This document shows positions 1 to 42,944 of a stretch of DNA of 42,944 nucleotides, in pieces. The notes beneath the pieces were generated by a model. That model was given only the letters and a program-made list of their open reading frames with translations. It did not search any database and was not told where the DNA came from. Source of the stretch: Planctomycetota bacterium (GTDB taxonomy: Bacteria > Planctomycetota > Phycisphaerae > Sedimentisphaerales > Anaerohalosphaeraceae). Numbering within the stretch: the stretch's first letter is position 1; each line of letters begins with the position of its first letter. The stretch lies in NCBI GenBank assembly GCA_019456225.1, contig VRUI01000044.1:1-42944 (forward strand), given 5' to 3'. The translations under genes and the position numbers were made by a program.

Positions 1-52
1 CAGCTTAAAAATCAAGGCAGAAGTGTAATCTGCCAAAAATCGTTAAGGCCAT

Positions 53-355
53 TTACACAGTTAAATGAACACTCCCGAAGATGCCGCAGCCTCCGTGATG
101 TTTTTGGCCGTGGGAACCTGCTTTTCGTTCCTGGTTTTCCAATTCCGCGCGGCGCCGGTCAAGCTCGATTTGGCGCATCTGTTTTTCAAATTCGAACTCG
201 GAGCGCTGGCCTTCCATTTCCATCTCCATTTGCTGAATTCTCATTCTTTTCTCGAGTGCCTCGATGGTTTCGTCTTGAGATTTCTCCTCGGCAAGTAGTG
301 ATGTGGCCGGAACGATGATCGCAGCGATGAGCGTCAGTAAAATTAAATGCTTCAT
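53..355 (-). CDS. small exported coiled-coil protein
   Basis: This 100-residue protein has a cleavable signal peptide (about residues 1-22, hydrophobic core then ATSLLAEE). A highly charged heptad-like helix follows (about 25-78, rich in Glu, Met, Arg and Gln) and should form a coiled coil. The tail is rich in Gly and His and contains one Cys (GQKHHGGCGIFG). The ATG at 355 follows an AGGG ribosome binding site. I recognise no family. It may be a small periplasmic or envelope-associated protein; the His/Cys tail could bind metal, but that is only a guess. The next gene is divergent, so it appears to be a single-gene transcript. Confidence 0.6.
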   Translation of the reverse strand: MKHLILLTLIAAIIVPATSLLAEEKSQDETIEALEKRMRIQQMEMEMEGQRSEFEFEKQMRQIELDRRRAELENQERKAGSHGQKHHGGCGIFGSVHLTV

Positions 356-555
356 TTTAGTAACCCTTTCTTAGATATTATTTCCTTTAAACCGGACAGT
401 TTGCAGGACTGGAGGTGCATTCGGATTCTAACAGTATTTCGGCATTAATACAAGCTTTTGTTAGATTTTTTCTCAATTTCCCGGCGTTTTGCGGGTGAGT
501 TTGATTATTTTGGTTGTTGCATTATGGTTTGCGGGGTTATATAATCTGTTTTTCA

Positions 556-590
556 TTAAACAATAGACATTTGACATTAGACATTTTTTC
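556..590. repeat. 7-bp-period tract (unit like TTAGACA)
   Basis: Consecutive heptamers ATAGACA, TTTGACA and TTAGACA, then a T-run, lie immediately upstream of the ribosome binding site of the LOG-family gene. This is one of many intergenic tracts in the window with a strict 7-bp period but different unit sequences. Confidence 0.6.
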
Positions 591-600
591 GGGAGTTTTT

Positions 601-1299
601 ATGAGTGAAATTCATATGCCGGCTGAAGAGCCTTGGCGGATATTCAGGATCATGGCGGAGTTTGTTGAAGGGTTCGAGGAACTTGCTTCTATCGGGCCTG
701 CGGTTACTATCTTTGGTTCGGCGAGAGAAAAGCCGGGCACGAAGTATTATCAGCTTGCCGAAGATACCGCCAAGGAGATCGCAAAGGCCGGGTTTGGAAT
801 TATTACCGGCGGCGGCGGCGGGGCTATGGAAGCGGCTAACAAAGGTGCCTCCGAAGTTGGTGCTATGAGTGTCGGGCTTAATATCGAGCTGCCGTTCGAG
901 CAAAAACCCAACGAATATCAGAACCTCGCTCTTAGCTTCAGGTATTTCTTTTGCCGCAAGGTTATGTTCCTTAAATATGCCAACGGGTTTGTTGTGATGC
1001 CGGGCGGGTTCGGGACGCTGGATGAGCTGTTCGAATCGCTGTGTCTTATCCAGACGCTTAAGCAGGTGTACTTTCCTGTGGTACTTATGGGCAGCGATTA
1101 CTGGAGCGGGCTGCTTGACTGGGTGAAAGAGGTCATGCTTAAGAAATATAACTATATCTCGCCGGAAGATCTTGACGTTTTCTCGGTGGTCGACGATCCT
1201 AAAGAAACGGCACAAATACTGGTTGATTTCCGGAAAGCAAACGGTATCAGCGGTTTGCAGGAACCGGTGGGGATAAAGAAAACGACGATGCCGTTTTGA
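601..1299 (+). CDS. LOG-family (lysine decarboxylase-like) nucleotide-processing protein
   Basis: This is a 232-residue TIGR00730/LOG-family Rossmann-fold protein. Family members are phosphoribohydrolases that act on cytokinin-type nucleoside monophosphates, or PpnN-like nucleotide 5'-monophosphate nucleosidases. The two diagnostic motifs are present: a glycine-rich loop GGGGGAME (about 70-77) and PGGFGTLDE (about 134-142), whose Glu is catalytic in the family. The ATG at 601 is chosen because a GGGAG ribosome binding site lies six bases upstream. An in-frame extension to 514 would run through a repeat tract and adds nothing family-like. The gene stands alone and ends at a good intrinsic terminator. 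The physiological substrate cannot be told from sequence. Confidence 0.88.
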   Translation: MSEIHMPAEEPWRIFRIMAEFVEGFEELASIGPAVTIFGSAREKPGTKYYQLAEDTAKEIAKAGFGIITGGGGGAMEAANKGASEVGAMSVGLNIELPFEQKPNEYQNLALSFRYFFCRKVMFLKYANGFVVMPGGFGTLDELFESLCLIQTLKQVYFPVVLMGSDYWSGLLDWVKEVMLKKYNYISPEDLDVFSVVDDPKETAQILVDFRKANGISGLQEPVGIKKTTMPF

Positions 1300-1300
1300 T

Positions 1301-1330
1301 TTATAATTTATGATTGATGATTTATAATTA
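1301..1330. repeat. 7-bp-period tract (unit like TTATAAT)
   Basis: Four exact-phase heptamers, TTATAAT, TTATGAT, TGATGAT and TTATAAT, lie between the LOG-family stop codon and its terminator. Confidence 0.6.
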
Positions 1331-1331
1331 C

Positions 1332-1362
1332 AGGCTTCGCTCTTTCGGGCGAGGCCTTTTTT
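1332..1362 (+). terminator. intrinsic terminator after LOG-family gene
   Basis: A 9-bp stem, AGGCTTCGC paired with GCGAGGCCT (one T-G wobble), has an 8-base loop and is followed by a run of five to six T. It sits about 30 bp after the stop codon at 1299. Confidence 0.8.
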
Positions 1363-1466
1363 ATTTGGGAGCGGGATTTTTACCATGAAGGGCTTGAAGA
1401 AAAGAATGAAGAACAGGAAGGAAAATAATTGATTAAAAAAGGTGATTGGTGTTTTGTTTGTTTTCG

Positions 1467-1487
1467 TTGGTTATTGGTTATTCAAGT
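1467..1487. repeat. 7-bp-period tract (unit TTGGTTA)
   Basis: Two perfect TTGGTTA heptamers are followed in phase by TTCAAGT. The same unit recurs at 35081. The rest of the 1363-1513 gap shows no convincing gene. Confidence 0.5.
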
Positions 1488-1513
1488 TTATGGATGTTGG
1501 CTGGAAGCCAACA

Positions 1514-3301
1514 CTACGATTTCGCCGACTCGTTTGCTTTGTTGTAGTGGTCGAGGAGGTATTGTTTTTCGGGGCCGCCCAGGTGCTGCCATGGGAGGAT
1601 GTCTTCTGGGTCGAAGGCTCTTTGTGCGGCCTGGTCGGGTGTTGAGCCTGTTTCTTTGAATGCCTCTTGCCAGATATTGTAATCGAAGCACTCGCTCCAT
1701 AGATCAAAACGTGCGCCCTTTTGCCATGCTGTTTCTATGACTTTGCCGAGGCGCCTGTCTCCTCGTCCCGTTGCCGACTCGAGTATGCTTGCGTCTATGC
1801 CGTGGAACTTGAAGGAAAGGAAGTTTGCCTTTCGCCGGCGCTTTTCGGTCAGGATTATATCTTTTGCATTTTCGAAATATTCGCGCGGCTTCTGGCCATA
1901 CCATGCGAATGGTGTGTGAGCCTTGGGGACGAGCCAGCTTATGGCGACTGTTACATTGGCAGTCTGGTGGTCTACTTTTCGTTTGATCTTTGCGATTGTA
2001 AACGACAGGTCGACTATACGGCGAATGTCGTCTTCGGTTTCGCCGGGGAAGCCTACCATGAAATACAGTTTTACCTTTTGGTAACCGGCCTGGTATGCGG
2101 CTAGGGCGGCGGCGAGGAGGTCTTCGTCTGTGATGGGTTTGTTAATGGTTTTGCGCAGTGCTTCGCCGGCTGCTTCTACGGCGATGGTCAGGCCGGATTT
2201 TCTTACGGAGGAAACGAGCTTTGGCAGGATCTGGAGTTGTTCTTTTACGCGGAGGCTTGGCAGGGATATTCCAACGTGCTTTGGCGTGAAGTAGGCCTGC
2301 AGTTTTTCGACGAGTTCTTCGAGGTCCGGGTAGTCGGCTGTCGAGAGGCTTAGCAGGCTTACGGTGTCGTATCCGGTGGCGTGGTAATTTTGTTTGGCAA
2401 TGTCTACGATGGTGTCGACGCTTCGGTAGCGTATTGGGCGTTTGCAGAAACTTGCCTGGCAGAATCTGCATCTGCCGGGACAGCCTCGCATGATCTCGAC
2501 GCTGACACGTTCGTGGACGGCTTCGACGAATGGGACGATTGGAGCGGCGGGAACGGGGGTTTTGTCGAAATCCTTAACTATCGCGTTTACTATATTTGTC
2601 CGGATGTCTTCCTCTGTCGCTGTAAATGATGTTATCTTATCGCCGTCATAGGTGGTCTCGTAGAGCGATGGGACGTATACGAAATCGAGCTGCCTGGCGG
2701 CTGTCAGAAGGAAATCTTTTTTTGACAGGTCGCGGTGCTCTCTGAAAAGGGCGATCAATTCCAGGATTGCTTCTTCGCCGTCGCCGAGAATGATGAGGTC
2801 AAAAAAGTCGGCCACCGGTTCTGCGCAGTTTGCCGAGACTCCGCCTGCGATTATCAGGGGGGCGTTTTCGGGGCGGTCTGCGCTTCGGAGCTTTTGGCCT
2901 GACATGTCGAGCATGTTCAGGACGTTTGTGCAGCATAACTCGCTGTTTAGGCTGAAGGCGATGATGTCGAAATCGCTGACGTCGGCTTTGGATTCGAGGG
3001 AGAACAGCGGGATGGACTCTTTACGCAAAATCTCTTCGGCGTCTATCCATGGAGCGAAGACACGCTCGGCGGCTGCGCCTTGCAGGCTGTTGATGATGTT
3101 GTAGATGACGGCGATGCCGGTGTGGCTCATTGCGATCTCGTAGACGTCGGGAAAGCACAGGGCCACTGTTACATCGCAGGTTGTAAGATCCTTTTTGACC
3201 TGGTTGACCTCGCCTCCGATGTACCTGCCGGGCTGGCGGACGAAAGGCAGAAAATCCTGTTCTACGCGATCTTGTAAAATATGTATTTCATTTTTTTGCA
3301 T
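1514..3301 (-). CDS. B12-binding-type radical SAM protein (TIGR03960-like)
   Basis: This 595-residue protein has an N-terminal Rossmann-like, B12-binding-type region (about 40-190) and a radical SAM core. The [4Fe-4S] motif is CX3CX2C at Cys274, Cys278 and Cys281, in the context RGCPGRCRFCQ. It matches the uncharacterised radical SAM family TIGR03960. In many bacteria that family carries or neighbours a second domain (TIGR03936/DUF2344), which is absent here. The ATG at 3301 is the only reasonable start. The upstream sequence on the coding strand contains TATAAT within about 15 bases, which may be a -10 box, and there is no strong Shine-Dalgarno sequence. The substrate is unknown. Confidence 0.82.
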   Translation of the reverse strand: MQKNEIHILQDRVEQDFLPFVRQPGRYIGGEVNQVKKDLTTCDVTVALCFPDVYEIAMSHTGIAVIYNIINSLQGAAAERVFAPWIDAEEILRKESIPLFSLESKADVSDFDIIAFSLNSELCCTNVLNMLDMSGQKLRSADRPENAPLIIAGGVSANCAEPVADFFDLIILGDGEEAILELIALFREHRDLSKKDFLLTAARQLDFVYVPSLYETTYDGDKITSFTATEEDIRTNIVNAIVKDFDKTPVPAAPIVPFVEAVHERVSVEIMRGCPGRCRFCQASFCKRPIRYRSVDTIVDIAKQNYHATGYDTVSLLSLSTADYPDLEELVEKLQAYFTPKHVGISLPSLRVKEQLQILPKLVSSVRKSGLTIAVEAAGEALRKTINKPITDEDLLAAALAAYQAGYQKVKLYFMVGFPGETEDDIRRIVDLSFTIAKIKRKVDHQTANVTVAISWLVPKAHTPFAWYGQKPREYFENAKDIILTEKRRRKANFLSFKFHGIDASILESATGRGDRRLGKVIETAWQKGARFDLWSECFDYNIWQEAFKETGSTPDQAAQRAFDPEDILPWQHLGGPEKQYLLDHYNKANESAKS

Positions 3302-3340
3302 TTTTCCATTATACTATGTTTTAGTGAAGTGTAAAGCATC

Positions 3341-3361
3341 GGTCGTAAGTCGTCAGTCGGA
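3341..3361. repeat. 7-bp-period tract (unit like AGTCGTC)
   Basis: Heptamers GGTCGTA, AGTCGTC and AGTCGGA lie between the divergent radical SAM and apbE genes. The reverse complement of this unit family makes the longer tract at 24888-24922. Confidence 0.5.
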
Positions 3362-3383
3362 CAACTTAAATTGGATTTGAAAT

Positions 3384-4400
3384 ATGAAAAACTTTAAGAT
3401 AGTCATAGTTATTTGGGCTTTGAGCCTTCTTTGTGGTTGTGAGCGGTCGCCCGGACCCGGGGTTTATACGGCTAATAGCCCTACTCGCATGGTTATGGGG
3501 ACTTTTGCGCATAGCATATCTGTGGCTGCCGATAAGAAGACGGCGAAGGCGGCTAATAAGGCGGCTTTTGAGAAACTTGTCGAAGTTGATGAGATGATGA
3601 GCGATTTTCTTTTCGACTCGGAGCTTTCGAAAATCAATAGAGAGGCTTTTGGCGGGGCGGTGAAAGTGAGCGGCGAATTGTTCGAGGTTATCAGCAAGGC
3701 GATTGAGTACAGCCATATCAGCGACGGGGCTTTCGATATTACTATCGGGCCGGTTGTCGATCTTTGGCATGAGGCGGAAGAGTCGAAGATTAAGCCTTCC
3801 GATGAGGAGATCGCGGCGGCGAAGGCTAAGGTTGGGTATGAAAAGCTTATTGTTGATGCGGAAAAGAAAACTGTTCGGTTTGCGGTCGATGGGATGCGGC
3901 TTGACCTGGGGGCGATCGCTAAGGGGTATGGTGTCGACAAGGCGGCAGAAGCGATGAAAGCGGCCGGCGCCGTTGGAGGTATGGTTGATGTCGGCGGGGA
4001 TATCCGGTGTTTTGGAAAGCCCGCGAAAAAAGCGAAGTGGGCTATCGGACTGCAGGACCCGGGCAAAGACGATATTTTGATGGTGATCGAACTTGGCGAC
4101 AACGCTATCGCTACCAGCGGTGACTACCTGAGGTTTGTTGTGCTGGATGGGGAGAAATTCAGCCATATTATGGCACCGAAAAAAGGAGCCTCGGCGAAAG
4201 GACTTACTAGTGTCACTGTCATAGCCAAAACGGCGATGGATGCTGATGCTTTGGCGACGACGGTTACGGTTTTGGGGATTGCCAAGGGTTTGGAATTGAT
4301 CGAAAGCATTGACCAGGCAGAAGGTTTTATTATGCCTTCCGATCCCAATGAGGAAATAAATTTTAGCAGCGGGTTTGAGAGGTTTGTGCGTAAGAAGTGA
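3384..4400 (+). CDS. apbE: FAD:protein FMN transferase, ApbE lipoprotein
   Basis: ApbE attaches FMN through a phosphoester bond to Thr of target proteins outside the cytoplasm. The 338 residues start with a lipoprotein signal whose lipobox ends at Cys19 (SLLCGC). Family blocks follow in order: MGTFAHSI (about 38), SDGAFDITIGP (113-123), DLGAIAKGYGVD (174-185), the Gly/Asp block VDVGGDI (about 201), SHIMAP (about 260) and the metal-binding MDADALAT (about 286). The gene lies about 2.5 kb from the rnf operon. The operon encodes RnfG and RnfD, both with visible flavinylation-type Thr motifs, so they are its probable targets. It is not in the same operon and faces the other way. Confidence 0.93.
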   Translation: MKNFKIVIVIWALSLLCGCERSPGPGVYTANSPTRMVMGTFAHSISVAADKKTAKAANKAAFEKLVEVDEMMSDFLFDSELSKINREAFGGAVKVSGELFEVISKAIEYSHISDGAFDITIGPVVDLWHEAEESKIKPSDEEIAAAKAKVGYEKLIVDAEKKTVRFAVDGMRLDLGAIAKGYGVDKAAEAMKAAGAVGGMVDVGGDIRCFGKPAKKAKWAIGLQDPGKDDILMVIELGDNAIATSGDYLRFVVLDGEKFSHIMAPKKGASAKGLTSVTVIAKTAMDADALATTVTVLGIAKGLELIESIDQAEGFIMPSDPNEEINFSSGFERFVRKK

Positions 4401-4453
4401 GGGGTGAGGAGTAAAGGAGTTTGTGGGGTTTATTTTGGATTGTTGTGGTTTTT

Positions 4454-4474
4454 TGGATATTGGATATTCAAAAT
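4454..4474. repeat. 7-bp-period tract (unit TTGGATA)
   Basis: TTGGATA occurs twice and is followed in phase by TTCAAAA, between the convergent apbE and oxidoreductase genes. A second short tract (GTGAGGG, GTGAGGA, GTAAAGG) begins at the apbE stop codon, 4397-4417. Confidence 0.5.
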
Positions 4475-4502
4475 GAAACCCCATGTTTTTTTCCGGGCTT
4501 AC

Positions 4503-5852
4503 TCATAGTTTGTAGTATTGCTGCCATGCTTTTCTTGGGGGTGGGCCTGTCAGGAGTTGGTTTGCGATCTTGTTGTTTGTGATCTGTTTTGTTTTTCTGT
4601 CGAAAGTGAATTTTCCGCCGAGCCTTTGTGCTATAACGCCGAGCAGGAATACCTGCGTTAGGGGGCCTGCGACCTCAAATGATGACCTTGTTTTTTCCAG
4701 CCCTTTTGCGGCGAGGAGGAAGTTTTTGTGGTGGCTTGAATGGCGGCCTGTGATCTTTGGCAGGTCTTTGGCCATTGCTCTCATTTTTGTTTCCGGAACG
4801 ATGCGAAGCGTGTCACTGTGCGTTCCGCCTTTGAAAATGAGGTCCTTGCTGTAGATTATTTTTCCGCAGATTCCCATCCTTCTTCTCTCATCGAGTACCT
4901 CCGGTCTTGGTGGTAAATTGTCTGTTCCGTCGTACCATGTAATATCCATTGCGGGCATTGCTTTGCCCCTTGCCGGGAAATCGAATTTGATTGTTGAGCC
5001 ATTTGGGAAGATGTTTTTTTTACGGCCGATGAGTTTTACGGCTTGTACTGTCTCGGGGAGGCCGAGTCTTAGAAAACGATGAACGGTATCGAGCGTGTGT
5101 GGGCCCCAGTCACCGAATGCGCCGTTGCCGAATTCGTACCAGCTTCTCCAGTTGCCGGGGTGGAGCTTTTGGTTGTATGGCCGGTATTGAGCGGTGGTGA
5201 GCCACTTGTCCCAGTCAAGAGTTTCCGGGATCGGCTGGGGTTTGTAGCTGTCGAGCAGGCCCCATGAATGCCAGCGGCGGGGTCTGTTCATGTATGCGTC
5301 GACATGGGTTACGTCTTTTATGATGCCGGCGTCGAACCAGGACTTGAACTGGAAGAAGTTATTTCCGGAGTGACCCTGGTTGCCCATCTGGCAGGATACT
5401 CCGTATTTTTTTTCGGCGGCGATCAGTAATTCGACTTCCCGGAATGTGTGGGCAAGGGGTTTTTCTACGTAAACGTGTTTGCCGCCGGCCATCGCGCGCA
5501 TGCAGATCGGGAAATGTGAGTGGTCCGGGGTGCCGACGCTTACGGCGTCGATCTGGCCGGACATCTTGTCGAACATTTTTTCAAAGTTCTTAAATTTCGG
5601 GACGTTGGGAAACATCGCTTCGAGTTGGGCGGTGTGTTTGCTGGACATGTCTACATCGCACAGGGCGACGATATTGGCCATGCCGGTAGCGTGGAGGGCC
5701 TTGGCGATGGTGGCTCCCTGGTTGCCGATGCCTATGCAGGCGAGGTTTACCTTTTCATTGGCTCCGAGGACCGCCGATGGAAAGATCGAATATATCGCAG
5801 AGGCGGCAGCGGCTGACTGCAAAAAACGCCTTCTTGTAATCTGGTTACCCAT
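4503..5852 (-). CDS. Tat-exported Gfo/Idh/MocA-family oxidoreductase
   Basis: This 449-residue NAD(P)-dependent sugar or inositol oxidoreductase has a twin-arginine signal (TRRRFLQ at 6-12, then a hydrophobic stretch to about residue 30). Its Rossmann motif is GIGNQG (41-46), and the family motif EKPLAH starts near 130. The C-terminal part carries the usual Gfo/Idh/MocA dimerisation fold. Tat export of this family is very common in planctomycetes, where members are thought to act on polysaccharide-derived sugars. The ATG at 5852 follows an AAAGG site. It has no operon partners. The substrate is unknown. Confidence 0.88.
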   Translation of the reverse strand: MGNQITRRRFLQSAAAASAIYSIFPSAVLGANEKVNLACIGIGNQGATIAKALHATGMANIVALCDVDMSSKHTAQLEAMFPNVPKFKNFEKMFDKMSGQIDAVSVGTPDHSHFPICMRAMAGGKHVYVEKPLAHTFREVELLIAAEKKYGVSCQMGNQGHSGNNFFQFKSWFDAGIIKDVTHVDAYMNRPRRWHSWGLLDSYKPQPIPETLDWDKWLTTAQYRPYNQKLHPGNWRSWYEFGNGAFGDWGPHTLDTVHRFLRLGLPETVQAVKLIGRKKNIFPNGSTIKFDFPARGKAMPAMDITWYDGTDNLPPRPEVLDERRRMGICGKIIYSKDLIFKGGTHSDTLRIVPETKMRAMAKDLPKITGRHSSHHKNFLLAAKGLEKTRSSFEVAGPLTQVFLLGVIAQRLGGKFTFDRKTKQITNNKIANQLLTGPPPRKAWQQYYKL

Positions 5853-6156
5853 TAAAATACCTTTTTGTACATACTGGAAAAATAATATTGGTTTTTTCGG
5901 CCTTTTAGATGCCTATTTTATCTTCCAGACGCTGTTAATCAATCAAATATTGCAATTTTTGGGGTTTCCAATTGAAAATATGGCGGGAATTATTTGGAAT
6001 TGGCGGATTTTATGGGCGAAATAAGTCGAAATAATCTTGCTCACTGATCTCAGAGGTTTTTAGTTCCTCGTTGCAAAGGTCTGCTTTTTACGGTACAATT
6101 ATATAATAAGTTGATTTTACAGTTTTACTTGTCCGTATTAGTTACGGAGGCTAATT
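5853..6156. other. divergent intergenic region with one clear promoter
   Basis: This 304-bp A+T-rich gap separates the Tat oxidoreductase from the small-protein/nucleotidyltransferase pair. It holds the rightward promoter at 6071-6099 and no credible ORF. A possible weak leftward promoter (TTGATT, 16 bp, TAAAAT) lies at about 5920-5950. Confidence 0.5.
6071..6099 (+). promoter_or_regulatory. sigma70-type promoter for the nucleotidyltransferase pair
   Basis: TTGCAA and TACAAT are separated by exactly 17 bp. They lie about 58 bp upstream of the first start codon at 6157. Confidence 0.65.
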
Positions 6157-6366
6157 ATGAAAAAAAATACTTCTGTAAACATGGTTGATCGCAATATTGG
6201 AGTCCTTAAGCAGGCCGGTGAACCTGACCGTGATTTCGTTGAAGCGTCGCCAGAAGTTCTGTTGGGGTTCATGTGGGAACTAACTGCTGAGGTGTATTCT
6301 CTTAGGGGTGACTTTGATGCTGAACAAAGATTACAGCGAAATGTTACAAATCTTATCAAGCCATAA
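6157..6366 (+). CDS. small partner protein upstream of nucleotidyltransferase
   Basis: This 69-residue protein has a strong GGAGG ribosome binding site, and its C-terminal half contains MWELTAEVYSLRGDFDAEQR. As I recall, short proteins with a similar (M/V)W-x-LT-x-E-x-(Y/W)-LxG-xxDAE-xRL pattern commonly precede nucleotidyltransferases of the DUF6036/AbiEii-like type. The gene overlaps the next CDS by about 50 bp in another frame, so the two are translationally coupled. It may be a toxin-antitoxin-like partner or a chaperone for the enzyme; the sequence alone does not decide. Confidence 0.65.
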   Translation: MKKNTSVNMVDRNIGVLKQAGEPDRDFVEASPEVLLGFMWELTAEVYSLRGDFDAEQRLQRNVTNLIKP

Positions 6367-6763
6367 TGTCAAGTTCCTGGTTGTCGGTGCTTATGCAATG
6401 GGTGTGCATGGCTGCCCTCGTGCTACCGGTGATATTGACTTGTGGGTAATGGCCTCGGCGGAAAACTCCGAGAAAACATATAACGCCCTAAAGGATTTCG
6501 GTGCTCCGATGGCCCAACTCGACACCGAGACATTCAATAAACCAGGTGTAGTTTTTCAGATAGGCGTTGCTCCACGTAGAATCGATATACTAACCCGGAT
6601 TGACGGAGTGGAATTTGATCTGGCATATGATAAAAGAAATGAGATCGAAATTGCAGGAATGACGATACCTTTTATTTCATTAAAAGACCTTATCAAAAAC
6701 AAGCAATCCACAGGCCGTCCAAAAGATATACTAGATGCTGAAAACCTTTCAGAAGGAATTTAA
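6317..6763 (+). CDS. minimal nucleotidyltransferase (DUF6036/AbiEii-like)
   Basis: This 148-residue protein is of the minimal nucleotidyltransferase fold. The signature GAYAMGVHGCPRATGDIDLWV spans about 24-44 in slightly longer form and supplies the Gly loop, the HG-x-x-R-x-T element and the DxD metal site (D39-x-D41). A second acidic element, RRIDILT, lies near 94. I prefer the ATG at 6317 because AGGGG lies about 8 bp upstream; a GTG at 6308 is possible. It is coupled to the preceding small gene under one promoter. Such proteins are found as stand-alone enzymes and as members of AbiE/MenA-type toxin-antitoxin systems. The small size and missing C-terminal domain leave its role open. Confidence 0.75.
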   Translation: MLNKDYSEMLQILSSHNVKFLVVGAYAMGVHGCPRATGDIDLWVMASAENSEKTYNALKDFGAPMAQLDTETFNKPGVVFQIGVAPRRIDILTRIDGVEFDLAYDKRNEIEIAGMTIPFISLKDLIKNKQSTGRPKDILDAENLSEGI

Positions 6764-6798
6764 AGGCATACGTCTTTCTTTTTTGTGACGTCTAATCG

Positions 6799-6849
6799 GG
6801 CAGCTTGCGCTGCCGCGCTTTTAACACCGGCAAGCTTCGCTTGAAGGTG
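6799..6849 (-). other. two hairpins downstream of rnfB
   Basis: One hairpin is GGCAGC/GCTGCC closed by a four-base loop (GCAA on the rnf strand). The other is CACC/GGTG, a 2x2 internal loop, then CAAGC/GCTTG with a three-base loop. They lie just 3' of the rnfB stop codon and are the likely 3' end structure of the rnf mRNA, but no strong T-run follows. They resemble the post-stop hairpins seen elsewhere in the window. Confidence 0.5.
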
Positions 6850-6871
6850 CCACCCTGAATATTAAATTCAT

Positions 6872-7753
6872 CTATGCTGTTTTTGCTTTTGGTTTTTTGC
6901 CTGGCTGGCGGTCGGCTGGTGCGTTTTTGCCTCTGCATACTATTACTCCGGTTGGACATTTTTCCATTGCCGCTTCGGTGTCCTCTGATGTCTCGTATTT
7001 TTCGTAGTCCATGCGGGCGAGGTTGTTGTCTATCGTAAACAACTCGCTTTTCTTTGTACACATCTTGCATGCTATGCAGCCGACCGTGCAGAATGCCCTG
7101 GTATTTTTGCCGGATTCTTTGCTCGAACAGGCTACGGTCATCATGTTTTCCTGGCCGAATGGAACCATCTCGATGAGGAATCTTGGGCATGCTTTTGCGC
7201 AGGCTCCGCAGCCGGTGCATTTTACGTAATCGACCGTGGCAAGCCTGTCGTCGACATGCAGTGCGTCGAACTTGCATGATCTTACGCAGTCGCCGTATCC
7301 CATGCAGCCGTACTTGCAGGCCTGGACGTTTGGTGCGGCGTTGACGGCTGTGCATAGAGGTATTCCGTCGTATTTTGCGTAGAAGGTTTTGTCGGCGGCG
7401 TGGCCTCGGCAGTGGATTACGGGTCTTACGAGTTTTCCGCCGTTGCTGATCTGGATGTTCATTATTCCTGCTACCGCGGCAGCGGTATCGGGGCCGCCCG
7501 GGGCACATTTGCCCAGAAGTTCCGGGTCGTCCACTACCGCTTTTGCGTATTGACCACAGCCGGCGAAACCGCATGCTCCGCAGTCAATATTCGGGAGAGC
7601 TTCGTGGATGGCTTCGATCTTCGGGTCTATAATAACCTTTAGCTTTATGCTGGCGACGAGCAGGACTATCGCGAAGCCTGTTCCAAGAGCGACGAGGGTC
7701 AGGCCGGCGAGAATTATGTTTTGTATAGATGCCAGGATCATTATTTGTGTCAT
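6872..7753 (-). CDS. rnfB: Rnf complex ferredoxin subunit RnfB
   Basis: RnfB is the electron-entry Fe-S subunit of the ferredoxin:NAD+ oxidoreductase (Rnf). It has an N-terminal membrane helix (about 8-38). The 4Fe-4S domain CX2CX4CX16C (Cys58, 61, 66, 83; DCGACGFAGC) follows. Then come ferredoxin-type clusters: CKYGCMGYGDCVRSC, CTGCGACAKACP and a further CTVGCIACKMC unit. At about 293 residues it is the longer, multi-cluster form. I chose the ATG at 7753; an in-frame TTG at 7783 adds ten residues without a better ribosome binding site. It is the last gene of the operon and is separated from rnfA by a repeat-filled 136-bp spacer. Confidence 0.95.
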   Translation of the reverse strand: MTQIMILASIQNIILAGLTLVALGTGFAIVLLVASIKLKVIIDPKIEAIHEALPNIDCGACGFAGCGQYAKAVVDDPELLGKCAPGGPDTAAAVAGIMNIQISNGGKLVRPVIHCRGHAADKTFYAKYDGIPLCTAVNAAPNVQACKYGCMGYGDCVRSCKFDALHVDDRLATVDYVKCTGCGACAKACPRFLIEMVPFGQENMMTVACSSKESGKNTRAFCTVGCIACKMCTKKSELFTIDNNLARMDYEKYETSEDTEAAMEKCPTGVIVCRGKNAPADRQPGKKPKAKTA

Positions 7754-7773
7754 ATGATTACCGTGTATTAAAT

Positions 7774-7801
7774 TTAAAATCAAAAATTAAAAATCAAAAT
7801 T
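7774..7801. repeat. 7-bp-period A+T tract next to hairpin repeat
   Basis: In-phase heptamers TTAAAAT, CAAAAAT, TAAAAAT and CAAAATT lie between the triple-hairpin repeat and the rnfB start. Confidence 0.5.
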
Positions 7802-7882
7802 AAGGGATCGCCTTTGGCGATGCTATTTTTATCAGCATGGGCACAGCCCATCCTACCATTATCCCTGCGCTTGCGCTTCGGG
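7791..7882 (-). repeat. triple-hairpin repeat, copy 1 (rnfA-rnfB spacer)
   Basis: This ~92-bp element is about 90% identical to 10937-11027. On the rnf strand it begins 7 bp after the rnfA stop codon with CCCGAAGCGCAAGCGCAGGG. It continues with ATGGGC/GCCCAT (3-base loop) and then ATCGCC/GGCGAT (3-base loop). Three successive hairpins with no ORF suggest an mRNA structure or processing element inside the operon. Confidence 0.75.
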
Positions 7883-7889
7883 TTTCTGT

Positions 7890-8480
7890 TTATCTTATCA
7901 TTCCTGCGAATCCCATGAAGGCCATTGTCAGGATTCCTGCTGTTATTAGTGTTATCGGTGCTCCCTGGAGGGCCTCGGGGACGTCTGAAAGCAGGAGGCT
8001 TTCGCGGATGCCTGCCATTATGCAGATGGCCATTGTAAAACCGATGCCTGCTCCGAAGCTCAGGACTACTGCTTCTACGAGACTTTCGATCTCCCAGAGG
8101 TTCAGGAATAGGCACAGCCCCATGATCGCACAGTTTGTCGTTATCAGCGGGAGGAACACGCCGAAGCTGTCGTACAGCGGCGGGAAGAATTTTCTTACGT
8201 ACATCTCGACGAGCTGGACGGCGCCGGCGATTACGAGAATGAAACAGACGAGCCTTAGAACCTGCAGGTTGTACTCCATGAGTATCATGTGGTCTATCAG
8301 CCAGGTGAGTGTTCCGCTAAGGGTGATTACGAATGTTACCGCACAACCCATGCCGAATGCCATGTCTATCCGGCCCGATACGCCGAGGTATGGGCAGATG
8401 CCGAGAAACTTCGTGAAGACGAGGTTGTTTACAACGACTACCGATATGAAACCAAGTACTAATGCTTGAAATGTATCCAT
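7890..8480 (-). CDS. rnfA: Rnf complex membrane subunit RnfA
   Basis: RnfA is a six-helix integral membrane subunit. With RnfE it forms the inverted pair that carries the membrane 2Fe-2S centre in the Rnf/Nqr core. Its 196 residues are the usual length. The family blocks NNLVFTKFLGICPYLGVS (about 19-36) and TTNCAIMGL (about 113-121) each contain the conserved Cys. The ATG at 8480 is the natural family start. It is flanked on both sides by repeat-containing spacers. Confidence 0.96.
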   Translation of the reverse strand: MDTFQALVLGFISVVVVNNLVFTKFLGICPYLGVSGRIDMAFGMGCAVTFVITLSGTLTWLIDHMILMEYNLQVLRLVCFILVIAGAVQLVEMYVRKFFPPLYDSFGVFLPLITTNCAIMGLCLFLNLWEIESLVEAVVLSFGAGIGFTMAICIMAGIRESLLLSDVPEALQGAPITLITAGILTMAFMGFAGMIR

Positions 8481-8490
8481 TATTTTAAAA

Positions 8491-8538
8491 TCCTAATTTC
8501 TAAATTCTAAATTCTAAACAAATTCAAAATTCGAATTG
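8491..8538. repeat. 7-bp-period tract (unit TTCTAAA), rnfE-rnfA spacer
   Basis: The tract reads TCCTAAT, TTCTAAA three times, CAAATTC, AAAATTC and GAATTGT, all in one 7-bp phase. It occupies most of the spacer between rnfE and rnfA. Confidence 0.65.
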
Positions 8539-8562
8539 TTTAATTTTCAAAACAGGTTGCGT

Positions 8563-9189
8563 TTATGCTTTCTTTTTGTTTATCAGGTTTACTGCTCCGA
8601 GCAGCAGACCCAGTGTTACGAATGCTCCTACGGGCATTGCCATTGCTGCCCATGGTGTGTACCATCCGCCGGTTTCGGCGTTTGCTAAAATTGTAATGTT
8701 GAGTACCTTGCCTGTTGAGATCAATTCCCGGATGCCTGCCAGTACCGCCAGGGTCAGTGTAAAGCCGATGCCGTTTCCGATTGCGTCGGTTATACTTACT
8801 ACTATACCGTTTTTGCTGGCACATGCTTCTGCGCGGCAGATGATCAGGCAGTTTACGATAATCAGTGGGATGAATGGGCCCAGTTTTGCGCTCATGTCAG
8901 GTAGATACGCTTTCAGTGCGAGGTCTGCGATAGTGACGAATACTGAGATCGTCAGTGTGAACATGAGGATTCGCAGATGCGGCTTTAGCAGGTTTCGCAT
9001 CAGGCTGATCACTATGTTCGAGCATATCAGTACGAAGAGTACGCTTGCGCCCATTGTCAGTGCGGCAGCGACGGTCGTGGTGACCGCAAGTGTCGGGCAC
9101 ATTCCGAGCAGCAGTGCGAAGACCGGGTTTTCCTTCCAGATGCCCGCGAAGAACGTTTGGCCTAATGATATTTGTTTGTCGTTTGCCAT
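8563..9189 (-). CDS. rnfE: Rnf complex membrane subunit RnfE
   Basis: RnfE is the second six-helix membrane subunit, homologous to RnfA in inverted topology. Its 208 residues are typical. The block ENPVFALLLGMCPTLAVT (about 16-33) and VNCLIICRAEA (about 111-121) hold the conserved Cys residues near the membrane 2Fe-2S site. The start codon directly abuts the rnfG stop codon at 9190, indicating translational coupling. Confidence 0.96.
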   Translation of the reverse strand: MANDKQISLGQTFFAGIWKENPVFALLLGMCPTLAVTTTVAAALTMGASVLFVLICSNIVISLMRNLLKPHLRILMFTLTISVFVTIADLALKAYLPDMSAKLGPFIPLIIVNCLIICRAEACASKNGIVVSITDAIGNGIGFTLTLAVLAGIRELISTGKVLNITILANAETGGWYTPWAAMAMPVGAFVTLGLLLGAVNLINKKKA

Positions 9190-9804
9190 TTATAAAAGGC
9201 CTTTCTCTTTCAAAACAGCCTTTACCTGGCTGATGTATGTATTGAATATCGATACCACAGCGTCGCTTGTAACCGTCGCTCCGCTTATGGCTATGATCTC
9301 GACGTCAGGATTGCCGTAGTCGCCTATCTTTGACAGGGTTAGTTCTTCTGCGGGAGTGCCTGGGAACTGGGTTACGAATTTGTGATTTTTTTTGCCGATC
9401 TTGTCGCCGAAGCCGGGGGTTTCGTTGCTGGAAAGAACGCCGAAACCTTTGATGGTCTCGAATTTTGCGTCGACAGCGATAACGAGTTTGATCTTGTCGG
9501 CGAAACCAGAACCGACTGCCTCGAAGGCCCAACCGATAGTATTTCCTGCTTCGTCTACACCTCTTTTGAGGCTTTTGACCTCTATGTCTTTGCCTTTTGC
9601 GGATTTAATTTTGATCGGTTTATCGCTGACGGTCTGGAAATCCGCGGCGCCTTCTACCATTGCACCTGCCAGATCGCTGAACTTTTTCGCCTGCTGCTCT
9701 TTGATCAGCGGGTCGAGGTATTCGTTTGTACCGGCAAGCAGAAGACCGAATGCGAGTGAGGCGACTATTAGGAGCCAGCTTTTTTCGATGAAATTCTTAA
9801 TCAT
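9190..9804 (-). CDS. rnfG: Rnf complex flavoprotein subunit RnfG
   Basis: RnfG is a periplasmic FMN-bearing electron carrier anchored by one N-terminal helix (about 10-27). Its 204 residues carry the FMN-binding domain, which ends in ISGATVTS; Thr177 of SGAT is the expected site of covalent FMN attachment by ApbE. The block ETPGFGDKI (about 128-136) is also diagnostic. Its start overlaps the rnfD stop by 8 bp, so the two are coupled. The ApbE encoded at 3384-4400 is the likely modifying enzyme. Confidence 0.95.
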   Translation of the reverse strand: MIKNFIEKSWLLIVASLAFGLLLAGTNEYLDPLIKEQQAKKFSDLAGAMVEGAADFQTVSDKPIKIKSAKGKDIEVKSLKRGVDEAGNTIGWAFEAVGSGFADKIKLVIAVDAKFETIKGFGVLSSNETPGFGDKIGKKNHKFVTQFPGTPAEELTLSKIGDYGNPDVEIIAISGATVTSDAVVSIFNTYISQVKAVLKEKGLL

Positions 9805-10915
9805 TTTTTTTGCCTCCTGAAGGGACGAGCTTGCACATTCTTTCGATGAGCGGGCTAAGTGCGTTCATCAGCAGTACCGCGAACATTACGCCTTCCGGGT
9901 AGCCGCCGATGTTTCTGATGAGGACTATTACTACTCCGATCCCGATTCCGAAAATCCACATTCCTTTTCTGGTCAACGGTGCGGTTACCGGGTCGGTTGC
10001 TATAAAGATCGCACACATTAACATGCCGCCGCTTAATAAGTGGAATAATGGGTCGGCGTATTTTTCGGGGCTGATGGCCCAGAAGATGGCTGCGAACGCG
10101 GCGGCTGAACCAAGAACGGCGGTTGGGATTACATAGGTTATCGTTTTTCTAAACAGCATATATGCCCCTCCGAGGAGCATTGCCAGTGCACTTGTCTCGC
10201 CGAGACATCCGCCGACGCCGCCAAGAAAGTTTGCATTTCTAAGTGAAGCGGTGGCGCTGATGCTGCCGGCAGCAGTTTGTGCAGCCTTATCGATCTGAGC
10301 CTTATACTTTGTGTCTGATTGCCCGTTGTCTGCCTTTTCGAGTTTGTTGACGGCTTTTGCCTGGGCCTGCTTTGCCTTTATGGCTCCTTTGGACCATGCC
10401 AGCGGGGTTGCCTGGGTGACAGCGTCTGCATCGGCTGCGACGGATACTTCGATCTTTGGCATATCGGCGTCTATCGTTGCCGGTACCATCCAGGTTGTCA
10501 TCAACCCGCCGAGGCTTGCGGCCATGAATGTTCTGGCGACCATCGCGGGGTTGAAGATGTTCGAACCGAGGCCGCCGAATACCATTTTGCCGATGGCGAT
10601 AGCGACTGCACCGCCGATAGCTGCCGCCCAGATGGGAATCGAAGCCGGAAGCGAGAAGGCGAGGATAATGCCTGTTACGACGGCGCTTAGATCGCCTAGA
10701 GTGTTTGGCTTTTTGCGGACGATGTTGCAAATCCACTCGGTTAACATGCATGATATTACGCATGCCGCGATGACAAATACCGCCTGGAGGCGGAAGAATA
10801 TTACAGCCGCGACCATCGGAAAAGCAAGACCGATCACGACGTCGAGCATGATGCTGCGGGTCGAGTGAGCCTTACTTATATGCGGACTTGGTGAAACTGT
10901 TATGTTGTCTAACAT
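9797..10915 (-). CDS. rnfD: Rnf complex membrane flavoprotein RnfD
   Basis: RnfD is a multi-helix subunit (372 residues) with covalently bound FMN, related to NqrB. Diagnostic parts are the N-terminal SPSPHISKAHSTRSIM and the DAVTQATPLAW motif, where Thr170 of ATPL is the expected flavinylation site. A long Ala/Lys-rich periplasmic insertion (about 175-220, including KAKQAQAKAVNKLEKADNGQ) follows the flavin site and is larger than I recall for most RnfD proteins. The start at 10915 is the family-typical one. The upstream spacer holds hairpin-repeat copy 2. Confidence 0.94.
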   Translation of the reverse strand: MLDNITVSPSPHISKAHSTRSIMLDVVIGLAFPMVAAVIFFRLQAVFVIAACVISCMLTEWICNIVRKKPNTLGDLSAVVTGIILAFSLPASIPIWAAAIGGAVAIAIGKMVFGGLGSNIFNPAMVARTFMAASLGGLMTTWMVPATIDADMPKIEVSVAADADAVTQATPLAWSKGAIKAKQAQAKAVNKLEKADNGQSDTKYKAQIDKAAQTAAGSISATASLRNANFLGGVGGCLGETSALAMLLGGAYMLFRKTITYVIPTAVLGSAAAFAAIFWAISPEKYADPLFHLLSGGMLMCAIFIATDPVTAPLTRKGMWIFGIGIGVVIVLIRNIGGYPEGVMFAVLLMNALSPLIERMCKLVPSGGKKND

Positions 10916-10936
10916 ATATTTTCGTTCCTGTTTTTT

Positions 10937-11027
10937 AAATCAAAATTATGGAATCGCCTTCGGCGATGCGATTTTATCAGCATGGGCACAGCCCATCCTA
11001 CCGCTATCCCTGCGCTTGCGCTTCGGG
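10937..11027 (-). repeat. triple-hairpin repeat, copy 2 (rnfC-rnfD spacer)
   Basis: This is the second copy of the element at 7791-7882, in the same orientation. It begins 7 bp after the rnfC stop codon, and the three hairpins occur in the same order (C-rich, ATGGGC/GCCCAT, ATCGCC/GGCGAT). Differences fall mostly in loops and linkers: a TTT versus TTC loop, and CATTA versus CGCTA linkers. Confidence 0.75.
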
Positions 11028-11034
11028 CTTTTAT

Positions 11035-12390
11035 TTACTTAGGCATTCTTTTTTTTTCGCGCGCTACCAGTATTTTTCCTGTGTTTATGTAGCCCTTTAT
11101 TTCTATGTTTGCCGGGCAGATGTAGCTGCAGCAGCCGCACTCTATGCATGTGTTCATGTGGTACTGCTGGGCGATATCAAAATGGCCGAACTTTACTGCG
11201 TGTGCGATTTTTGTCGGATTAATATTTGCCGGGCAGACGTCGAGACACCTTCCGCACCTTATACAGGCGGTTTCGCGGTTCTCAAATTTTGCGCGGGTGA
11301 TAGATTTTTTGGTCAGGACGGTTATCGCTCCACCTGTCTTTGTTATCGGGGTTGAAAGGTCTGCGATAGCGAATCCCATCATCGGTCCGCCGAGCAGGAC
11401 TTTTGAGGCGCCCTCTGTAAGGCCGCCGCACAGGTCGATGAGTTCGCTGACCGAGGTGCCGACCGGGACATAGAAATTGCCGGGATTGTTTATTCCTTCG
11501 CCTGTTACGGTTACGACTCTGTGGGTGAGGGGCTCGTTGAATACTACCGCTTCGGCGATCGCGGCACAGGTGCAGACGTTAATGACCAGCACGCCGATCA
11601 TTGGCGGGATTCCGCCGGCTGGTACGTCTTCGTCCAGGATCGACTTGATGAGCTGGCGTTCGCCGCCCTGGGGGTATTTGGTTTTGACGGGGCAGACTTC
11701 GATGCCTTCACAGCCTTTGCCGTTTGCCAGTGCTTCTTTGACGGTTGCAATCGCTTTGGGTTTGTTGTCTTCTATACCAATATATACGTTATCGCATCCG
11801 GAGATCTGGCGGACGAGCTTTACTCCTGCGATGAACTGGTTTGTCCATTCTAGCATTACGCGGTAGTCGCAGGTGATGAACGGCTCGCACTCGCAGGCGT
11901 TTACAATGATCGCTCTTTTTTCGGGTTTTGCGCCGGGGTCGACCTTTACGCGGGTGGGAAAACCGGCTCCGCCCATGCCGACTATGCCGGCGTTGCGGAT
12001 TGCGTCGCCGATCTGGGCGGCTGAGTATTGTTTTTCGTCGAAATTTTCGTCGAATTTTTCCGGGCATGGGAATTTTTGTGTGTCGGTCTCGGGGTCTACG
12101 TCGATAACTATCGCCATTTCACGGCCGAGAACGGGGTGAGACTGCAAAACTATGTCTTTAACGGTTCCGCTTACGGGGGAATGTACCGGGGCAGAAACGA
12201 ACGCGTCAACGTCGCCGATCAACTGGCCGGCGGTGACTGTGTCTCTTTTGGCTACGAGGGGTTTGCAAATTGCACCGATGTGCTGGCTGAGCATTACGGC
12301 GACCTGTTTTGGATGGGCGAGCGGGGTGATTTCGCAATTTTCCGTGAGCTCTTTGTAGTCAGGCGGGTGAACACCGCCTGGAAACGTCAT
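11035..12390 (-). CDS. rnfC: Rnf complex NADH-binding subunit RnfC
   Basis: RnfC is the peripheral NADH/FMN subunit, 451 residues. The N-terminal GGVHPPDYKELT and the barrel-sandwich block APVHSPVSGTV (about 67-77) are typical. A GxGxxG-type flavin/NADH region follows (GMGGAGFPTRVKV, about 138-150). Two 4Fe-4S ferredoxin motifs close the protein: CIRCGRCLDVCP and CIECGCCSYICP. It is the second gene of the operon, 8 bp after the RseC-like gene. Confidence 0.96.
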   Translation of the reverse strand: MTFPGGVHPPDYKELTENCEITPLAHPKQVAVMLSQHIGAICKPLVAKRDTVTAGQLIGDVDAFVSAPVHSPVSGTVKDIVLQSHPVLGREMAIVIDVDPETDTQKFPCPEKFDENFDEKQYSAAQIGDAIRNAGIVGMGGAGFPTRVKVDPGAKPEKRAIIVNACECEPFITCDYRVMLEWTNQFIAGVKLVRQISGCDNVYIGIEDNKPKAIATVKEALANGKGCEGIEVCPVKTKYPQGGERQLIKSILDEDVPAGGIPPMIGVLVINVCTCAAIAEAVVFNEPLTHRVVTVTGEGINNPGNFYVPVGTSVSELIDLCGGLTEGASKVLLGGPMMGFAIADLSTPITKTGGAITVLTKKSITRAKFENRETACIRCGRCLDVCPANINPTKIAHAVKFGHFDIAQQYHMNTCIECGCCSYICPANIEIKGYINTGKILVAREKKRMPK

Positions 12391-12398
12391 TTTACCTT

Positions 12399-12725
12399 TT
12401 ATTTCGATTTTTCGTCTCCTTCATTTTCTATTAGACATTCGTCACTGCTTCGAGTTGATATAAGCCTCAGGGCTATTACATAGATCGAACATACAAGCAG
12501 AGCGCCAATCACACTAATCATTGTCCGGGCATTGTTACCGGTGATCCTGGAGCCGAGCATTTTGTCGAATACGGCTAATCCGAGAGCAAAAATCAGTATC
12601 GGAACCAGAAAAGCGGCAATCGACCTGATCGCCACGAAAGAACCTTCGGCGTTGCCAATCGCCTGATACATACTTTTGCAATCATGATGCTGGGGGCAGC
12701 CGGAACAATTATCATTTTTACTCAT
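12399..12725 (-). CDS. RseC/MucC-like small membrane protein heading the rnf operon
   Basis: This 108-residue protein has an N-terminal Cys cluster CX2CX5C (Cys7, Cys10, Cys16: CSGCPQHHDC) and two membrane helices (about 29-52 and 67-90). The same spacing occurs in E. coli RseC (CSSCASRAGC), which also has two helices and is part of the Rsx (Rnf-like) SoxR-reducing system. The beta-rich domain normally found between the Cys cluster and the helices in RseC is missing. Its position, 8 bp before rnfC and behind the operon promoter, supports a role in Rnf assembly or function. Homology to RseC is an inference from a short motif plus context. Confidence 0.65.
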   Translation of the reverse strand: MSKNDNCSGCPQHHDCKSMYQAIGNAEGSFVAIRSIAAFLVPILIFALGLAVFDKMLGSRITGNNARTMISVIGALLVCSIYVIALRLISTRSSDECLIENEGDEKSK

Positions 12726-12755
12726 TATTTTTCTTTCCTATATTTGTAAGGGAGA

Positions 12756-12784
12756 CTTATAATGGTTTTTGCCTGAAGTTTCAA
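12756..12784 (-). promoter_or_regulatory. sigma70-type promoter of the rnf operon
   Basis: On the minus strand, TTGAAA (12779-12784) and TATAAG (12756-12761) are separated by 17 bp, about 30 bp before the first start codon at 12725. Confidence 0.65.
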
Positions 12785-12833
12785 GTTATTTTTTTAGTAT
12801 TTGCTCTCAACGGCCGATTTGATAAGTATGAGA

Positions 12834-12861
12834 GATATCAGATATTAGATATTTGATGTAG
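12834..12861. repeat. 7-bp-period tract (unit like GATATTA)
   Basis: Heptamers GATATCA, GATATTA, GATATTT and GATGTAG run in phase, about 40 bp upstream of the M48 gene. Confidence 0.6.
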
Positions 12862-12902
12862 GACAAGGGTATTGCTTATGTTTTATTTAGGAGATTAGAG
12901 AA

Positions 12903-13697
12903 ATGCATAAAACTGTATTATTATTGTTATTGATCATTTTATCGTTATTGACTGGTTGCGTGACTAATCCTATTACAGGCGAAAAGGAGTTCAATTTCAT
13001 CTCCGAGTCTCAGGAGATGCAGATCGGCAGACAGTATGCACCTGAGATCGAAAAGCAAATGGGCAGTAAGATCAAAGACCCAGATATCCAGAATTATATT
13101 GCCGGTATTGGAGCTAAAATAGTTCGCGTAAGTCATATGCCGGACAGGGATTTTAAGTTTGCCGCTTTAGATCACAAATCTGTCAATGCTATGGCACTTC
13201 CGGATGGCTCTATCTATATTACACGGGGAATGCTGGAAACCATGACCAGCGAGGCTCAACTGGCCTCTGTTCTTGCGCATGAGGCTGTGCATGTGACGGC
13301 GAGGCATGTTTCATTGGCTATGAGCAAACAGATCGGGTTCGATTTGCTGCTTTCGATTGTCGCGTCCAAAACGGAAATGGGGACAATGAGTAAAACCATC
13401 GCTAATTACGGCAAACAGATCATCAGCCTGAGATTCAGCAGGGATGACGAACATGAAGCCGATGTTGGCGGGCTTGATTACATGATAAAGGCCGGTTATA
13501 ATCCTAACGCTTTTGTTGAGGTAATGGAAATACTGGAAAAGCAGAGCAAAACAAAGCCTATCGAGTTTCTGTCGTCACATCCGCTGCCGGCGAGGCGCAA
13601 GGAAGACTTAAAAATGCGGATCCGAAATAAGAGACTATCGAAAAATCTTATGGTTGGCGAGAGTGAGTATAAGAAGAATGTTTTAGATAAGCTTTGA
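12903..13697 (+). CDS. M48-family metalloprotease lipoprotein (BepA/LoiP-like)
   Basis: This is a zinc metalloprotease of 264 residues. A lipoprotein signal ends at Cys19 (SLLTGC). The N-terminal NPITGEKEF block is typical of exported M48 proteins. The zinc site is HEAVH (126-130), with the third ligand in EHEAD (Glu183). A C-terminal SSHPLPARR block matches the family's substrate-cleft segment. It lacks the TPR tail of BepA, so it resembles the shorter LoiP/YcaL type used in envelope protein quality control. AGGAG lies 7-8 bp before the ATG. The ankyrin lipoprotein follows within 56 bp on the same strand and may be cotranscribed. Confidence 0.92.
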   Translation: MHKTVLLLLLIILSLLTGCVTNPITGEKEFNFISESQEMQIGRQYAPEIEKQMGSKIKDPDIQNYIAGIGAKIVRVSHMPDRDFKFAALDHKSVNAMALPDGSIYITRGMLETMTSEAQLASVLAHEAVHVTARHVSLAMSKQIGFDLLLSIVASKTEMGTMSKTIANYGKQIISLRFSRDDEHEADVGGLDYMIKAGYNPNAFVEVMEILEKQSKTKPIEFLSSHPLPARRKEDLKMRIRNKRLSKNLMVGESEYKKNVLDKL

Positions 13698-13715
13698 AAT
13701 GTATAATGATGGAAA

Positions 13716-13729
13716 CGGCCTTGCGGCCG
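13716..13729 (+). other. short post-stop hairpin
   Basis: CGGCC/GGCCG with a TTGC loop lies 18 bp after the M48 stop codon and is followed by an A+T-rich stretch with TTTT. It could be a weak terminator or a member of the post-stop hairpin group. Confidence 0.4.
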
Positions 13730-13753
13730 AGGCAATTTTATTAAAGGGTTATT

Positions 13754-14419
13754 ATGCGAAATTTTGTTATTTTTGTTTTGTTTTCTGTGTTGATATTATT
13801 TTCTGGCTGCATTGATGATAATGAGGTTTTGCCGGAGGTCGTTGATGTTCCTGATGAGGTGGTTGCAGAGCCTGTTGATCCTGTTGAGCCTAATGATCCT
13901 GCCGAGATTGTTAAGCCTGTTAAGACTACTGGACCGGAGTTTTTTCAAGCTGCTTTAAATGGTAAGATCGTTACTGTCAAGGCGGCGATCGATAACGGGA
14001 TCGATGTTAACTTGCTGGATGCCGAAAAGCGATGTGCTGTTATGCTTGCCGCTTATAACGGGCATACTGATGTTGTCAGCCTTCTTATAAAAAATGGAGC
14101 GAAAGTTAATTATGCTGACAAATTCGGGCGGACGGCACTTATGTTTGCCGCCAGCGGGGACAATCCAGAGACTGTAAAACTGCTGCTGGAAAACAAGGCG
14201 AATGTAAATGCCGCCGACAGTGTTGATCACTTTACAGCGTTTATGTACGCCGCTGCCGAAGGACGGCTGGAAGTTGTCAGGCTACTGCTCGAAAATAAAG
14301 CCGACTGGAAAATGGTCGATGTCGAAGGGGATACGGCACGAAAGTTTGCCCGCAATAATGGCCATAGCAGGGTTGTTGAGCTTATTGACGTATACGCGGC
14401 GAAAGAGGATAAGGAGTAA
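13754..14419 (+). CDS. ankyrin-repeat lipoprotein
   Basis: This 221-residue protein has a lipoprotein signal with lipidated Cys19 (LFSGC). A Pro/Val/Glu-rich linker follows (about 25-60, repeated VDP/VEP/NDP units). Four to five ankyrin repeats span about 63-215; repeat cores such as AVMLAAYNGHTDVVSLLI and TALMFAASGDNPETVKLLL are clear. It should be tethered to a membrane with the ankyrin domain in the periplasm, binding a protein partner. A good AAGGG ribosome binding site precedes the ATG. Proximity to the M48 protease suggests, without proof, a shared envelope role. Confidence 0.85.
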   Translation: MRNFVIFVLFSVLILFSGCIDDNEVLPEVVDVPDEVVAEPVDPVEPNDPAEIVKPVKTTGPEFFQAALNGKIVTVKAAIDNGIDVNLLDAEKRCAVMLAAYNGHTDVVSLLIKNGAKVNYADKFGRTALMFAASGDNPETVKLLLENKANVNAADSVDHFTAFMYAAAEGRLEVVRLLLENKADWKMVDVEGDTARKFARNNGHSRVVELIDVYAAKEDKE

Positions 14420-14439
14420 AGCGTAAGGCCAATATCCGG

Positions 14440-15654
14440 CTAAATGCCGAAGCTTTTTAGAGCCGGCTCCAAAAGATATGCGATAACCTTACCTTCTCCT
14501 TCTCGCGTTTCGAATGCTGCAGCTCCTCCATACGTAATTATTTTTTTGCCTTTGGCAAGAAGTTTTCGTGATGAGTCACGAACTTGCAGATCAAGTTGAA
14601 GGTCTCCTTCGGCAGTAAGCCTGAGATATATAGTGATAATTCTATTGCTTGTGCGGCCATTCGGATTGGCTGAGCCAAACCACATATTGGTCACATCGAC
14701 CGACTTATCGTCTTTGACTTTCATGATCGCCATCCTGTTGGTATTGTATGATATCGCGCATAATGCTTCTTTCAGTTTTCGCGATTGGTAACCGGCGAAC
14801 GGTTGTGTCAGATGGGAATTATATCTAATCTCCCGAGCAGAACCATCGACCATACGTAAAACTAAAAAGCGATCCGGTGGATTAACTTCAAACCTTTGCA
14901 AGCTGGAAGATGTCATTTTCGGTGCTTTTTTGATCAGCGATATAATCCCTTCGATCTCCTGGCGGGAGTCGGTGCCGAATTTTTTGGACAGATTTCTTTT
15001 AACGGGTTCTTGCTCGATCCAATCGAGGCGATAAATCCGCATAATAGCAATATCTTTCGGGGCAATTTTTTTAAGGAAGGCAATGTCGATAGGAATGGTA
15101 GGAGTGGTAGGAGTGATAGGAGCGATAATTACTTTTTTCCCCGGCACAAAGGGTTTCATCTTTTTATATTTGCCATATTTTTTAAAATAGGCTTCCTGCT
15201 CTTTTCGCTGTTTTTCGAATCGCGCATTGTCACGGACAGTCAGGTCGTAAGGGTGGTTTAATAAGTCAACGGGATCGACCGCTTTGGACTTGGGCTTCTT
15301 GATATATCCTATAAGCACCAGTGTCCCGCTTTGATCCTGAATATAGAATGTTCCTTCCTGGCCGACCGTCGGGACGTTAAACTCAGCTTTATATATGACA
15401 TTTTTACCAGGATTTTTATGCTTGAACGAAAATTCCTTATCCTTAAGTTTACCCTTGAGGATTTTCGAAACCGCGGCACTGACCGGAAATGTATTGTTGT
15501 ACTTTTCAACGGTTTCGATCTTAGTGACTGTGCCCCTGAAAACGAGCGTACTTTTTTTGTATAGTTGCTCGGGAGTGTATTTGCTGCCCCGCGTTTCCGC
15601 AAAACACGGCTGCATAAAACAGAAAATCGCCAATAGAATCGCCAGTCTCTTCAT
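14440..15654 (-). CDS. exported protein of unknown function
   Basis: This 404-residue protein has a clear signal peptide (1-19, ending CFAE). Residues about 32-95 (TLVFRGTVTKIETVE to about FSFKHKNPG) look like a small beta-barrel of the OB/NTR type found in exported proteins, but this is a weak impression. A low-complexity linker of alternating Pro/Thr/Ile (PITPTTPTIPI, about 180-190) separates it from a C-terminal beta-rich half with no motif I recognise. The ATG at 15654 follows GAAAGGG seven bases upstream. It converges with the ankyrin gene and has no operon partner. Confidence 0.65.
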   Translation of the reverse strand: MKRLAILLAIFCFMQPCFAETRGSKYTPEQLYKKSTLVFRGTVTKIETVEKYNNTFPVSAAVSKILKGKLKDKEFSFKHKNPGKNVIYKAEFNVPTVGQEGTFYIQDQSGTLVLIGYIKKPKSKAVDPVDLLNHPYDLTVRDNARFEKQRKEQEAYFKKYGKYKKMKPFVPGKKVIIAPITPTTPTIPIDIAFLKKIAPKDIAIMRIYRLDWIEQEPVKRNLSKKFGTDSRQEIEGIISLIKKAPKMTSSSLQRFEVNPPDRFLVLRMVDGSAREIRYNSHLTQPFAGYQSRKLKEALCAISYNTNRMAIMKVKDDKSVDVTNMWFGSANPNGRTSNRIITIYLRLTAEGDLQLDLQVRDSSRKLLAKGKKIITYGGAAAFETREGEGKVIAYLLEPALKSFGI

Positions 15655-15857
15655 AATCAGACCCTTTCAAAATGAAATATTCCCACTTATGGTTTTAAGA
15701 CGTGAATATGCGGAAAACGTTACAGAAAAAACCGTTTTTGCCAGAAAATAGTCGATAACGCCTATGTTTTGCACATAATCGCAAGAAGGGACTGCTCTGC
15801 AACACCAGAAATGCTAAAAAACCGGGCATTAATTCTGAAAATCAAGAAATAGTATCC

Positions 15858-17510
15858 CTAGTTTCCAGTCAACGGAATATCTTTTGCAAATATGACCTTC
15901 GTCAGTTTATCTTTTAAAAAATTATATTCATAAATACCTGCTCCACCGCGTGGGGTTAAATAAACAATTGGCCTTCCAGCCAGCATACCCTCAAGGTAAA
16001 TAGAATTATAAAAATCCTTTTTTCGTACCAGATTTAATTTCTGATCGAATATTTTTAAAATGCTGTCAATTTTTACTGCGATGTGTTTGCTGTTGCATTT
16101 AACACTAGACCCGAATTTATTCTCATACTTCAACAACTCCCTGTCGCCGACATATAAAGCTGACTTGCTCTGCCAGACAGGCTTACCGTTAAACACTGCT
16201 AACAATCGAAGACAATAACCTTTGGTCATCACCGGAATTATGCGGTTATTTGTAATATCGATCTTCACAATGTCATTGGCGTCCTCAGCTAGAATCTCTT
16301 TGTCATTAAGCCAACAGAAATCCGAAACCTTATCCGTTTGCTTTAAAAATTTAAAGGTCTTGCAGTTATCGTAAGAAATAGCAAGTTGGTCTAAAGGTTC
16401 ATCATCAGCATCTTCAAGATCAAAAAAATCAAATCGCCAAAATGATACTGCAACCTTCTTAGAGTCCGGGCTCCATTTTAAAGTATCGACAAACCATTTA
16501 TTTTTTATTTCACGATTAACCTTATGCTCAAGACTGCCATTGGCGATCTCGTAATCGTGAAATATTTGGGGTTTAGATTCATCTGCAATATCGTCATCAG
16601 TTGTAACATTGACAAACAAACGATTCTTACCTAAGTTACTGTGCCACCAATACGGGCCTATATCATCACCGGGCAAAACCTTTACTATGCTATTATCTTT
16701 CAAGTCTATGACACATAACCAGTGGTCACGCTCATCAAAATACCTGCCTTCCTTATTTAATAAAGTTGCCATATAGCGTGAATCCGGACTGATCTGAATA
16801 TCATATCCGATAGAACGACCATCTGTCCCTTTAACTGCAGAATTTGCCAGCTGCTTGATAGAATATCCGCCGTCGATTTTCCATTCGGTTATTCCGAAAT
16901 GTTCTACAAATGTATAATACAAAGGATTTTGACAATCCTGACTGACCTTGAATTTATGAGAACTCAGGCAATCAACATGCCAAAACTTTGTCCGCTGAGG
17001 TTTGTATAGTTTTTCATCTGTTGAATATTTTACGGTATCGGCTAGAATTTTTTTTTCATATTCAACATCTGCAAAAAGCATCTTATAATCCATTGGGAAC
17101 GCGGCAAACACTTTCTTGCTTGAGCCATCAGAGATAAAAACCCTATTACCCTTTATGCTGATACTGCGATACGGGAAATCATCAAACCCCTTGACCACGA
17201 TATTGTATTGACCGGTATTGGTTTTGTCTTTTAAATATTTCAGAGTAAAAGTTTTTCCTACCCAATGCCGGCCGGACTTATTGTCTGAATGAGTGATTTC
17301 ATACGTCGTGATATTGCCGGGGTAAAGCCGCCACCAATTAGAAATATCTTCGCCGTTCTTAAAATCCTTGACAAAACGACTTTGTAAATATTTGATATGA
17401 TCCTCTTTGGTCAATTTGGGTTTGGGCGCAACTTTTGCATTATCCGCAGAAACCAAACCGGCAAAAGCTAAATAGCAGGAAACGATAACAATACTGAATA
17501 TTTTATCCAT
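15858..17510 (-). CDS. exported beta-propeller-like protein of unknown function
   Basis: This roughly 550-residue protein has a signal peptide (about 1-22, ending GLVSADNA). The middle carries TolB/DPP-IV-type propeller blades, recognisable by IQISPDSRYMATLL (about 240) and LKWSPDSKKVAVSFW (about 355). It also has scattered Trp and Tyr. The ATG at 17510 is preferred because GGAG lies eight bases before it; longer in-frame starts up to 17537 have worse spacing. The gene is A+T-richer than its neighbours. No catalytic residues are evident. It may be a sensor or scaffold, but its function is unknown. Confidence 0.65.
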   Translation of the reverse strand: MDKIFSIVIVSCYLAFAGLVSADNAKVAPKPKLTKEDHIKYLQSRFVKDFKNGEDISNWWRLYPGNITTYEITHSDNKSGRHWVGKTFTLKYLKDKTNTGQYNIVVKGFDDFPYRSISIKGNRVFISDGSSKKVFAAFPMDYKMLFADVEYEKKILADTVKYSTDEKLYKPQRTKFWHVDCLSSHKFKVSQDCQNPLYYTFVEHFGITEWKIDGGYSIKQLANSAVKGTDGRSIGYDIQISPDSRYMATLLNKEGRYFDERDHWLCVIDLKDNSIVKVLPGDDIGPYWWHSNLGKNRLFVNVTTDDDIADESKPQIFHDYEIANGSLEHKVNREIKNKWFVDTLKWSPDSKKVAVSFWRFDFFDLEDADDEPLDQLAISYDNCKTFKFLKQTDKVSDFCWLNDKEILAEDANDIVKIDITNNRIIPVMTKGYCLRLLAVFNGKPVWQSKSALYVGDRELLKYENKFGSSVKCNSKHIAVKIDSILKIFDQKLNLVRKKDFYNSIYLEGMLAGRPIVYLTPRGGAGIYEYNFLKDKLTKVIFAKDIPLTGN

Positions 17511-17626
17511 CAACATAACTCCGCTTTTTTTACACAAGACAAGCTCTTGAAATATCTTTCTACATATTTAGACTCAGACAAAAGAAAAATATTGCAAATA
17601 TTATTTTAGAAAAATAAATTCACTGC

Positions 17627-18289
17627 TTACGGTTTGCATGATTTGCATGGTCTTCTTCCTGTTTCTATTGCTTTTTGTCTTGTTGGGAATTGTATAGTTT
17701 TGTCTTTTTTCATTCTTTTTGCGAAGCTGCATTTTGAAGTGTGGAATACTTTGCTGTTGCTGGAGGCTAGCCAGGTTGTGTTTTTTGGGGCGGGTGTTTT
17801 GATCTCGATTGTTTTTTTAATATTTGGTTTTTTTATTGATTTTGTTTTTTCGGCCTTTTTGGCGAAACCCTTTTCGATAAGAACTGCGGCGACGCTGTTG
17901 GAGTCTGCGATGACGTCGGCGACCAGGCAGAAATCCTTGCCGCGCCGGATGTTTGCAAGCTTGATCTTTTTTGCATCTTTTAGAAAACCGTTCAGGAATT
18001 TTATGGCCTGGACCTGAAAGAATTTATTCGGGGCGCCCTGCTCTGCGACGATATCAGGCAGCTGCACGCCGGCAATGCGAACGGGAACATTCTCGCCGAT
18101 AATAGCCGGCCAACCCCTGACATCGCATCTGAATGAATATAAGTCTTCGCCCTTATGCACTTTGGAAACACTTGCCGCGCCATAATTTTTGAGATCCCTC
18201 TTTCGGGTACCGACCTGGTCGTAAGTGATCGCAGAAGAAAATGAACTGAATATGCAGATTGCGGCTATGGCGATTTTAAGATTACTCAT
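17627..18289 (-). CDS. exported SNase-fold protein with C-terminal Cys domain
   Basis: This 220-residue protein has a signal peptide (about 1-18), then a staphylococcal-nuclease-like OB fold (about 45-135; VPVRIAGVQLPDI and VAAVLIEKGFAKKA align with SNase strands and helix). A Lys-rich linker leads to a C-terminal HTSKCSFAKRM plus GRRPCKSCKP module of the kind that often follows SNase domains. In the catalytic positions, the Arg35 equivalent is kept (VRIAGV). The Asp40 equivalent appears as Gln, Glu43 as Asp, and Arg87 is not evident. The protein may therefore be a non-catalytic binder. I chose the ATG at 18289 because of the signal peptide and an upstream GGAGG. Confidence 0.7.
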   Translation of the reverse strand: MSNLKIAIAAICIFSSFSSAITYDQVGTRKRDLKNYGAASVSKVHKGEDLYSFRCDVRGWPAIIGENVPVRIAGVQLPDIVAEQGAPNKFFQVQAIKFLNGFLKDAKKIKLANIRRGKDFCLVADVIADSNSVAAVLIEKGFAKKAEKTKSIKKPNIKKTIEIKTPAPKNTTWLASSNSKVFHTSKCSFAKRMKKDKTIQFPTRQKAIETGRRPCKSCKP

Positions 18290-18407
18290 TATTAAATGTA
18301 CCTCCGGCAAAATTAATGGCGAATTTATGAACCTGTGAATGCCATTATATACAAATCGGAGTATTTTACAAGAAAAAATGCGGTAAACGTTCCTGGCGGT
18401 AGAAGAA

Positions 18408-18478
18408 CCACGAATTAACACCAATAAACACTAATAAAAAAAGAACTAACCACGGATTACACGGATTGACACGGATTT
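18408..18478. repeat. 10-bp-period tracts (unit like ACACGGATTG)
   Basis: CCACGAATTA, ACACCAATAA and ACACTAATAA are in phase. Eleven bases later come ACCACGGATT, ACACGGATTG and ACACGGATTT. The second set is the reverse-complement counterpart of the tract at 39179-39208. Confidence 0.6.
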
Positions 18479-18613
18479 TTTTTAAAATTTGGGTGGTTGT
18501 TGGAGATTGTTATGGTTTGTTATTTTGTAATGGTTATTTTGCTACAGAGGACAAAGAGAAAAAAAGAGAGATAAGAGAAAAGATAAAAATATGTGTGGGA
18601 CAATTTAACAAAA

Positions 18614-18644
18614 CGGGCCCGAAGTGTTTTTAACTTCGAGCCCG
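18614..18644 (-). terminator. intrinsic terminator after pckG
   Basis: The stem CGGGC-x-CGAAGT pairs with ACTTCG-x-GCCCG (11 pairs around one mismatch) with a 7-base loop. On the minus strand it is followed by a T-rich tail. It lies 28 bp after the pckG stop codon. Confidence 0.8.
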
Positions 18645-18671
18645 TCCTTTAATTACTGGTGATTTGATTGA

Positions 18672-20555
18672 TTACTTTTTGATCAGGTCGAACGGTGAGA
18701 TGTACTCGCCGTGTTTTGCTTTTGTGTCTTCGAGGCGTTTTCTTTGCGTGTCGAATGTTTCGTACATAATCGCCGGTGCGCTTGCGACAGTTTCCTTGTA
18801 GATCTTTTCGACTCTGTCGATCTTAGCAAGAAGCTCCGGAATACGAATCGTAAACTGCTCGACGTACTCGCCCTGTGTGTAATCGTGGCCGAGGTTGTCC
18901 TTGAACAGCGCGGCAAGGTCTTTGTACAGCGGGATGTAACCGGTAGGAGTTTCGATAGCGTCAACGTCACCGTTTACGCGAAGCTCTGCCCAGAGAAGCC
19001 AAACCTTCTTATCGAGAGGCGTGTTTAGGTACTGGCCCTCTTTGTTCTTGAGGAAATAGTTGACCGAGAAGATCGACGGAACATTGTCAAGACCGTCGGC
19101 GAAATCGATGTTGCTCTGGATGTACTTGCCCAGGGGAACCGAGATAAACGCCAGATTACTCATAAGGTCGAACTTGCGGACGCCTTCTGCGCCGAGTACG
19201 GCAGCGGTTGTTTCCGATTCGATCGAAGCACCTTTAAGGATGATGCCTTCTGTCCAGTTGAACGCCTGCTCGACGGGAACGCATGTGTCGCTGTCGCGAC
19301 CGCCGTAGAATATACCGCTTAGCGGTACGCCTTCCGGAGCGTCGGCAAGCGGGTCGCGGTTATCGAGTGATGAAATACCGACGGTGTAGCGTGCGTTCTT
19401 GTGCGATGCGGTGATCTCATTACCGTCTTCGTCTTTCTTACCGTATGTCCATTCGCCGCCGTGGTTTGTGCCTTTGGCCTGCGAAAGGTCTTCGCCCATA
19501 CCAAGCCACATCGGACGACCTTCGTCGGTGATCAGAACGTTACCGAAGATAACTTCGCCGGGAGTTGTCAGAGACTTGTATATCTCCGGGTCCTCTGTCG
19601 GGTTAACGTCGCGGATAATACCGAAGATGCCCTGCTCGACGTTGGCTACGCGAATTTCGCCGCCTTCCTTGCGGAGGTATGCGATGTCGTCGCCGACGAT
19701 GGTCTGGCCGGAGATCATCGAAGTCGAAGTCTTGCCGCATGCCGACGGGAATGCGCCTGCGAAATAGCTGACGCGTTTGTTTGGTCCGTGGGCACCCATT
19801 ACGAACATGTGCTCGGCGAGCCAGCCTTCGTTGGATGCCTTCTGGATACCCAGACGGAGTGCAAGCTTTTTGAGCCCGACAGTGTTGCCTGCGTACTGGG
19901 TGTTGGTCGAGTATACCTGGTTGTCTTCGAGGTCCATGTAGATGCGGCGTTTGTCGGTGTTGATCGAGACCTGGTTTTCGGTTTCGCCTTCGGTGTGTAT
20001 GAACTTGAAGAAGCCGTCCGAATCGCCGATCCTTTTGAACTGTTCGTAACCGGGGCGATAGAGAATGCTTTCGCTGTGGACTACATAAGGCGAGTCGGTA
20101 ACCTGAACGCATGATATCGAGAATTTGGAGTTGATCGGGCCAAGGCAGAAGAATGCGACGAGCATTTGTTTGCCCTTCATGGAACCGGCCAGGATTGACC
20201 TTACGTCTTCGACGCCTTCTTTTTTGTCGATCTGACTGAGGTTCTTGCCCAGCTTCATTTCAGGAGTAACTAGATATTTGGTTCGTTTAGGATCGCGTGC
20301 CTGGTCATTGTAACCATCGAAATGGAATGTGTGGCCTTCTGCCGCCAGCTTTGTTTCGCCGCCGCCGTTGAGTGCCATCTGGCGGATCGCTTCGATATCT
20401 TCTTTAGCATCGGTGCAAACCATGACCGAATCCGGCTGACAAAGCTCAACTGCATCTGCGACAAAATCGTGCATCAGCGGGTTGGCGATTGTCATTAGCT
20501 TATCAAAATTGTCTGCCGACATTTTTGCCTGTAATACCTCTTTAGTGTTTTTCAC
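18672..20555 (-). CDS. pckG: phosphoenolpyruvate carboxykinase (GTP)
   Basis: PEPCK interconverts oxaloacetate plus GTP with PEP, CO2 and GDP. It serves gluconeogenesis, or anaplerosis in anaerobes. The 627 residues are full length for the GTP type. The GTP-class P-loop AFPSACGKTS (268-277) contains the reactive Cys273, followed by VGDDIAYLR (about 287). The active-site block GYEQFKRIG and the C-terminal NYFLKN are also typical. The predicted start is GTG at 20555 with GGAC just upstream; ATG at residue 12 is an alternative. It is monocistronic, with a consensus promoter about 180 bp upstream and a strong terminator. Confidence 0.95.
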   Translation of the reverse strand: MKNTKEVLQAKMSADNFDKLMTIANPLMHDFVADAVELCQPDSVMVCTDAKEDIEAIRQMALNGGGETKLAAEGHTFHFDGYNDQARDPKRTKYLVTPEMKLGKNLSQIDKKEGVEDVRSILAGSMKGKQMLVAFFCLGPINSKFSISCVQVTDSPYVVHSESILYRPGYEQFKRIGDSDGFFKFIHTEGETENQVSINTDKRRIYMDLEDNQVYSTNTQYAGNTVGLKKLALRLGIQKASNEGWLAEHMFVMGAHGPNKRVSYFAGAFPSACGKTSTSMISGQTIVGDDIAYLRKEGGEIRVANVEQGIFGIIRDVNPTEDPEIYKSLTTPGEVIFGNVLITDEGRPMWLGMGEDLSQAKGTNHGGEWTYGKKDEDGNEITASHKNARYTVGISSLDNRDPLADAPEGVPLSGIFYGGRDSDTCVPVEQAFNWTEGIILKGASIESETTAAVLGAEGVRKFDLMSNLAFISVPLGKYIQSNIDFADGLDNVPSIFSVNYFLKNKEGQYLNTPLDKKVWLLWAELRVNGDVDAIETPTGYIPLYKDLAALFKDNLGHDYTQGEYVEQFTIRIPELLAKIDRVEKIYKETVASAPAIMYETFDTQRKRLEDTKAKHGEYISPFDLIKK

Positions 20556-20633
20556 TGTCCGTAACTGCCCTTTCTGATTTATTACTGCTTATTAGTTTCT
20601 GGTTTTTGCTCTTAATTATCACTACATAAAACA

Positions 20634-20653
20634 ATCCGGTACAAAAGCCGGAT
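20634..20653 (-). promoter_or_regulatory. leader hairpin, possible attenuator of pckG
   Basis: ATCCGG/CCGGAT with an 8-base loop is followed on the minus strand by TGTTTTATG. It lies about 80 nt before the pckG start and about 80 nt after the predicted transcription start. The stem is short, so termination would be weak. It could alternatively end a small leader RNA. Confidence 0.4.
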
Positions 20654-20737
20654 CACTAACCGCGAAAACCAATTTTCATGCCCAAAAAGCTGACCACGAG
20701 TCGCCAGGGCGATAAAGCCGTACGCAAAAACCAGTGG

Positions 20738-20766
20738 ATTATACCGGCTCGGTAGCCGATGGTCAA
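20738..20766 (-). promoter_or_regulatory. consensus sigma70 promoter for pckG
   Basis: On the minus strand, TTGACC (20761-20766) and TATAAT (20738-20743) are separated by exactly 17 bp. The spacer contains CGGCTACCGAGCCG, an imperfect dyad that might bind a regulator. Confidence 0.75.
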
Positions 20767-21007
20767 GAGTTTTTTTGGCTAGCAAAGAGATGTGGCGTAT
20801 CGACTTTGACTGGAATTCCGTCATATCGTAAAATAAGGCATCCATTGGGTGTACAGGCCTTTTAATTCGGCAGTGCGCCCGTTTAGCACATAAAAGTATA
20901 AAATTGAAAAGATTTTTGAAACCAAAGTGCGATCCTTACGTCTTTATATTAGTATGTTGGTTTTACAGGGAATAAATGGGAAATTTCTAACGAAAGGAGC
21001 AGCTTAA

Positions 21008-22555
21008 ATGCGTACATGGAAAACAATATCTCTTATCACTGCTTTATTATGTTTATGCGGGATGGCCTGCGGAATGTCTTCGGAGGATTTTGGTCCGGAC
21101 AGCCTGATCGGTCATCCGACCATCGCTCAGCCGGACTGGCCGACGGGAATCGTTGAAGTGCCAAGGCATCCGTCGCGGGTCTATTCATGCGATGAAACCT
21201 TTTATTTCAAGGCAAGTCCCAAACAAGTCAATCAATTGATCGCCCAGTTTTCCAAGGCAAGATTGCGTGACCATGAGGTCTTTATCAAAGCGAACAAACC
21301 CAAAGTAAAATCCTTTCGCAAAATAGAAATCGGTTACAATGCAAGTCTTAAGATCACCAGCGGATTAGCAAGGCATTTCCTAAAGAAAATAAATCCTACA
21401 GAAACTTTGGACCCTGTCCTGACCATCTACGTCGACGGCGACGCTGGTTGGGTTCGTGACCTTAAAATCCCCGACAATATCATCCTGAATTCGGAGATCG
21501 ATGGGATTGTCAATAAAGGTAAAAGAACGAAACCAAAACGCTCTGCTCTGTATGGACAGTTGCAGTTTAAAGATTCTCCTGGGCCGGAAGATTTCATGAG
21601 AGGACTGCGCACTAAGATAACTCTATGGGAAAAAGGCAACCCGAAATGTTTTAAGCTGACTAATGCAAAGCTTGACGGTTTTTTTAGTATTGCCCTGTCG
21701 GATAAGGAACTAGCCGACATTATATCCGGCAAAAGTCAACTCAGGATCACGTTGGGGAATTGGCTGACCAAAGCCGCAAAAAATGATCTCATCTTTCAAC
21801 CAGCAATGCTTGGCGAAAAAAATAAAGTAAAACCTTTCATAATCGACCGTCCGCAATTCTACTACGGCCGCATTCTTTTTGAAGACGGCACACCGCCCCT
21901 ATTGAACCCGCTCCCTTGGCCCGGCGCCGAGATCAGTGTTGATTTTTCGTATGCCGGCAGCCCAAGAATCGATGGGAAGGGATTCTTTAAGGTTTTCTTC
22001 ACGGAGGAGCAGTACAAAAAGTTAATGGCCAAAAGAGGCAGGAGAAACATATACATTCCAAGTTATACCAGAAAAAATAACGCCTCGGCAAAACATATTT
22101 TCCCGGTAAGCCTTTTGTCAAAAGACAAAAACAAAGCCGGCGTTATAAGAATCCCGAGACCGGTGATACCTGCAAGCCTAAGTAAAATATTCAAGGAAGA
22201 CAAAAACGGAAACTTTATTCTGTACGTCAGCAATCAGAGTACCACTGTAAATCCGATTGATATAAAAGTGTTTATTGACAATAAGAAAGTCATCGACCGG
22301 GATTTCGATGTTAAAGGTAAACGCACTGTACAGCATAACTGGATTCCGTTTCGTTTCAAGGCAAGCCCGGGCAGTTACAGTTTGCAGGTTAAGTCTAAAA
22401 AAGGCAAAGCAGTTTTGAATGCAACATTTAAGATCACCGGCAAAAACTGGGCTGTGATCGATTACTGGTACTTTCCAACGGTAAGCGGAAGCGACAGCCA
22501 GACTCCAGCGGAATTTTCATTTAATATCGAGAAAAAACCTATTCTGTTTAAATAA
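21008..22555 (+). CDS. large exported protein of unknown function
   Basis: This 515-residue protein has a signal peptide (about 1-22, ending CGMACGM). The rest is soluble, rich in Lys and aromatic residues, and predicted by eye to be mostly beta. Residues about 55-110 (FYFKASPKQVNQLIAQFSKA) may be a small alpha/beta domain. The C-terminal part (about 390-480) looks Ig-like, with SNQSTTVNPIDIKVFIDNKK and ASPGSYSLQVKSKKGK. GAAAGGAG precedes the ATG by eight bases. I recognise no family or catalytic motif. It is convergent with the feo operon and probably a single-gene transcript. Confidence 0.65.
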   Translation: MRTWKTISLITALLCLCGMACGMSSEDFGPDSLIGHPTIAQPDWPTGIVEVPRHPSRVYSCDETFYFKASPKQVNQLIAQFSKARLRDHEVFIKANKPKVKSFRKIEIGYNASLKITSGLARHFLKKINPTETLDPVLTIYVDGDAGWVRDLKIPDNIILNSEIDGIVNKGKRTKPKRSALYGQLQFKDSPGPEDFMRGLRTKITLWEKGNPKCFKLTNAKLDGFFSIALSDKELADIISGKSQLRITLGNWLTKAAKNDLIFQPAMLGEKNKVKPFIIDRPQFYYGRILFEDGTPPLLNPLPWPGAEISVDFSYAGSPRIDGKGFFKVFFTEEQYKKLMAKRGRRNIYIPSYTRKNNASAKHIFPVSLLSKDKNKAGVIRIPRPVIPASLSKIFKEDKNGNFILYVSNQSTTVNPIDIKVFIDNKKVIDRDFDVKGKRTVQHNWIPFRFKASPGSYSLQVKSKKGKAVLNATFKITGKNWAVIDYWYFPTVSGSDSQTPAEFSFNIEKKPILFK

Positions 22556-22570
22556 ACATTAACATTCGAG

Positions 22571-22768
22571 TTATGCCTTTGGCCCATCGCACTGCGACGC
22601 ATCGTCATCGGGCGACTGGTTCGATCCGTCTTTTTGGTTTGATTGACACCCGCCGCATTTTCCCGAACAGCCGCCTTCGTCATCAGAGTTTAGCTGCCTG
22701 ATGAAAGCCCATATTACGCAGAATGCTGCGAAAGCTACGGTTATTGCCGCTATTATATTTTCGAGCAT
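22571..22768 (-). CDS. FeoB-associated Cys-rich membrane protein
   Basis: This 65-residue protein has one N-terminal membrane helix (about 4-25). The cytoplasmic tail holds CSGKCGGC (about 34-41), then a Ser/Asp/Gln-rich end with a last Cys. It matches the small FeoB-associated Cys-rich proteins encoded after feoB in many anaerobes; their role in ferrous iron uptake is not settled. It begins 12 bp after the feoB stop codon, so it is almost certainly cotranscribed. Confidence 0.85.
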   Translation of the reverse strand: MLENIIAAITVAFAAFCVIWAFIRQLNSDDEGGCSGKCGGCQSNQKDGSNQSPDDDASQCDGPKA

Positions 22769-22780
22769 CTGTAAACTTTC

Positions 22781-24853
22781 CTAGCTAAACAGCGATCCGA
22801 CCTGGTAAACTATTACTGTTATAATATATGCTATTGTCGTCAGCCCCGTGAACTGGAATATCGCCCACTTCCAGGAATTTGTTTCTCGTCTGCATATCGC
22901 CAGGGTTGCCACGCATGGCGCGCTTATCAGACAAAACAGCATCACGCAAAAACCCTGCAGCGGCGTATAATTATCCCGCAGTTTTGTGCGGAGCGCATCC
23001 ATCCCCTCTCCGGAATCGCCGACAGAAAAGACGATCCCCATCTGCGCAACGAATACTTCCTTAGCCGCCAGCGCCCCGACAAGTGCCGTCCCGATGCGGT
23101 AATCAAAACCCATCGGTTCAATGAGCGGCTCCATCGCAGTACCGGCCCTGCCGGCAATAGACGTTCGCAGCTGCAACTGCTGTGCCTGTTTTTCATCGAG
23201 GCCGGCCAGTTTATCGGCGCCTGCTTTCGGGTAACTCGTCAATGCCCACATTACTATCGAGATCGCCAGGATCACCGTGCCTGCTTTTTTCAGGTACAGC
23301 CAGCTTCGTTCCCACATGTGTATCAGCAAACCTCTGGCCGTTGGCATTCTATAGGGCGGCAGCTCCATAAGGAACACGCCCGTCTCGCCGCGCAGCAAAG
23401 TTTTTCTCAGTATCAGTGCAAGCAGGATAGCCAGGGACACACCTATCACATATATCAGCCACATCATAAATGCCTTTTGCCCGCTGGACGTAAAGAACGC
23501 CGGGATTATCAGGGCGTATATCGGCAGCCTCGCTCCGCAGCTCATCAGCGGCAGTATCATGATCGTCGCCAGGCGGCTTTTGCGGTCGTCGAGAATCCTT
23601 GTTCCCATGATCGCAGGCACCGAACAGCCGAACCCGATCATCATCGGTATAAAGCTTCGCCCGTGCAGGCCGACCTTCTTCATGACACGATCCATCAAAA
23701 ATGCCGCGCGCGCCATATATCCGGAATCTTCCAGCACCGCGATACCGAGGAACAACAGAATGATATTCGGTAAAAACACAACCACCCCGCCGACTCCGCC
23801 GATGATACCGTCAACTATCAGTGACCTCAGAGGACTTTCAGAACCTTGTTCCCAAAATCCGGACACGAATCCGCCAAGCCATCCGAAACCGTTTTCAATA
23901 AGTTTCATCATGGGTTCGCCGGCTGAAAAGGTCATTTTAAAAACCAAAAACATCATCAGAAGAAATATCGGCAACCCGAAGAGCCGGTTCAGCAGTACCA
24001 TGTCTATAAGATCGCTGATCTGGTGGCGCTGCTGGACTGTGTGCTTGACGGCTTGTTCGTAAACGCCGGACACAAAACCATAACGCTTTTCGGCGACGAT
24101 TACCTCCGGGGCATCGCCGTATATCTTTTCGATATTTTTAATACCTCCAGCGGTTGCGTCGAGAACTTCCTGTTTGTGGCTCAGGGCGATGATCTCCTTG
24201 TCCTGTTCGAGGAGTTTAAGGCTGAGCCAGCGCCTGCCGTATTTCTCGGCAAGGGCGTGTTCCATATCCACAAGCGGCTCGATCTTTGCAAGTTCTTTTT
24301 CGATGTCCTCGCCGTAGGTAACTCTTACACGGTCTGGCTGGGCAGATGGCTCTTCTTCGGCTTTTGCGATTATCGCTTCAAGCAGCTCATTTATACCCTT
24401 GCCCTTGGAGCCGACCGTCGAAATTGTATGGGCGTTAAAAAATGTTCCGATCTTTTCGTTGTCAAACAGGTAGCCCTGCTTTTTTGCAAGATCGCTCATG
24501 TTCAAAGCCAGCACCAGCGGAACGTTCAACTCCAGCAACTGGGTAGCCAGGTATAGGTTTCTTTCGAGGTTGCTCGAATCGACAACAGCTACTACGACAT
24601 CGGGATGTTCGCTGACGATAAAGTCGCGCGCGACGATCTCTTCGATCGAGTACGCCGTCAGGCTGTATGTGCCGGGAAGGTCTACGAAAAGAATTTCATA
24701 ACCATTGTATTTGCAGGTGCCTTCTTTTTTCTCGACGGTTACGCCGGCATAGTTGCCGACATGCTGGCGCGCTCCTGTCAAAGCATTAAAGATAGTCGTC
24801 TTGCCGCTGTTAGGGTTACCGGCAAGCGCGACTGTTAGTTTCTTCTTTTTCAT
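22781..24853 (-). CDS. feoB: ferrous iron transporter FeoB
   Basis: FeoB takes up Fe(II) across the inner membrane using an N-terminal GTPase. The 690 residues show G1 GNPNSGKTT (about 12-20), G3 DLPG (about 58-61), G4 NMSD (about 118-121), then the helical GDI region. The membrane part has the two Gate motifs with their Cys residues: GFGCSVPAIMGTR, and CGARLPIYALI together with MSCG. No FeoA or FeoC domain is attached; FeoA is instead fused to the upstream regulator. It is the second gene of an iron operon, after a 66-bp spacer that contains a 7-bp-period tract. Confidence 0.97.
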   Translation of the reverse strand: MKKKKLTVALAGNPNSGKTTIFNALTGARQHVGNYAGVTVEKKEGTCKYNGYEILFVDLPGTYSLTAYSIEEIVARDFIVSEHPDVVVAVVDSSNLERNLYLATQLLELNVPLVLALNMSDLAKKQGYLFDNEKIGTFFNAHTISTVGSKGKGINELLEAIIAKAEEEPSAQPDRVRVTYGEDIEKELAKIEPLVDMEHALAEKYGRRWLSLKLLEQDKEIIALSHKQEVLDATAGGIKNIEKIYGDAPEVIVAEKRYGFVSGVYEQAVKHTVQQRHQISDLIDMVLLNRLFGLPIFLLMMFLVFKMTFSAGEPMMKLIENGFGWLGGFVSGFWEQGSESPLRSLIVDGIIGGVGGVVVFLPNIILLFLGIAVLEDSGYMARAAFLMDRVMKKVGLHGRSFIPMMIGFGCSVPAIMGTRILDDRKSRLATIMILPLMSCGARLPIYALIIPAFFTSSGQKAFMMWLIYVIGVSLAILLALILRKTLLRGETGVFLMELPPYRMPTARGLLIHMWERSWLYLKKAGTVILAISIVMWALTSYPKAGADKLAGLDEKQAQQLQLRTSIAGRAGTAMEPLIEPMGFDYRIGTALVGALAAKEVFVAQMGIVFSVGDSGEGMDALRTKLRDNYTPLQGFCVMLFCLISAPCVATLAICRRETNSWKWAIFQFTGLTTIAYIITVIVYQVGSLFS

Positions 24854-24887
24854 ATTTGTTTATTCCCGAAAAGCCGGTGCAACACCT

Positions 24888-24922
24888 CGACTTACGACTG
24901 ACGACTTACCACTTACGAGTTA
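24888..24922. repeat. 7-bp-period tract (unit CGACTTA)
   Basis: Five in-phase heptamers, CGACTTA, CGACTGA, CGACTTA, CCACTTA and CGAGTTA, fill the spacer between the dtxR-type gene and feoB. The tract overlaps the stop codon of the regulator at 24920-24922. Confidence 0.7.
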
Positions 24923-25693
24923 TTTATTCCATTCAACCTGTATGTTTTTTGCTTCTTCTTTTCTGATCGACAGGTGGTAACCTTTTACCTTTACCTCTAT
25001 AGGGTCGCCGAGGGGCGCCACTCTTTCAACCTCGATTACCGATCCCCTTGAGATTCCCATCTCTACAAATCTTTTTGTCACTGAAGATTTGTTTGTGACC
25101 TTCCTGACGACACACTTGTCGCCCTTGTTGCCGGCGACCACATCCAATAAAGTAGTAAGCGTTGACTTGGACGTCATCTTTTCTTTTTCGCTTTGGAGAA
25201 TTTTTATCCTGGTGTCGATGCATGCCGTGCAATCGGATTTTGTTTTTGGCGGGTCAGTGAAGCATCGCTTGTGAAACTGGCCGATCCAGTTATCGCCGCA
25301 TCGTGGACAGGTCTGGACAAACTCGGTAAAGGAGATGAGCCTTTCGACAAGGTCGTCGGGGATGACGTGCTCTATCTCGCAGGCACCCTGACGGGCGATG
25401 GACTTTTCAGCGCCGAGGATGTCGACGAAGAAATCCTCGAGAACCTCGTGCTTACGGATTATGCGCTCGGCCTCTTTGAGACCTTTAGCGGTCAGGGTGA
25501 TAACTTCGTAGGGCTTGTAGTTGATTAGCCCGCTTTTGGCAAGGGCCTGAAGGGCAGTAGTGACCGAACCGGCTTTGACACCGAGGCTGCCAGAGATGTC
25601 CTTGGCGCGGACGCCGCCCTTGTCTGATACTATATTAAATATAGTCTCCAGATAGTTTTCCAGAGACGCACTTAATTGATTCGATTTAACCAT
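24920..25693 (-). CDS. DtxR/IdeR-type iron regulator fused to Cys module and FeoA domain
   Basis: This 257-residue metal-dependent repressor has a winged helix-turn-helix (about 8-70) and then a DtxR dimerisation/metal domain. The ligand set HEVLED (His82, Glu83, Glu86) and CEIEH (Cys105, Glu108, His109) has the Cys typical of iron-sensing DtxR/IdeR, where manganese-sensing MntR has Glu. An inserted cluster follows, CX2C-X11-C-X10-CX2C (Cys129, 132, 144, 155, 158), which could hold Zn or an Fe-S centre. The C-terminus (about 180-255) is a FeoA/SH3-like domain. It heads the feoB operon, and its promoter overlaps a palindrome, so autoregulation is likely. Confidence 0.88.
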   Translation of the reverse strand: MVKSNQLSASLENYLETIFNIVSDKGGVRAKDISGSLGVKAGSVTTALQALAKSGLINYKPYEVITLTAKGLKEAERIIRKHEVLEDFFVDILGAEKSIARQGACEIEHVIPDDLVERLISFTEFVQTCPRCGDNWIGQFHKRCFTDPPKTKSDCTACIDTRIKILQSEKEKMTSKSTLTTLLDVVAGNKGDKCVVRKVTNKSSVTKRFVEMGISRGSVIEVERVAPLGDPIEVKVKGYHLSIRKEEAKNIQVEWNK

Positions 25694-25734
25694 AAGAATA
25701 CCACCTAAAAGAAAAATTGTAAGCCAGTACTAAT

Positions 25735-25763
25735 ATTATAAGGCAAGTCTTACTGTATGTCAA
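25735..25763 (-). promoter_or_regulatory. perfect sigma70 promoter with DtxR-type operator
   Basis: On the minus strand, TTGACA (25758-25763) and TATAAT (25735-25740) are separated by 17 bp, a perfect match to the sigma70 consensus. The 14-bp near-palindrome TAAGGCAAGTCTTA (25739-25752) lies across the spacer and the -10 box. That is the expected place for the DtxR-type repressor to block its own operon. Confidence 0.8.
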
Positions 25764-25884
25764 CAGGAAAAATTATTTTTGCCGGACAATCGCTCAACTA
25801 AACGACCCTTTGGTTTTTTTTTTGGGAATAGGTAAAATGGAACGAGCAATAAGACTTTGTAATATAGCTATAGTATATGTATAG

Positions 25885-26066
25885 CCAGAATGTCACTCGC
25901 GGACATAGCGCGCCCTTTTTTGGGCCTGGCAGGCTCGCTGAATTGGAATTTGGGGGTTATCCCCCAGCAACCATCTCACGCCTTATAATAATTCCAGTTA
26001 ATTAAAGCCTATATGTCGGGTGGCATCGGTCTCTCCGGGCCCGATGGCTAAACCCAGGATGCCCTT
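25885..26066. other. hairpin-rich ORF-free stretch, possible structured RNA
   Basis: Successive inverted repeats are ATGTC/GACAT (25890-25906), GCCC/GGGC with a T6 loop (25912-25925) and TGGGGG/CCCCCA with a TTAT loop (25951-25966). The last is enclosed by GGAATT/AATTCC (25945-25995). Then come CATCGG/CCGATG (26024-26046), enclosed by GGGT/ACCC. I could not match it to a known riboswitch or housekeeping RNA. The strand is undetermined. Confidence 0.35.
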
Positions 26067-26259
26067 ATGAAGTGACAATGACAGTAAAGCTTATCGGCTT
26101 GAACTAACTTGTTTTCATATTACTCCTCACTCCTTGATGCCCAAAATCTGTCTCTCAAAATCCGGAATCTGATTGACATTTACGCTCTGATTGGTTAAAA
26201 CTTCTCAAAACGGCATGGATGGCCGTAATTTCGATAGATCAGATTGCGGGAATTATTTT

Positions 26260-27234
26260 ATGAAGGCACTTATTACTGGCGGGGCGGGCTTTATCGGGTC
26301 GCATCTTTCCCGCAAGCTCATAGACAAGGGATGGTCCGTATCTGTTATTGACGACCTCAGCACCGGCTGCATCGACAATATCGCCTCGCTCATCGAAAAC
26401 CGCCAGATCAGTTTTGTCGAAGGCGATGCGTGTGACCCCGCCGTAATGGAAAGCCTGATCGCCGATTGCGACGTAGTTTTTCACCTGGCAGCCGCCGTTG
26501 GCGTCCAGCTCATCGTCGACCGTCCCGTCCACACCATCGAAACCAATATCCACGCAACCGAGGTAGTCCTCGAGCTTGCTAATAAGCACAAAAAGAAGGT
26601 CCTTCTCGTCTCGACCAGCGAAGTCTACGGCAAAAGCGAAAATGTCCCCTTCCGCGAAGATGACGACACGGTTCTGGGCAGCACGCGTTTTTCTCGCTGG
26701 TCCTACGCCTGCAGCAAGGCGATCGACGAATTTTTAGGCTTCGCCTATCACGACGAATTCGGCCTGGAAGTCGTAGTGGTAAGAATATTCAACACCATCG
26801 GCCCAAGGCAGACCGGCCAATACGGAATGGTGGTACCGCGGTTCGTCGACAAAGCCCTGAAAGGCGAGGATATCGAGATCTACGGAACCGGAAAACAGGC
26901 CAGGTGCTTTTGTTACGTCGCTGATGTCGTTGGAGCACTCATTGGACTCATCGAAAAGGATAACACCTTCGGACGCGTCTATAATATTGGTTCCGACGAA
27001 GAGATCACGATAGAAGCTCTCGCAGACAAAATAATCGAAAAGACCAGCTCAAAAAGCAAAACGAAATATCTATCCTACGAAGAGGCCTACGGAAAACCCT
27101 TCGACGACATGCTAAGACGGGTCCCATGCCTTGAAAGAATTAACCAGGCAATAGGGTACGAGCCAAAGGTAAAACTTGACGAAGCCCTCGACATGATAAT
27201 AAGTGACAAACAAAAACACCAGGAGCAGGGATGA
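26260..27234 (+). CDS. NAD-dependent sugar epimerase/dehydratase (extended SDR)
   Basis: This is a nucleotide-sugar-modifying enzyme of 324 residues. It has the NAD motif GGAGFIGS (7-14), the Ser/Thr element STSEVYG (about 118) and the catalytic YxxxK in YACSKA (about 148-153). It resembles UDP-glucose 4-epimerase and UDP-xylose synthase-type enzymes; the exact reaction cannot be fixed. The ATG at 26260 begins exactly at the Rossmann strand MKALITGGAG. The longer in-frame frame from 26191 has no family match. It is the first gene of a three-gene rightward envelope-glycan group. Confidence 0.85.
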   Translation: MKALITGGAGFIGSHLSRKLIDKGWSVSVIDDLSTGCIDNIASLIENRQISFVEGDACDPAVMESLIADCDVVFHLAAAVGVQLIVDRPVHTIETNIHATEVVLELANKHKKKVLLVSTSEVYGKSENVPFREDDDTVLGSTRFSRWSYACSKAIDEFLGFAYHDEFGLEVVVVRIFNTIGPRQTGQYGMVVPRFVDKALKGEDIEIYGTGKQARCFCYVADVVGALIGLIEKDNTFGRVYNIGSDEEITIEALADKIIEKTSSKSKTKYLSYEEAYGKPFDDMLRRVPCLERINQAIGYEPKVKLDEALDMIISDKQKHQEQG

Positions 27235-27272
27235 AAATACTTGCCTTTTCACCCAAATGTGCGATAATTTTT

Positions 27273-27307
27273 CATTATACATTAGACATTATACAATAAT
27301 CATTTAA
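27273..27307. repeat. 7-bp-period tract (unit CATTATA)
   Basis: CATTATA, CATTAGA, CATTATA, CAATAAT and CATTTAA run in strict 7-bp phase between the epimerase and the DegT gene, ending next to the GGGAG ribosome binding site. Confidence 0.65.
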
Positions 27308-27321
27308 TGGGAGTATTATAA

Positions 27322-28419
27322 ATGCAGGTTCCAGTCCTGGAATTAAAGGCGCAGTATGCGAGTATGAAAGATGATATCCTCGAGCAGATCAACGAGGTTC
27401 TTGACGCTCAATGGGTCATCGGCGGGCCAAAAGTCGAAGATCTCGAAAAACGCATTGCAAAACTAAGCGAGTGCAAATTTGCCGTCGGCGTCTCCAGCGG
27501 CACAGACGCAATCCTGAATTCCCTGATGAGCCTTGACATCGGACCTGGCGACGAGGTCATCACTACCCCGTTTACATTTTTCGCTACCGGCGGCTGCATC
27601 GCCCGAACCGGGGCGAAACCGGTCTTTGTCGACATCGATGAAAAGACTTACAACATCGACCCGACATTGATAGAAGCAGCCGTCACCGACAACACCAAAG
27701 CGATAATGCCCGTCCACCTCTACGGCCAGATGGCTGACATGGAACCGATCATGCGGATCGCTGGTATTTACGGACTCGCCGTCATCGAAGACGCCGCCCA
27801 GTCGATCTCAAGCACATACAACAAAAAACCGGCCGGCTCTATCGGCACTACAGGCTGCTTTAGCTTTTACCCGTCAAAAAATCTTGGCGGTATCGGAGAC
27901 GGCGGAATGGTTGTCACCAACGACGAACGTCTTTATCAGCGTCTGAAAGTTATGCGCAACCACGGACAGACCGGCGCATACGAACATAAGTACATCGGCG
28001 GCAATTTCCGGCTCGACGCCATACAAGCGGCCGCACTACTCATCAAGCTAAAACACCTGGGCAAATGGTCGGCGGCAAGACGCAAAAACGCGGCATACTA
28101 TAATAAAAAGCTCGCCGATTCGCCGGTAACAATTCCATATATCGACGAGCAGTGCGTTTCGATCTATAACCAGTATGTAATCCGAGTTCCAAACCGCGAC
28201 AAGGTTTTTGACCACCTGAGAAACAACGACGTCGGCTGCATGGTTTATTACCCGATGCCGCTTCACATGCAGGAATGCTTTGCGTATCTCGGTTACAAGG
28301 AAGGCGATCTCCCTGTCGCAGAAAAAGCGGCAAAGGAAGTAATGGCACTGCCGGTATACCCGGAACTAACAAACGAAATGCAGGACTATGCAATAAAAAG
28401 CATACTCGATTTCCTGTAA
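27322..28419 (+). CDS. DegT/DnrJ/EryC1/StrS-family sugar aminotransferase
   Basis: This PLP enzyme transfers an amino group to a keto-sugar nucleotide. Its 365 residues carry GVSSGTDAI (about 56-64), the PLP-stacking region HLYGQMADM, the Asp of EDAAQS (about 156-161) and the Schiff-base Lys186 in SFYPSKNLGG. The overall pattern is closest to WbpE-like aminotransferases acting on UDP-hexuluronic acids, but the specificity is an inference. GGGAG lies nine bases before the ATG. The preceding epimerase could supply or act on the same sugar series. Confidence 0.92.
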   Translation: MQVPVLELKAQYASMKDDILEQINEVLDAQWVIGGPKVEDLEKRIAKLSECKFAVGVSSGTDAILNSLMSLDIGPGDEVITTPFTFFATGGCIARTGAKPVFVDIDEKTYNIDPTLIEAAVTDNTKAIMPVHLYGQMADMEPIMRIAGIYGLAVIEDAAQSISSTYNKKPAGSIGTTGCFSFYPSKNLGGIGDGGMVVTNDERLYQRLKVMRNHGQTGAYEHKYIGGNFRLDAIQAAALLIKLKHLGKWSAARRKNAAYYNKKLADSPVTIPYIDEQCVSIYNQYVIRVPNRDKVFDHLRNNDVGCMVYYPMPLHMQECFAYLGYKEGDLPVAEKAAKEVMALPVYPELTNEMQDYAIKSILDFL

Positions 28420-28428
28420 AAACAAAAA

Positions 28429-28448
28429 CCCGAAGCGCAAGCGCAGGG
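28429..28448 (+). repeat. post-stop hairpin, consensus copy
   Basis: CCCGAAGCGCAAGCGCAGGG, nine bases after the DegT stop codon, is identical to the first hairpin of both triple-hairpin repeats in the rnf operon. It folds as CCC/GGG, an internal loop, then GC/GC capped by a GCAA tetraloop. Confidence 0.7.
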
Positions 28449-28479
28449 ATAAAGAATTAAAAATTCGGAAAACCTTTAA

Positions 28480-29397
28480 ATGCTTTCATCAATAATAAAA
28501 TTAGCACGAGTCGATCACTGGATCAAGAATGTTGTCGTTCTAATACCGGTGATTCTCAGCAAGCAAATATTTGGAGAAAATGCGCTGGTATATGGCGGGT
28601 ATGCACTCGCCGCGGCGGTAGCTTTTTGTTTTGCCTCATCTTTTGCTTATGCGATAAACGACATAAAAGACGCCGACGCCGACAGAAAACACCCCCGCAA
28701 AAAAAATCGCCCGGTAGCATCCGGTAGTATTAGTAAACCCGCAGCACTTGCGATAGCGGCATGTTTCATCGTTCTTGCTTTCGGCATTTCAATCGCCGTC
28801 TCTTACATCCTTACATTTATCATCGCTCTTTACCTTGTATTGCAGGTCACTTACTCGATATTTCTAAAACAGAAACCTCTCATCGACGTCATCTGTATCG
28901 CACTGGGTTTTGTCCTGCGAGCAGCAGCCGGCGCAGTAGCAATTGAAGTCAATCTTAGTCCATGGCTCTTTATCTGCATGTTTACGATCTGCCTGTTCAT
29001 GGGCTTTTGCAAGAGATACAACGAGATGGTAACCCTCGGCGACACCGATACTGCAGAAGACCACAGACACACTCTATTGCTATACACCCCCGACCTGCTT
29101 ACTCACCTGATAACTTTGTCGGCCGGTATTGCAGTGGTAGTATTCCTCTTTTACGGACTCAACCCCGCAACCGTCGCACGCATCGGAACAAACTACCTGA
29201 TCTACACATTACCGCTGGTCGTATACGCAGTATTCCGCTTCGCCATGCTTTCGATGAGAGGCGCATACACCGACCCGACCGACTTGATACTTCACGACAG
29301 GCCCTTCCAGATTACGGTCGGGCTGTGGGCTTTAATGACGGGTGGAATCATTCTTTACGGAAAAGATCTGACCGACTGGCTTGACAAACTTTATTAG
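28480..29397 (+). CDS. UbiA-family prenyl-phosphate phosphoribosyltransferase-like protein
   Basis: This 305-residue membrane enzyme has about eight helices. The first UbiA motif is NDIKDADADRKHPRKKNRPV (60-79), and the second acidic site lies in MGFCKRYNEM (about 172). The N-terminus LARVDHWIKNVVVLIPV matches 5-phosphoribosyl-monophospho-decaprenol synthases (DPPR synthase, Rv3806c type). These make prenyl-phosphoribose, a donor for arabinose or ribose in envelope glycans. It follows the epimerase and aminotransferase and is probably cotranscribed after a 60-bp spacer. Other prenyltransferase activities cannot be excluded. Confidence 0.85.
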   Translation: MLSSIIKLARVDHWIKNVVVLIPVILSKQIFGENALVYGGYALAAAVAFCFASSFAYAINDIKDADADRKHPRKKNRPVASGSISKPAALAIAACFIVLAFGISIAVSYILTFIIALYLVLQVTYSIFLKQKPLIDVICIALGFVLRAAAGAVAIEVNLSPWLFICMFTICLFMGFCKRYNEMVTLGDTDTAEDHRHTLLLYTPDLLTHLITLSAGIAVVVFLFYGLNPATVARIGTNYLIYTLPLVVYAVFRFAMLSMRGAYTDPTDLILHDRPFQITVGLWALMTGGIILYGKDLTDWLDKLY

Positions 29398-29865
29398 ATT
29401 GCCTGTTAGACAAATACCAGGAACGAAATCCTGAACACGAAACAAACACAAATTAGCATTTATTCCATGCTCTCAACATCTCCCAATCAAGCAATCCGCC
29501 TTTAGTTATCGGAACATTAATGCTAAATACACCTGAAAAACTTTCCAACTGCCGCAACCCAAAATATATCCATATACTCCAAAAACCTATTTCTCTTTTG
29601 AGTATCCTCTCTAATCTCTTTACAAAACAAACCCTTTTTAGGCCAATATACAGACATTAAAGGCTGTTCAAGGAAATGCCCATTTTTCTCGCGAGGAAAT
29701 CGGCTGGAGGTGCAAGTAAAAAACCTGCACATTGAACGCCTATTGCGTAATAATTTTAGCTTATTCTGTGTTTTTTTGCATGCACAACACTTATTTTGCC
29801 GAATAAAAATCTATGGTGCTGGATATGAAAAAATTTAATCCTCAAAACAAATTAAAAGGATTGAA
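29398..29865. other. A+T-rich intergenic region, no gene seen
   Basis: This 468-bp gap lies between two rightward genes. It contains one modest inverted repeat (GTGCA/TGCAC at about 29711-29731, on either side of AGTAAAAAACC) and A+T-rich sequence, probably the promoter region of the receiver gene. A 69-codon frame at 29523-29732 on the minus strand has no ribosome binding site and no family features. Confidence 0.45.
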
Positions 29866-30312
29866 ATGGCGACTGAAACATACGATATAGCCCAACAAAC
29901 CTTTTCCAGCTTAAGGGACGAGGTAATTATTCTCATAGTTGAGGATAACCAGGGACATTACACTTTAACTAAACACTGCCTCAGGCAAGCCGGCATTGAC
30001 AATAAAGTCGTCTGGCTTCCTAATGGACAGGAAGCACTCGATTACCTCAGAGGCGAAGGAAATCCCGCAATAAACTCCACCAAATACATCATGCTGCTCG
30101 ACATTCGTATGCCAAAGGTTGATGGGATTGAAGTTCTTAGCACGATAAAACAGGATGAAGTTCTTAAAGATATTTCAGTAATAATGCTAACGACAAGCGC
30201 AGACCAGCAGATCGCACGTAAATGTTACGAACTCGGATGCGACGCTCATATCATAAAACCACCGGGAGAAGTACTCCTGAAAGCAATAGACAGGGTCAGC
30301 CAGAGGATATAA
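29866..30312 (+). CDS. stand-alone CheY-like response regulator receiver
   Basis: This single receiver domain (148 residues) has no output domain. It has the acidic pair Glu26-Asp27 (VEDN), phosphoacceptor Asp79 (LLDIRMPKVDG), the Thr switch at about 109-110 (MLTTSAD) and Lys131 (IIKP). The sequence around EDNQGHYTLTKHCLRQAG resembles the Rcp1/phytochrome-type receivers. AAAGGA lies before the ATG. No histidine kinase is encoded in the window, so its partner is elsewhere. The gene ends 21 bp before the tRNA-His-derived direct repeat. Confidence 0.9.
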   Translation: MATETYDIAQQTFSSLRDEVIILIVEDNQGHYTLTKHCLRQAGIDNKVVWLPNGQEALDYLRGEGNPAINSTKYIMLLDIRMPKVDGIEVLSTIKQDEVLKDISVIMLTTSADQQIARKCYELGCDAHIIKPPGEVLLKAIDRVSQRI

Positions 30313-30332
30313 GGGATACGGCCGGGGGAGAC

Positions 30333-30369
30333 AAGCAGAAAAAGGGTGGATGAGGGGACTTGAACCCCC
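30333..30369. repeat. att-like direct repeat, left (tRNA-His 3' fragment)
   Basis: This is 37 of 37 bases identical to 31589-31625. Bases 30345-30369 correspond to the T-stem, T-loop and 3' acceptor strand of tRNA-His on the minus strand. Homology stops exactly at the T-stem. Confidence 0.88.
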
Positions 30370-30438
30370 ACGATTCGTTAGCTTTAATTAAAATATTGGT
30401 GCTGGAAAGTTTAAATATTTTGAGTTATTATATCGTAC

Positions 30439-31569
30439 ATGCAATTGTTCGGAAACGACATAGAAGGTGGATTGGAGCTTTACAAAAAACTGAACCCAAA
30501 ATACGTCCCTGCTTTTGAGAAATTCTCACCTGAGAATAAAGCTGCACTTGCGTTATATTTTCTACCTCATACATCAAAGAAAGATGTGCTAGGCGTTACT
30601 CGTCCCAGGATGGTCAAGTGGTATTGTCCATTTGCAAACCAGAAGGATTTCCCTAGCGGTCATCGGTATTGCATAAATGTCTATACCGGATGCAGTCATA
30701 ATTGTCGATACTGTTATGCTCAGGGCTATGAGCCAGATGAGGCAAAATGCAAGGACAGCTATAAAAAGAAGCTGCAGAAAGACCTTTCAGAAATTGAAGA
30801 TTTCAATATCCCCGCCGCCCCACTTCACTTGTCCAACAGTACTGACCCGCTTCAACCTCTGGAATTGAAGCAAAGATTGACGCATTATACACTAGAACAG
30901 ATTGCCAGATATAGAAAGTATTTTACTACAGTAACTATCCTGACGAAAAACCCAACAATTCTCACTGAACCTACATATCTGGAAGCTTTGTCATCGATTA
31001 TGAAGCTTCCGAAAAACCACAGTTGCAATGAAATGTTCAACTCGACATCACTGCCTCCTTTGAGAATAGAAGTTTCTGTTGCTTTTCAGGATGAATCCAA
31101 TGCATCTTTCTATGACACTGGAGCTCCGAGTATTAACAGCAGGCTTTCAGCTATTGAGACATTGCGTAAAAATGGTATACCGGTTGTTCTACGTATTGAC
31201 CCGCTTCTTCCACGCAATCCACTGCCCTATGGAAAATCACTCGAAGACTTTCAATTGCCGGATGCCCAGAGCCTTAATGCTTTAGAATCTCTGGTAAACT
31301 TTGCCAAGGAACAACAACTCCTACATATTGTTTATTCGGTCGCAAAAGTTGTTATGCCCAGGTACAAACCTATGCTGGAATCAATGGGCAGACTCAAGCA
31401 AGTCTATGAACACATCGCCAATGGTGAAAAACTGGTCTTTCGAGGCGGTTCATGGCGACTGCCCGATAAACTTGCTCAAGTCCACATTACAATGCCATTT
31501 GTTCAAATATGTAATAGTTATGGAATGAATGTCTACTACTGCAAACAAAACCTCCTTAAAACACCTTAA
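30439..31569 (+). CDS. SPL-like radical SAM protein carried by the tRNA-His insertion
   Basis: This 376-residue radical SAM enzyme has a [4Fe-4S] motif CX3CX2C at Cys85, 89 and 92 (YTGCSHNCRYCYA). Two further Cys upstream (63 and 78) might bind a second cluster. The region SGHRYCINVYTGC and the later VSVAFQDE and LRIDPLLP blocks place it near the spore photoproduct lyase/Rv2578c/PA0069 group of DNA- or RNA-related radical SAM proteins. True SPL catalytic identity is not shown. The CDS fills almost the whole insertion and ends 19 bp before the right repeat. The ATG at 30439 has no obvious Shine-Dalgarno sequence. Confidence 0.82.
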   Translation: MQLFGNDIEGGLELYKKLNPKYVPAFEKFSPENKAALALYFLPHTSKKDVLGVTRPRMVKWYCPFANQKDFPSGHRYCINVYTGCSHNCRYCYAQGYEPDEAKCKDSYKKKLQKDLSEIEDFNIPAAPLHLSNSTDPLQPLELKQRLTHYTLEQIARYRKYFTTVTILTKNPTILTEPTYLEALSSIMKLPKNHSCNEMFNSTSLPPLRIEVSVAFQDESNASFYDTGAPSINSRLSAIETLRKNGIPVVLRIDPLLPRNPLPYGKSLEDFQLPDAQSLNALESLVNFAKEQQLLHIVYSVAKVVMPRYKPMLESMGRLKQVYEHIANGEKLVFRGGSWRLPDKLAQVHITMPFVQICNSYGMNVYYCKQNLLKTP

Positions 31570-31588
31570 ACGATGCCATCTGGAAAAA

Positions 31589-31625
31589 AAGCAGAAAAAG
31601 GGTGGATGAGGGGACTTGAACCCCC
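31589..31625. repeat. att-like direct repeat, right (within intact tRNA-His)
   Basis: This is the 37-bp copy that includes the 3' half of the intact tRNA-His gene (31601-31625) and its 3' flank with the T-run. Confidence 0.88.
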
Positions 31626-31675
31626 GACCCCCAGGATCACAACCTGGTGCTCTAGCCAGCTGAGCTACATCCACC
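31601..31675 (-). tRNA. tRNA-His (GTG anticodon)
   Basis: Read on the minus strand, the acceptor GTGGATG pairs with CATCCAC, the D-arm is GCTCAGCTGGCTAGAGC, and the anticodon loop TTGTGAT gives GTG (His). The T-arm is GGGGG-TTCAAGT-CCCCT. A G at position -1 faces C73, as required for tRNA-His. CCA is not encoded. A T-rich run follows the 3' end. The gene is the integration target of the neighbouring 1.26-kb insertion. Confidence 0.95.
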
Positions 31676-31727
31676 ATAAAACATTATATCTGGCGAAAAA
31701 CGCCTTTTTTGCAATGCTGAAAGCGGC

Positions 31728-31755
31728 ATTTTACGCATTTACGCAGAAATGTCAA
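31728..31755 (-). promoter_or_regulatory. promoter for tRNA-His
   Basis: On the minus strand, TTGACA (31750-31755) and TAAAAT (31728-31733) are separated by 16 bp. A GGCG/CGCC hairpin lies in the leader. A second TATAAT at 31683-31688 sits very close to the mature 5' end and lacks a well-spaced -35 box. Confidence 0.55.
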
Positions 31756-31875
31756 GAAATCTCTGGCCAATATGCCTAAATTGTTAAAATCCAGCCTCTA
31801 ATCAAGCAAAATTATACCGTAACAAAAAGAAATGCCATTACACTCAAGCTTACCGTTTTTTAAATATTCGGCAAA

Positions 31876-32676
31876 TCAGTAGTCCCTGAACCCTCTTCTG
31901 GCCCGGAGAACCTTTGATCGGCGCTTTATTTTTTTGTAGAGACGCTCAACCTGCCCCGGTTGTGAATTCTGCATGTATGAGTCCACCAGTAAATACCTCA
32001 TCTCATCGTCGAAGTATTTATCGGCCATGGAAAAATCAAATGCGGCAAGATTTCTAACGACGTCGGTTTTTTTGACTGCCCGGCTTGTGCTCATCCTGTG
32101 AAGATCGATCAATGCAAAATCGCATGTCGCGGCGTCTTCGCTCTCAAGATAGAGGTGCCACACATAAAGATCGGGCATATTAACGCCTGCGTCGTGTACT
32201 CTGCGAATAAATCTCCCTAAATTTTCGATCACACGTTTCTTTTCCTCCCCTGACATGCCGCTGAAGTTTTCGGTAACAAATTCTTGAAAACACTGACCAT
32301 CGAGTTTTTCGGTAACAAAAAAAGATCTCGATTCAATTCCAAACCGCATTTCCATACCAAAACAAACAGGACGATATGTCATGATCCCGTTATCAAGAAG
32401 GAATTTTGCGTTCTCCCACTCATATTGTCCCTGCGAACATATATGCCCGGATTTACAGCCTGCAAACAACATGTCCTTGAAATGAGGCCGGATAAACCTC
32501 TTCATGAAAAACTCTTTTGAGCCCCCGTCACTTTTCAGAGTAAACGATGTTACATCGCGTTTTTTGTTTTTTCCAATAAAACTCCCCTTGGAATATGAGA
32601 AGAAATCATCAAAGCTGACAAGCCCAAGCCCTGCAAAATACTCGCGGTAATCCTTATTAAATTCGATTTTTATCAT
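31876..32676 (-). CDS. WaaP/RfaP-like lipopolysaccharide core kinase
   Basis: This 266-residue protein-kinase-like fold belongs to the Kdo/heptose kinase family. Its recognisable parts are FFMKRFIRP (ATP-site Lys region, about 57-65), the WaaP catalytic-loop equivalent MPDLYVWHLYL (about 167-177) and FALIDLHRM (about 187-195), which supplies the metal-binding Asp. It presumably phosphorylates a lipid A or LPS core sugar at the cytoplasmic face. The ATG at 32676 is preferred over an upstream in-frame TTG at 32694. No strong ribosome binding site is visible. The hydrolase gene upstream on the same strand is 143 bp away. Confidence 0.8.
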   Translation of the reverse strand: MIKIEFNKDYREYFAGLGLVSFDDFFSYSKGSFIGKNKKRDVTSFTLKSDGGSKEFFMKRFIRPHFKDMLFAGCKSGHICSQGQYEWENAKFLLDNGIMTYRPVCFGMEMRFGIESRSFFVTEKLDGQCFQEFVTENFSGMSGEEKKRVIENLGRFIRRVHDAGVNMPDLYVWHLYLESEDAATCDFALIDLHRMSTSRAVKKTDVVRNLAAFDFSMADKYFDDEMRYLLVDSYMQNSQPGQVERLYKKIKRRSKVLRARRGFRDY

Positions 32677-32818
32677 AGCATTGCGTTCGGACAAATTTTC
32701 ATGGAAGGTTTTTCACCGTTTTATAAAATGCCGACAATACAGGGTTACCTGCCCTTTGTCAAACTATTATCTTCGGCAGCTTCGAGTAAAAAATCTCAAG
32801 ATGATGCCCGAAAAATTA

Positions 32819-33673
32819 TCAGGAAATACGTTTAAGCCGCCCCTGGCCTTGTTGCTGGATGTCCTCAATAAAGTCGATCCAATCGCCCCACGCCTTACGA
32901 TACTTTTCGCCCGTGAACAAAAAACCATCATTATGCCTGCCGAAAATCTCAACAAACTCTTTCTCCGCGTTAACTGCCTCATAAAGCATCGGCCCAAATT
33001 CATAGGGGATGATCTCGTCGGCTTTGCTGTGTATCACCAACACCGGGCAAGCAACCTGTTTAATGTAGCCGATCGTGTCATACTCAAATGAAGCAAAATT
33101 TTTCACCGGCAGGTACGGATAGCATTTTTTCCCGAGCAAAACGTAGGAGGCAAAAGCGCTTTCAATTACCAACGCAGCCGGCTGAACTTTTCCTGCCAGA
33201 TAAGATGCAATAGCCCCGCCCATCGACCTGCCAAAGATAATTATGTTTTCCGGTTTGACCCCTTTCTTTTCTGTCAGCCAGTCCCACGCCGCTTGCCCGT
33301 CGCAATACGTCCCCTTTTCGGTGGGCATACCCTGGCTGTTGCCATAGCCGCGATAGTCAAACAAAAAGCAGTTCAAACCCATCTCATTAAGCAGGTTTAT
33401 CGTATCAAGCCGATGCGACATATTACCGCCGTTACCATGACAAAACAGCACGGTCTTGCGAGCATTGGCGCACGGAATATACCACGCAGATATCTTAACT
33501 CCATCTTCCGTCTTAAGCGAAACCCTCTCAAAAGTTAAGTCGATGTCGCCGGGATTATAAAGAACCTCACGCACCGGGCGATACATAAATTTGGGCTGGA
33601 GAAAATAAATCGTCCACCCAAGAATTGAATATGTTATAAAAATTATTAAACAGATCGTCCAGATGACGGTCAT
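32819..33673 (-). CDS. membrane-anchored alpha/beta hydrolase (BEM46/ABHD13-like)
   Basis: This 284-residue protein has one N-terminal membrane helix (about 5-27). The alpha/beta hydrolase domain has an oxyanion HGNGG (79-83), nucleophile elbow GRSMGG with Ser150, acid Asp219 (SKADEIIP) and His247 (GRHNDG). The arrangement is typical of the BEM46/ABHD13-type serine hydrolases, usually envelope-associated esterases of unknown substrate. AAAGGGGA lies before the ATG at 33673. It may share a transcript with the WaaP-like gene. Confidence 0.88.
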   Translation of the reverse strand: MTVIWTICLIIFITYSILGWTIYFLQPKFMYRPVREVLYNPGDIDLTFERVSLKTEDGVKISAWYIPCANARKTVLFCHGNGGNMSHRLDTINLLNEMGLNCFLFDYRGYGNSQGMPTEKGTYCDGQAAWDWLTEKKGVKPENIIIFGRSMGGAIASYLAGKVQPAALVIESAFASYVLLGKKCYPYLPVKNFASFEYDTIGYIKQVACPVLVIHSKADEIIPYEFGPMLYEAVNAEKEFVEIFGRHNDGFLFTGEKYRKAWGDWIDFIEDIQQQGQGRLKRIS

Positions 33674-33708
33674 ATTTCCCCTTTCGATAAAATGACTTTA
33701 TACAGGAG

Positions 33709-33728
33709 CCCAAAGCGCCAGCGCCGGG
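33709..33728 (+). repeat. degenerate hairpin-repeat copy
   Basis: CCCAAAGCGCCAGCGCCGGG differs from the consensus post-stop hairpin by four bases and still pairs CCC with GGG. It lies between the divergent hydrolase and ispG genes, so this copy does not follow a stop codon on its own strand. Confidence 0.45.
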
Positions 33729-33920
33729 AAAAAACCAATTAATCAAGATTTCACATCAGCCATAAACAGCCCTGTGCAAACGCTGAATTATGAAATCTAA
33801 CAAAAAAATACGAAACCTCACAAACTCTGTGTTGCATTTTAAGTACAGCCACTGGATAATACAAGGTGAAAATTTGCCAAAAATGCAAGCATTTTGCTAA
33901 AAAGACAAGCGAGGTCTCTA

Positions 33921-34979
33921 ATGATAAAAAGAAGAAGGTCGAAAATCGTAAAAGCGTCCACCGTCAGGTTCGGTGCCCCCCACCCGATAGCCGTCCAGTC
34001 CATGACCAAGGTCCCCACCACCGATGTCGCCAGGTGCCTTCGCCAGATCACAAAGCTCGCAGCCGCCGGATGCCCGATTATCCGCCTTGCCGCCCCAACC
34101 AGCGCAGACACCGCCGCCCTCAAAAAGATCGTCGACAAATCCCCCATCCCCATCATCGCCGACATCCACTTCTCCGCGGCCCGGGCCATCGAAGCCATCG
34201 AAGCAGGCGTTTGCAAGATCAGGCTAAATCCCGGAAATATCAAGGATCGCAAAGACATCCTGAAAATAATCGCCGCCGCAAAGGCACACGGCACCGCCAT
34301 CCGAGCCGGGGTCAACGAAGCAAGCATCCGCGACCTGAAATCCGAAAATGTCCCGGAAAACAAACGAGTCGCCCTCATGCTCAGAGAAATGAAGAAATAC
34401 GTGCGATTTTTCGAAAAGCAAAACTTCACAAATCTCGTCCTGAGCGCAAAGAGCGCAGACACCGTAAGAACTATAGAGATCAACCGCGCCATCGCTGAAA
34501 ACTTTGACTATCCCATCCACATCGGCCTGACCCACGCCGGCCTGCCGCAAGACGCAAAGGTCCCGTCGGCAATAGCCATCGGAACCCTGCTAGCCGAAGG
34601 CATCGGCGACACCATCCGCGTAAGCCTGGCAGCCGACCCGGTAGAAGAGATCCGCTTCGGAAACGAAATCCTGAGATCCCTCGGCCTGATAGAATCCACT
34701 ACCCCCGAGCTAACGGTCTGCCCAACCTGCGGCCGCTGCAAAGTCGACGTTATAAAACTCGCAAAGCAGGTACGCAAAACATTAAAGGGAATCGACAAGC
34801 CCGCAAAGATCGCGGTAATGGGCTGCATAGTAAACGGCCCCGGGGAAGCCCAGGACGCAGACCTCGCCGTATGCGCAGCCCAGGGAAAAGGATACATATA
34901 CAAACACGGGAAAAAACTAAAAGTAACCCAGGAAGCCCAACTGCTAAAAGCCCTGACAGAAGAAATTGAAAAATTGTAA
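33921..34979 (+). CDS. ispG: 4-hydroxy-3-methylbut-2-en-1-yl diphosphate synthase IspG
   Basis: IspG (GcpE) is the sixth enzyme of the MEP isoprenoid pathway. It converts MEcPP to HMBPP using a [4Fe-4S] cluster. Its 352 residues have the N-terminal TIM barrel (VRFGAPHPIAVQSMTKVPTTD near 15-35, IRLNPGNI near 109). The C-terminal cluster domain shows CPTCGRC and MGCIVNGPGE, which supply the three Cys and one Glu ligand. The length fits the bacterial two-domain type. The ATG at 33921 follows GAGG with good spacing; an upstream TTG at 33894 is less likely. A post-stop hairpin copy lies 11 bp after the stop codon. Confidence 0.96.
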   Translation: MIKRRRSKIVKASTVRFGAPHPIAVQSMTKVPTTDVARCLRQITKLAAAGCPIIRLAAPTSADTAALKKIVDKSPIPIIADIHFSAARAIEAIEAGVCKIRLNPGNIKDRKDILKIIAAAKAHGTAIRAGVNEASIRDLKSENVPENKRVALMLREMKKYVRFFEKQNFTNLVLSAKSADTVRTIEINRAIAENFDYPIHIGLTHAGLPQDAKVPSAIAIGTLLAEGIGDTIRVSLAADPVEEIRFGNEILRSLGLIESTTPELTVCPTCGRCKVDVIKLAKQVRKTLKGIDKPAKIAVMGCIVNGPGEAQDADLAVCAAQGKGYIYKHGKKLKVTQEAQLLKALTEEIEKL

Positions 34980-34989
34980 CCAACAAAAG

Positions 34990-35009
34990 CCCGAAGCGCA
35001 AGGGCAGGG
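34990..35009 (+). repeat. post-stop hairpin copy after ispG
   Basis: CCCGAAGCGCAAGGGCAGGG has one base changed from the consensus (GC to GG in the inner stem) and lies 11 bp after the ispG stop codon in the sense orientation. Confidence 0.6.
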
Positions 35010-35080
35010 ATAAAAACACAGCAGCATTTAACATAAGTTGCAAGCAAAACCCAACAAAACAAACGCCACTGTTTTTTTAC

Positions 35081-35122
35081 TTGGTTATTGGTTATTCCGT
35101 GTTCGCTATTGGATATTCGCTT
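35081..35122. repeat. 7-bp-period tract (unit TTGGTTA), six units
   Basis: TTGGTTA twice, TTCCGTG, TTCGCTA, TTGGATA and TTCGCTT run in unbroken 7-bp phase, just downstream of the DUF296 stop codon on the opposite strand. It shares units with the tracts at 1467 and 4454. Confidence 0.7.
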
Positions 35123-35130
35123 TTTTCACC

Positions 35131-35565
35131 TCAAACCTTAAGCAGCTTAACCCCGCAACCCTCATCAAGTTCGCGTCTTGCTGTCGTGCCGACGATCTCG
35201 ATGATCGTGACCTCCAGCACCAGGAATACATTCGCCCCGCCTCGCGGACATCCGACCATAGTATTATCCCCTTTGCCCATAGCCGCATGAATATGCATCT
35301 TCGGCCCTTCTTCATCGCTGTAGATCGTCCCGACGCCAAGCACCTCACCGGGCCCGACAAATTTGCGAAAGTCGCCAACGATCTCCGGCACCTCCTGCTT
35401 AGGCCCGACAACAACATCGGCCTTGCGAATCCCGCCGGTAACAAACACAGCCGCAGAAGCGATCGACTCTTTTACGGCAACACCCTCAATACACTCATAA
35501 AGCTCGTCGCCTTCAGACAAACGAACAACAACAACCCGCCCAACACTACCAACACTATATTCCAT
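35131..35565 (-). CDS. PPC/DUF296 domain protein
   Basis: This 144-residue protein is a single plants-and-prokaryotes-conserved (PPC, DUF296) domain. It shows RLSEGDELYECIE (about 15-27), the metal-binding His pair in KMHIHAAMGKGDNTMVG (about 89-105) and the terminal strand EVTIIEIVG. Bacterial members form trimers and are often annotated as DNA-binding, although there is no AT-hook here and the function is uncertain. The start at 35565 sits about 160 bp after the BlaR1-type stop codon on the same strand. Confidence 0.88.
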   Translation of the reverse strand: MEYSVGSVGRVVVVRLSEGDELYECIEGVAVKESIASAAVFVTGGIRKADVVVGPKQEVPEIVGDFRKFVGPGEVLGVGTIYSDEEGPKMHIHAAMGKGDNTMVGCPRGGANVFLVLEVTIIEIVGTTARRELDEGCGVKLLKV

Positions 35566-35649
35566 AACAAACTCCCTGAATAATTATCTGTTTCAGGAAT
35601 TATAACACGCCACAAAAAACAAGCAAGAAACAAAAACATCAAACAAAAG

Positions 35650-35669
35650 CGTGGAGCGCAAGCGACACG
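35650..35669 (+). repeat. hairpin-repeat variant with compensatory changes
   Basis: CGTGGAGCGCAAGCGACACG keeps the inner GC-GCAA-GC tetraloop stem of the consensus. Its outer stem CGTG/CACG replaces CCC/GGG, and the internal loop is GA/GA. Paired changes on both sides suggest the structure rather than the sequence is retained. Confidence 0.5.
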
Positions 35670-35725
35670 ATAACTCAACAAACTAATATAACCTTCCAAC
35701 CCTTTAACACCTTTTCTTTTTAAAG

Positions 35726-38700
35726 TCACTTCACCGTCGGCGTTACAAGTATAATCATATTGTTTTTAACAGGCTTCTTTTTAATCCCAAGCCACCTGCG
35801 ATGCACCCTTGGATCCTTTATATCTTTGAAGGATATTTTAGTTCCCCCGTGGTCGTAGTCATTGTTAGTATTACCATCCTTATCGAGCAACTTCACACCT
35901 GCAATTATCAATGTTTTACCTCGTGGAATCTCAAACCGCCCCCTCAGTTGTGTCTTTAGCAATTCAGGAACATTATATGTCTTGCCGGATTTATGCTTAC
36001 GCTCCTGTATCGATACATCATCTATCATTAAGCTGTAAAAAGTAATATCAACATTACCGCTGTCTTTCAACACCTTAGGCAACAGGTCAAGTTTAATCCC
36101 TGTCTCAAGTGTTTTTGTAACGGCCTCAAATGTCTTACCTTTATTGCCTTCAACTTGCTTGTACCCGGACACATACTTGTTTTCTTTGACAATAGAAATA
36201 TGCCCCGGCTCACCATCGACAACACTTATCTTCGGAGCGGTCAGTATATGGAATTCACTACTAGTACTCGATGCTCGTCTAAGAAACTCAAGTATTAGAT
36301 CGCCATCGTCAACGTACTTAAATACAATATCATCCGAATCGTCGACGCCCATATGCCGAAGTATTTCAGCTGCTTTTTCATCCTCCATCGGTTTACTGCC
36401 TTCAAAGAATTCGTATGAAACCTCCGGCCAGAAATATGGTTTTTCCATCTTTTTGACAGCTATATTAATAGCATTTAATCCGATATCCTCTGTAAAATTT
36501 TCATTTGCAATAATAAATCGAGTTTCAATAGAAACCTGTTGATCACCTGGCTTAACGGGCAAACCTTTTAAAACCTTATGTGGATCACCCTTAAACGGAC
36601 CATAATAATAAGCTGAACCTGAACCGAACAGGCCGCGTTGAAGAACATAAAACACATTCTTCTTCGGCAAGTAATATACTGCCCCATCATCGGCGATGTA
36701 AATTTCCTCTACCTTATCACGAATATAATATTTCTGATAACCGGCTTCCTGCGGCTCAAAAAAATCGGTAATCTCATAAGGCTTGTAAGTTACAGCAGCC
36801 TTAGAAAGATCAAGCCCGTAAAACATAAGCGATTTCCCGCTGGCCTTTACCTTACTTTTTTCAAGTTTAATGACTTTATCGTTTTCATCAAAAAATATAT
36901 TGTAAAAATGCGGATCATCCCTTTGGGCATGAAATTCCCATTTTTTCCCTCCATCCATTTCCTTTTGATTGTGCCCAAGCCTGCCATTAACTTGCTTTTT
37001 TGTCATGCCGATCCGTATGAATGTCCAGTTCCTGTCATAACTACTCAAAAACTTCATCCAGGGACCATCCACATGAAACACTTTGCCGTCATCATCAAAA
37101 TAAAAGTCAAACACATAACTTGGAGCAGGGCTATAAGCTATATGATCGTCGCCGCCTATATCTGGATACATAGGTCTCCCCAAAATACCTATTACCTGTT
37201 TCTTTGAAAGCCTGCGCTTAAGGCAAATTTTCGCTGCAGCCTCGACGTTCTTAGGGTCTCTCCATGTATGCAGAATTTTTTCTTCTTCTGTCCAGTCAGC
37301 GGTTTCACCCTTAGCTTTTAACTCTTTCTCCATTTTTTCCAGATACGCCTCAACCTTCTCATGAACAGATGGAGCATGATGGACCATAACTATACTTGTT
37401 CCAAATCTCCTAACCGTGGCTTTAAACTCGTCATCTATCTTTACTGTTGGGAAAATATTATTTTTTATATGAGTAACTATTTCCTTCGTAAGTACCACTG
37501 CCGCTTCCACATCAGCATTTGAGATTTTATCATCCCTGAGAAATTGAATGTTCGCCAATCTCAATAATTCTCTAATATCATAACTCCTGAACTCCGCCTT
37601 AGTTTTAGCAAACTTAATTACCTTGTCGTTTTCATCGAAGTATATGTTATAGTAATGCGGATCATCTCTTTGAGCGTGGAATTGCCATTTTTTCCCACCG
37701 TCCATTTCTTTTTGATTATGCCCAAGCCTAGTATTGACTTGCTTCTTTGTCATGCCAACCTTTATAAACGCCCAGTTCCTATCATAACTACTCAAAAACT
37801 TTATTCCAGGGCCATCTATAAGAATAACTTTGCCTTTATCGTCGTAGTAGATATGTATAACTTGAGAATAAAAAACCGTATAAGCTGACACATTAGGGGA
37901 TGAATGCTTCGAGTCAGGCTCCCCAAGAAGCGCTTCAATTTCTGTTTTTAACATTCCTGCTTTTAGATATGGCATTAGGATCTCTGCTGCTTTATATCGA
38001 AAACCCATTCGGCCTTTTTCAGATTGGAAATCTTTTATAGCCGCTTCAACTTCTGAACTGAATTTAGATTCCTTCTTCACCTCAGTTTTGTCATTGTCAA
38101 TAACACTATCATTCTCATTATTATCGCGTGCTGTCAACACACACCCAACCGGCAGCGCAAACATGGCAAGCAATATAATCGTAATAAGCGCAAACACCCC
38201 GCACCTCGCATAAAACTTCTTCCCAGGCCGCATAATAGTTTTCAGCCTGTCCTCAATATTTTTTGCAGGCCCGGCGACGGCAAGCGAAGGAACCGGTATG
38301 TTAGATTCATACTCGCGTGTCAAAGTATCTATAATAGCATTGCCATAGTCACGCGGCACACTTTTCAACTTCGCAATAGCCGCCTCATCGCAGCACTTCT
38401 CCCGCTCGCGCCGAACCATAGTATTAGCGATCCAGACAAGCGGATGAAACCAAAACAACCCCTGGGCGACGATCTGCAAAACATTAACCCCGGCGTCGAA
38501 CCTGCGAACATGCGCAAACTCATGCATAAGTATCCCACGCTGATCCCCAACACTTCCGCACTCGCCAAAATTACCCGGCACATAAACGCTCCCCCGCAAA
38601 ATCCCCCAGACAAAAGGCTGACCGATCCCATCGATCTGCCAGACATTAATTCCATCATCGCCGGCAACACAAATATCAAGCTCCGCGACCCGCCGCAAAG

Positions 38701-39154
38701 AACGCAACCGCCGGTTAAGCCGCCACGCCCGAAAACAAACACCCACCAAAAACAATACCGATCCAAAAGCCCAAACAATGCCCACCCACTCAATAGTTTC
38801 GATCTCAGCAAGGCGATCCATAAAAGAAGGTTCATAAGGTATCGCAGCAACAGGCTCAAAATCAGTAAGGTCGGCATGAAGACTAACACCGGTACTTACT
38901 GCATAAGGCTCAGCAACAAATTCCGGCTGTGCGGCAGCAATTACAATTTCCTTCTCAGGCAAAACCGCAAGCGAAACTTTCATGACAGAGGGAAAAATAC
39001 ACTTGGCAATAACCAGCCCCCAAAGCAAATACCGAACATGCGAACTGGCCCGCCGAAGCAAAAAACACAATAACCCGACCACGCCAAACAAAACCGCAAT
39101 CTGCAAACTCTGATCAATCAAATAATCCGCAACAGCTCCAAACATAATATCCAT
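35726..39154 (-). CDS. BlaR1-type M56 peptidase fused to BamE-like repeats and a secretin-like domain
   Basis: This 1142-residue protein has an N-terminal M56/BlaR1 membrane peptidase (about 1-340). It has helices near 15-35, 45-62 and 122-142, the zinc motif HEFAH (211-215), downstream EREKCCDEAA, and a last membrane helix at about 319-341. The remaining ~800 residues should be periplasmic. They contain BamE/SmpA-like units (GMxKxx-x-LG motifs near 400, 467, 650 and 716) with a nearly duplicated 63-residue block. A C-terminal secretin-type domain (about 874-1142) follows. Its cues are VSIETRFIIANENFTEDIG, LTAPKISVVDGEPG, GIKLDLLPKV, IPRGKTLIIAGV and NMIILVTPTV. BlaI lies 63 bp upstream, so it is probably the sensor-protease of that repressor. 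There is no penicillin-binding sensor domain. Confidence 0.85.
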   Translation of the reverse strand: MDIMFGAVADYLIDQSLQIAVLFGVVGLLCFLLRRASSHVRYLLWGLVIAKCIFPSVMKVSLAVLPEKEIVIAAAQPEFVAEPYAVSTGVSLHADLTDFEPVAAIPYEPSFMDRLAEIETIEWVGIVWAFGSVLFLVGVCFRAWRLNRRLRSLRRVAELDICVAGDDGINVWQIDGIGQPFVWGILRGSVYVPGNFGECGSVGDQRGILMHEFAHVRRFDAGVNVLQIVAQGLFWFHPLVWIANTMVRREREKCCDEAAIAKLKSVPRDYGNAIIDTLTREYESNIPVPSLAVAGPAKNIEDRLKTIMRPGKKFYARCGVFALITIILLAMFALPVGCVLTARDNNENDSVIDNDKTEVKKESKFSSEVEAAIKDFQSEKGRMGFRYKAAEILMPYLKAGMLKTEIEALLGEPDSKHSSPNVSAYTVFYSQVIHIYYDDKGKVILIDGPGIKFLSSYDRNWAFIKVGMTKKQVNTRLGHNQKEMDGGKKWQFHAQRDDPHYYNIYFDENDKVIKFAKTKAEFRSYDIRELLRLANIQFLRDDKISNADVEAAVVLTKEIVTHIKNNIFPTVKIDDEFKATVRRFGTSIVMVHHAPSVHEKVEAYLEKMEKELKAKGETADWTEEEKILHTWRDPKNVEAAAKICLKRRLSKKQVIGILGRPMYPDIGGDDHIAYSPAPSYVFDFYFDDDGKVFHVDGPWMKFLSSYDRNWTFIRIGMTKKQVNGRLGHNQKEMDGGKKWEFHAQRDDPHFYNIFFDENDKVIKLEKSKVKASGKSLMFYGLDLSKAAVTYKPYEITDFFEPQEAGYQKYYIRDKVEEIYIADDGAVYYLPKKNVFYVLQRGLFGSGSAYYYGPFKGDPHKVLKGLPVKPGDQQVSIETRFIIANENFTEDIGLNAINIAVKKMEKPYFWPEVSYEFFEGSKPMEDEKAAEILRHMGVDDSDDIVFKYVDDGDLILEFLRRASSTSSEFHILTAPKISVVDGEPGHISIVKENKYVSGYKQVEGNKGKTFEAVTKTLETGIKLDLLPKVLKDSGNVDITFYSLMIDDVSIQERKHKSGKTYNVPELLKTQLRGRFEIPRGKTLIIAGVKLLDKDGNTNNDYDHGGTKISFKDIKDPRVHRRWLGIKKKPVKNNMIILVTPTVK
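36866..37054 (-). repeat. internal coding duplication, copy 2 (residues 701-763)
   Basis: This encodes a 63-residue block identical to the first copy at 56 of 63 residues, including GMTKKQVN and RLGHNQKEMDGGKKW. It is part of the BamE-like region. Confidence 0.8.
37613..37801 (-). repeat. internal coding duplication, copy 1 (residues 452-514)
   Basis: This is the first copy of the 63-residue block. Seven substitutions separate it from copy 2, mostly conservative (A/T, K/R, V/I, Y/F), which points to a recent or gene-converted duplication. Confidence 0.8.
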
Positions 39155-39178
39155 TACAAATACTCCTATATATTTTTA

Positions 39179-39208
39179 ATCCGTGTGAATCCGTGAAATT
39201 CGTGGTTT
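39179..39208. repeat. 10-bp-period tract (unit ATCCGTGTGA)
   Basis: ATCCGTGTGA, ATCCGTGAAA and TTCGTGGTTT run in 10-bp phase between blaI and the M56 gene. It is the reverse-complement relative of 18449-18478. Confidence 0.6.
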
Positions 39209-39217
39209 ACCTTTTAA

Positions 39218-39589
39218 TCATTTCCCGGTAATATCCCGAAGCTTATCAATATCATCAGCATCGATCTTGCCATGCTCGGCAAGATACTGGGCCAATCCGG
39301 CGCAGCTGCCATCAAACAGTTTATCAACAAAGACCCCCAAAGCCGACCCGACAACCTCGTCCCGCTCGGCAACGGGGTAAAACACATGCGCCTTACCCAC
39401 TACATCGTGGCCGATATACCCCTTCTTCTCAAGCCGCCTAAGCAAAGTCTGCACGGTAGCATAAGCGATCGACCGCCCTTCCGGAAGCCTGCCGCAAACA
39501 TCCTGAACGCTCCCCCGCTCAAGCTCCCATAATATCACCATAATTTCTGTTTCAGCCCCGCTCAATGCCCGAAGATCACATTTATTCAC
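39218..39589 (-). CDS. BlaI/MecI/CopY-family repressor
   Basis: This 123-residue winged-helix repressor shows the family layout. The recognition region runs from LSGAETEIMVILWEL (about 9-23) through ATVQTLLRRLEKKGYI (about 44-59). A C-terminal dimerisation helix set follows, which BlaR1-type proteases cleave. The start is GTG at 39589, six bases after GGGAG; an overlapping ATG is out of frame. It is the first gene of an operon with the M56-secretin protein. Two TACANNTGTA operators overlap its promoter, indicating autoregulation. Confidence 0.93.
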   Translation of the reverse strand: MNKCDLRALSGAETEIMVILWELERGSVQDVCGRLPEGRSIAYATVQTLLRRLEKKGYIGHDVVGKAHVFYPVAERDEVVGSALGVFVDKLFDGSCAGLAQYLAEHGKIDADDIDKLRDITGK

Positions 39590-39628
39590 ATTAAACTCCC
39601 ATTTTTAACACAATAATTCAATTCCTTG

Positions 39629-39662
39629 TACAACTGTACAACAAGTATATCGTACATTTGTA
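39629..39662. promoter_or_regulatory. paired BlaI operators TACANNTGTA
   Basis: TACAACTGTA (39629-39638) and TACATTTGTA (39653-39662) are 24 bp apart centre to centre and match the BlaI/MecI consensus. On the minus strand a TATACT -10 box (39644-39649) lies between them, with a weak TGGCAA -35 box at 39667-39672. Bound repressor would cover the spacer and the start site. Confidence 0.8.
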
Positions 39663-39764
39663 CAAGTTGCCATTAAAAAAAAATAATTTCCCAAAAAAAT
39701 TGCCCACCCACAACACAACTAGCAATAAGTCTTTACTATAACTAAACTTAGCAACAGCAACCCC

Positions 39765-39799
39765 GCTAATTGCTAATTACTAATCGCTAATTGCTAATA
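39765..39799. repeat. 7-bp-period tract (unit GCTAATT)
   Basis: GCTAATT twice, ACTAATC, GCTAATT and GCTAATA: five units in strict phase. Confidence 0.7.
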
Positions 39800-39819
39800 A
39801 TATTTTTTTCCCATTAAAC

Positions 39820-39983
39820 GAACCGCATACCTCTAAAGTCGTAGGAATCGGGAAGGATAAGCAAAGAGGTTTAAAAAGTTTATACTTTCGAGGACTAGAA
39901 TTCTCCTCCTCCTAAAGACGCTGGGTTATCCAACCCATGCGAGGAAGCAGTGCTGCCCTCCTCGGCACTGCTTCTTTTTTTTT
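39820..39983 (+). ncRNA. candidate small RNA with five GGA motifs and strong terminator
   Basis: This ORF-free stretch ends in a 10-bp perfect stem GAAGCAGTGC/GCACTGCTTC (39944-39974) followed by nine T. Upstream hairpins are ACCTCT/AGAGGT (39829-39870), GAGGA/TCCTC (39890-39908) and TGGGTT/AACCCA with an ATCC loop (39922-39937). GGA trinucleotides occur at 39844, 39851, 39855, 39892 and 39943, and a CTCCTCCTCCT stretch lies at 39903-39913. No gene lies upstream on this strand within 600 bp, so the terminator must end its own transcript. The 5' end is not defined; a promoter is not obvious. Confidence 0.55.
39944..39983 (+). terminator. strong intrinsic terminator
   Basis: A perfect 10-bp stem with an 11-base loop is followed by nine consecutive T. 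Part of the left arm can also pair differently (CGAGGA with TCCTCG), which would disrupt the terminator stem. Confidence 0.88.
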
Positions 39984-40291
39984 GCGCAGAAAAAATGGGC
40001 ACTGCTATCGCTTAACCAAAGGCAGGTAGATTACCGAAAAATCCTGAACTGCCCCGAGACTCGGATAAACACTGCGCAAACGTGGAACTATTATAAACAA
40101 ACTTACAGCCGCCAGATATTGTGGAAAAAGCGACAATAATTTTGCGAAACCATGATATATTTTAAAAATAGAGCGTGTTTCTGCGTCTATATTCTGGTAT
40201 TCTGAAGATAATATGCAGGCCATCCTAAGTCGGATATAGTGATGTTGAATTTAACCGTTTAATATCATTGACGGAGCAAAAGGATTTTATT

Positions 40292-40315
40292 AACTGGAGT
40301 TATTAACTTCCAGTT
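40292..40315 (+). other. leader hairpin before the AI-2E-family gene
   Basis: AACTGGA pairs with TCCAGTT, and the stem extends inward through GTT/AAC with one bulged T. It ends 25 bp before the ATG at 40341 and might affect translation or bind a regulator. Confidence 0.4.
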
Positions 40316-40340
40316 TAACAATAAGTTTAGGATAACTCTT

Positions 40341-41366
40341 ATGGTAAAAGAAAATGAAGAGGAACAGAACTGGCTGATTATCATTTCGCTTGGAGTATTA
40401 GCATTGCTGGCTACAGGGGTGATTCTGGCTTATGCCCGCTCTGTGCTGATACCGTTTGTTCTGGCAATTTTTATATCGCTGCTGGTCTCTCCGGTGCTTG
40501 ACTTTCAGATACTGAAACTAAAAATACCCCGGGGCCTTGCCGTTATTTTGACGCTTTTGTTCGTGATGGTCATGCTGGTGCTGCTGTTTTTCCTGATCAG
40601 CCAGGCAGTTCAGATGATCTTCTCTACGCTATCGAGATACAGTGACAGTTTTGTAAGTTTCATCAATAAAATCCCCTCAGAAATAACAATAATGGACAAA
40701 AAAGTCCCTACAGGCGTCGCAAATATTACCACGATAGTCGAAGATAATATCGCCGGAATAGCATCAGATGCCTTCGGCACGATCAGATCACTCACTTCGA
40801 ACATCCTTTTCGTATCGATCTTCCTGATCTTCCTTGTTTCAGGGCGAAACCCTAATAAAGTACGCAAGGGAGTTTACGGAACTATCGACAGGGAGATTAG
40901 ACGCTATATCGCGATTAAAACAGTGCTTTCGCTGATAACCGGAGTTACTGTCTGGATCGTCCTGGAACTGTTCAGGCTGGACCTTGCGATAGTGTTCGGG
41001 CTGCTTACGTTTGTTTTGAACTTCATACCGAACATCGGGTCGATCATCGCTACCTGCCTGCCGCTTCCGATCGCGGCGATCCAGTTCCAGGACAAACCTG
41101 TCATGATGGTTCTGGTGGTGCTGGTACCCGGTGCCATTCAAATGACGATAGGCAACCTCATCGAGCCTAAGATCATGGGCCAGGGCCTTAAGCTGCATCC
41201 GATAGTTATTCTGCTGGCACTGTCGTTTTGGGGCTTGCTCTGGGGGATCACAGGGATGTTCCTCGCCGTGCCGATAACGGCGGCGATAAGGATTATCCTG
41301 ATGCAGTTTGAAACGCTCAGTCCGGTCGCAAGAATACTGGCCGGGCAACTGCCGGGAGACGTTTGA
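40341..41366 (+). CDS. AI-2E/PerM-family membrane transporter
   Basis: This 341-residue protein of the AI-2E exporter (PerM/YdiK/TqsA) superfamily has about eight membrane helices. Two come at the start (about 11-55), one pair follows (about 63-92), a soluble amphipathic region spans about 93-145, and the C-terminal helices include the signature FVLNFIPNIGSIIATCLPLP (about 222-241). GNLIEPKIMGQGL (about 273-285) is also diagnostic. Known members move autoinducer-2, indole or act as Na+/H+ antiporters, so the substrate is open. AGGAT lies six bases before the ATG. Confidence 0.92.
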   Translation: MVKENEEEQNWLIIISLGVLALLATGVILAYARSVLIPFVLAIFISLLVSPVLDFQILKLKIPRGLAVILTLLFVMVMLVLLFFLISQAVQMIFSTLSRYSDSFVSFINKIPSEITIMDKKVPTGVANITTIVEDNIAGIASDAFGTIRSLTSNILFVSIFLIFLVSGRNPNKVRKGVYGTIDREIRRYIAIKTVLSLITGVTVWIVLELFRLDLAIVFGLLTFVLNFIPNIGSIIATCLPLPIAAIQFQDKPVMMVLVVLVPGAIQMTIGNLIEPKIMGQGLKLHPIVILLALSFWGLLWGITGMFLAVPITAAIRIILMQFETLSPVARILAGQLPGDV

Positions 41367-41383
41367 TAGTCGTTAGTGATTGG

Positions 41384-41737
41384 CTAATTTGGCTTTGGGA
41401 TTTCTTGTTCTATGTTGAGGGCTTTTTCTATTGCTGTCAGTCTTCTGGCGATGTCGTCGATCTTTCCGTCGATAGTATCGAGCTTTGCAGAGACTTTCTC
41501 GATCCCTCGTTCTGTTTTAGCAACTCTGTTTTCGACGCTTCCGATGTACCTGGCCATTATCCACTCATACGACTCGCTAACTCTCACCGCATCGCTCTTA
41601 TGAGCTTCAACGGATAGATTTGGCTGAATCTTAAATTTATTGACGCTGCCTGCCTTGCTTTGCGAGGGATAAAAAAAGAAAGCAGCCAATGTGGCCAGGC
41701 ACATGCCGGTTAGAGTAATAAATGTTTTAGTATTCAT
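41384..41737 (-). CDS. small membrane-anchored or exported coiled-coil protein
   Basis: This 117-residue protein has an N-terminal hydrophobic segment (about 5-27) that may be a signal or anchor. A C-terminal coiled coil (about 62-107) has heptad-spaced Val, Ile and Leu (VSAKLDTIDGKIDDIARRL). The ATG at 41737 has an AGGAA site upstream; a longer frame to 41833 is not supported. It converges with the AI-2E-family gene. No family is recognised. Confidence 0.6.
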   Translation of the reverse strand: MNTKTFITLTGMCLATLAAFFFYPSQSKAGSVNKFKIQPNLSVEAHKSDAVRVSESYEWIMARYIGSVENRVAKTERGIEKVSAKLDTIDGKIDDIARRLTAIEKALNIEQEIPKPN

Positions 41738-42016
41738 GAGCGTATTCCTTTGTAAGTGGGCGGTCCCACGCGTTTTTCTGATAATGCACTTTTTCCATAT
41801 ATCCGGGTAATAGATACCATCTGATATCGGCATAAAAAAGAGGGCTGATAAGGTGAAATTTGCTCTTAATCGTCAAAATGCGCGGGTAATAGGCGGACGC
41901 AATGCCGCCAGGCGGCAAAAAAAGGGAAAAAAGTCACAATTTCTGTCCCCAAAAGTTGTTCTGTTGCTTCTTTATTGTAGAAGCTATAATAAAGATTGGT
42001 TGAAAGGACCCCGAAA

Positions 42017-42883
42017 ATGCCGGCAACAGTAAAAGAAATTGATCTCTTAAATAAATGTCTTAAGGGCGACGCTAAGGCTTTTGGGGTGATTGTATCGAAT
42101 TATCAGGAACTTGTTTGTGCGATCACCTACAGCGGCGTAGCCGATATCAATAGCAGTGAGGAACTGGCACACCAGACCTTCATAAATGCATGGAATAAGC
42201 TCTCACAGCTAAATGACCTTTCCAAATTTCGTCCCTGGCTGTGCTCTATAGCCCGCAATCTTGTGAAATCTTCCATTAGAACGAAAAAACGGGATATCAT
42301 TGCAAAGGCCAAACCTATGGAAAATATAAACGACACTGCTGCCGCTGAGTCCGGTCCGCTCGAATCAGCTATCAAAAAAGAACATCAGGAACTTGTAAGT
42401 GATGCGATCCGCCATATCCCGGAAAAATATCGAGAGCCACTGGTATTGTTTTACCGTCAGCGCCTCTCTATAAAACAAATCGCAGAGTCGCTTGACATGT
42501 CCGAAGAAACCGCTAAGAAACAGCTTCAGCGTGGTCGCAAAATGATAAAAGAGCAACTCAATTCTATCTTCGAGGAAACTCTTTCTGCCACCGGTCCTAA
42601 AAAGGCATTCACTACTGCCGTCATGACATCGGTCGCAGGCATCGCGTTAAAAGGCACCGGCGCAGCCGCTGCCGCTGTAGTAACAACAACTGGAGTCTCA
42701 GCCGCAACAGGGACGACAATAACAACAATAATGAGCACAGTTACTGCCAAGATAGTTGCAGCAGCAGCGGTGGTGGTAATTGGTATCGGCGGGGCGACCG
42801 CTTACAAACAGATTACCAAGGATGGCCCGGGAGAAGATATCGTTAAATCTTCAAGTACAATAAATAAGGTTCTCATCCAATAA
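42017..42883 (+). CDS. ECF-type sigma factor with C-terminal membrane tail
   Basis: This 288-residue RNA polymerase sigma factor has region 2 (about 20-85; NSSEELAHQTFINAWNKL and FRPWLCSIARNLVKS) and region 4 (about 128-180; IPEKYREPLVLFYRQRLS and IKQIAESLDMSEETAKKQL). It is followed by a ~100-residue extension: a low-complexity Ala/Thr/Val region (about 195-240), then a membrane helix (about 244-262, AAAAVVVIGIGGATAYK) and a short tail that would be outside the cytoplasm. The ATG at 42017 follows AAGGA; an upstream TTG at 41996 is less likely. TATAAT at 41985-41990 may be its -10 box. No anti-sigma factor is visible before the window ends. Confidence 0.87.
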   Translation: MPATVKEIDLLNKCLKGDAKAFGVIVSNYQELVCAITYSGVADINSSEELAHQTFINAWNKLSQLNDLSKFRPWLCSIARNLVKSSIRTKKRDIIAKAKPMENINDTAAAESGPLESAIKKEHQELVSDAIRHIPEKYREPLVLFYRQRLSIKQIAESLDMSEETAKKQLQRGRKMIKEQLNSIFEETLSATGPKKAFTTAVMTSVAGIALKGTGAAAAAVVTTTGVSAATGTTITTIMSTVTAKIVAAAAVVVIGIGGATAYKQITKDGPGEDIVKSSSTINKVLIQ

Positions 42884-42944
42884 AGTTGGTTAAAATTAAA
42901 TAAAATTTAGTGGACATTATGCTGTCTTTCATGAGATAAGTTTC

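Follow-up and report, generated by a model that had tools for sequence, protein, structure and literature searches.

A one-gene, integrase-less unit bounded by tRNA-His repeats carries an SPL-fold radical-SAM gene in a planctomycete genome

In the genome of a planctomycete bacterium, a single gene for a radical-SAM protein with the fold of spore photoproduct lyase (SPL) lies between two identical 37-bp copies of a tRNA-His gene end. This repeat pair is the scar left where a tRNA-targeting recombinase integrated DNA, and the unit that it delimits is most likely a very small element of the cis-mobilizable type (CIME-like). Taken as a whole, the explanation that we consider probable is a minimal att-flanked island of the CIME type, devoid of an integrase, whose laterally acquired SPL-fold gene may have an RNA-directed role. 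The whole stretch of DNA that was analysed, 42.9 kb, is called the window here. L-numbers designate homologue or context loci and G-numbers genomes, G000 being the host genome and C-numbers its contigs. The unit and its target comprise the following features:

30333..30369, minus strand: far-end att copy, the displaced 3' fragment of tRNA-His plus 11 nt (37/37 direct repeat)
30403..30431, plus strand: predicted promoter TGGAAA-N17-TATTAT of the leaderless type (9 of 12 matches; position of the -10 box common to relatives)
30439..31569, plus strand: SPL-fold radical-SAM gene, 376 aa, sole gene of the unit (ORF, PF04055, AlphaFold2 model, fold match)
31589..31625, minus strand: att copy in tRNA-His, reaching just downstream of it (37/37 direct repeat)
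31600..31674, minus strand: intact tRNA-His (GTG), the integration target (ARAGORN)

The perfect repeat announced in the preliminary description was confirmed: the two att copies are identical in direct orientation at 37/37 positions and lie 1256 bp apart. Each consists of the final 26 nt of tRNA-His (T-arm and 3' acceptor strand) and 11 nt of downstream flank, and similarity is lost sharply at both edges. By our own estimate, about 1e-13 chance matches of 37 bp would be expected in 43 kb, and no second perfect direct repeat of that length was reported in the whole window. Throughout the host genome, the 26-nt tRNA part occurs at two places only, both at the unit ends (up to three mismatches allowed). 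An Rfam scan returned a single tRNA-His match over the cut-off in this region of the host genome; such a genome scan is insensitive to short tRNA pieces and missed the known 26-nt one. This anatomy supports the earlier interpretation of an intact tRNA-His at one end and its 3' fragment at the other as a scar of site-specific integration. Elsewhere, the window contains two families of imperfect direct repeats, one of 247 nt (36850-37096 and 37597-37843, 80%) and one of 77 nt (7827-7903 and 10972-11048, 87%).

One real gene is present between the att copies, preceded by 69 bp and followed by 19 bp. No integrase is encoded within 30333-31625, as had been stated before, which places the unit outside the autonomous tyrosine-integrase tRNA islands; the 1256-bp unit also contains no remnant of a lost integrase. 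The host genome contains the unit only once, and the tRNA-His att has no match in viral contigs. The radical-SAM gene has a GC content of 41.6% (GC3 39%) versus 46.4% for the window; its ORF is intact and keeps every residue that is invariant in the homologues. The predicted promoter, within the 69-bp leader, ends 7 nt ahead of the ATG. Promoter matches are no more numerous than expected by chance in the region scanned for promoters and terminators, and we accept this one solely on the ground that relatives have it at the same place: in the four closest (L050, L051, L076, and L082) the -10 box ends 6 nt upstream of the start, and in three of these four TGGACA-N17 precedes it. Apart from the promoter, the similarity between the flanks of these relatives' genes and those of the window gene does not exceed that of shuffled sequence. 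The shared position, a sequence feature, points to a putative leaderless transcript and to a promoter that may move with the gene.

The encoded protein harbors the cluster motif CX3CX2C at C85/C89/C92, invariant in 25 homologues, which together with the fold assigns it to the radical SAM superfamily; the PF04055 match itself (E=2.8e-5) is below the Pfam cut-off. C63, C358, and C368 are likewise invariant in these 25 homologues. Kinship with SPL is weak in sequence (PF20903, E=0.48) and clear in fold. The AlphaFold2 model (pLDDT 91.6) has spore photoproduct lyase as its best match among solved structures (Z 18.7, rmsd 3.3 A over 251 residues, 16% identity). The top rows of the fold search are all SPL (Z 18.5-18.7), so that the model, compared with solved structures, has the overall SPL fold, whereas RlmN (Z 15.9) and viperin (Z 14.9) rank lower. 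That an SPL-related radical SAM is the sole cargo, as previously proposed, is thus supported by both ORF content and fold. The likeness to SPL comprises the fold, the radical-SAM motif, and a conserved Asp after the third strand. The differences are the low identity, the additional invariant C63, C358, and C368, and the position of the SPL hydrogen donor, C140 in 4fhc, which aligns with an invariant Asn133 (alignment via the SPL-like protein of L055). Because the scaffold of SPL is combined with Asn in place of the donor Cys, the name spore photoproduct lyase is unwarranted: judging from the model and the alignment, the window protein has an SPL-like scaffold and should not be called a true spore photoproduct lyase. 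Its best sequence matches are PA0069, Rv2578c, and radical SAM mobile pair protein B (TIGR04470, mob_pairB), at 2e-13, 2e-9, and 1e-6, the last being likewise named for mobile settings. However, all curated cut-offs are missed widely (49.8 vs 360 bits; 28 vs 410), and membership in an NCBIfam radical-SAM family was rejected. We also rejected an identity as viperin (pVip), given 13 bits against a cut-off of 180 and a fold Z of 14.9, lower than that of SPL, and assignment to a known anti-phage family, PADLOC giving pVip matches only (E 0.03).

Strict vertical descent of the gene had been named beforehand as the observation that would speak against an insertion. The gene tree unites the window copy with L050 and L051 (100/100) and excludes the copy of G029 (L061), yet G029 belongs to the host's own family. 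With IspG as a yardstick, G029 is the nearest to the host (68%), before the genomes carrying L051 (63%) and L050 (61%). The conflict between the two implies that the radical-SAM gene moved horizontally; these comparisons do not support strict vertical descent. Among the 59 near relatives that were compared with the host, a close copy (52-54% identity) is present in 3. The tree, the sporadic occurrence, and the genomic context show that this is a laterally moving SPL-fold radical-SAM gene of Planctomycetota/Verrucomicrobiota mobile elements. No empty tRNA-His site with the window flanks was found among the compared genomes because none of them, none being of the host genus, is close enough; the tRNA-His loci of five relatives have no synteny with the window and no second tRNA fragment.

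A scan of genome contigs identified 36 loci of the gene family, nearly all in Planctomycetota and Verrucomicrobiota. Bracketing by tRNA fragments is observed at 4 of 37 loci, window included, and involves tRNA-His, tRNA-Met, tRNA-Gly, and tRNA-Pro; this count is a lower bound, as many contigs are too short to display both ends. The preliminary description held a radical SAM as sole cargo to be unusual. The insert is not unique: three more tRNA genes bracket units with the gene family, two of them integrase-less, and tRNA fragments beside the family, which it had proposed to look for, do exist elsewhere. In all four loci the gene is oriented toward the intact tRNA, and an integrase is present only inside the tRNA-Pro island, being absent from the His, Met, and Gly loci. 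The tRNA-Met locus (L053, identical to L017) is an array of two tandem integrase-less units of 3.3 and 5.3 kb, with the family gene in the second, flanked by chromosomal genes. The tRNA-Gly unit (L063) has a 45/45 repeat, is 2.87 kb long, and encodes two genes. The tRNA-Pro island (L059) measures 6.8 kb, and its core spans 30 columns with one mismatch. Phage genes are neighbours of some homologues, for example one for a portal protein (L052) or for a DnaC-like helicase loader (L079). No radical-SAM gene, integrase, or methyltransferase of these families was found in viral contigs, and since these also lack an att match, the connection with prophages is based on host contigs. Rfam detected no hidden tRNA pieces on eight short contigs that carry homologues. 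Two further candidates were rejected as bracketed loci: L058, with a tRNA-Pro 2.8 kb from the gene and no matching fragment, and L056, which is irregular. In L056, repeats of ~180 bp (372-570 and 3658-3856) containing the 5' part of a tRNA-Arg surround a methyltransferase/radical-SAM pair; it is the 5' part that is repeated instead of the 3' end, and no intact tRNA is seen. The homologue of L055 lies on a contig labelled Candidatus Nealsonbacteria and groups with Pirellulales/Planctomycetales copies, reflecting a binning error or a transfer.

One of the closest homologues, L050 (64%), shares its short contig with genes for a methyltransferase and a tyrosine integrase, and the host genome carries relatives of this integrase. 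On contig C47 (L095, 9153-9647), a C-terminal integrase remnant is located directly 3' of tRNA-Tyr. On contig C33 (L096, 9480-10200), an apparently internally deleted tyrosine integrase lies between an intact tRNA-Arg(acg) and the 3' fragment of a second tRNA-Arg, which extends over the 3' half from the anticodon loop on; this site is a decayed tRNA island. These remnants indicate past activity of the L050-type integrase family at the 3' ends of tRNA genes in the host, where it has decayed; this favours the view that a larger island collapsed at tRNA-His. A 500-aa open frame of the same integrase family on contig C5 makes mobilisation in trans possible; an integrase with specificity for tRNA-His was not found.

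We propose the following scenario. A tRNA-targeting recombinase, probably a tyrosine recombinase as in the relatives, inserted an incoming element at the tRNA-His 3' end. With its own copy of this end the element kept tRNA-His intact, and the displaced original end is the 37-bp fragment now found 1256 bp away. The integrase and any partner gene would then have been lost, or may have departed together with a tandem unit next to this one, so that a single gene with a putative leaderless-type promoter of its own was left.

CIMEs are by definition elements that have lost their integration and transfer genes and kept attL and attR (PMC5704250). The window unit is att-flanked and has neither integrase nor transfer genes, so that it has the anatomy of a CIME and is a candidate for derivation from a larger element and mobilisation in cis; among the relatives, the tRNA-Pro island has an integrase and the tRNA-Met locus is a tandem array, as in accretion. 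The unit differs in being reduced to one gene and 1.26 kb, in its planctomycete host, and in lacking any trace of a conjugative element from which it could stem. It departs from described CIMEs by its size, its single gene, and its recurring cargo, and is not a new kind of element. In Dehalococcoides, 15 islands at ssrA are devoid of an integration module (PMC3146451). The islands at this gene are similarly bounded by direct repeats of the 3' end of an RNA gene, some of them are integrase-less, and these were judged to be possibly mobilised with their neighbours (PMC3146451). In contrast, they involve a serine recombinase, a tmRNA gene, and reductive dehalogenase cargo, where the window unit has tRNA-His, a radical SAM, and tyrosine recombinases in its relatives. 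If our reading is right, one gene, its promoter, and a pair of att sites are enough for a mobile cassette to endure at a tRNA, and scanning for single genes flanked by tRNA fragments would catch mobile cargo missed by integrase-based island finders.

One alternative, that no integration occurred and that an ordinary duplication placed a tRNA end by the gene or the contig was misassembled, draws what credit it has from the metagenome-type draft state of the host genome (152 contigs). Nevertheless, the repeat has exactly the limits of an att core, unrelated assemblies show an equal geometry at three further tRNAs, and 37 bp is shorter than ordinary short reads; we regard this alternative as highly improbable. 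The unit might instead be still mobile, a minimal element of att sites and one gene moved by an integrase that the cell encodes at another place. The core repeats of the integrase-less units, 37 bp (His), 43 bp (Met), and 45 bp (Gly), are all perfect, as expected if they are kept in working order; the open frame on contig C5 belongs to the right integrase family, and hitcher elements borrowing integration or transfer are widespread (PMC11389934). However, identity over 37 bp is equally expected from a moderately recent single event, the genome provides no second copy of the unit and viral contigs no match to its att, and those host integrases that can be placed sit at other tRNAs and are broken. 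Present mobility seems to us unlikely, albeit worth keeping in mind, and we prefer the decayed CIME-like island.

The main functional rival is that the protein is an SPL-type DNA-repair enzyme that rides mobile elements by chance. The fold match to spore photoproduct lyase speaks for this rival, and the partner methyltransferase described below pairs also with proteins much nearer to SPL in sequence. But the replacement of the donor Cys140 by an invariant Asn133, the 16% identity, the mitoribosome assembly factor fold of the recurrent partner, and the conflict-type genes in the neighbourhood argue against it, and we hold it to be improbable. The likely job that we prefer, with less than even confidence and from neighbours and fold, would be radical chemistry on RNA, perhaps ribosomal, in an accessory or anti-phage role.

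A methyltransferase-like gene adjoins the radical-SAM gene in L050, L053, L054, L061, L063, L070, and L076. For the L050 protein, a model with pLDDT 87.5 has METTL17/Rsm22 as its best fold match (Z 20.3, rmsd 4.2, 236 residues), but at 11% identity, and Pfam gives no match of this methyltransferase type to the Rsm22 model. The methyltransferase also weakly matches UG25/UG35 reverse transcriptases (best 4e-9); we set these aside as probably reflecting a common methyltransferase-like domain. Among the 59 relatives we found eight matches, one of them a short broken piece. The other seven, including one with two stop codons in the match, all (7/7) directly adjoin a radical-SAM gene, the partner being of the window family in two cases, of the SPL type in four, and of the PA0069 type in one. 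The METTL17/Rsm22-like methyltransferase thus also accompanies proteins far nearer to SPL in sequence than the window protein. This recurrence with different radical-SAM subfamilies is the strongest evidence that the two enzymes may act in one pathway. The methyltransferase gene is absent from the host genome, which makes the window gene an orphan. No published description of the pair was found in the part of the literature covered, which is weak evidence of novelty; the gene module appears to be undescribed so far, the anatomy of the element being of a known kind.

The neighbours of other family members offer hints as to function. The tRNA-Met array encodes a DUF488 protein and an ATPase that match the PADLOC candidates PDC-M45C (2e-59) and PDC-S01 (3e-156), respectively, the tRNA-Pro island carries AbiEi and HipA genes, and a Fic protein gene lies near the radical-SAM gene in L050. 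Toxin-antitoxin and candidate-defence genes are the usual company of accessory conflict genes. The defence function suggested in the preliminary description thus gains support from the neighbours and prophage settings of relatives, and stays conjectural. The SPL-type radical SAM and METTL17/Rsm22-like methyltransferase of planctomycete prophages and islands are candidates for a novel system, accessory or defensive, that modifies RNA. More speculatively, and with considerable doubt, the two enzymes may form an undescribed mobile anti-phage or inter-element conflict system that modifies rRNA or tRNA and is spread by prophages and by integrase-free tRNA micro-islands moved by borrowed integrases, the window unit being its smallest, one-gene form.

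Other arrangements of the radical-SAM gene were observed. In L055-L057, a different methyltransferase-like gene, of 493-525 aa, lies upstream; in a third arrangement, a DUF488 gene is nearby. In a phage-like region of L079 (9897-11010), a dual-OB protein is encoded beside DUF488, next to a frameshifted radical-SAM copy. In five relatives (G040, G005, G048, G056, and G057; loci L108-L112), the METTL17/Rsm22-like methyltransferase is paired with an SPL-type or PA0069-type radical-SAM protein, and several of these loci adjoin small genes recurrent in phage-like neighbourhoods and an Rz-like lipoprotein gene.

Follow-up and report, generated by a model that had tools for sequence, protein, structure and literature searches.

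The blaI-M56 pair analysed here is best read as an autoregulated locus that occurs once per genome in the host order (environmental planctomycete-type bacteria), and of which the exposed half has been exchanged in nearly every species. In the window, i.e., the whole 42,944-nucleotide stretch of DNA that was analysed, the M56 protein is a fusion with BamE-like units and a secretin-like module, the latter being most likely soluble rather than a pore. The BlaR1-BlaI type of regulation was known before; the new element here is that the exposed half of the M56 antirepressor can be exchanged. BlaR1 has been known almost exclusively for the sensing of beta-lactams, and our literature search, the scope of which was journals other than subscription titles, retrieved neither a description of M56-secretin fusions nor a survey of planctomycete M56 sensors.

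Gene organisation and the M56 protease half

The fusion protein is encoded on the minus strand by a single frame of 1142 codons, which runs uninterrupted from an ATG start (Table 1), and the plus strand carries stop codons throughout the same interval. The first-pass annotation had claimed, without giving the strand, that one frame of this length joins an M56 peptidase, BamE-like units and a C-terminal secretin-like region, and both the frame and the Pfam matches bear this out. Its view of the protein as a BlaR1-type regulator with a BlaI partner likewise agrees with the M56 and Penicillinase_R profiles. The BlaI protein is 50–58% identical to those at orthologous loci. We saw no beta-lactamase gene beside the blaI-M56 operon, PADLOC gave nothing above noise for a link to defence systems, and an alignment search of a viral collection returned no confirmed relative.

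Table 1. Features of the blaI-M56 operon, in window coordinates (residue numbers refer to the fusion protein).
Feature	Position	Strand	Basis or remark
M56-BamE-secretin fusion protein, 1142 aa	35726..39154	-	~60 bp 3' of blaI, codirectional
Secretin-like C-terminal domain, residues ~870-1142	35729..36547	-	Pfam match 963-1088 and fold
Degenerate segment, residues ~1097-1132, reads KISFKDIKDPRVHRRWLGIKK	35759..35866	-	Alignment, motif survey, pLDDT <50 in model
~100-aa module, residues 771-870	36545..36844	-	Recurs in other proteins of the host order
BamE-like unit 2, residues ~650-776	36827..37207	-	~60% identical to unit 1
Middle domain, residues 520-640	37235..37597	-	Weak likeness to the pre-secretin segment of L107
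BamE-like unit 1, residues ~383-520, two alpha-beta-beta-beta repeats	37595..38008	-	Pfam; model pLDDT 76
BlaR1-type M56 membrane zinc peptidase, residues 13-307	38234..39118	-	Pfam Peptidase_M56, E 5e-40
EREKCCDE, third zinc ligand and Asp, residues 250-257	38384..38407	-	Alignment and orthologue conservation
HEFAH zinc motif, residues 211-215	38510..38524	-	Alignment; H211, E212 and H215 at least 95% conserved among orthologues
blaI, 123 aa, GTG start, BlaI/MecI (Penicillinase_R) family repressor	39218..39589	-	Pfam PF03965, E 1.5e-26
Tandem operator TACAAATGTA-CGATATACTTGTTG-TACAGTTGTA, two CopY/BlaI-type boxes 24 bp apart	39629..39662	-	Sequence
Promoter-like site ATGGCA-18-TATACT, -10 hexamer between the operator boxes	39644..39673	-	Consensus scan; chance matches frequent

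Hydropathy predicts four transmembrane (TM) helices in the fusion protein (residues ~12–37, 43–65, 118–141 and 316–340), and the HExxH and ExxxD-type catalytic motifs of the M56 half are intact. The BlaR1 protein of Staphylococcus aureus has a cytosol-facing zinc site and an external C-terminal sensor (PMC9834060). The TM segments and the HEFAH and EREKCCDE motifs of the fusion protein match this layout and, judging from BlaR1 homology and hydropathy, its C-terminal half would be periplasmic. Pfam detected no penicillin-binding/transpeptidase domain in the protein, in agreement with the earlier claim that the exposed half is not a penicillin-binding domain. The NCBIfam model blaR1_generic matched residues 31–372 only, with 90.5 bits against a cut-off of 400; because this match is partial and far below the cut-off, the protein is an M56 antirepressor by its features and not a beta-lactam BlaR1. 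An LPVGC sequence at the end of TM4, which looks like a lipobox, was considered as a site of lipoprotein release and rejected, as relatives have VPTTxALT there.

Operator upstream of blaI

The operator takes the tandem form TACAnnTGTA-CGATAT-n-TACAnnTGTA and is located upstream of blaI. Of 31 orthologous operators, 29 have the hexamer TATNNT behind CGA, so the two boxes flank a likely -10 site. The 4.45 Mb genome has just two exact pairs of boxes, the second being before another, more distant blaI-M56 pair on contig C11. We found the extended operator (with CGATAT) in 31 of 161 genomes of the host order, most of which are draft metagenome assemblies, and exactly once in each; a reversed-control motif had no match in the same 161 genomes. 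Directly 3' of 29 of these operators lie the orthologous blaI and then the M56 gene, while one of the remaining two is at a contig end and the other is without an intact blaI.

As these genomes have no further copy of the exact orthologous operator, the operon itself appears to be the principal direct output. The first-pass annotation had recommended checking whether the targets of BlaI include envelope genes; intact tandem operators precede only the two blaI-M56 operons, and none was found at an envelope gene. We therefore infer that BlaI has no targets beyond the blaI-M56 operons, with the reservation that weak operators are indistinguishable from chance and that other targets may consequently exist. 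A scan that allowed up to three mismatches returned fewer sites than its reversed control, and the wider BlaI regulon sought in this way was rejected. A site with two mismatches at window positions 6094–6127 was likewise discarded, being about what chance would produce.

BamE-like units and secretin-like domain

BamE (PF04355) matched the fusion protein over two stretches with an E-value of 2.5e-8 (34 bits, cut-off 23.2). This part consists of two copies of a double unit, and hence of four half-units. BamE chains stand at the top of the structural list for the model of one unit (Z 6.7), closely followed by a T6SS immunity protein, OsmE and the beta-lactamase-binding protein BLIP (Z 5.6), and the best Foldseek match is a BLIP-like protein (E 4.3e-4). 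With the equivalog model PRK11548 the units scored 17.9 bits against a cut-off of 93, and they are placed after TM helix 4 of an M56 protein, i.e., they are not a lipoprotein subunit of the BAM machine. Free-standing copies of the unit in other genomes are small membrane-anchored proteins with no visible beta-lactam link. The BamE-like fold alone says nothing on the BAM machine, as it is common to non-BAM proteins. The BamE/SmpA-like motifs noted previously thus stand as a profile match and a fold, but the BAM meaning attached to them does not, since BLIP and other non-BAM proteins share that fold.

Between the two units, residues 578–608 of the middle domain weakly resemble (48% over 31 aa) the segment of L107 that lies N-terminal to its secretin domain, L107 being a free-standing secretin-type protein encoded in this genome. 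The ~100-aa module behind the second unit is also present at the C-terminus of L152, another M56-secretin protein (41%).

The secretin similarity of the C-terminal region was supported by both profile and structure comparisons. Secretin (PF00263) matched residues 963–1088 (profile positions 3–123 of 169) at an E-value of 1.7e-9, with 37.9 bits against a cut-off of 27.5, and NCBIfam models of the MshL/PilN/PilQ pilus secretins matched as well. A sequence search of the PDB retrieved BfpB (E 2.6e-4), and within the genome the closest relative is L107. When an AlphaFold2 model of the domain was compared with known structures, the 28 best VIA-align matches were all secretins (Z 8.6–11.7, the next match being at 5.3), as were all 13 Foldseek matches with E < 0.001. 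The mean pLDDT of this model is only 56.6, because five sequences alone were usable, and as TM-scores are low (0.2–0.3) the fold assignment is based mainly on the profiles, together with the ranking and Z-scores of the structural matches. Pfam gave no Secretin_N/NolW (N0/N1 ring) domain in the fusion protein at E-values up to 10. The first-pass annotation had credited the region with a full series of secretin cues; this went too far, as those domains were not detected by Pfam and the secretin hallmark, which lies between the last two strands, is degenerate.

Degenerate amphipathic segment

In every secretin of known structure the amphipathic segment is conserved, and it is proposed to be the part that first touches the outer membrane (PMC6532946). 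In place of the VPxLGDIPxxGxLF-type amphipathic helical loop, the fusion protein has KDIKDPRVHRRWLGIKK; in the alignment between the last two strands, L107 reads VPILSKIPILGRFFSNRSEVEDREVLLILVKP and the fusion protein KDIKDPRVHRRWLGIKKKPVKNNMIILVTP. Each of the seven free secretins encoded in this genome has the motif. Over the host order, a strict version of the motif was present in 1 of 43 M56-fused domains versus 25 of 34 others, and a lenient version, after removal of repeats, in 5 of 34 fused versus 26 of 35 free domains. Of the nine motif-negative rows in the free set, eight were either fragments or, probably, parts of M56 proteins: four rows (L126, L131, L135, L136) each show only part of a fused protein, L161, with two domains, is truncated by the contig end, and L184, also with two, probably contains a frameshift. 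These were dropped from the free set, and L171 was counted by eye among the fused positives. The corrected count is 6 of 34 fused versus 26 of 27 free-standing domains (Fisher's test, P = 2e-10, a guide value since related sequences are not independent). At the operator-bearing loci L219, L221, L222 and L237, the motif is missing from all four fused domains. Loss of the segment is not universal, as six of the 34 fused domains keep a recognisable one.

Judged by sequence, the membrane-entry segment has been lost from the module of the fusion protein, and the module is therefore most likely soluble rather than pore-forming. Several relatives have two to four secretin-like domains per chain, an arrangement that fits tandem soluble modules better than ring subunits.

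The pairing of M56 and a secretin-like domain in one frame recurs in more than 20 other proteins, often with several such domains each; a survey of planctomycetes for this architecture had been recommended at the outset. The searches included a C-terminal query, and nearly all of these relatives are from the host order, one being from a Planctomycetaceae genome. In an M56 tree they fall into several separate groups, so the pairing originated or was swapped on more than one occasion. That two unrelated genes were joined by faulty assembly, a concern with any contig of a draft genome, is next to impossible, as the frame is uninterrupted, the operon context is conserved, and the same pairing is found in independent genomes.

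Exchange of the exposed half

The two halves of the M56 protein differ sharply in conservation. Among 24 orthologous operons, the protease halves align in all 276 pairs with a median identity of 52%, whereas the exposed halves give any BLAST match in only 47 of 276 pairs, and in 21 pairs the alignment extends over most of the shorter half. At orthologous loci the exposed half ranges from 102 to 1600 residues and comprises domains as different as Ank, LRR, a PD40 propeller, CBM9 with LamG, beta-helix, CarboxypepD_reg, AhpC-TSA, Peptidase_MA and secretin, the secretin-like domain being present at 7 of 29 loci. Within the protease half, conservation is lowest in the loop EL1 (mean majority residue 0.31 versus 0.55–0.92 elsewhere). 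In BlaR1, the binding of a beta-lactam displaces this loop, which is in contact with the sensor (PMC9834060), and the variability of the loop here may reflect co-variation with the exchanged module.

Proposed switch and alternative explanations

We consider it probable that the locus is an autoregulated BlaI-M56 switch with an exchangeable periplasmic binding module, which in this case would comprise the BamE/BLIP-like units and a soluble secretin-derived domain. BlaI would occupy the two TACAnnTGTA boxes around the -10 site and repress its own operon. The M56 protein, the topology of which is modelled on BlaR1, would combine four membrane helices and a cytoplasmic zinc peptidase with a periplasmic half of 800 residues. 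When this half binds or loses its target, the change would be relayed via EL1 and helix 4 to the peptidase, which would then clip itself and BlaI and so induce the operon. The exposed module is perhaps both sensor and effector in such a self-amplifying switch. It is attractive to speculate further that this orthologous, one-per-genome protease switch had its exposed half replaced repeatedly as the order diverged, like fast-evolving recognition receptors, and that secretin-derived modules were repeatedly recruited, stripped of membrane entry, and recognise envelope or foreign surface components; we offer this wider scenario as a tentative one, which may well prove wrong.

The first-pass annotation had instead proposed that the exposed half monitors the assembly of secretins or other outer-membrane proteins. 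In such a system, the degenerate domain would pair edge-to-edge with unassembled subunits of true secretins and report their build-up; in its favour, the domain has a true secretin fold and is closest to a free secretin-type protein of the same genome, and a domain that lost membrane entry but kept the subunit-subunit strands is what a soluble decoy should look like. Nevertheless, the exposed domains of orthologues behind this operator are unrelated, the tandem domains suit beads on a chain better than ring subunits, no exact operator is located at an envelope gene, and the BamE-like fold is non-specific. Together with the lost segment, these observations do not support the proposal, which we regard as improbable; no result of the analysis speaks for this target in preference to others. 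Somewhat unlikely is also that the exposed half is the effector, i.e., that another cue (e.g., an envelope signal felt by the TM region) induces the operon and that self-cleavage frees the periplasmic half to act as an adhesin or scaffold. An operator confined to blaI-M56 promoters and very large, variable exposed halves built of binding domains are as expected for an effector, but the exposed C-terminus of BlaR1 is a sensor (PMC9834060), and EL1 varies like the module that it would contact.

Two more alternatives each take one module at face value. The tandem BamE-like units may be a BLIP-like binder of beta-lactamases or penicillin-binding proteins and the protein a cell-wall or beta-lactamase sensor, as BLIP is likewise a tandem of this fold and a BLIP-like protein gave the best Foldseek match. 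BamE scored equally or higher, however, the fold is widespread, the free-standing homologues do not point to beta-lactams, and the likeness is at fold level only and from a model with a pLDDT of 76; we find this reading very improbable. That an inner-membrane protease here carries a genuine secretin pore of the outer membrane is hardly credible: the profile match is above the cut-off, but the amphipathic segment is degenerate, no Secretin_N domain was found by Pfam, a four-helix membrane anchor is fused to the module, and relatives have several such modules per chain.

Comparison with known systems

CopR-CopY family repressors respond to copper and are not known to have an M56 protease partner. 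They are related to BlaI, and the core TACANNTGTA of CopY/BlaI operators (PMC7253601) is shared by the operator described here. The preferred reading, an autoregulated BlaI-M56 switch, has its nearest counterpart in the BlaR1/MecR1-BlaI/MecI systems of S. aureus and Bacillus licheniformis, with which it shares (i) a four-helix protein with cytoplasmic M56 gluzincin motifs and a C-terminal half after helix 4, and (ii) an adjoining BlaI-family repressor with paired operator boxes at the promoter. Unlike in those systems, no class D-like penicillin-binding sensor was found in the fusion protein, which has BamE-like and secretin-like modules instead (and other modules in orthologues), and the operator is found only at blaI-M56 operons, with no beta-lactamase gene seen adjacent. 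In Clostridium thermocellum, inverted repeats in two ordered pairs precede the operons of the repressors BlaI_0696 and BlaI_1845 themselves, and further targets are very few, if any (PMC8457756); these regulons, which belong to Firmicutes, resemble blaI-M56 in the style of a self-operon operator but differ in box sequence. BamE/SmpA and BLIP fold proteins share the tandem alpha-beta-beta-beta units, and the Pfam BamE match is above the cut-off, but the fusion protein has four half-units per chain, is not a lipoprotein, and gives no sign of BAM partners.

With secretins such as BfpB, PilQ, GspD, InvG and phage pIV, the C-terminal domain shares fold and sequence profile; it differs from them in the degenerate amphipathic segment, in the undetected Secretin_N, and in being attached to an inner-membrane protease. 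Secretin domains have been put to use several times, and often in tandem, as modules that probably do not form pores, and a Secretin profile match without the amphipathic segment should consequently not be read as a secretion system. As the repressor, operator and protease are fixed while the exposed half varies, these loci constitute a natural domain-swap set for how outside signals reach the BlaR1 protease.

Second blaI-M56 pair and variants of the system

Besides the blaI-M56 locus of the window, the same genome carries a second such pair on another contig, of which the M56 frame (2069 aa) includes DUF3887 and lipocalin-like parts. The two boxes of its operator have the 14-bp spacing identical to that of the window's operator, with CGATAT absent, and cross-talk between the window's BlaI and the second pair is possible. 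The weaker operator-like site in the window, bearing two mismatches, is about what chance would yield in a 4.45-Mb genome.

In two other loci (L019:1207-4881 and L239), a BlaI repressor and an M56 protease occupy a single open frame immediately downstream of the tandem operator, a fusion that links the repressor to its own protease. In L184, an M56-secretin frame (2-1969) is followed by an overlapping frame (1944-5222) with two further secretin-like domains, probably reflecting a frameshift, through assembly error or real.

BamE-like units and a shared module

In another genome (G071:C628; L174:2095-4500), three or four small consecutive genes each encode an N-terminal transmembrane helix plus a BamE-like unit, three of them matching the BamE-like unit of the window protein at 38-42%. 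The ~100-aa module at residues 771-870 (window 36545-36844) recurs in L152 and L175-L181, its copies being 28-53% identical in several otherwise dissimilar proteins of the order.

Other genes in the window

The DtxR-type regulator, judged by eye, seems to have a C-terminal FeoA-like domain.

Operator sites and other genes
Feature	Position	Strand	Remark
Tandem operator, second blaI-M56 pair (L096)	G000:C11:23562-23595		
Tandem operator, two mismatches	window 6094-6127		in a gap flanked by 4503-5852 on the minus strand and 6308-6763 on the plus strand
Rnf electron-transport complex-like gene run	window 6872-12390	minus	B, A, E, G, D, C; translations, by eye
FeoB-like transporter adjoining DtxR-type regulator	window 22781-25693		by eye
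ECF-type sigma factor	window 41996-42883		C-terminal transmembrane segment and short tail; by eye
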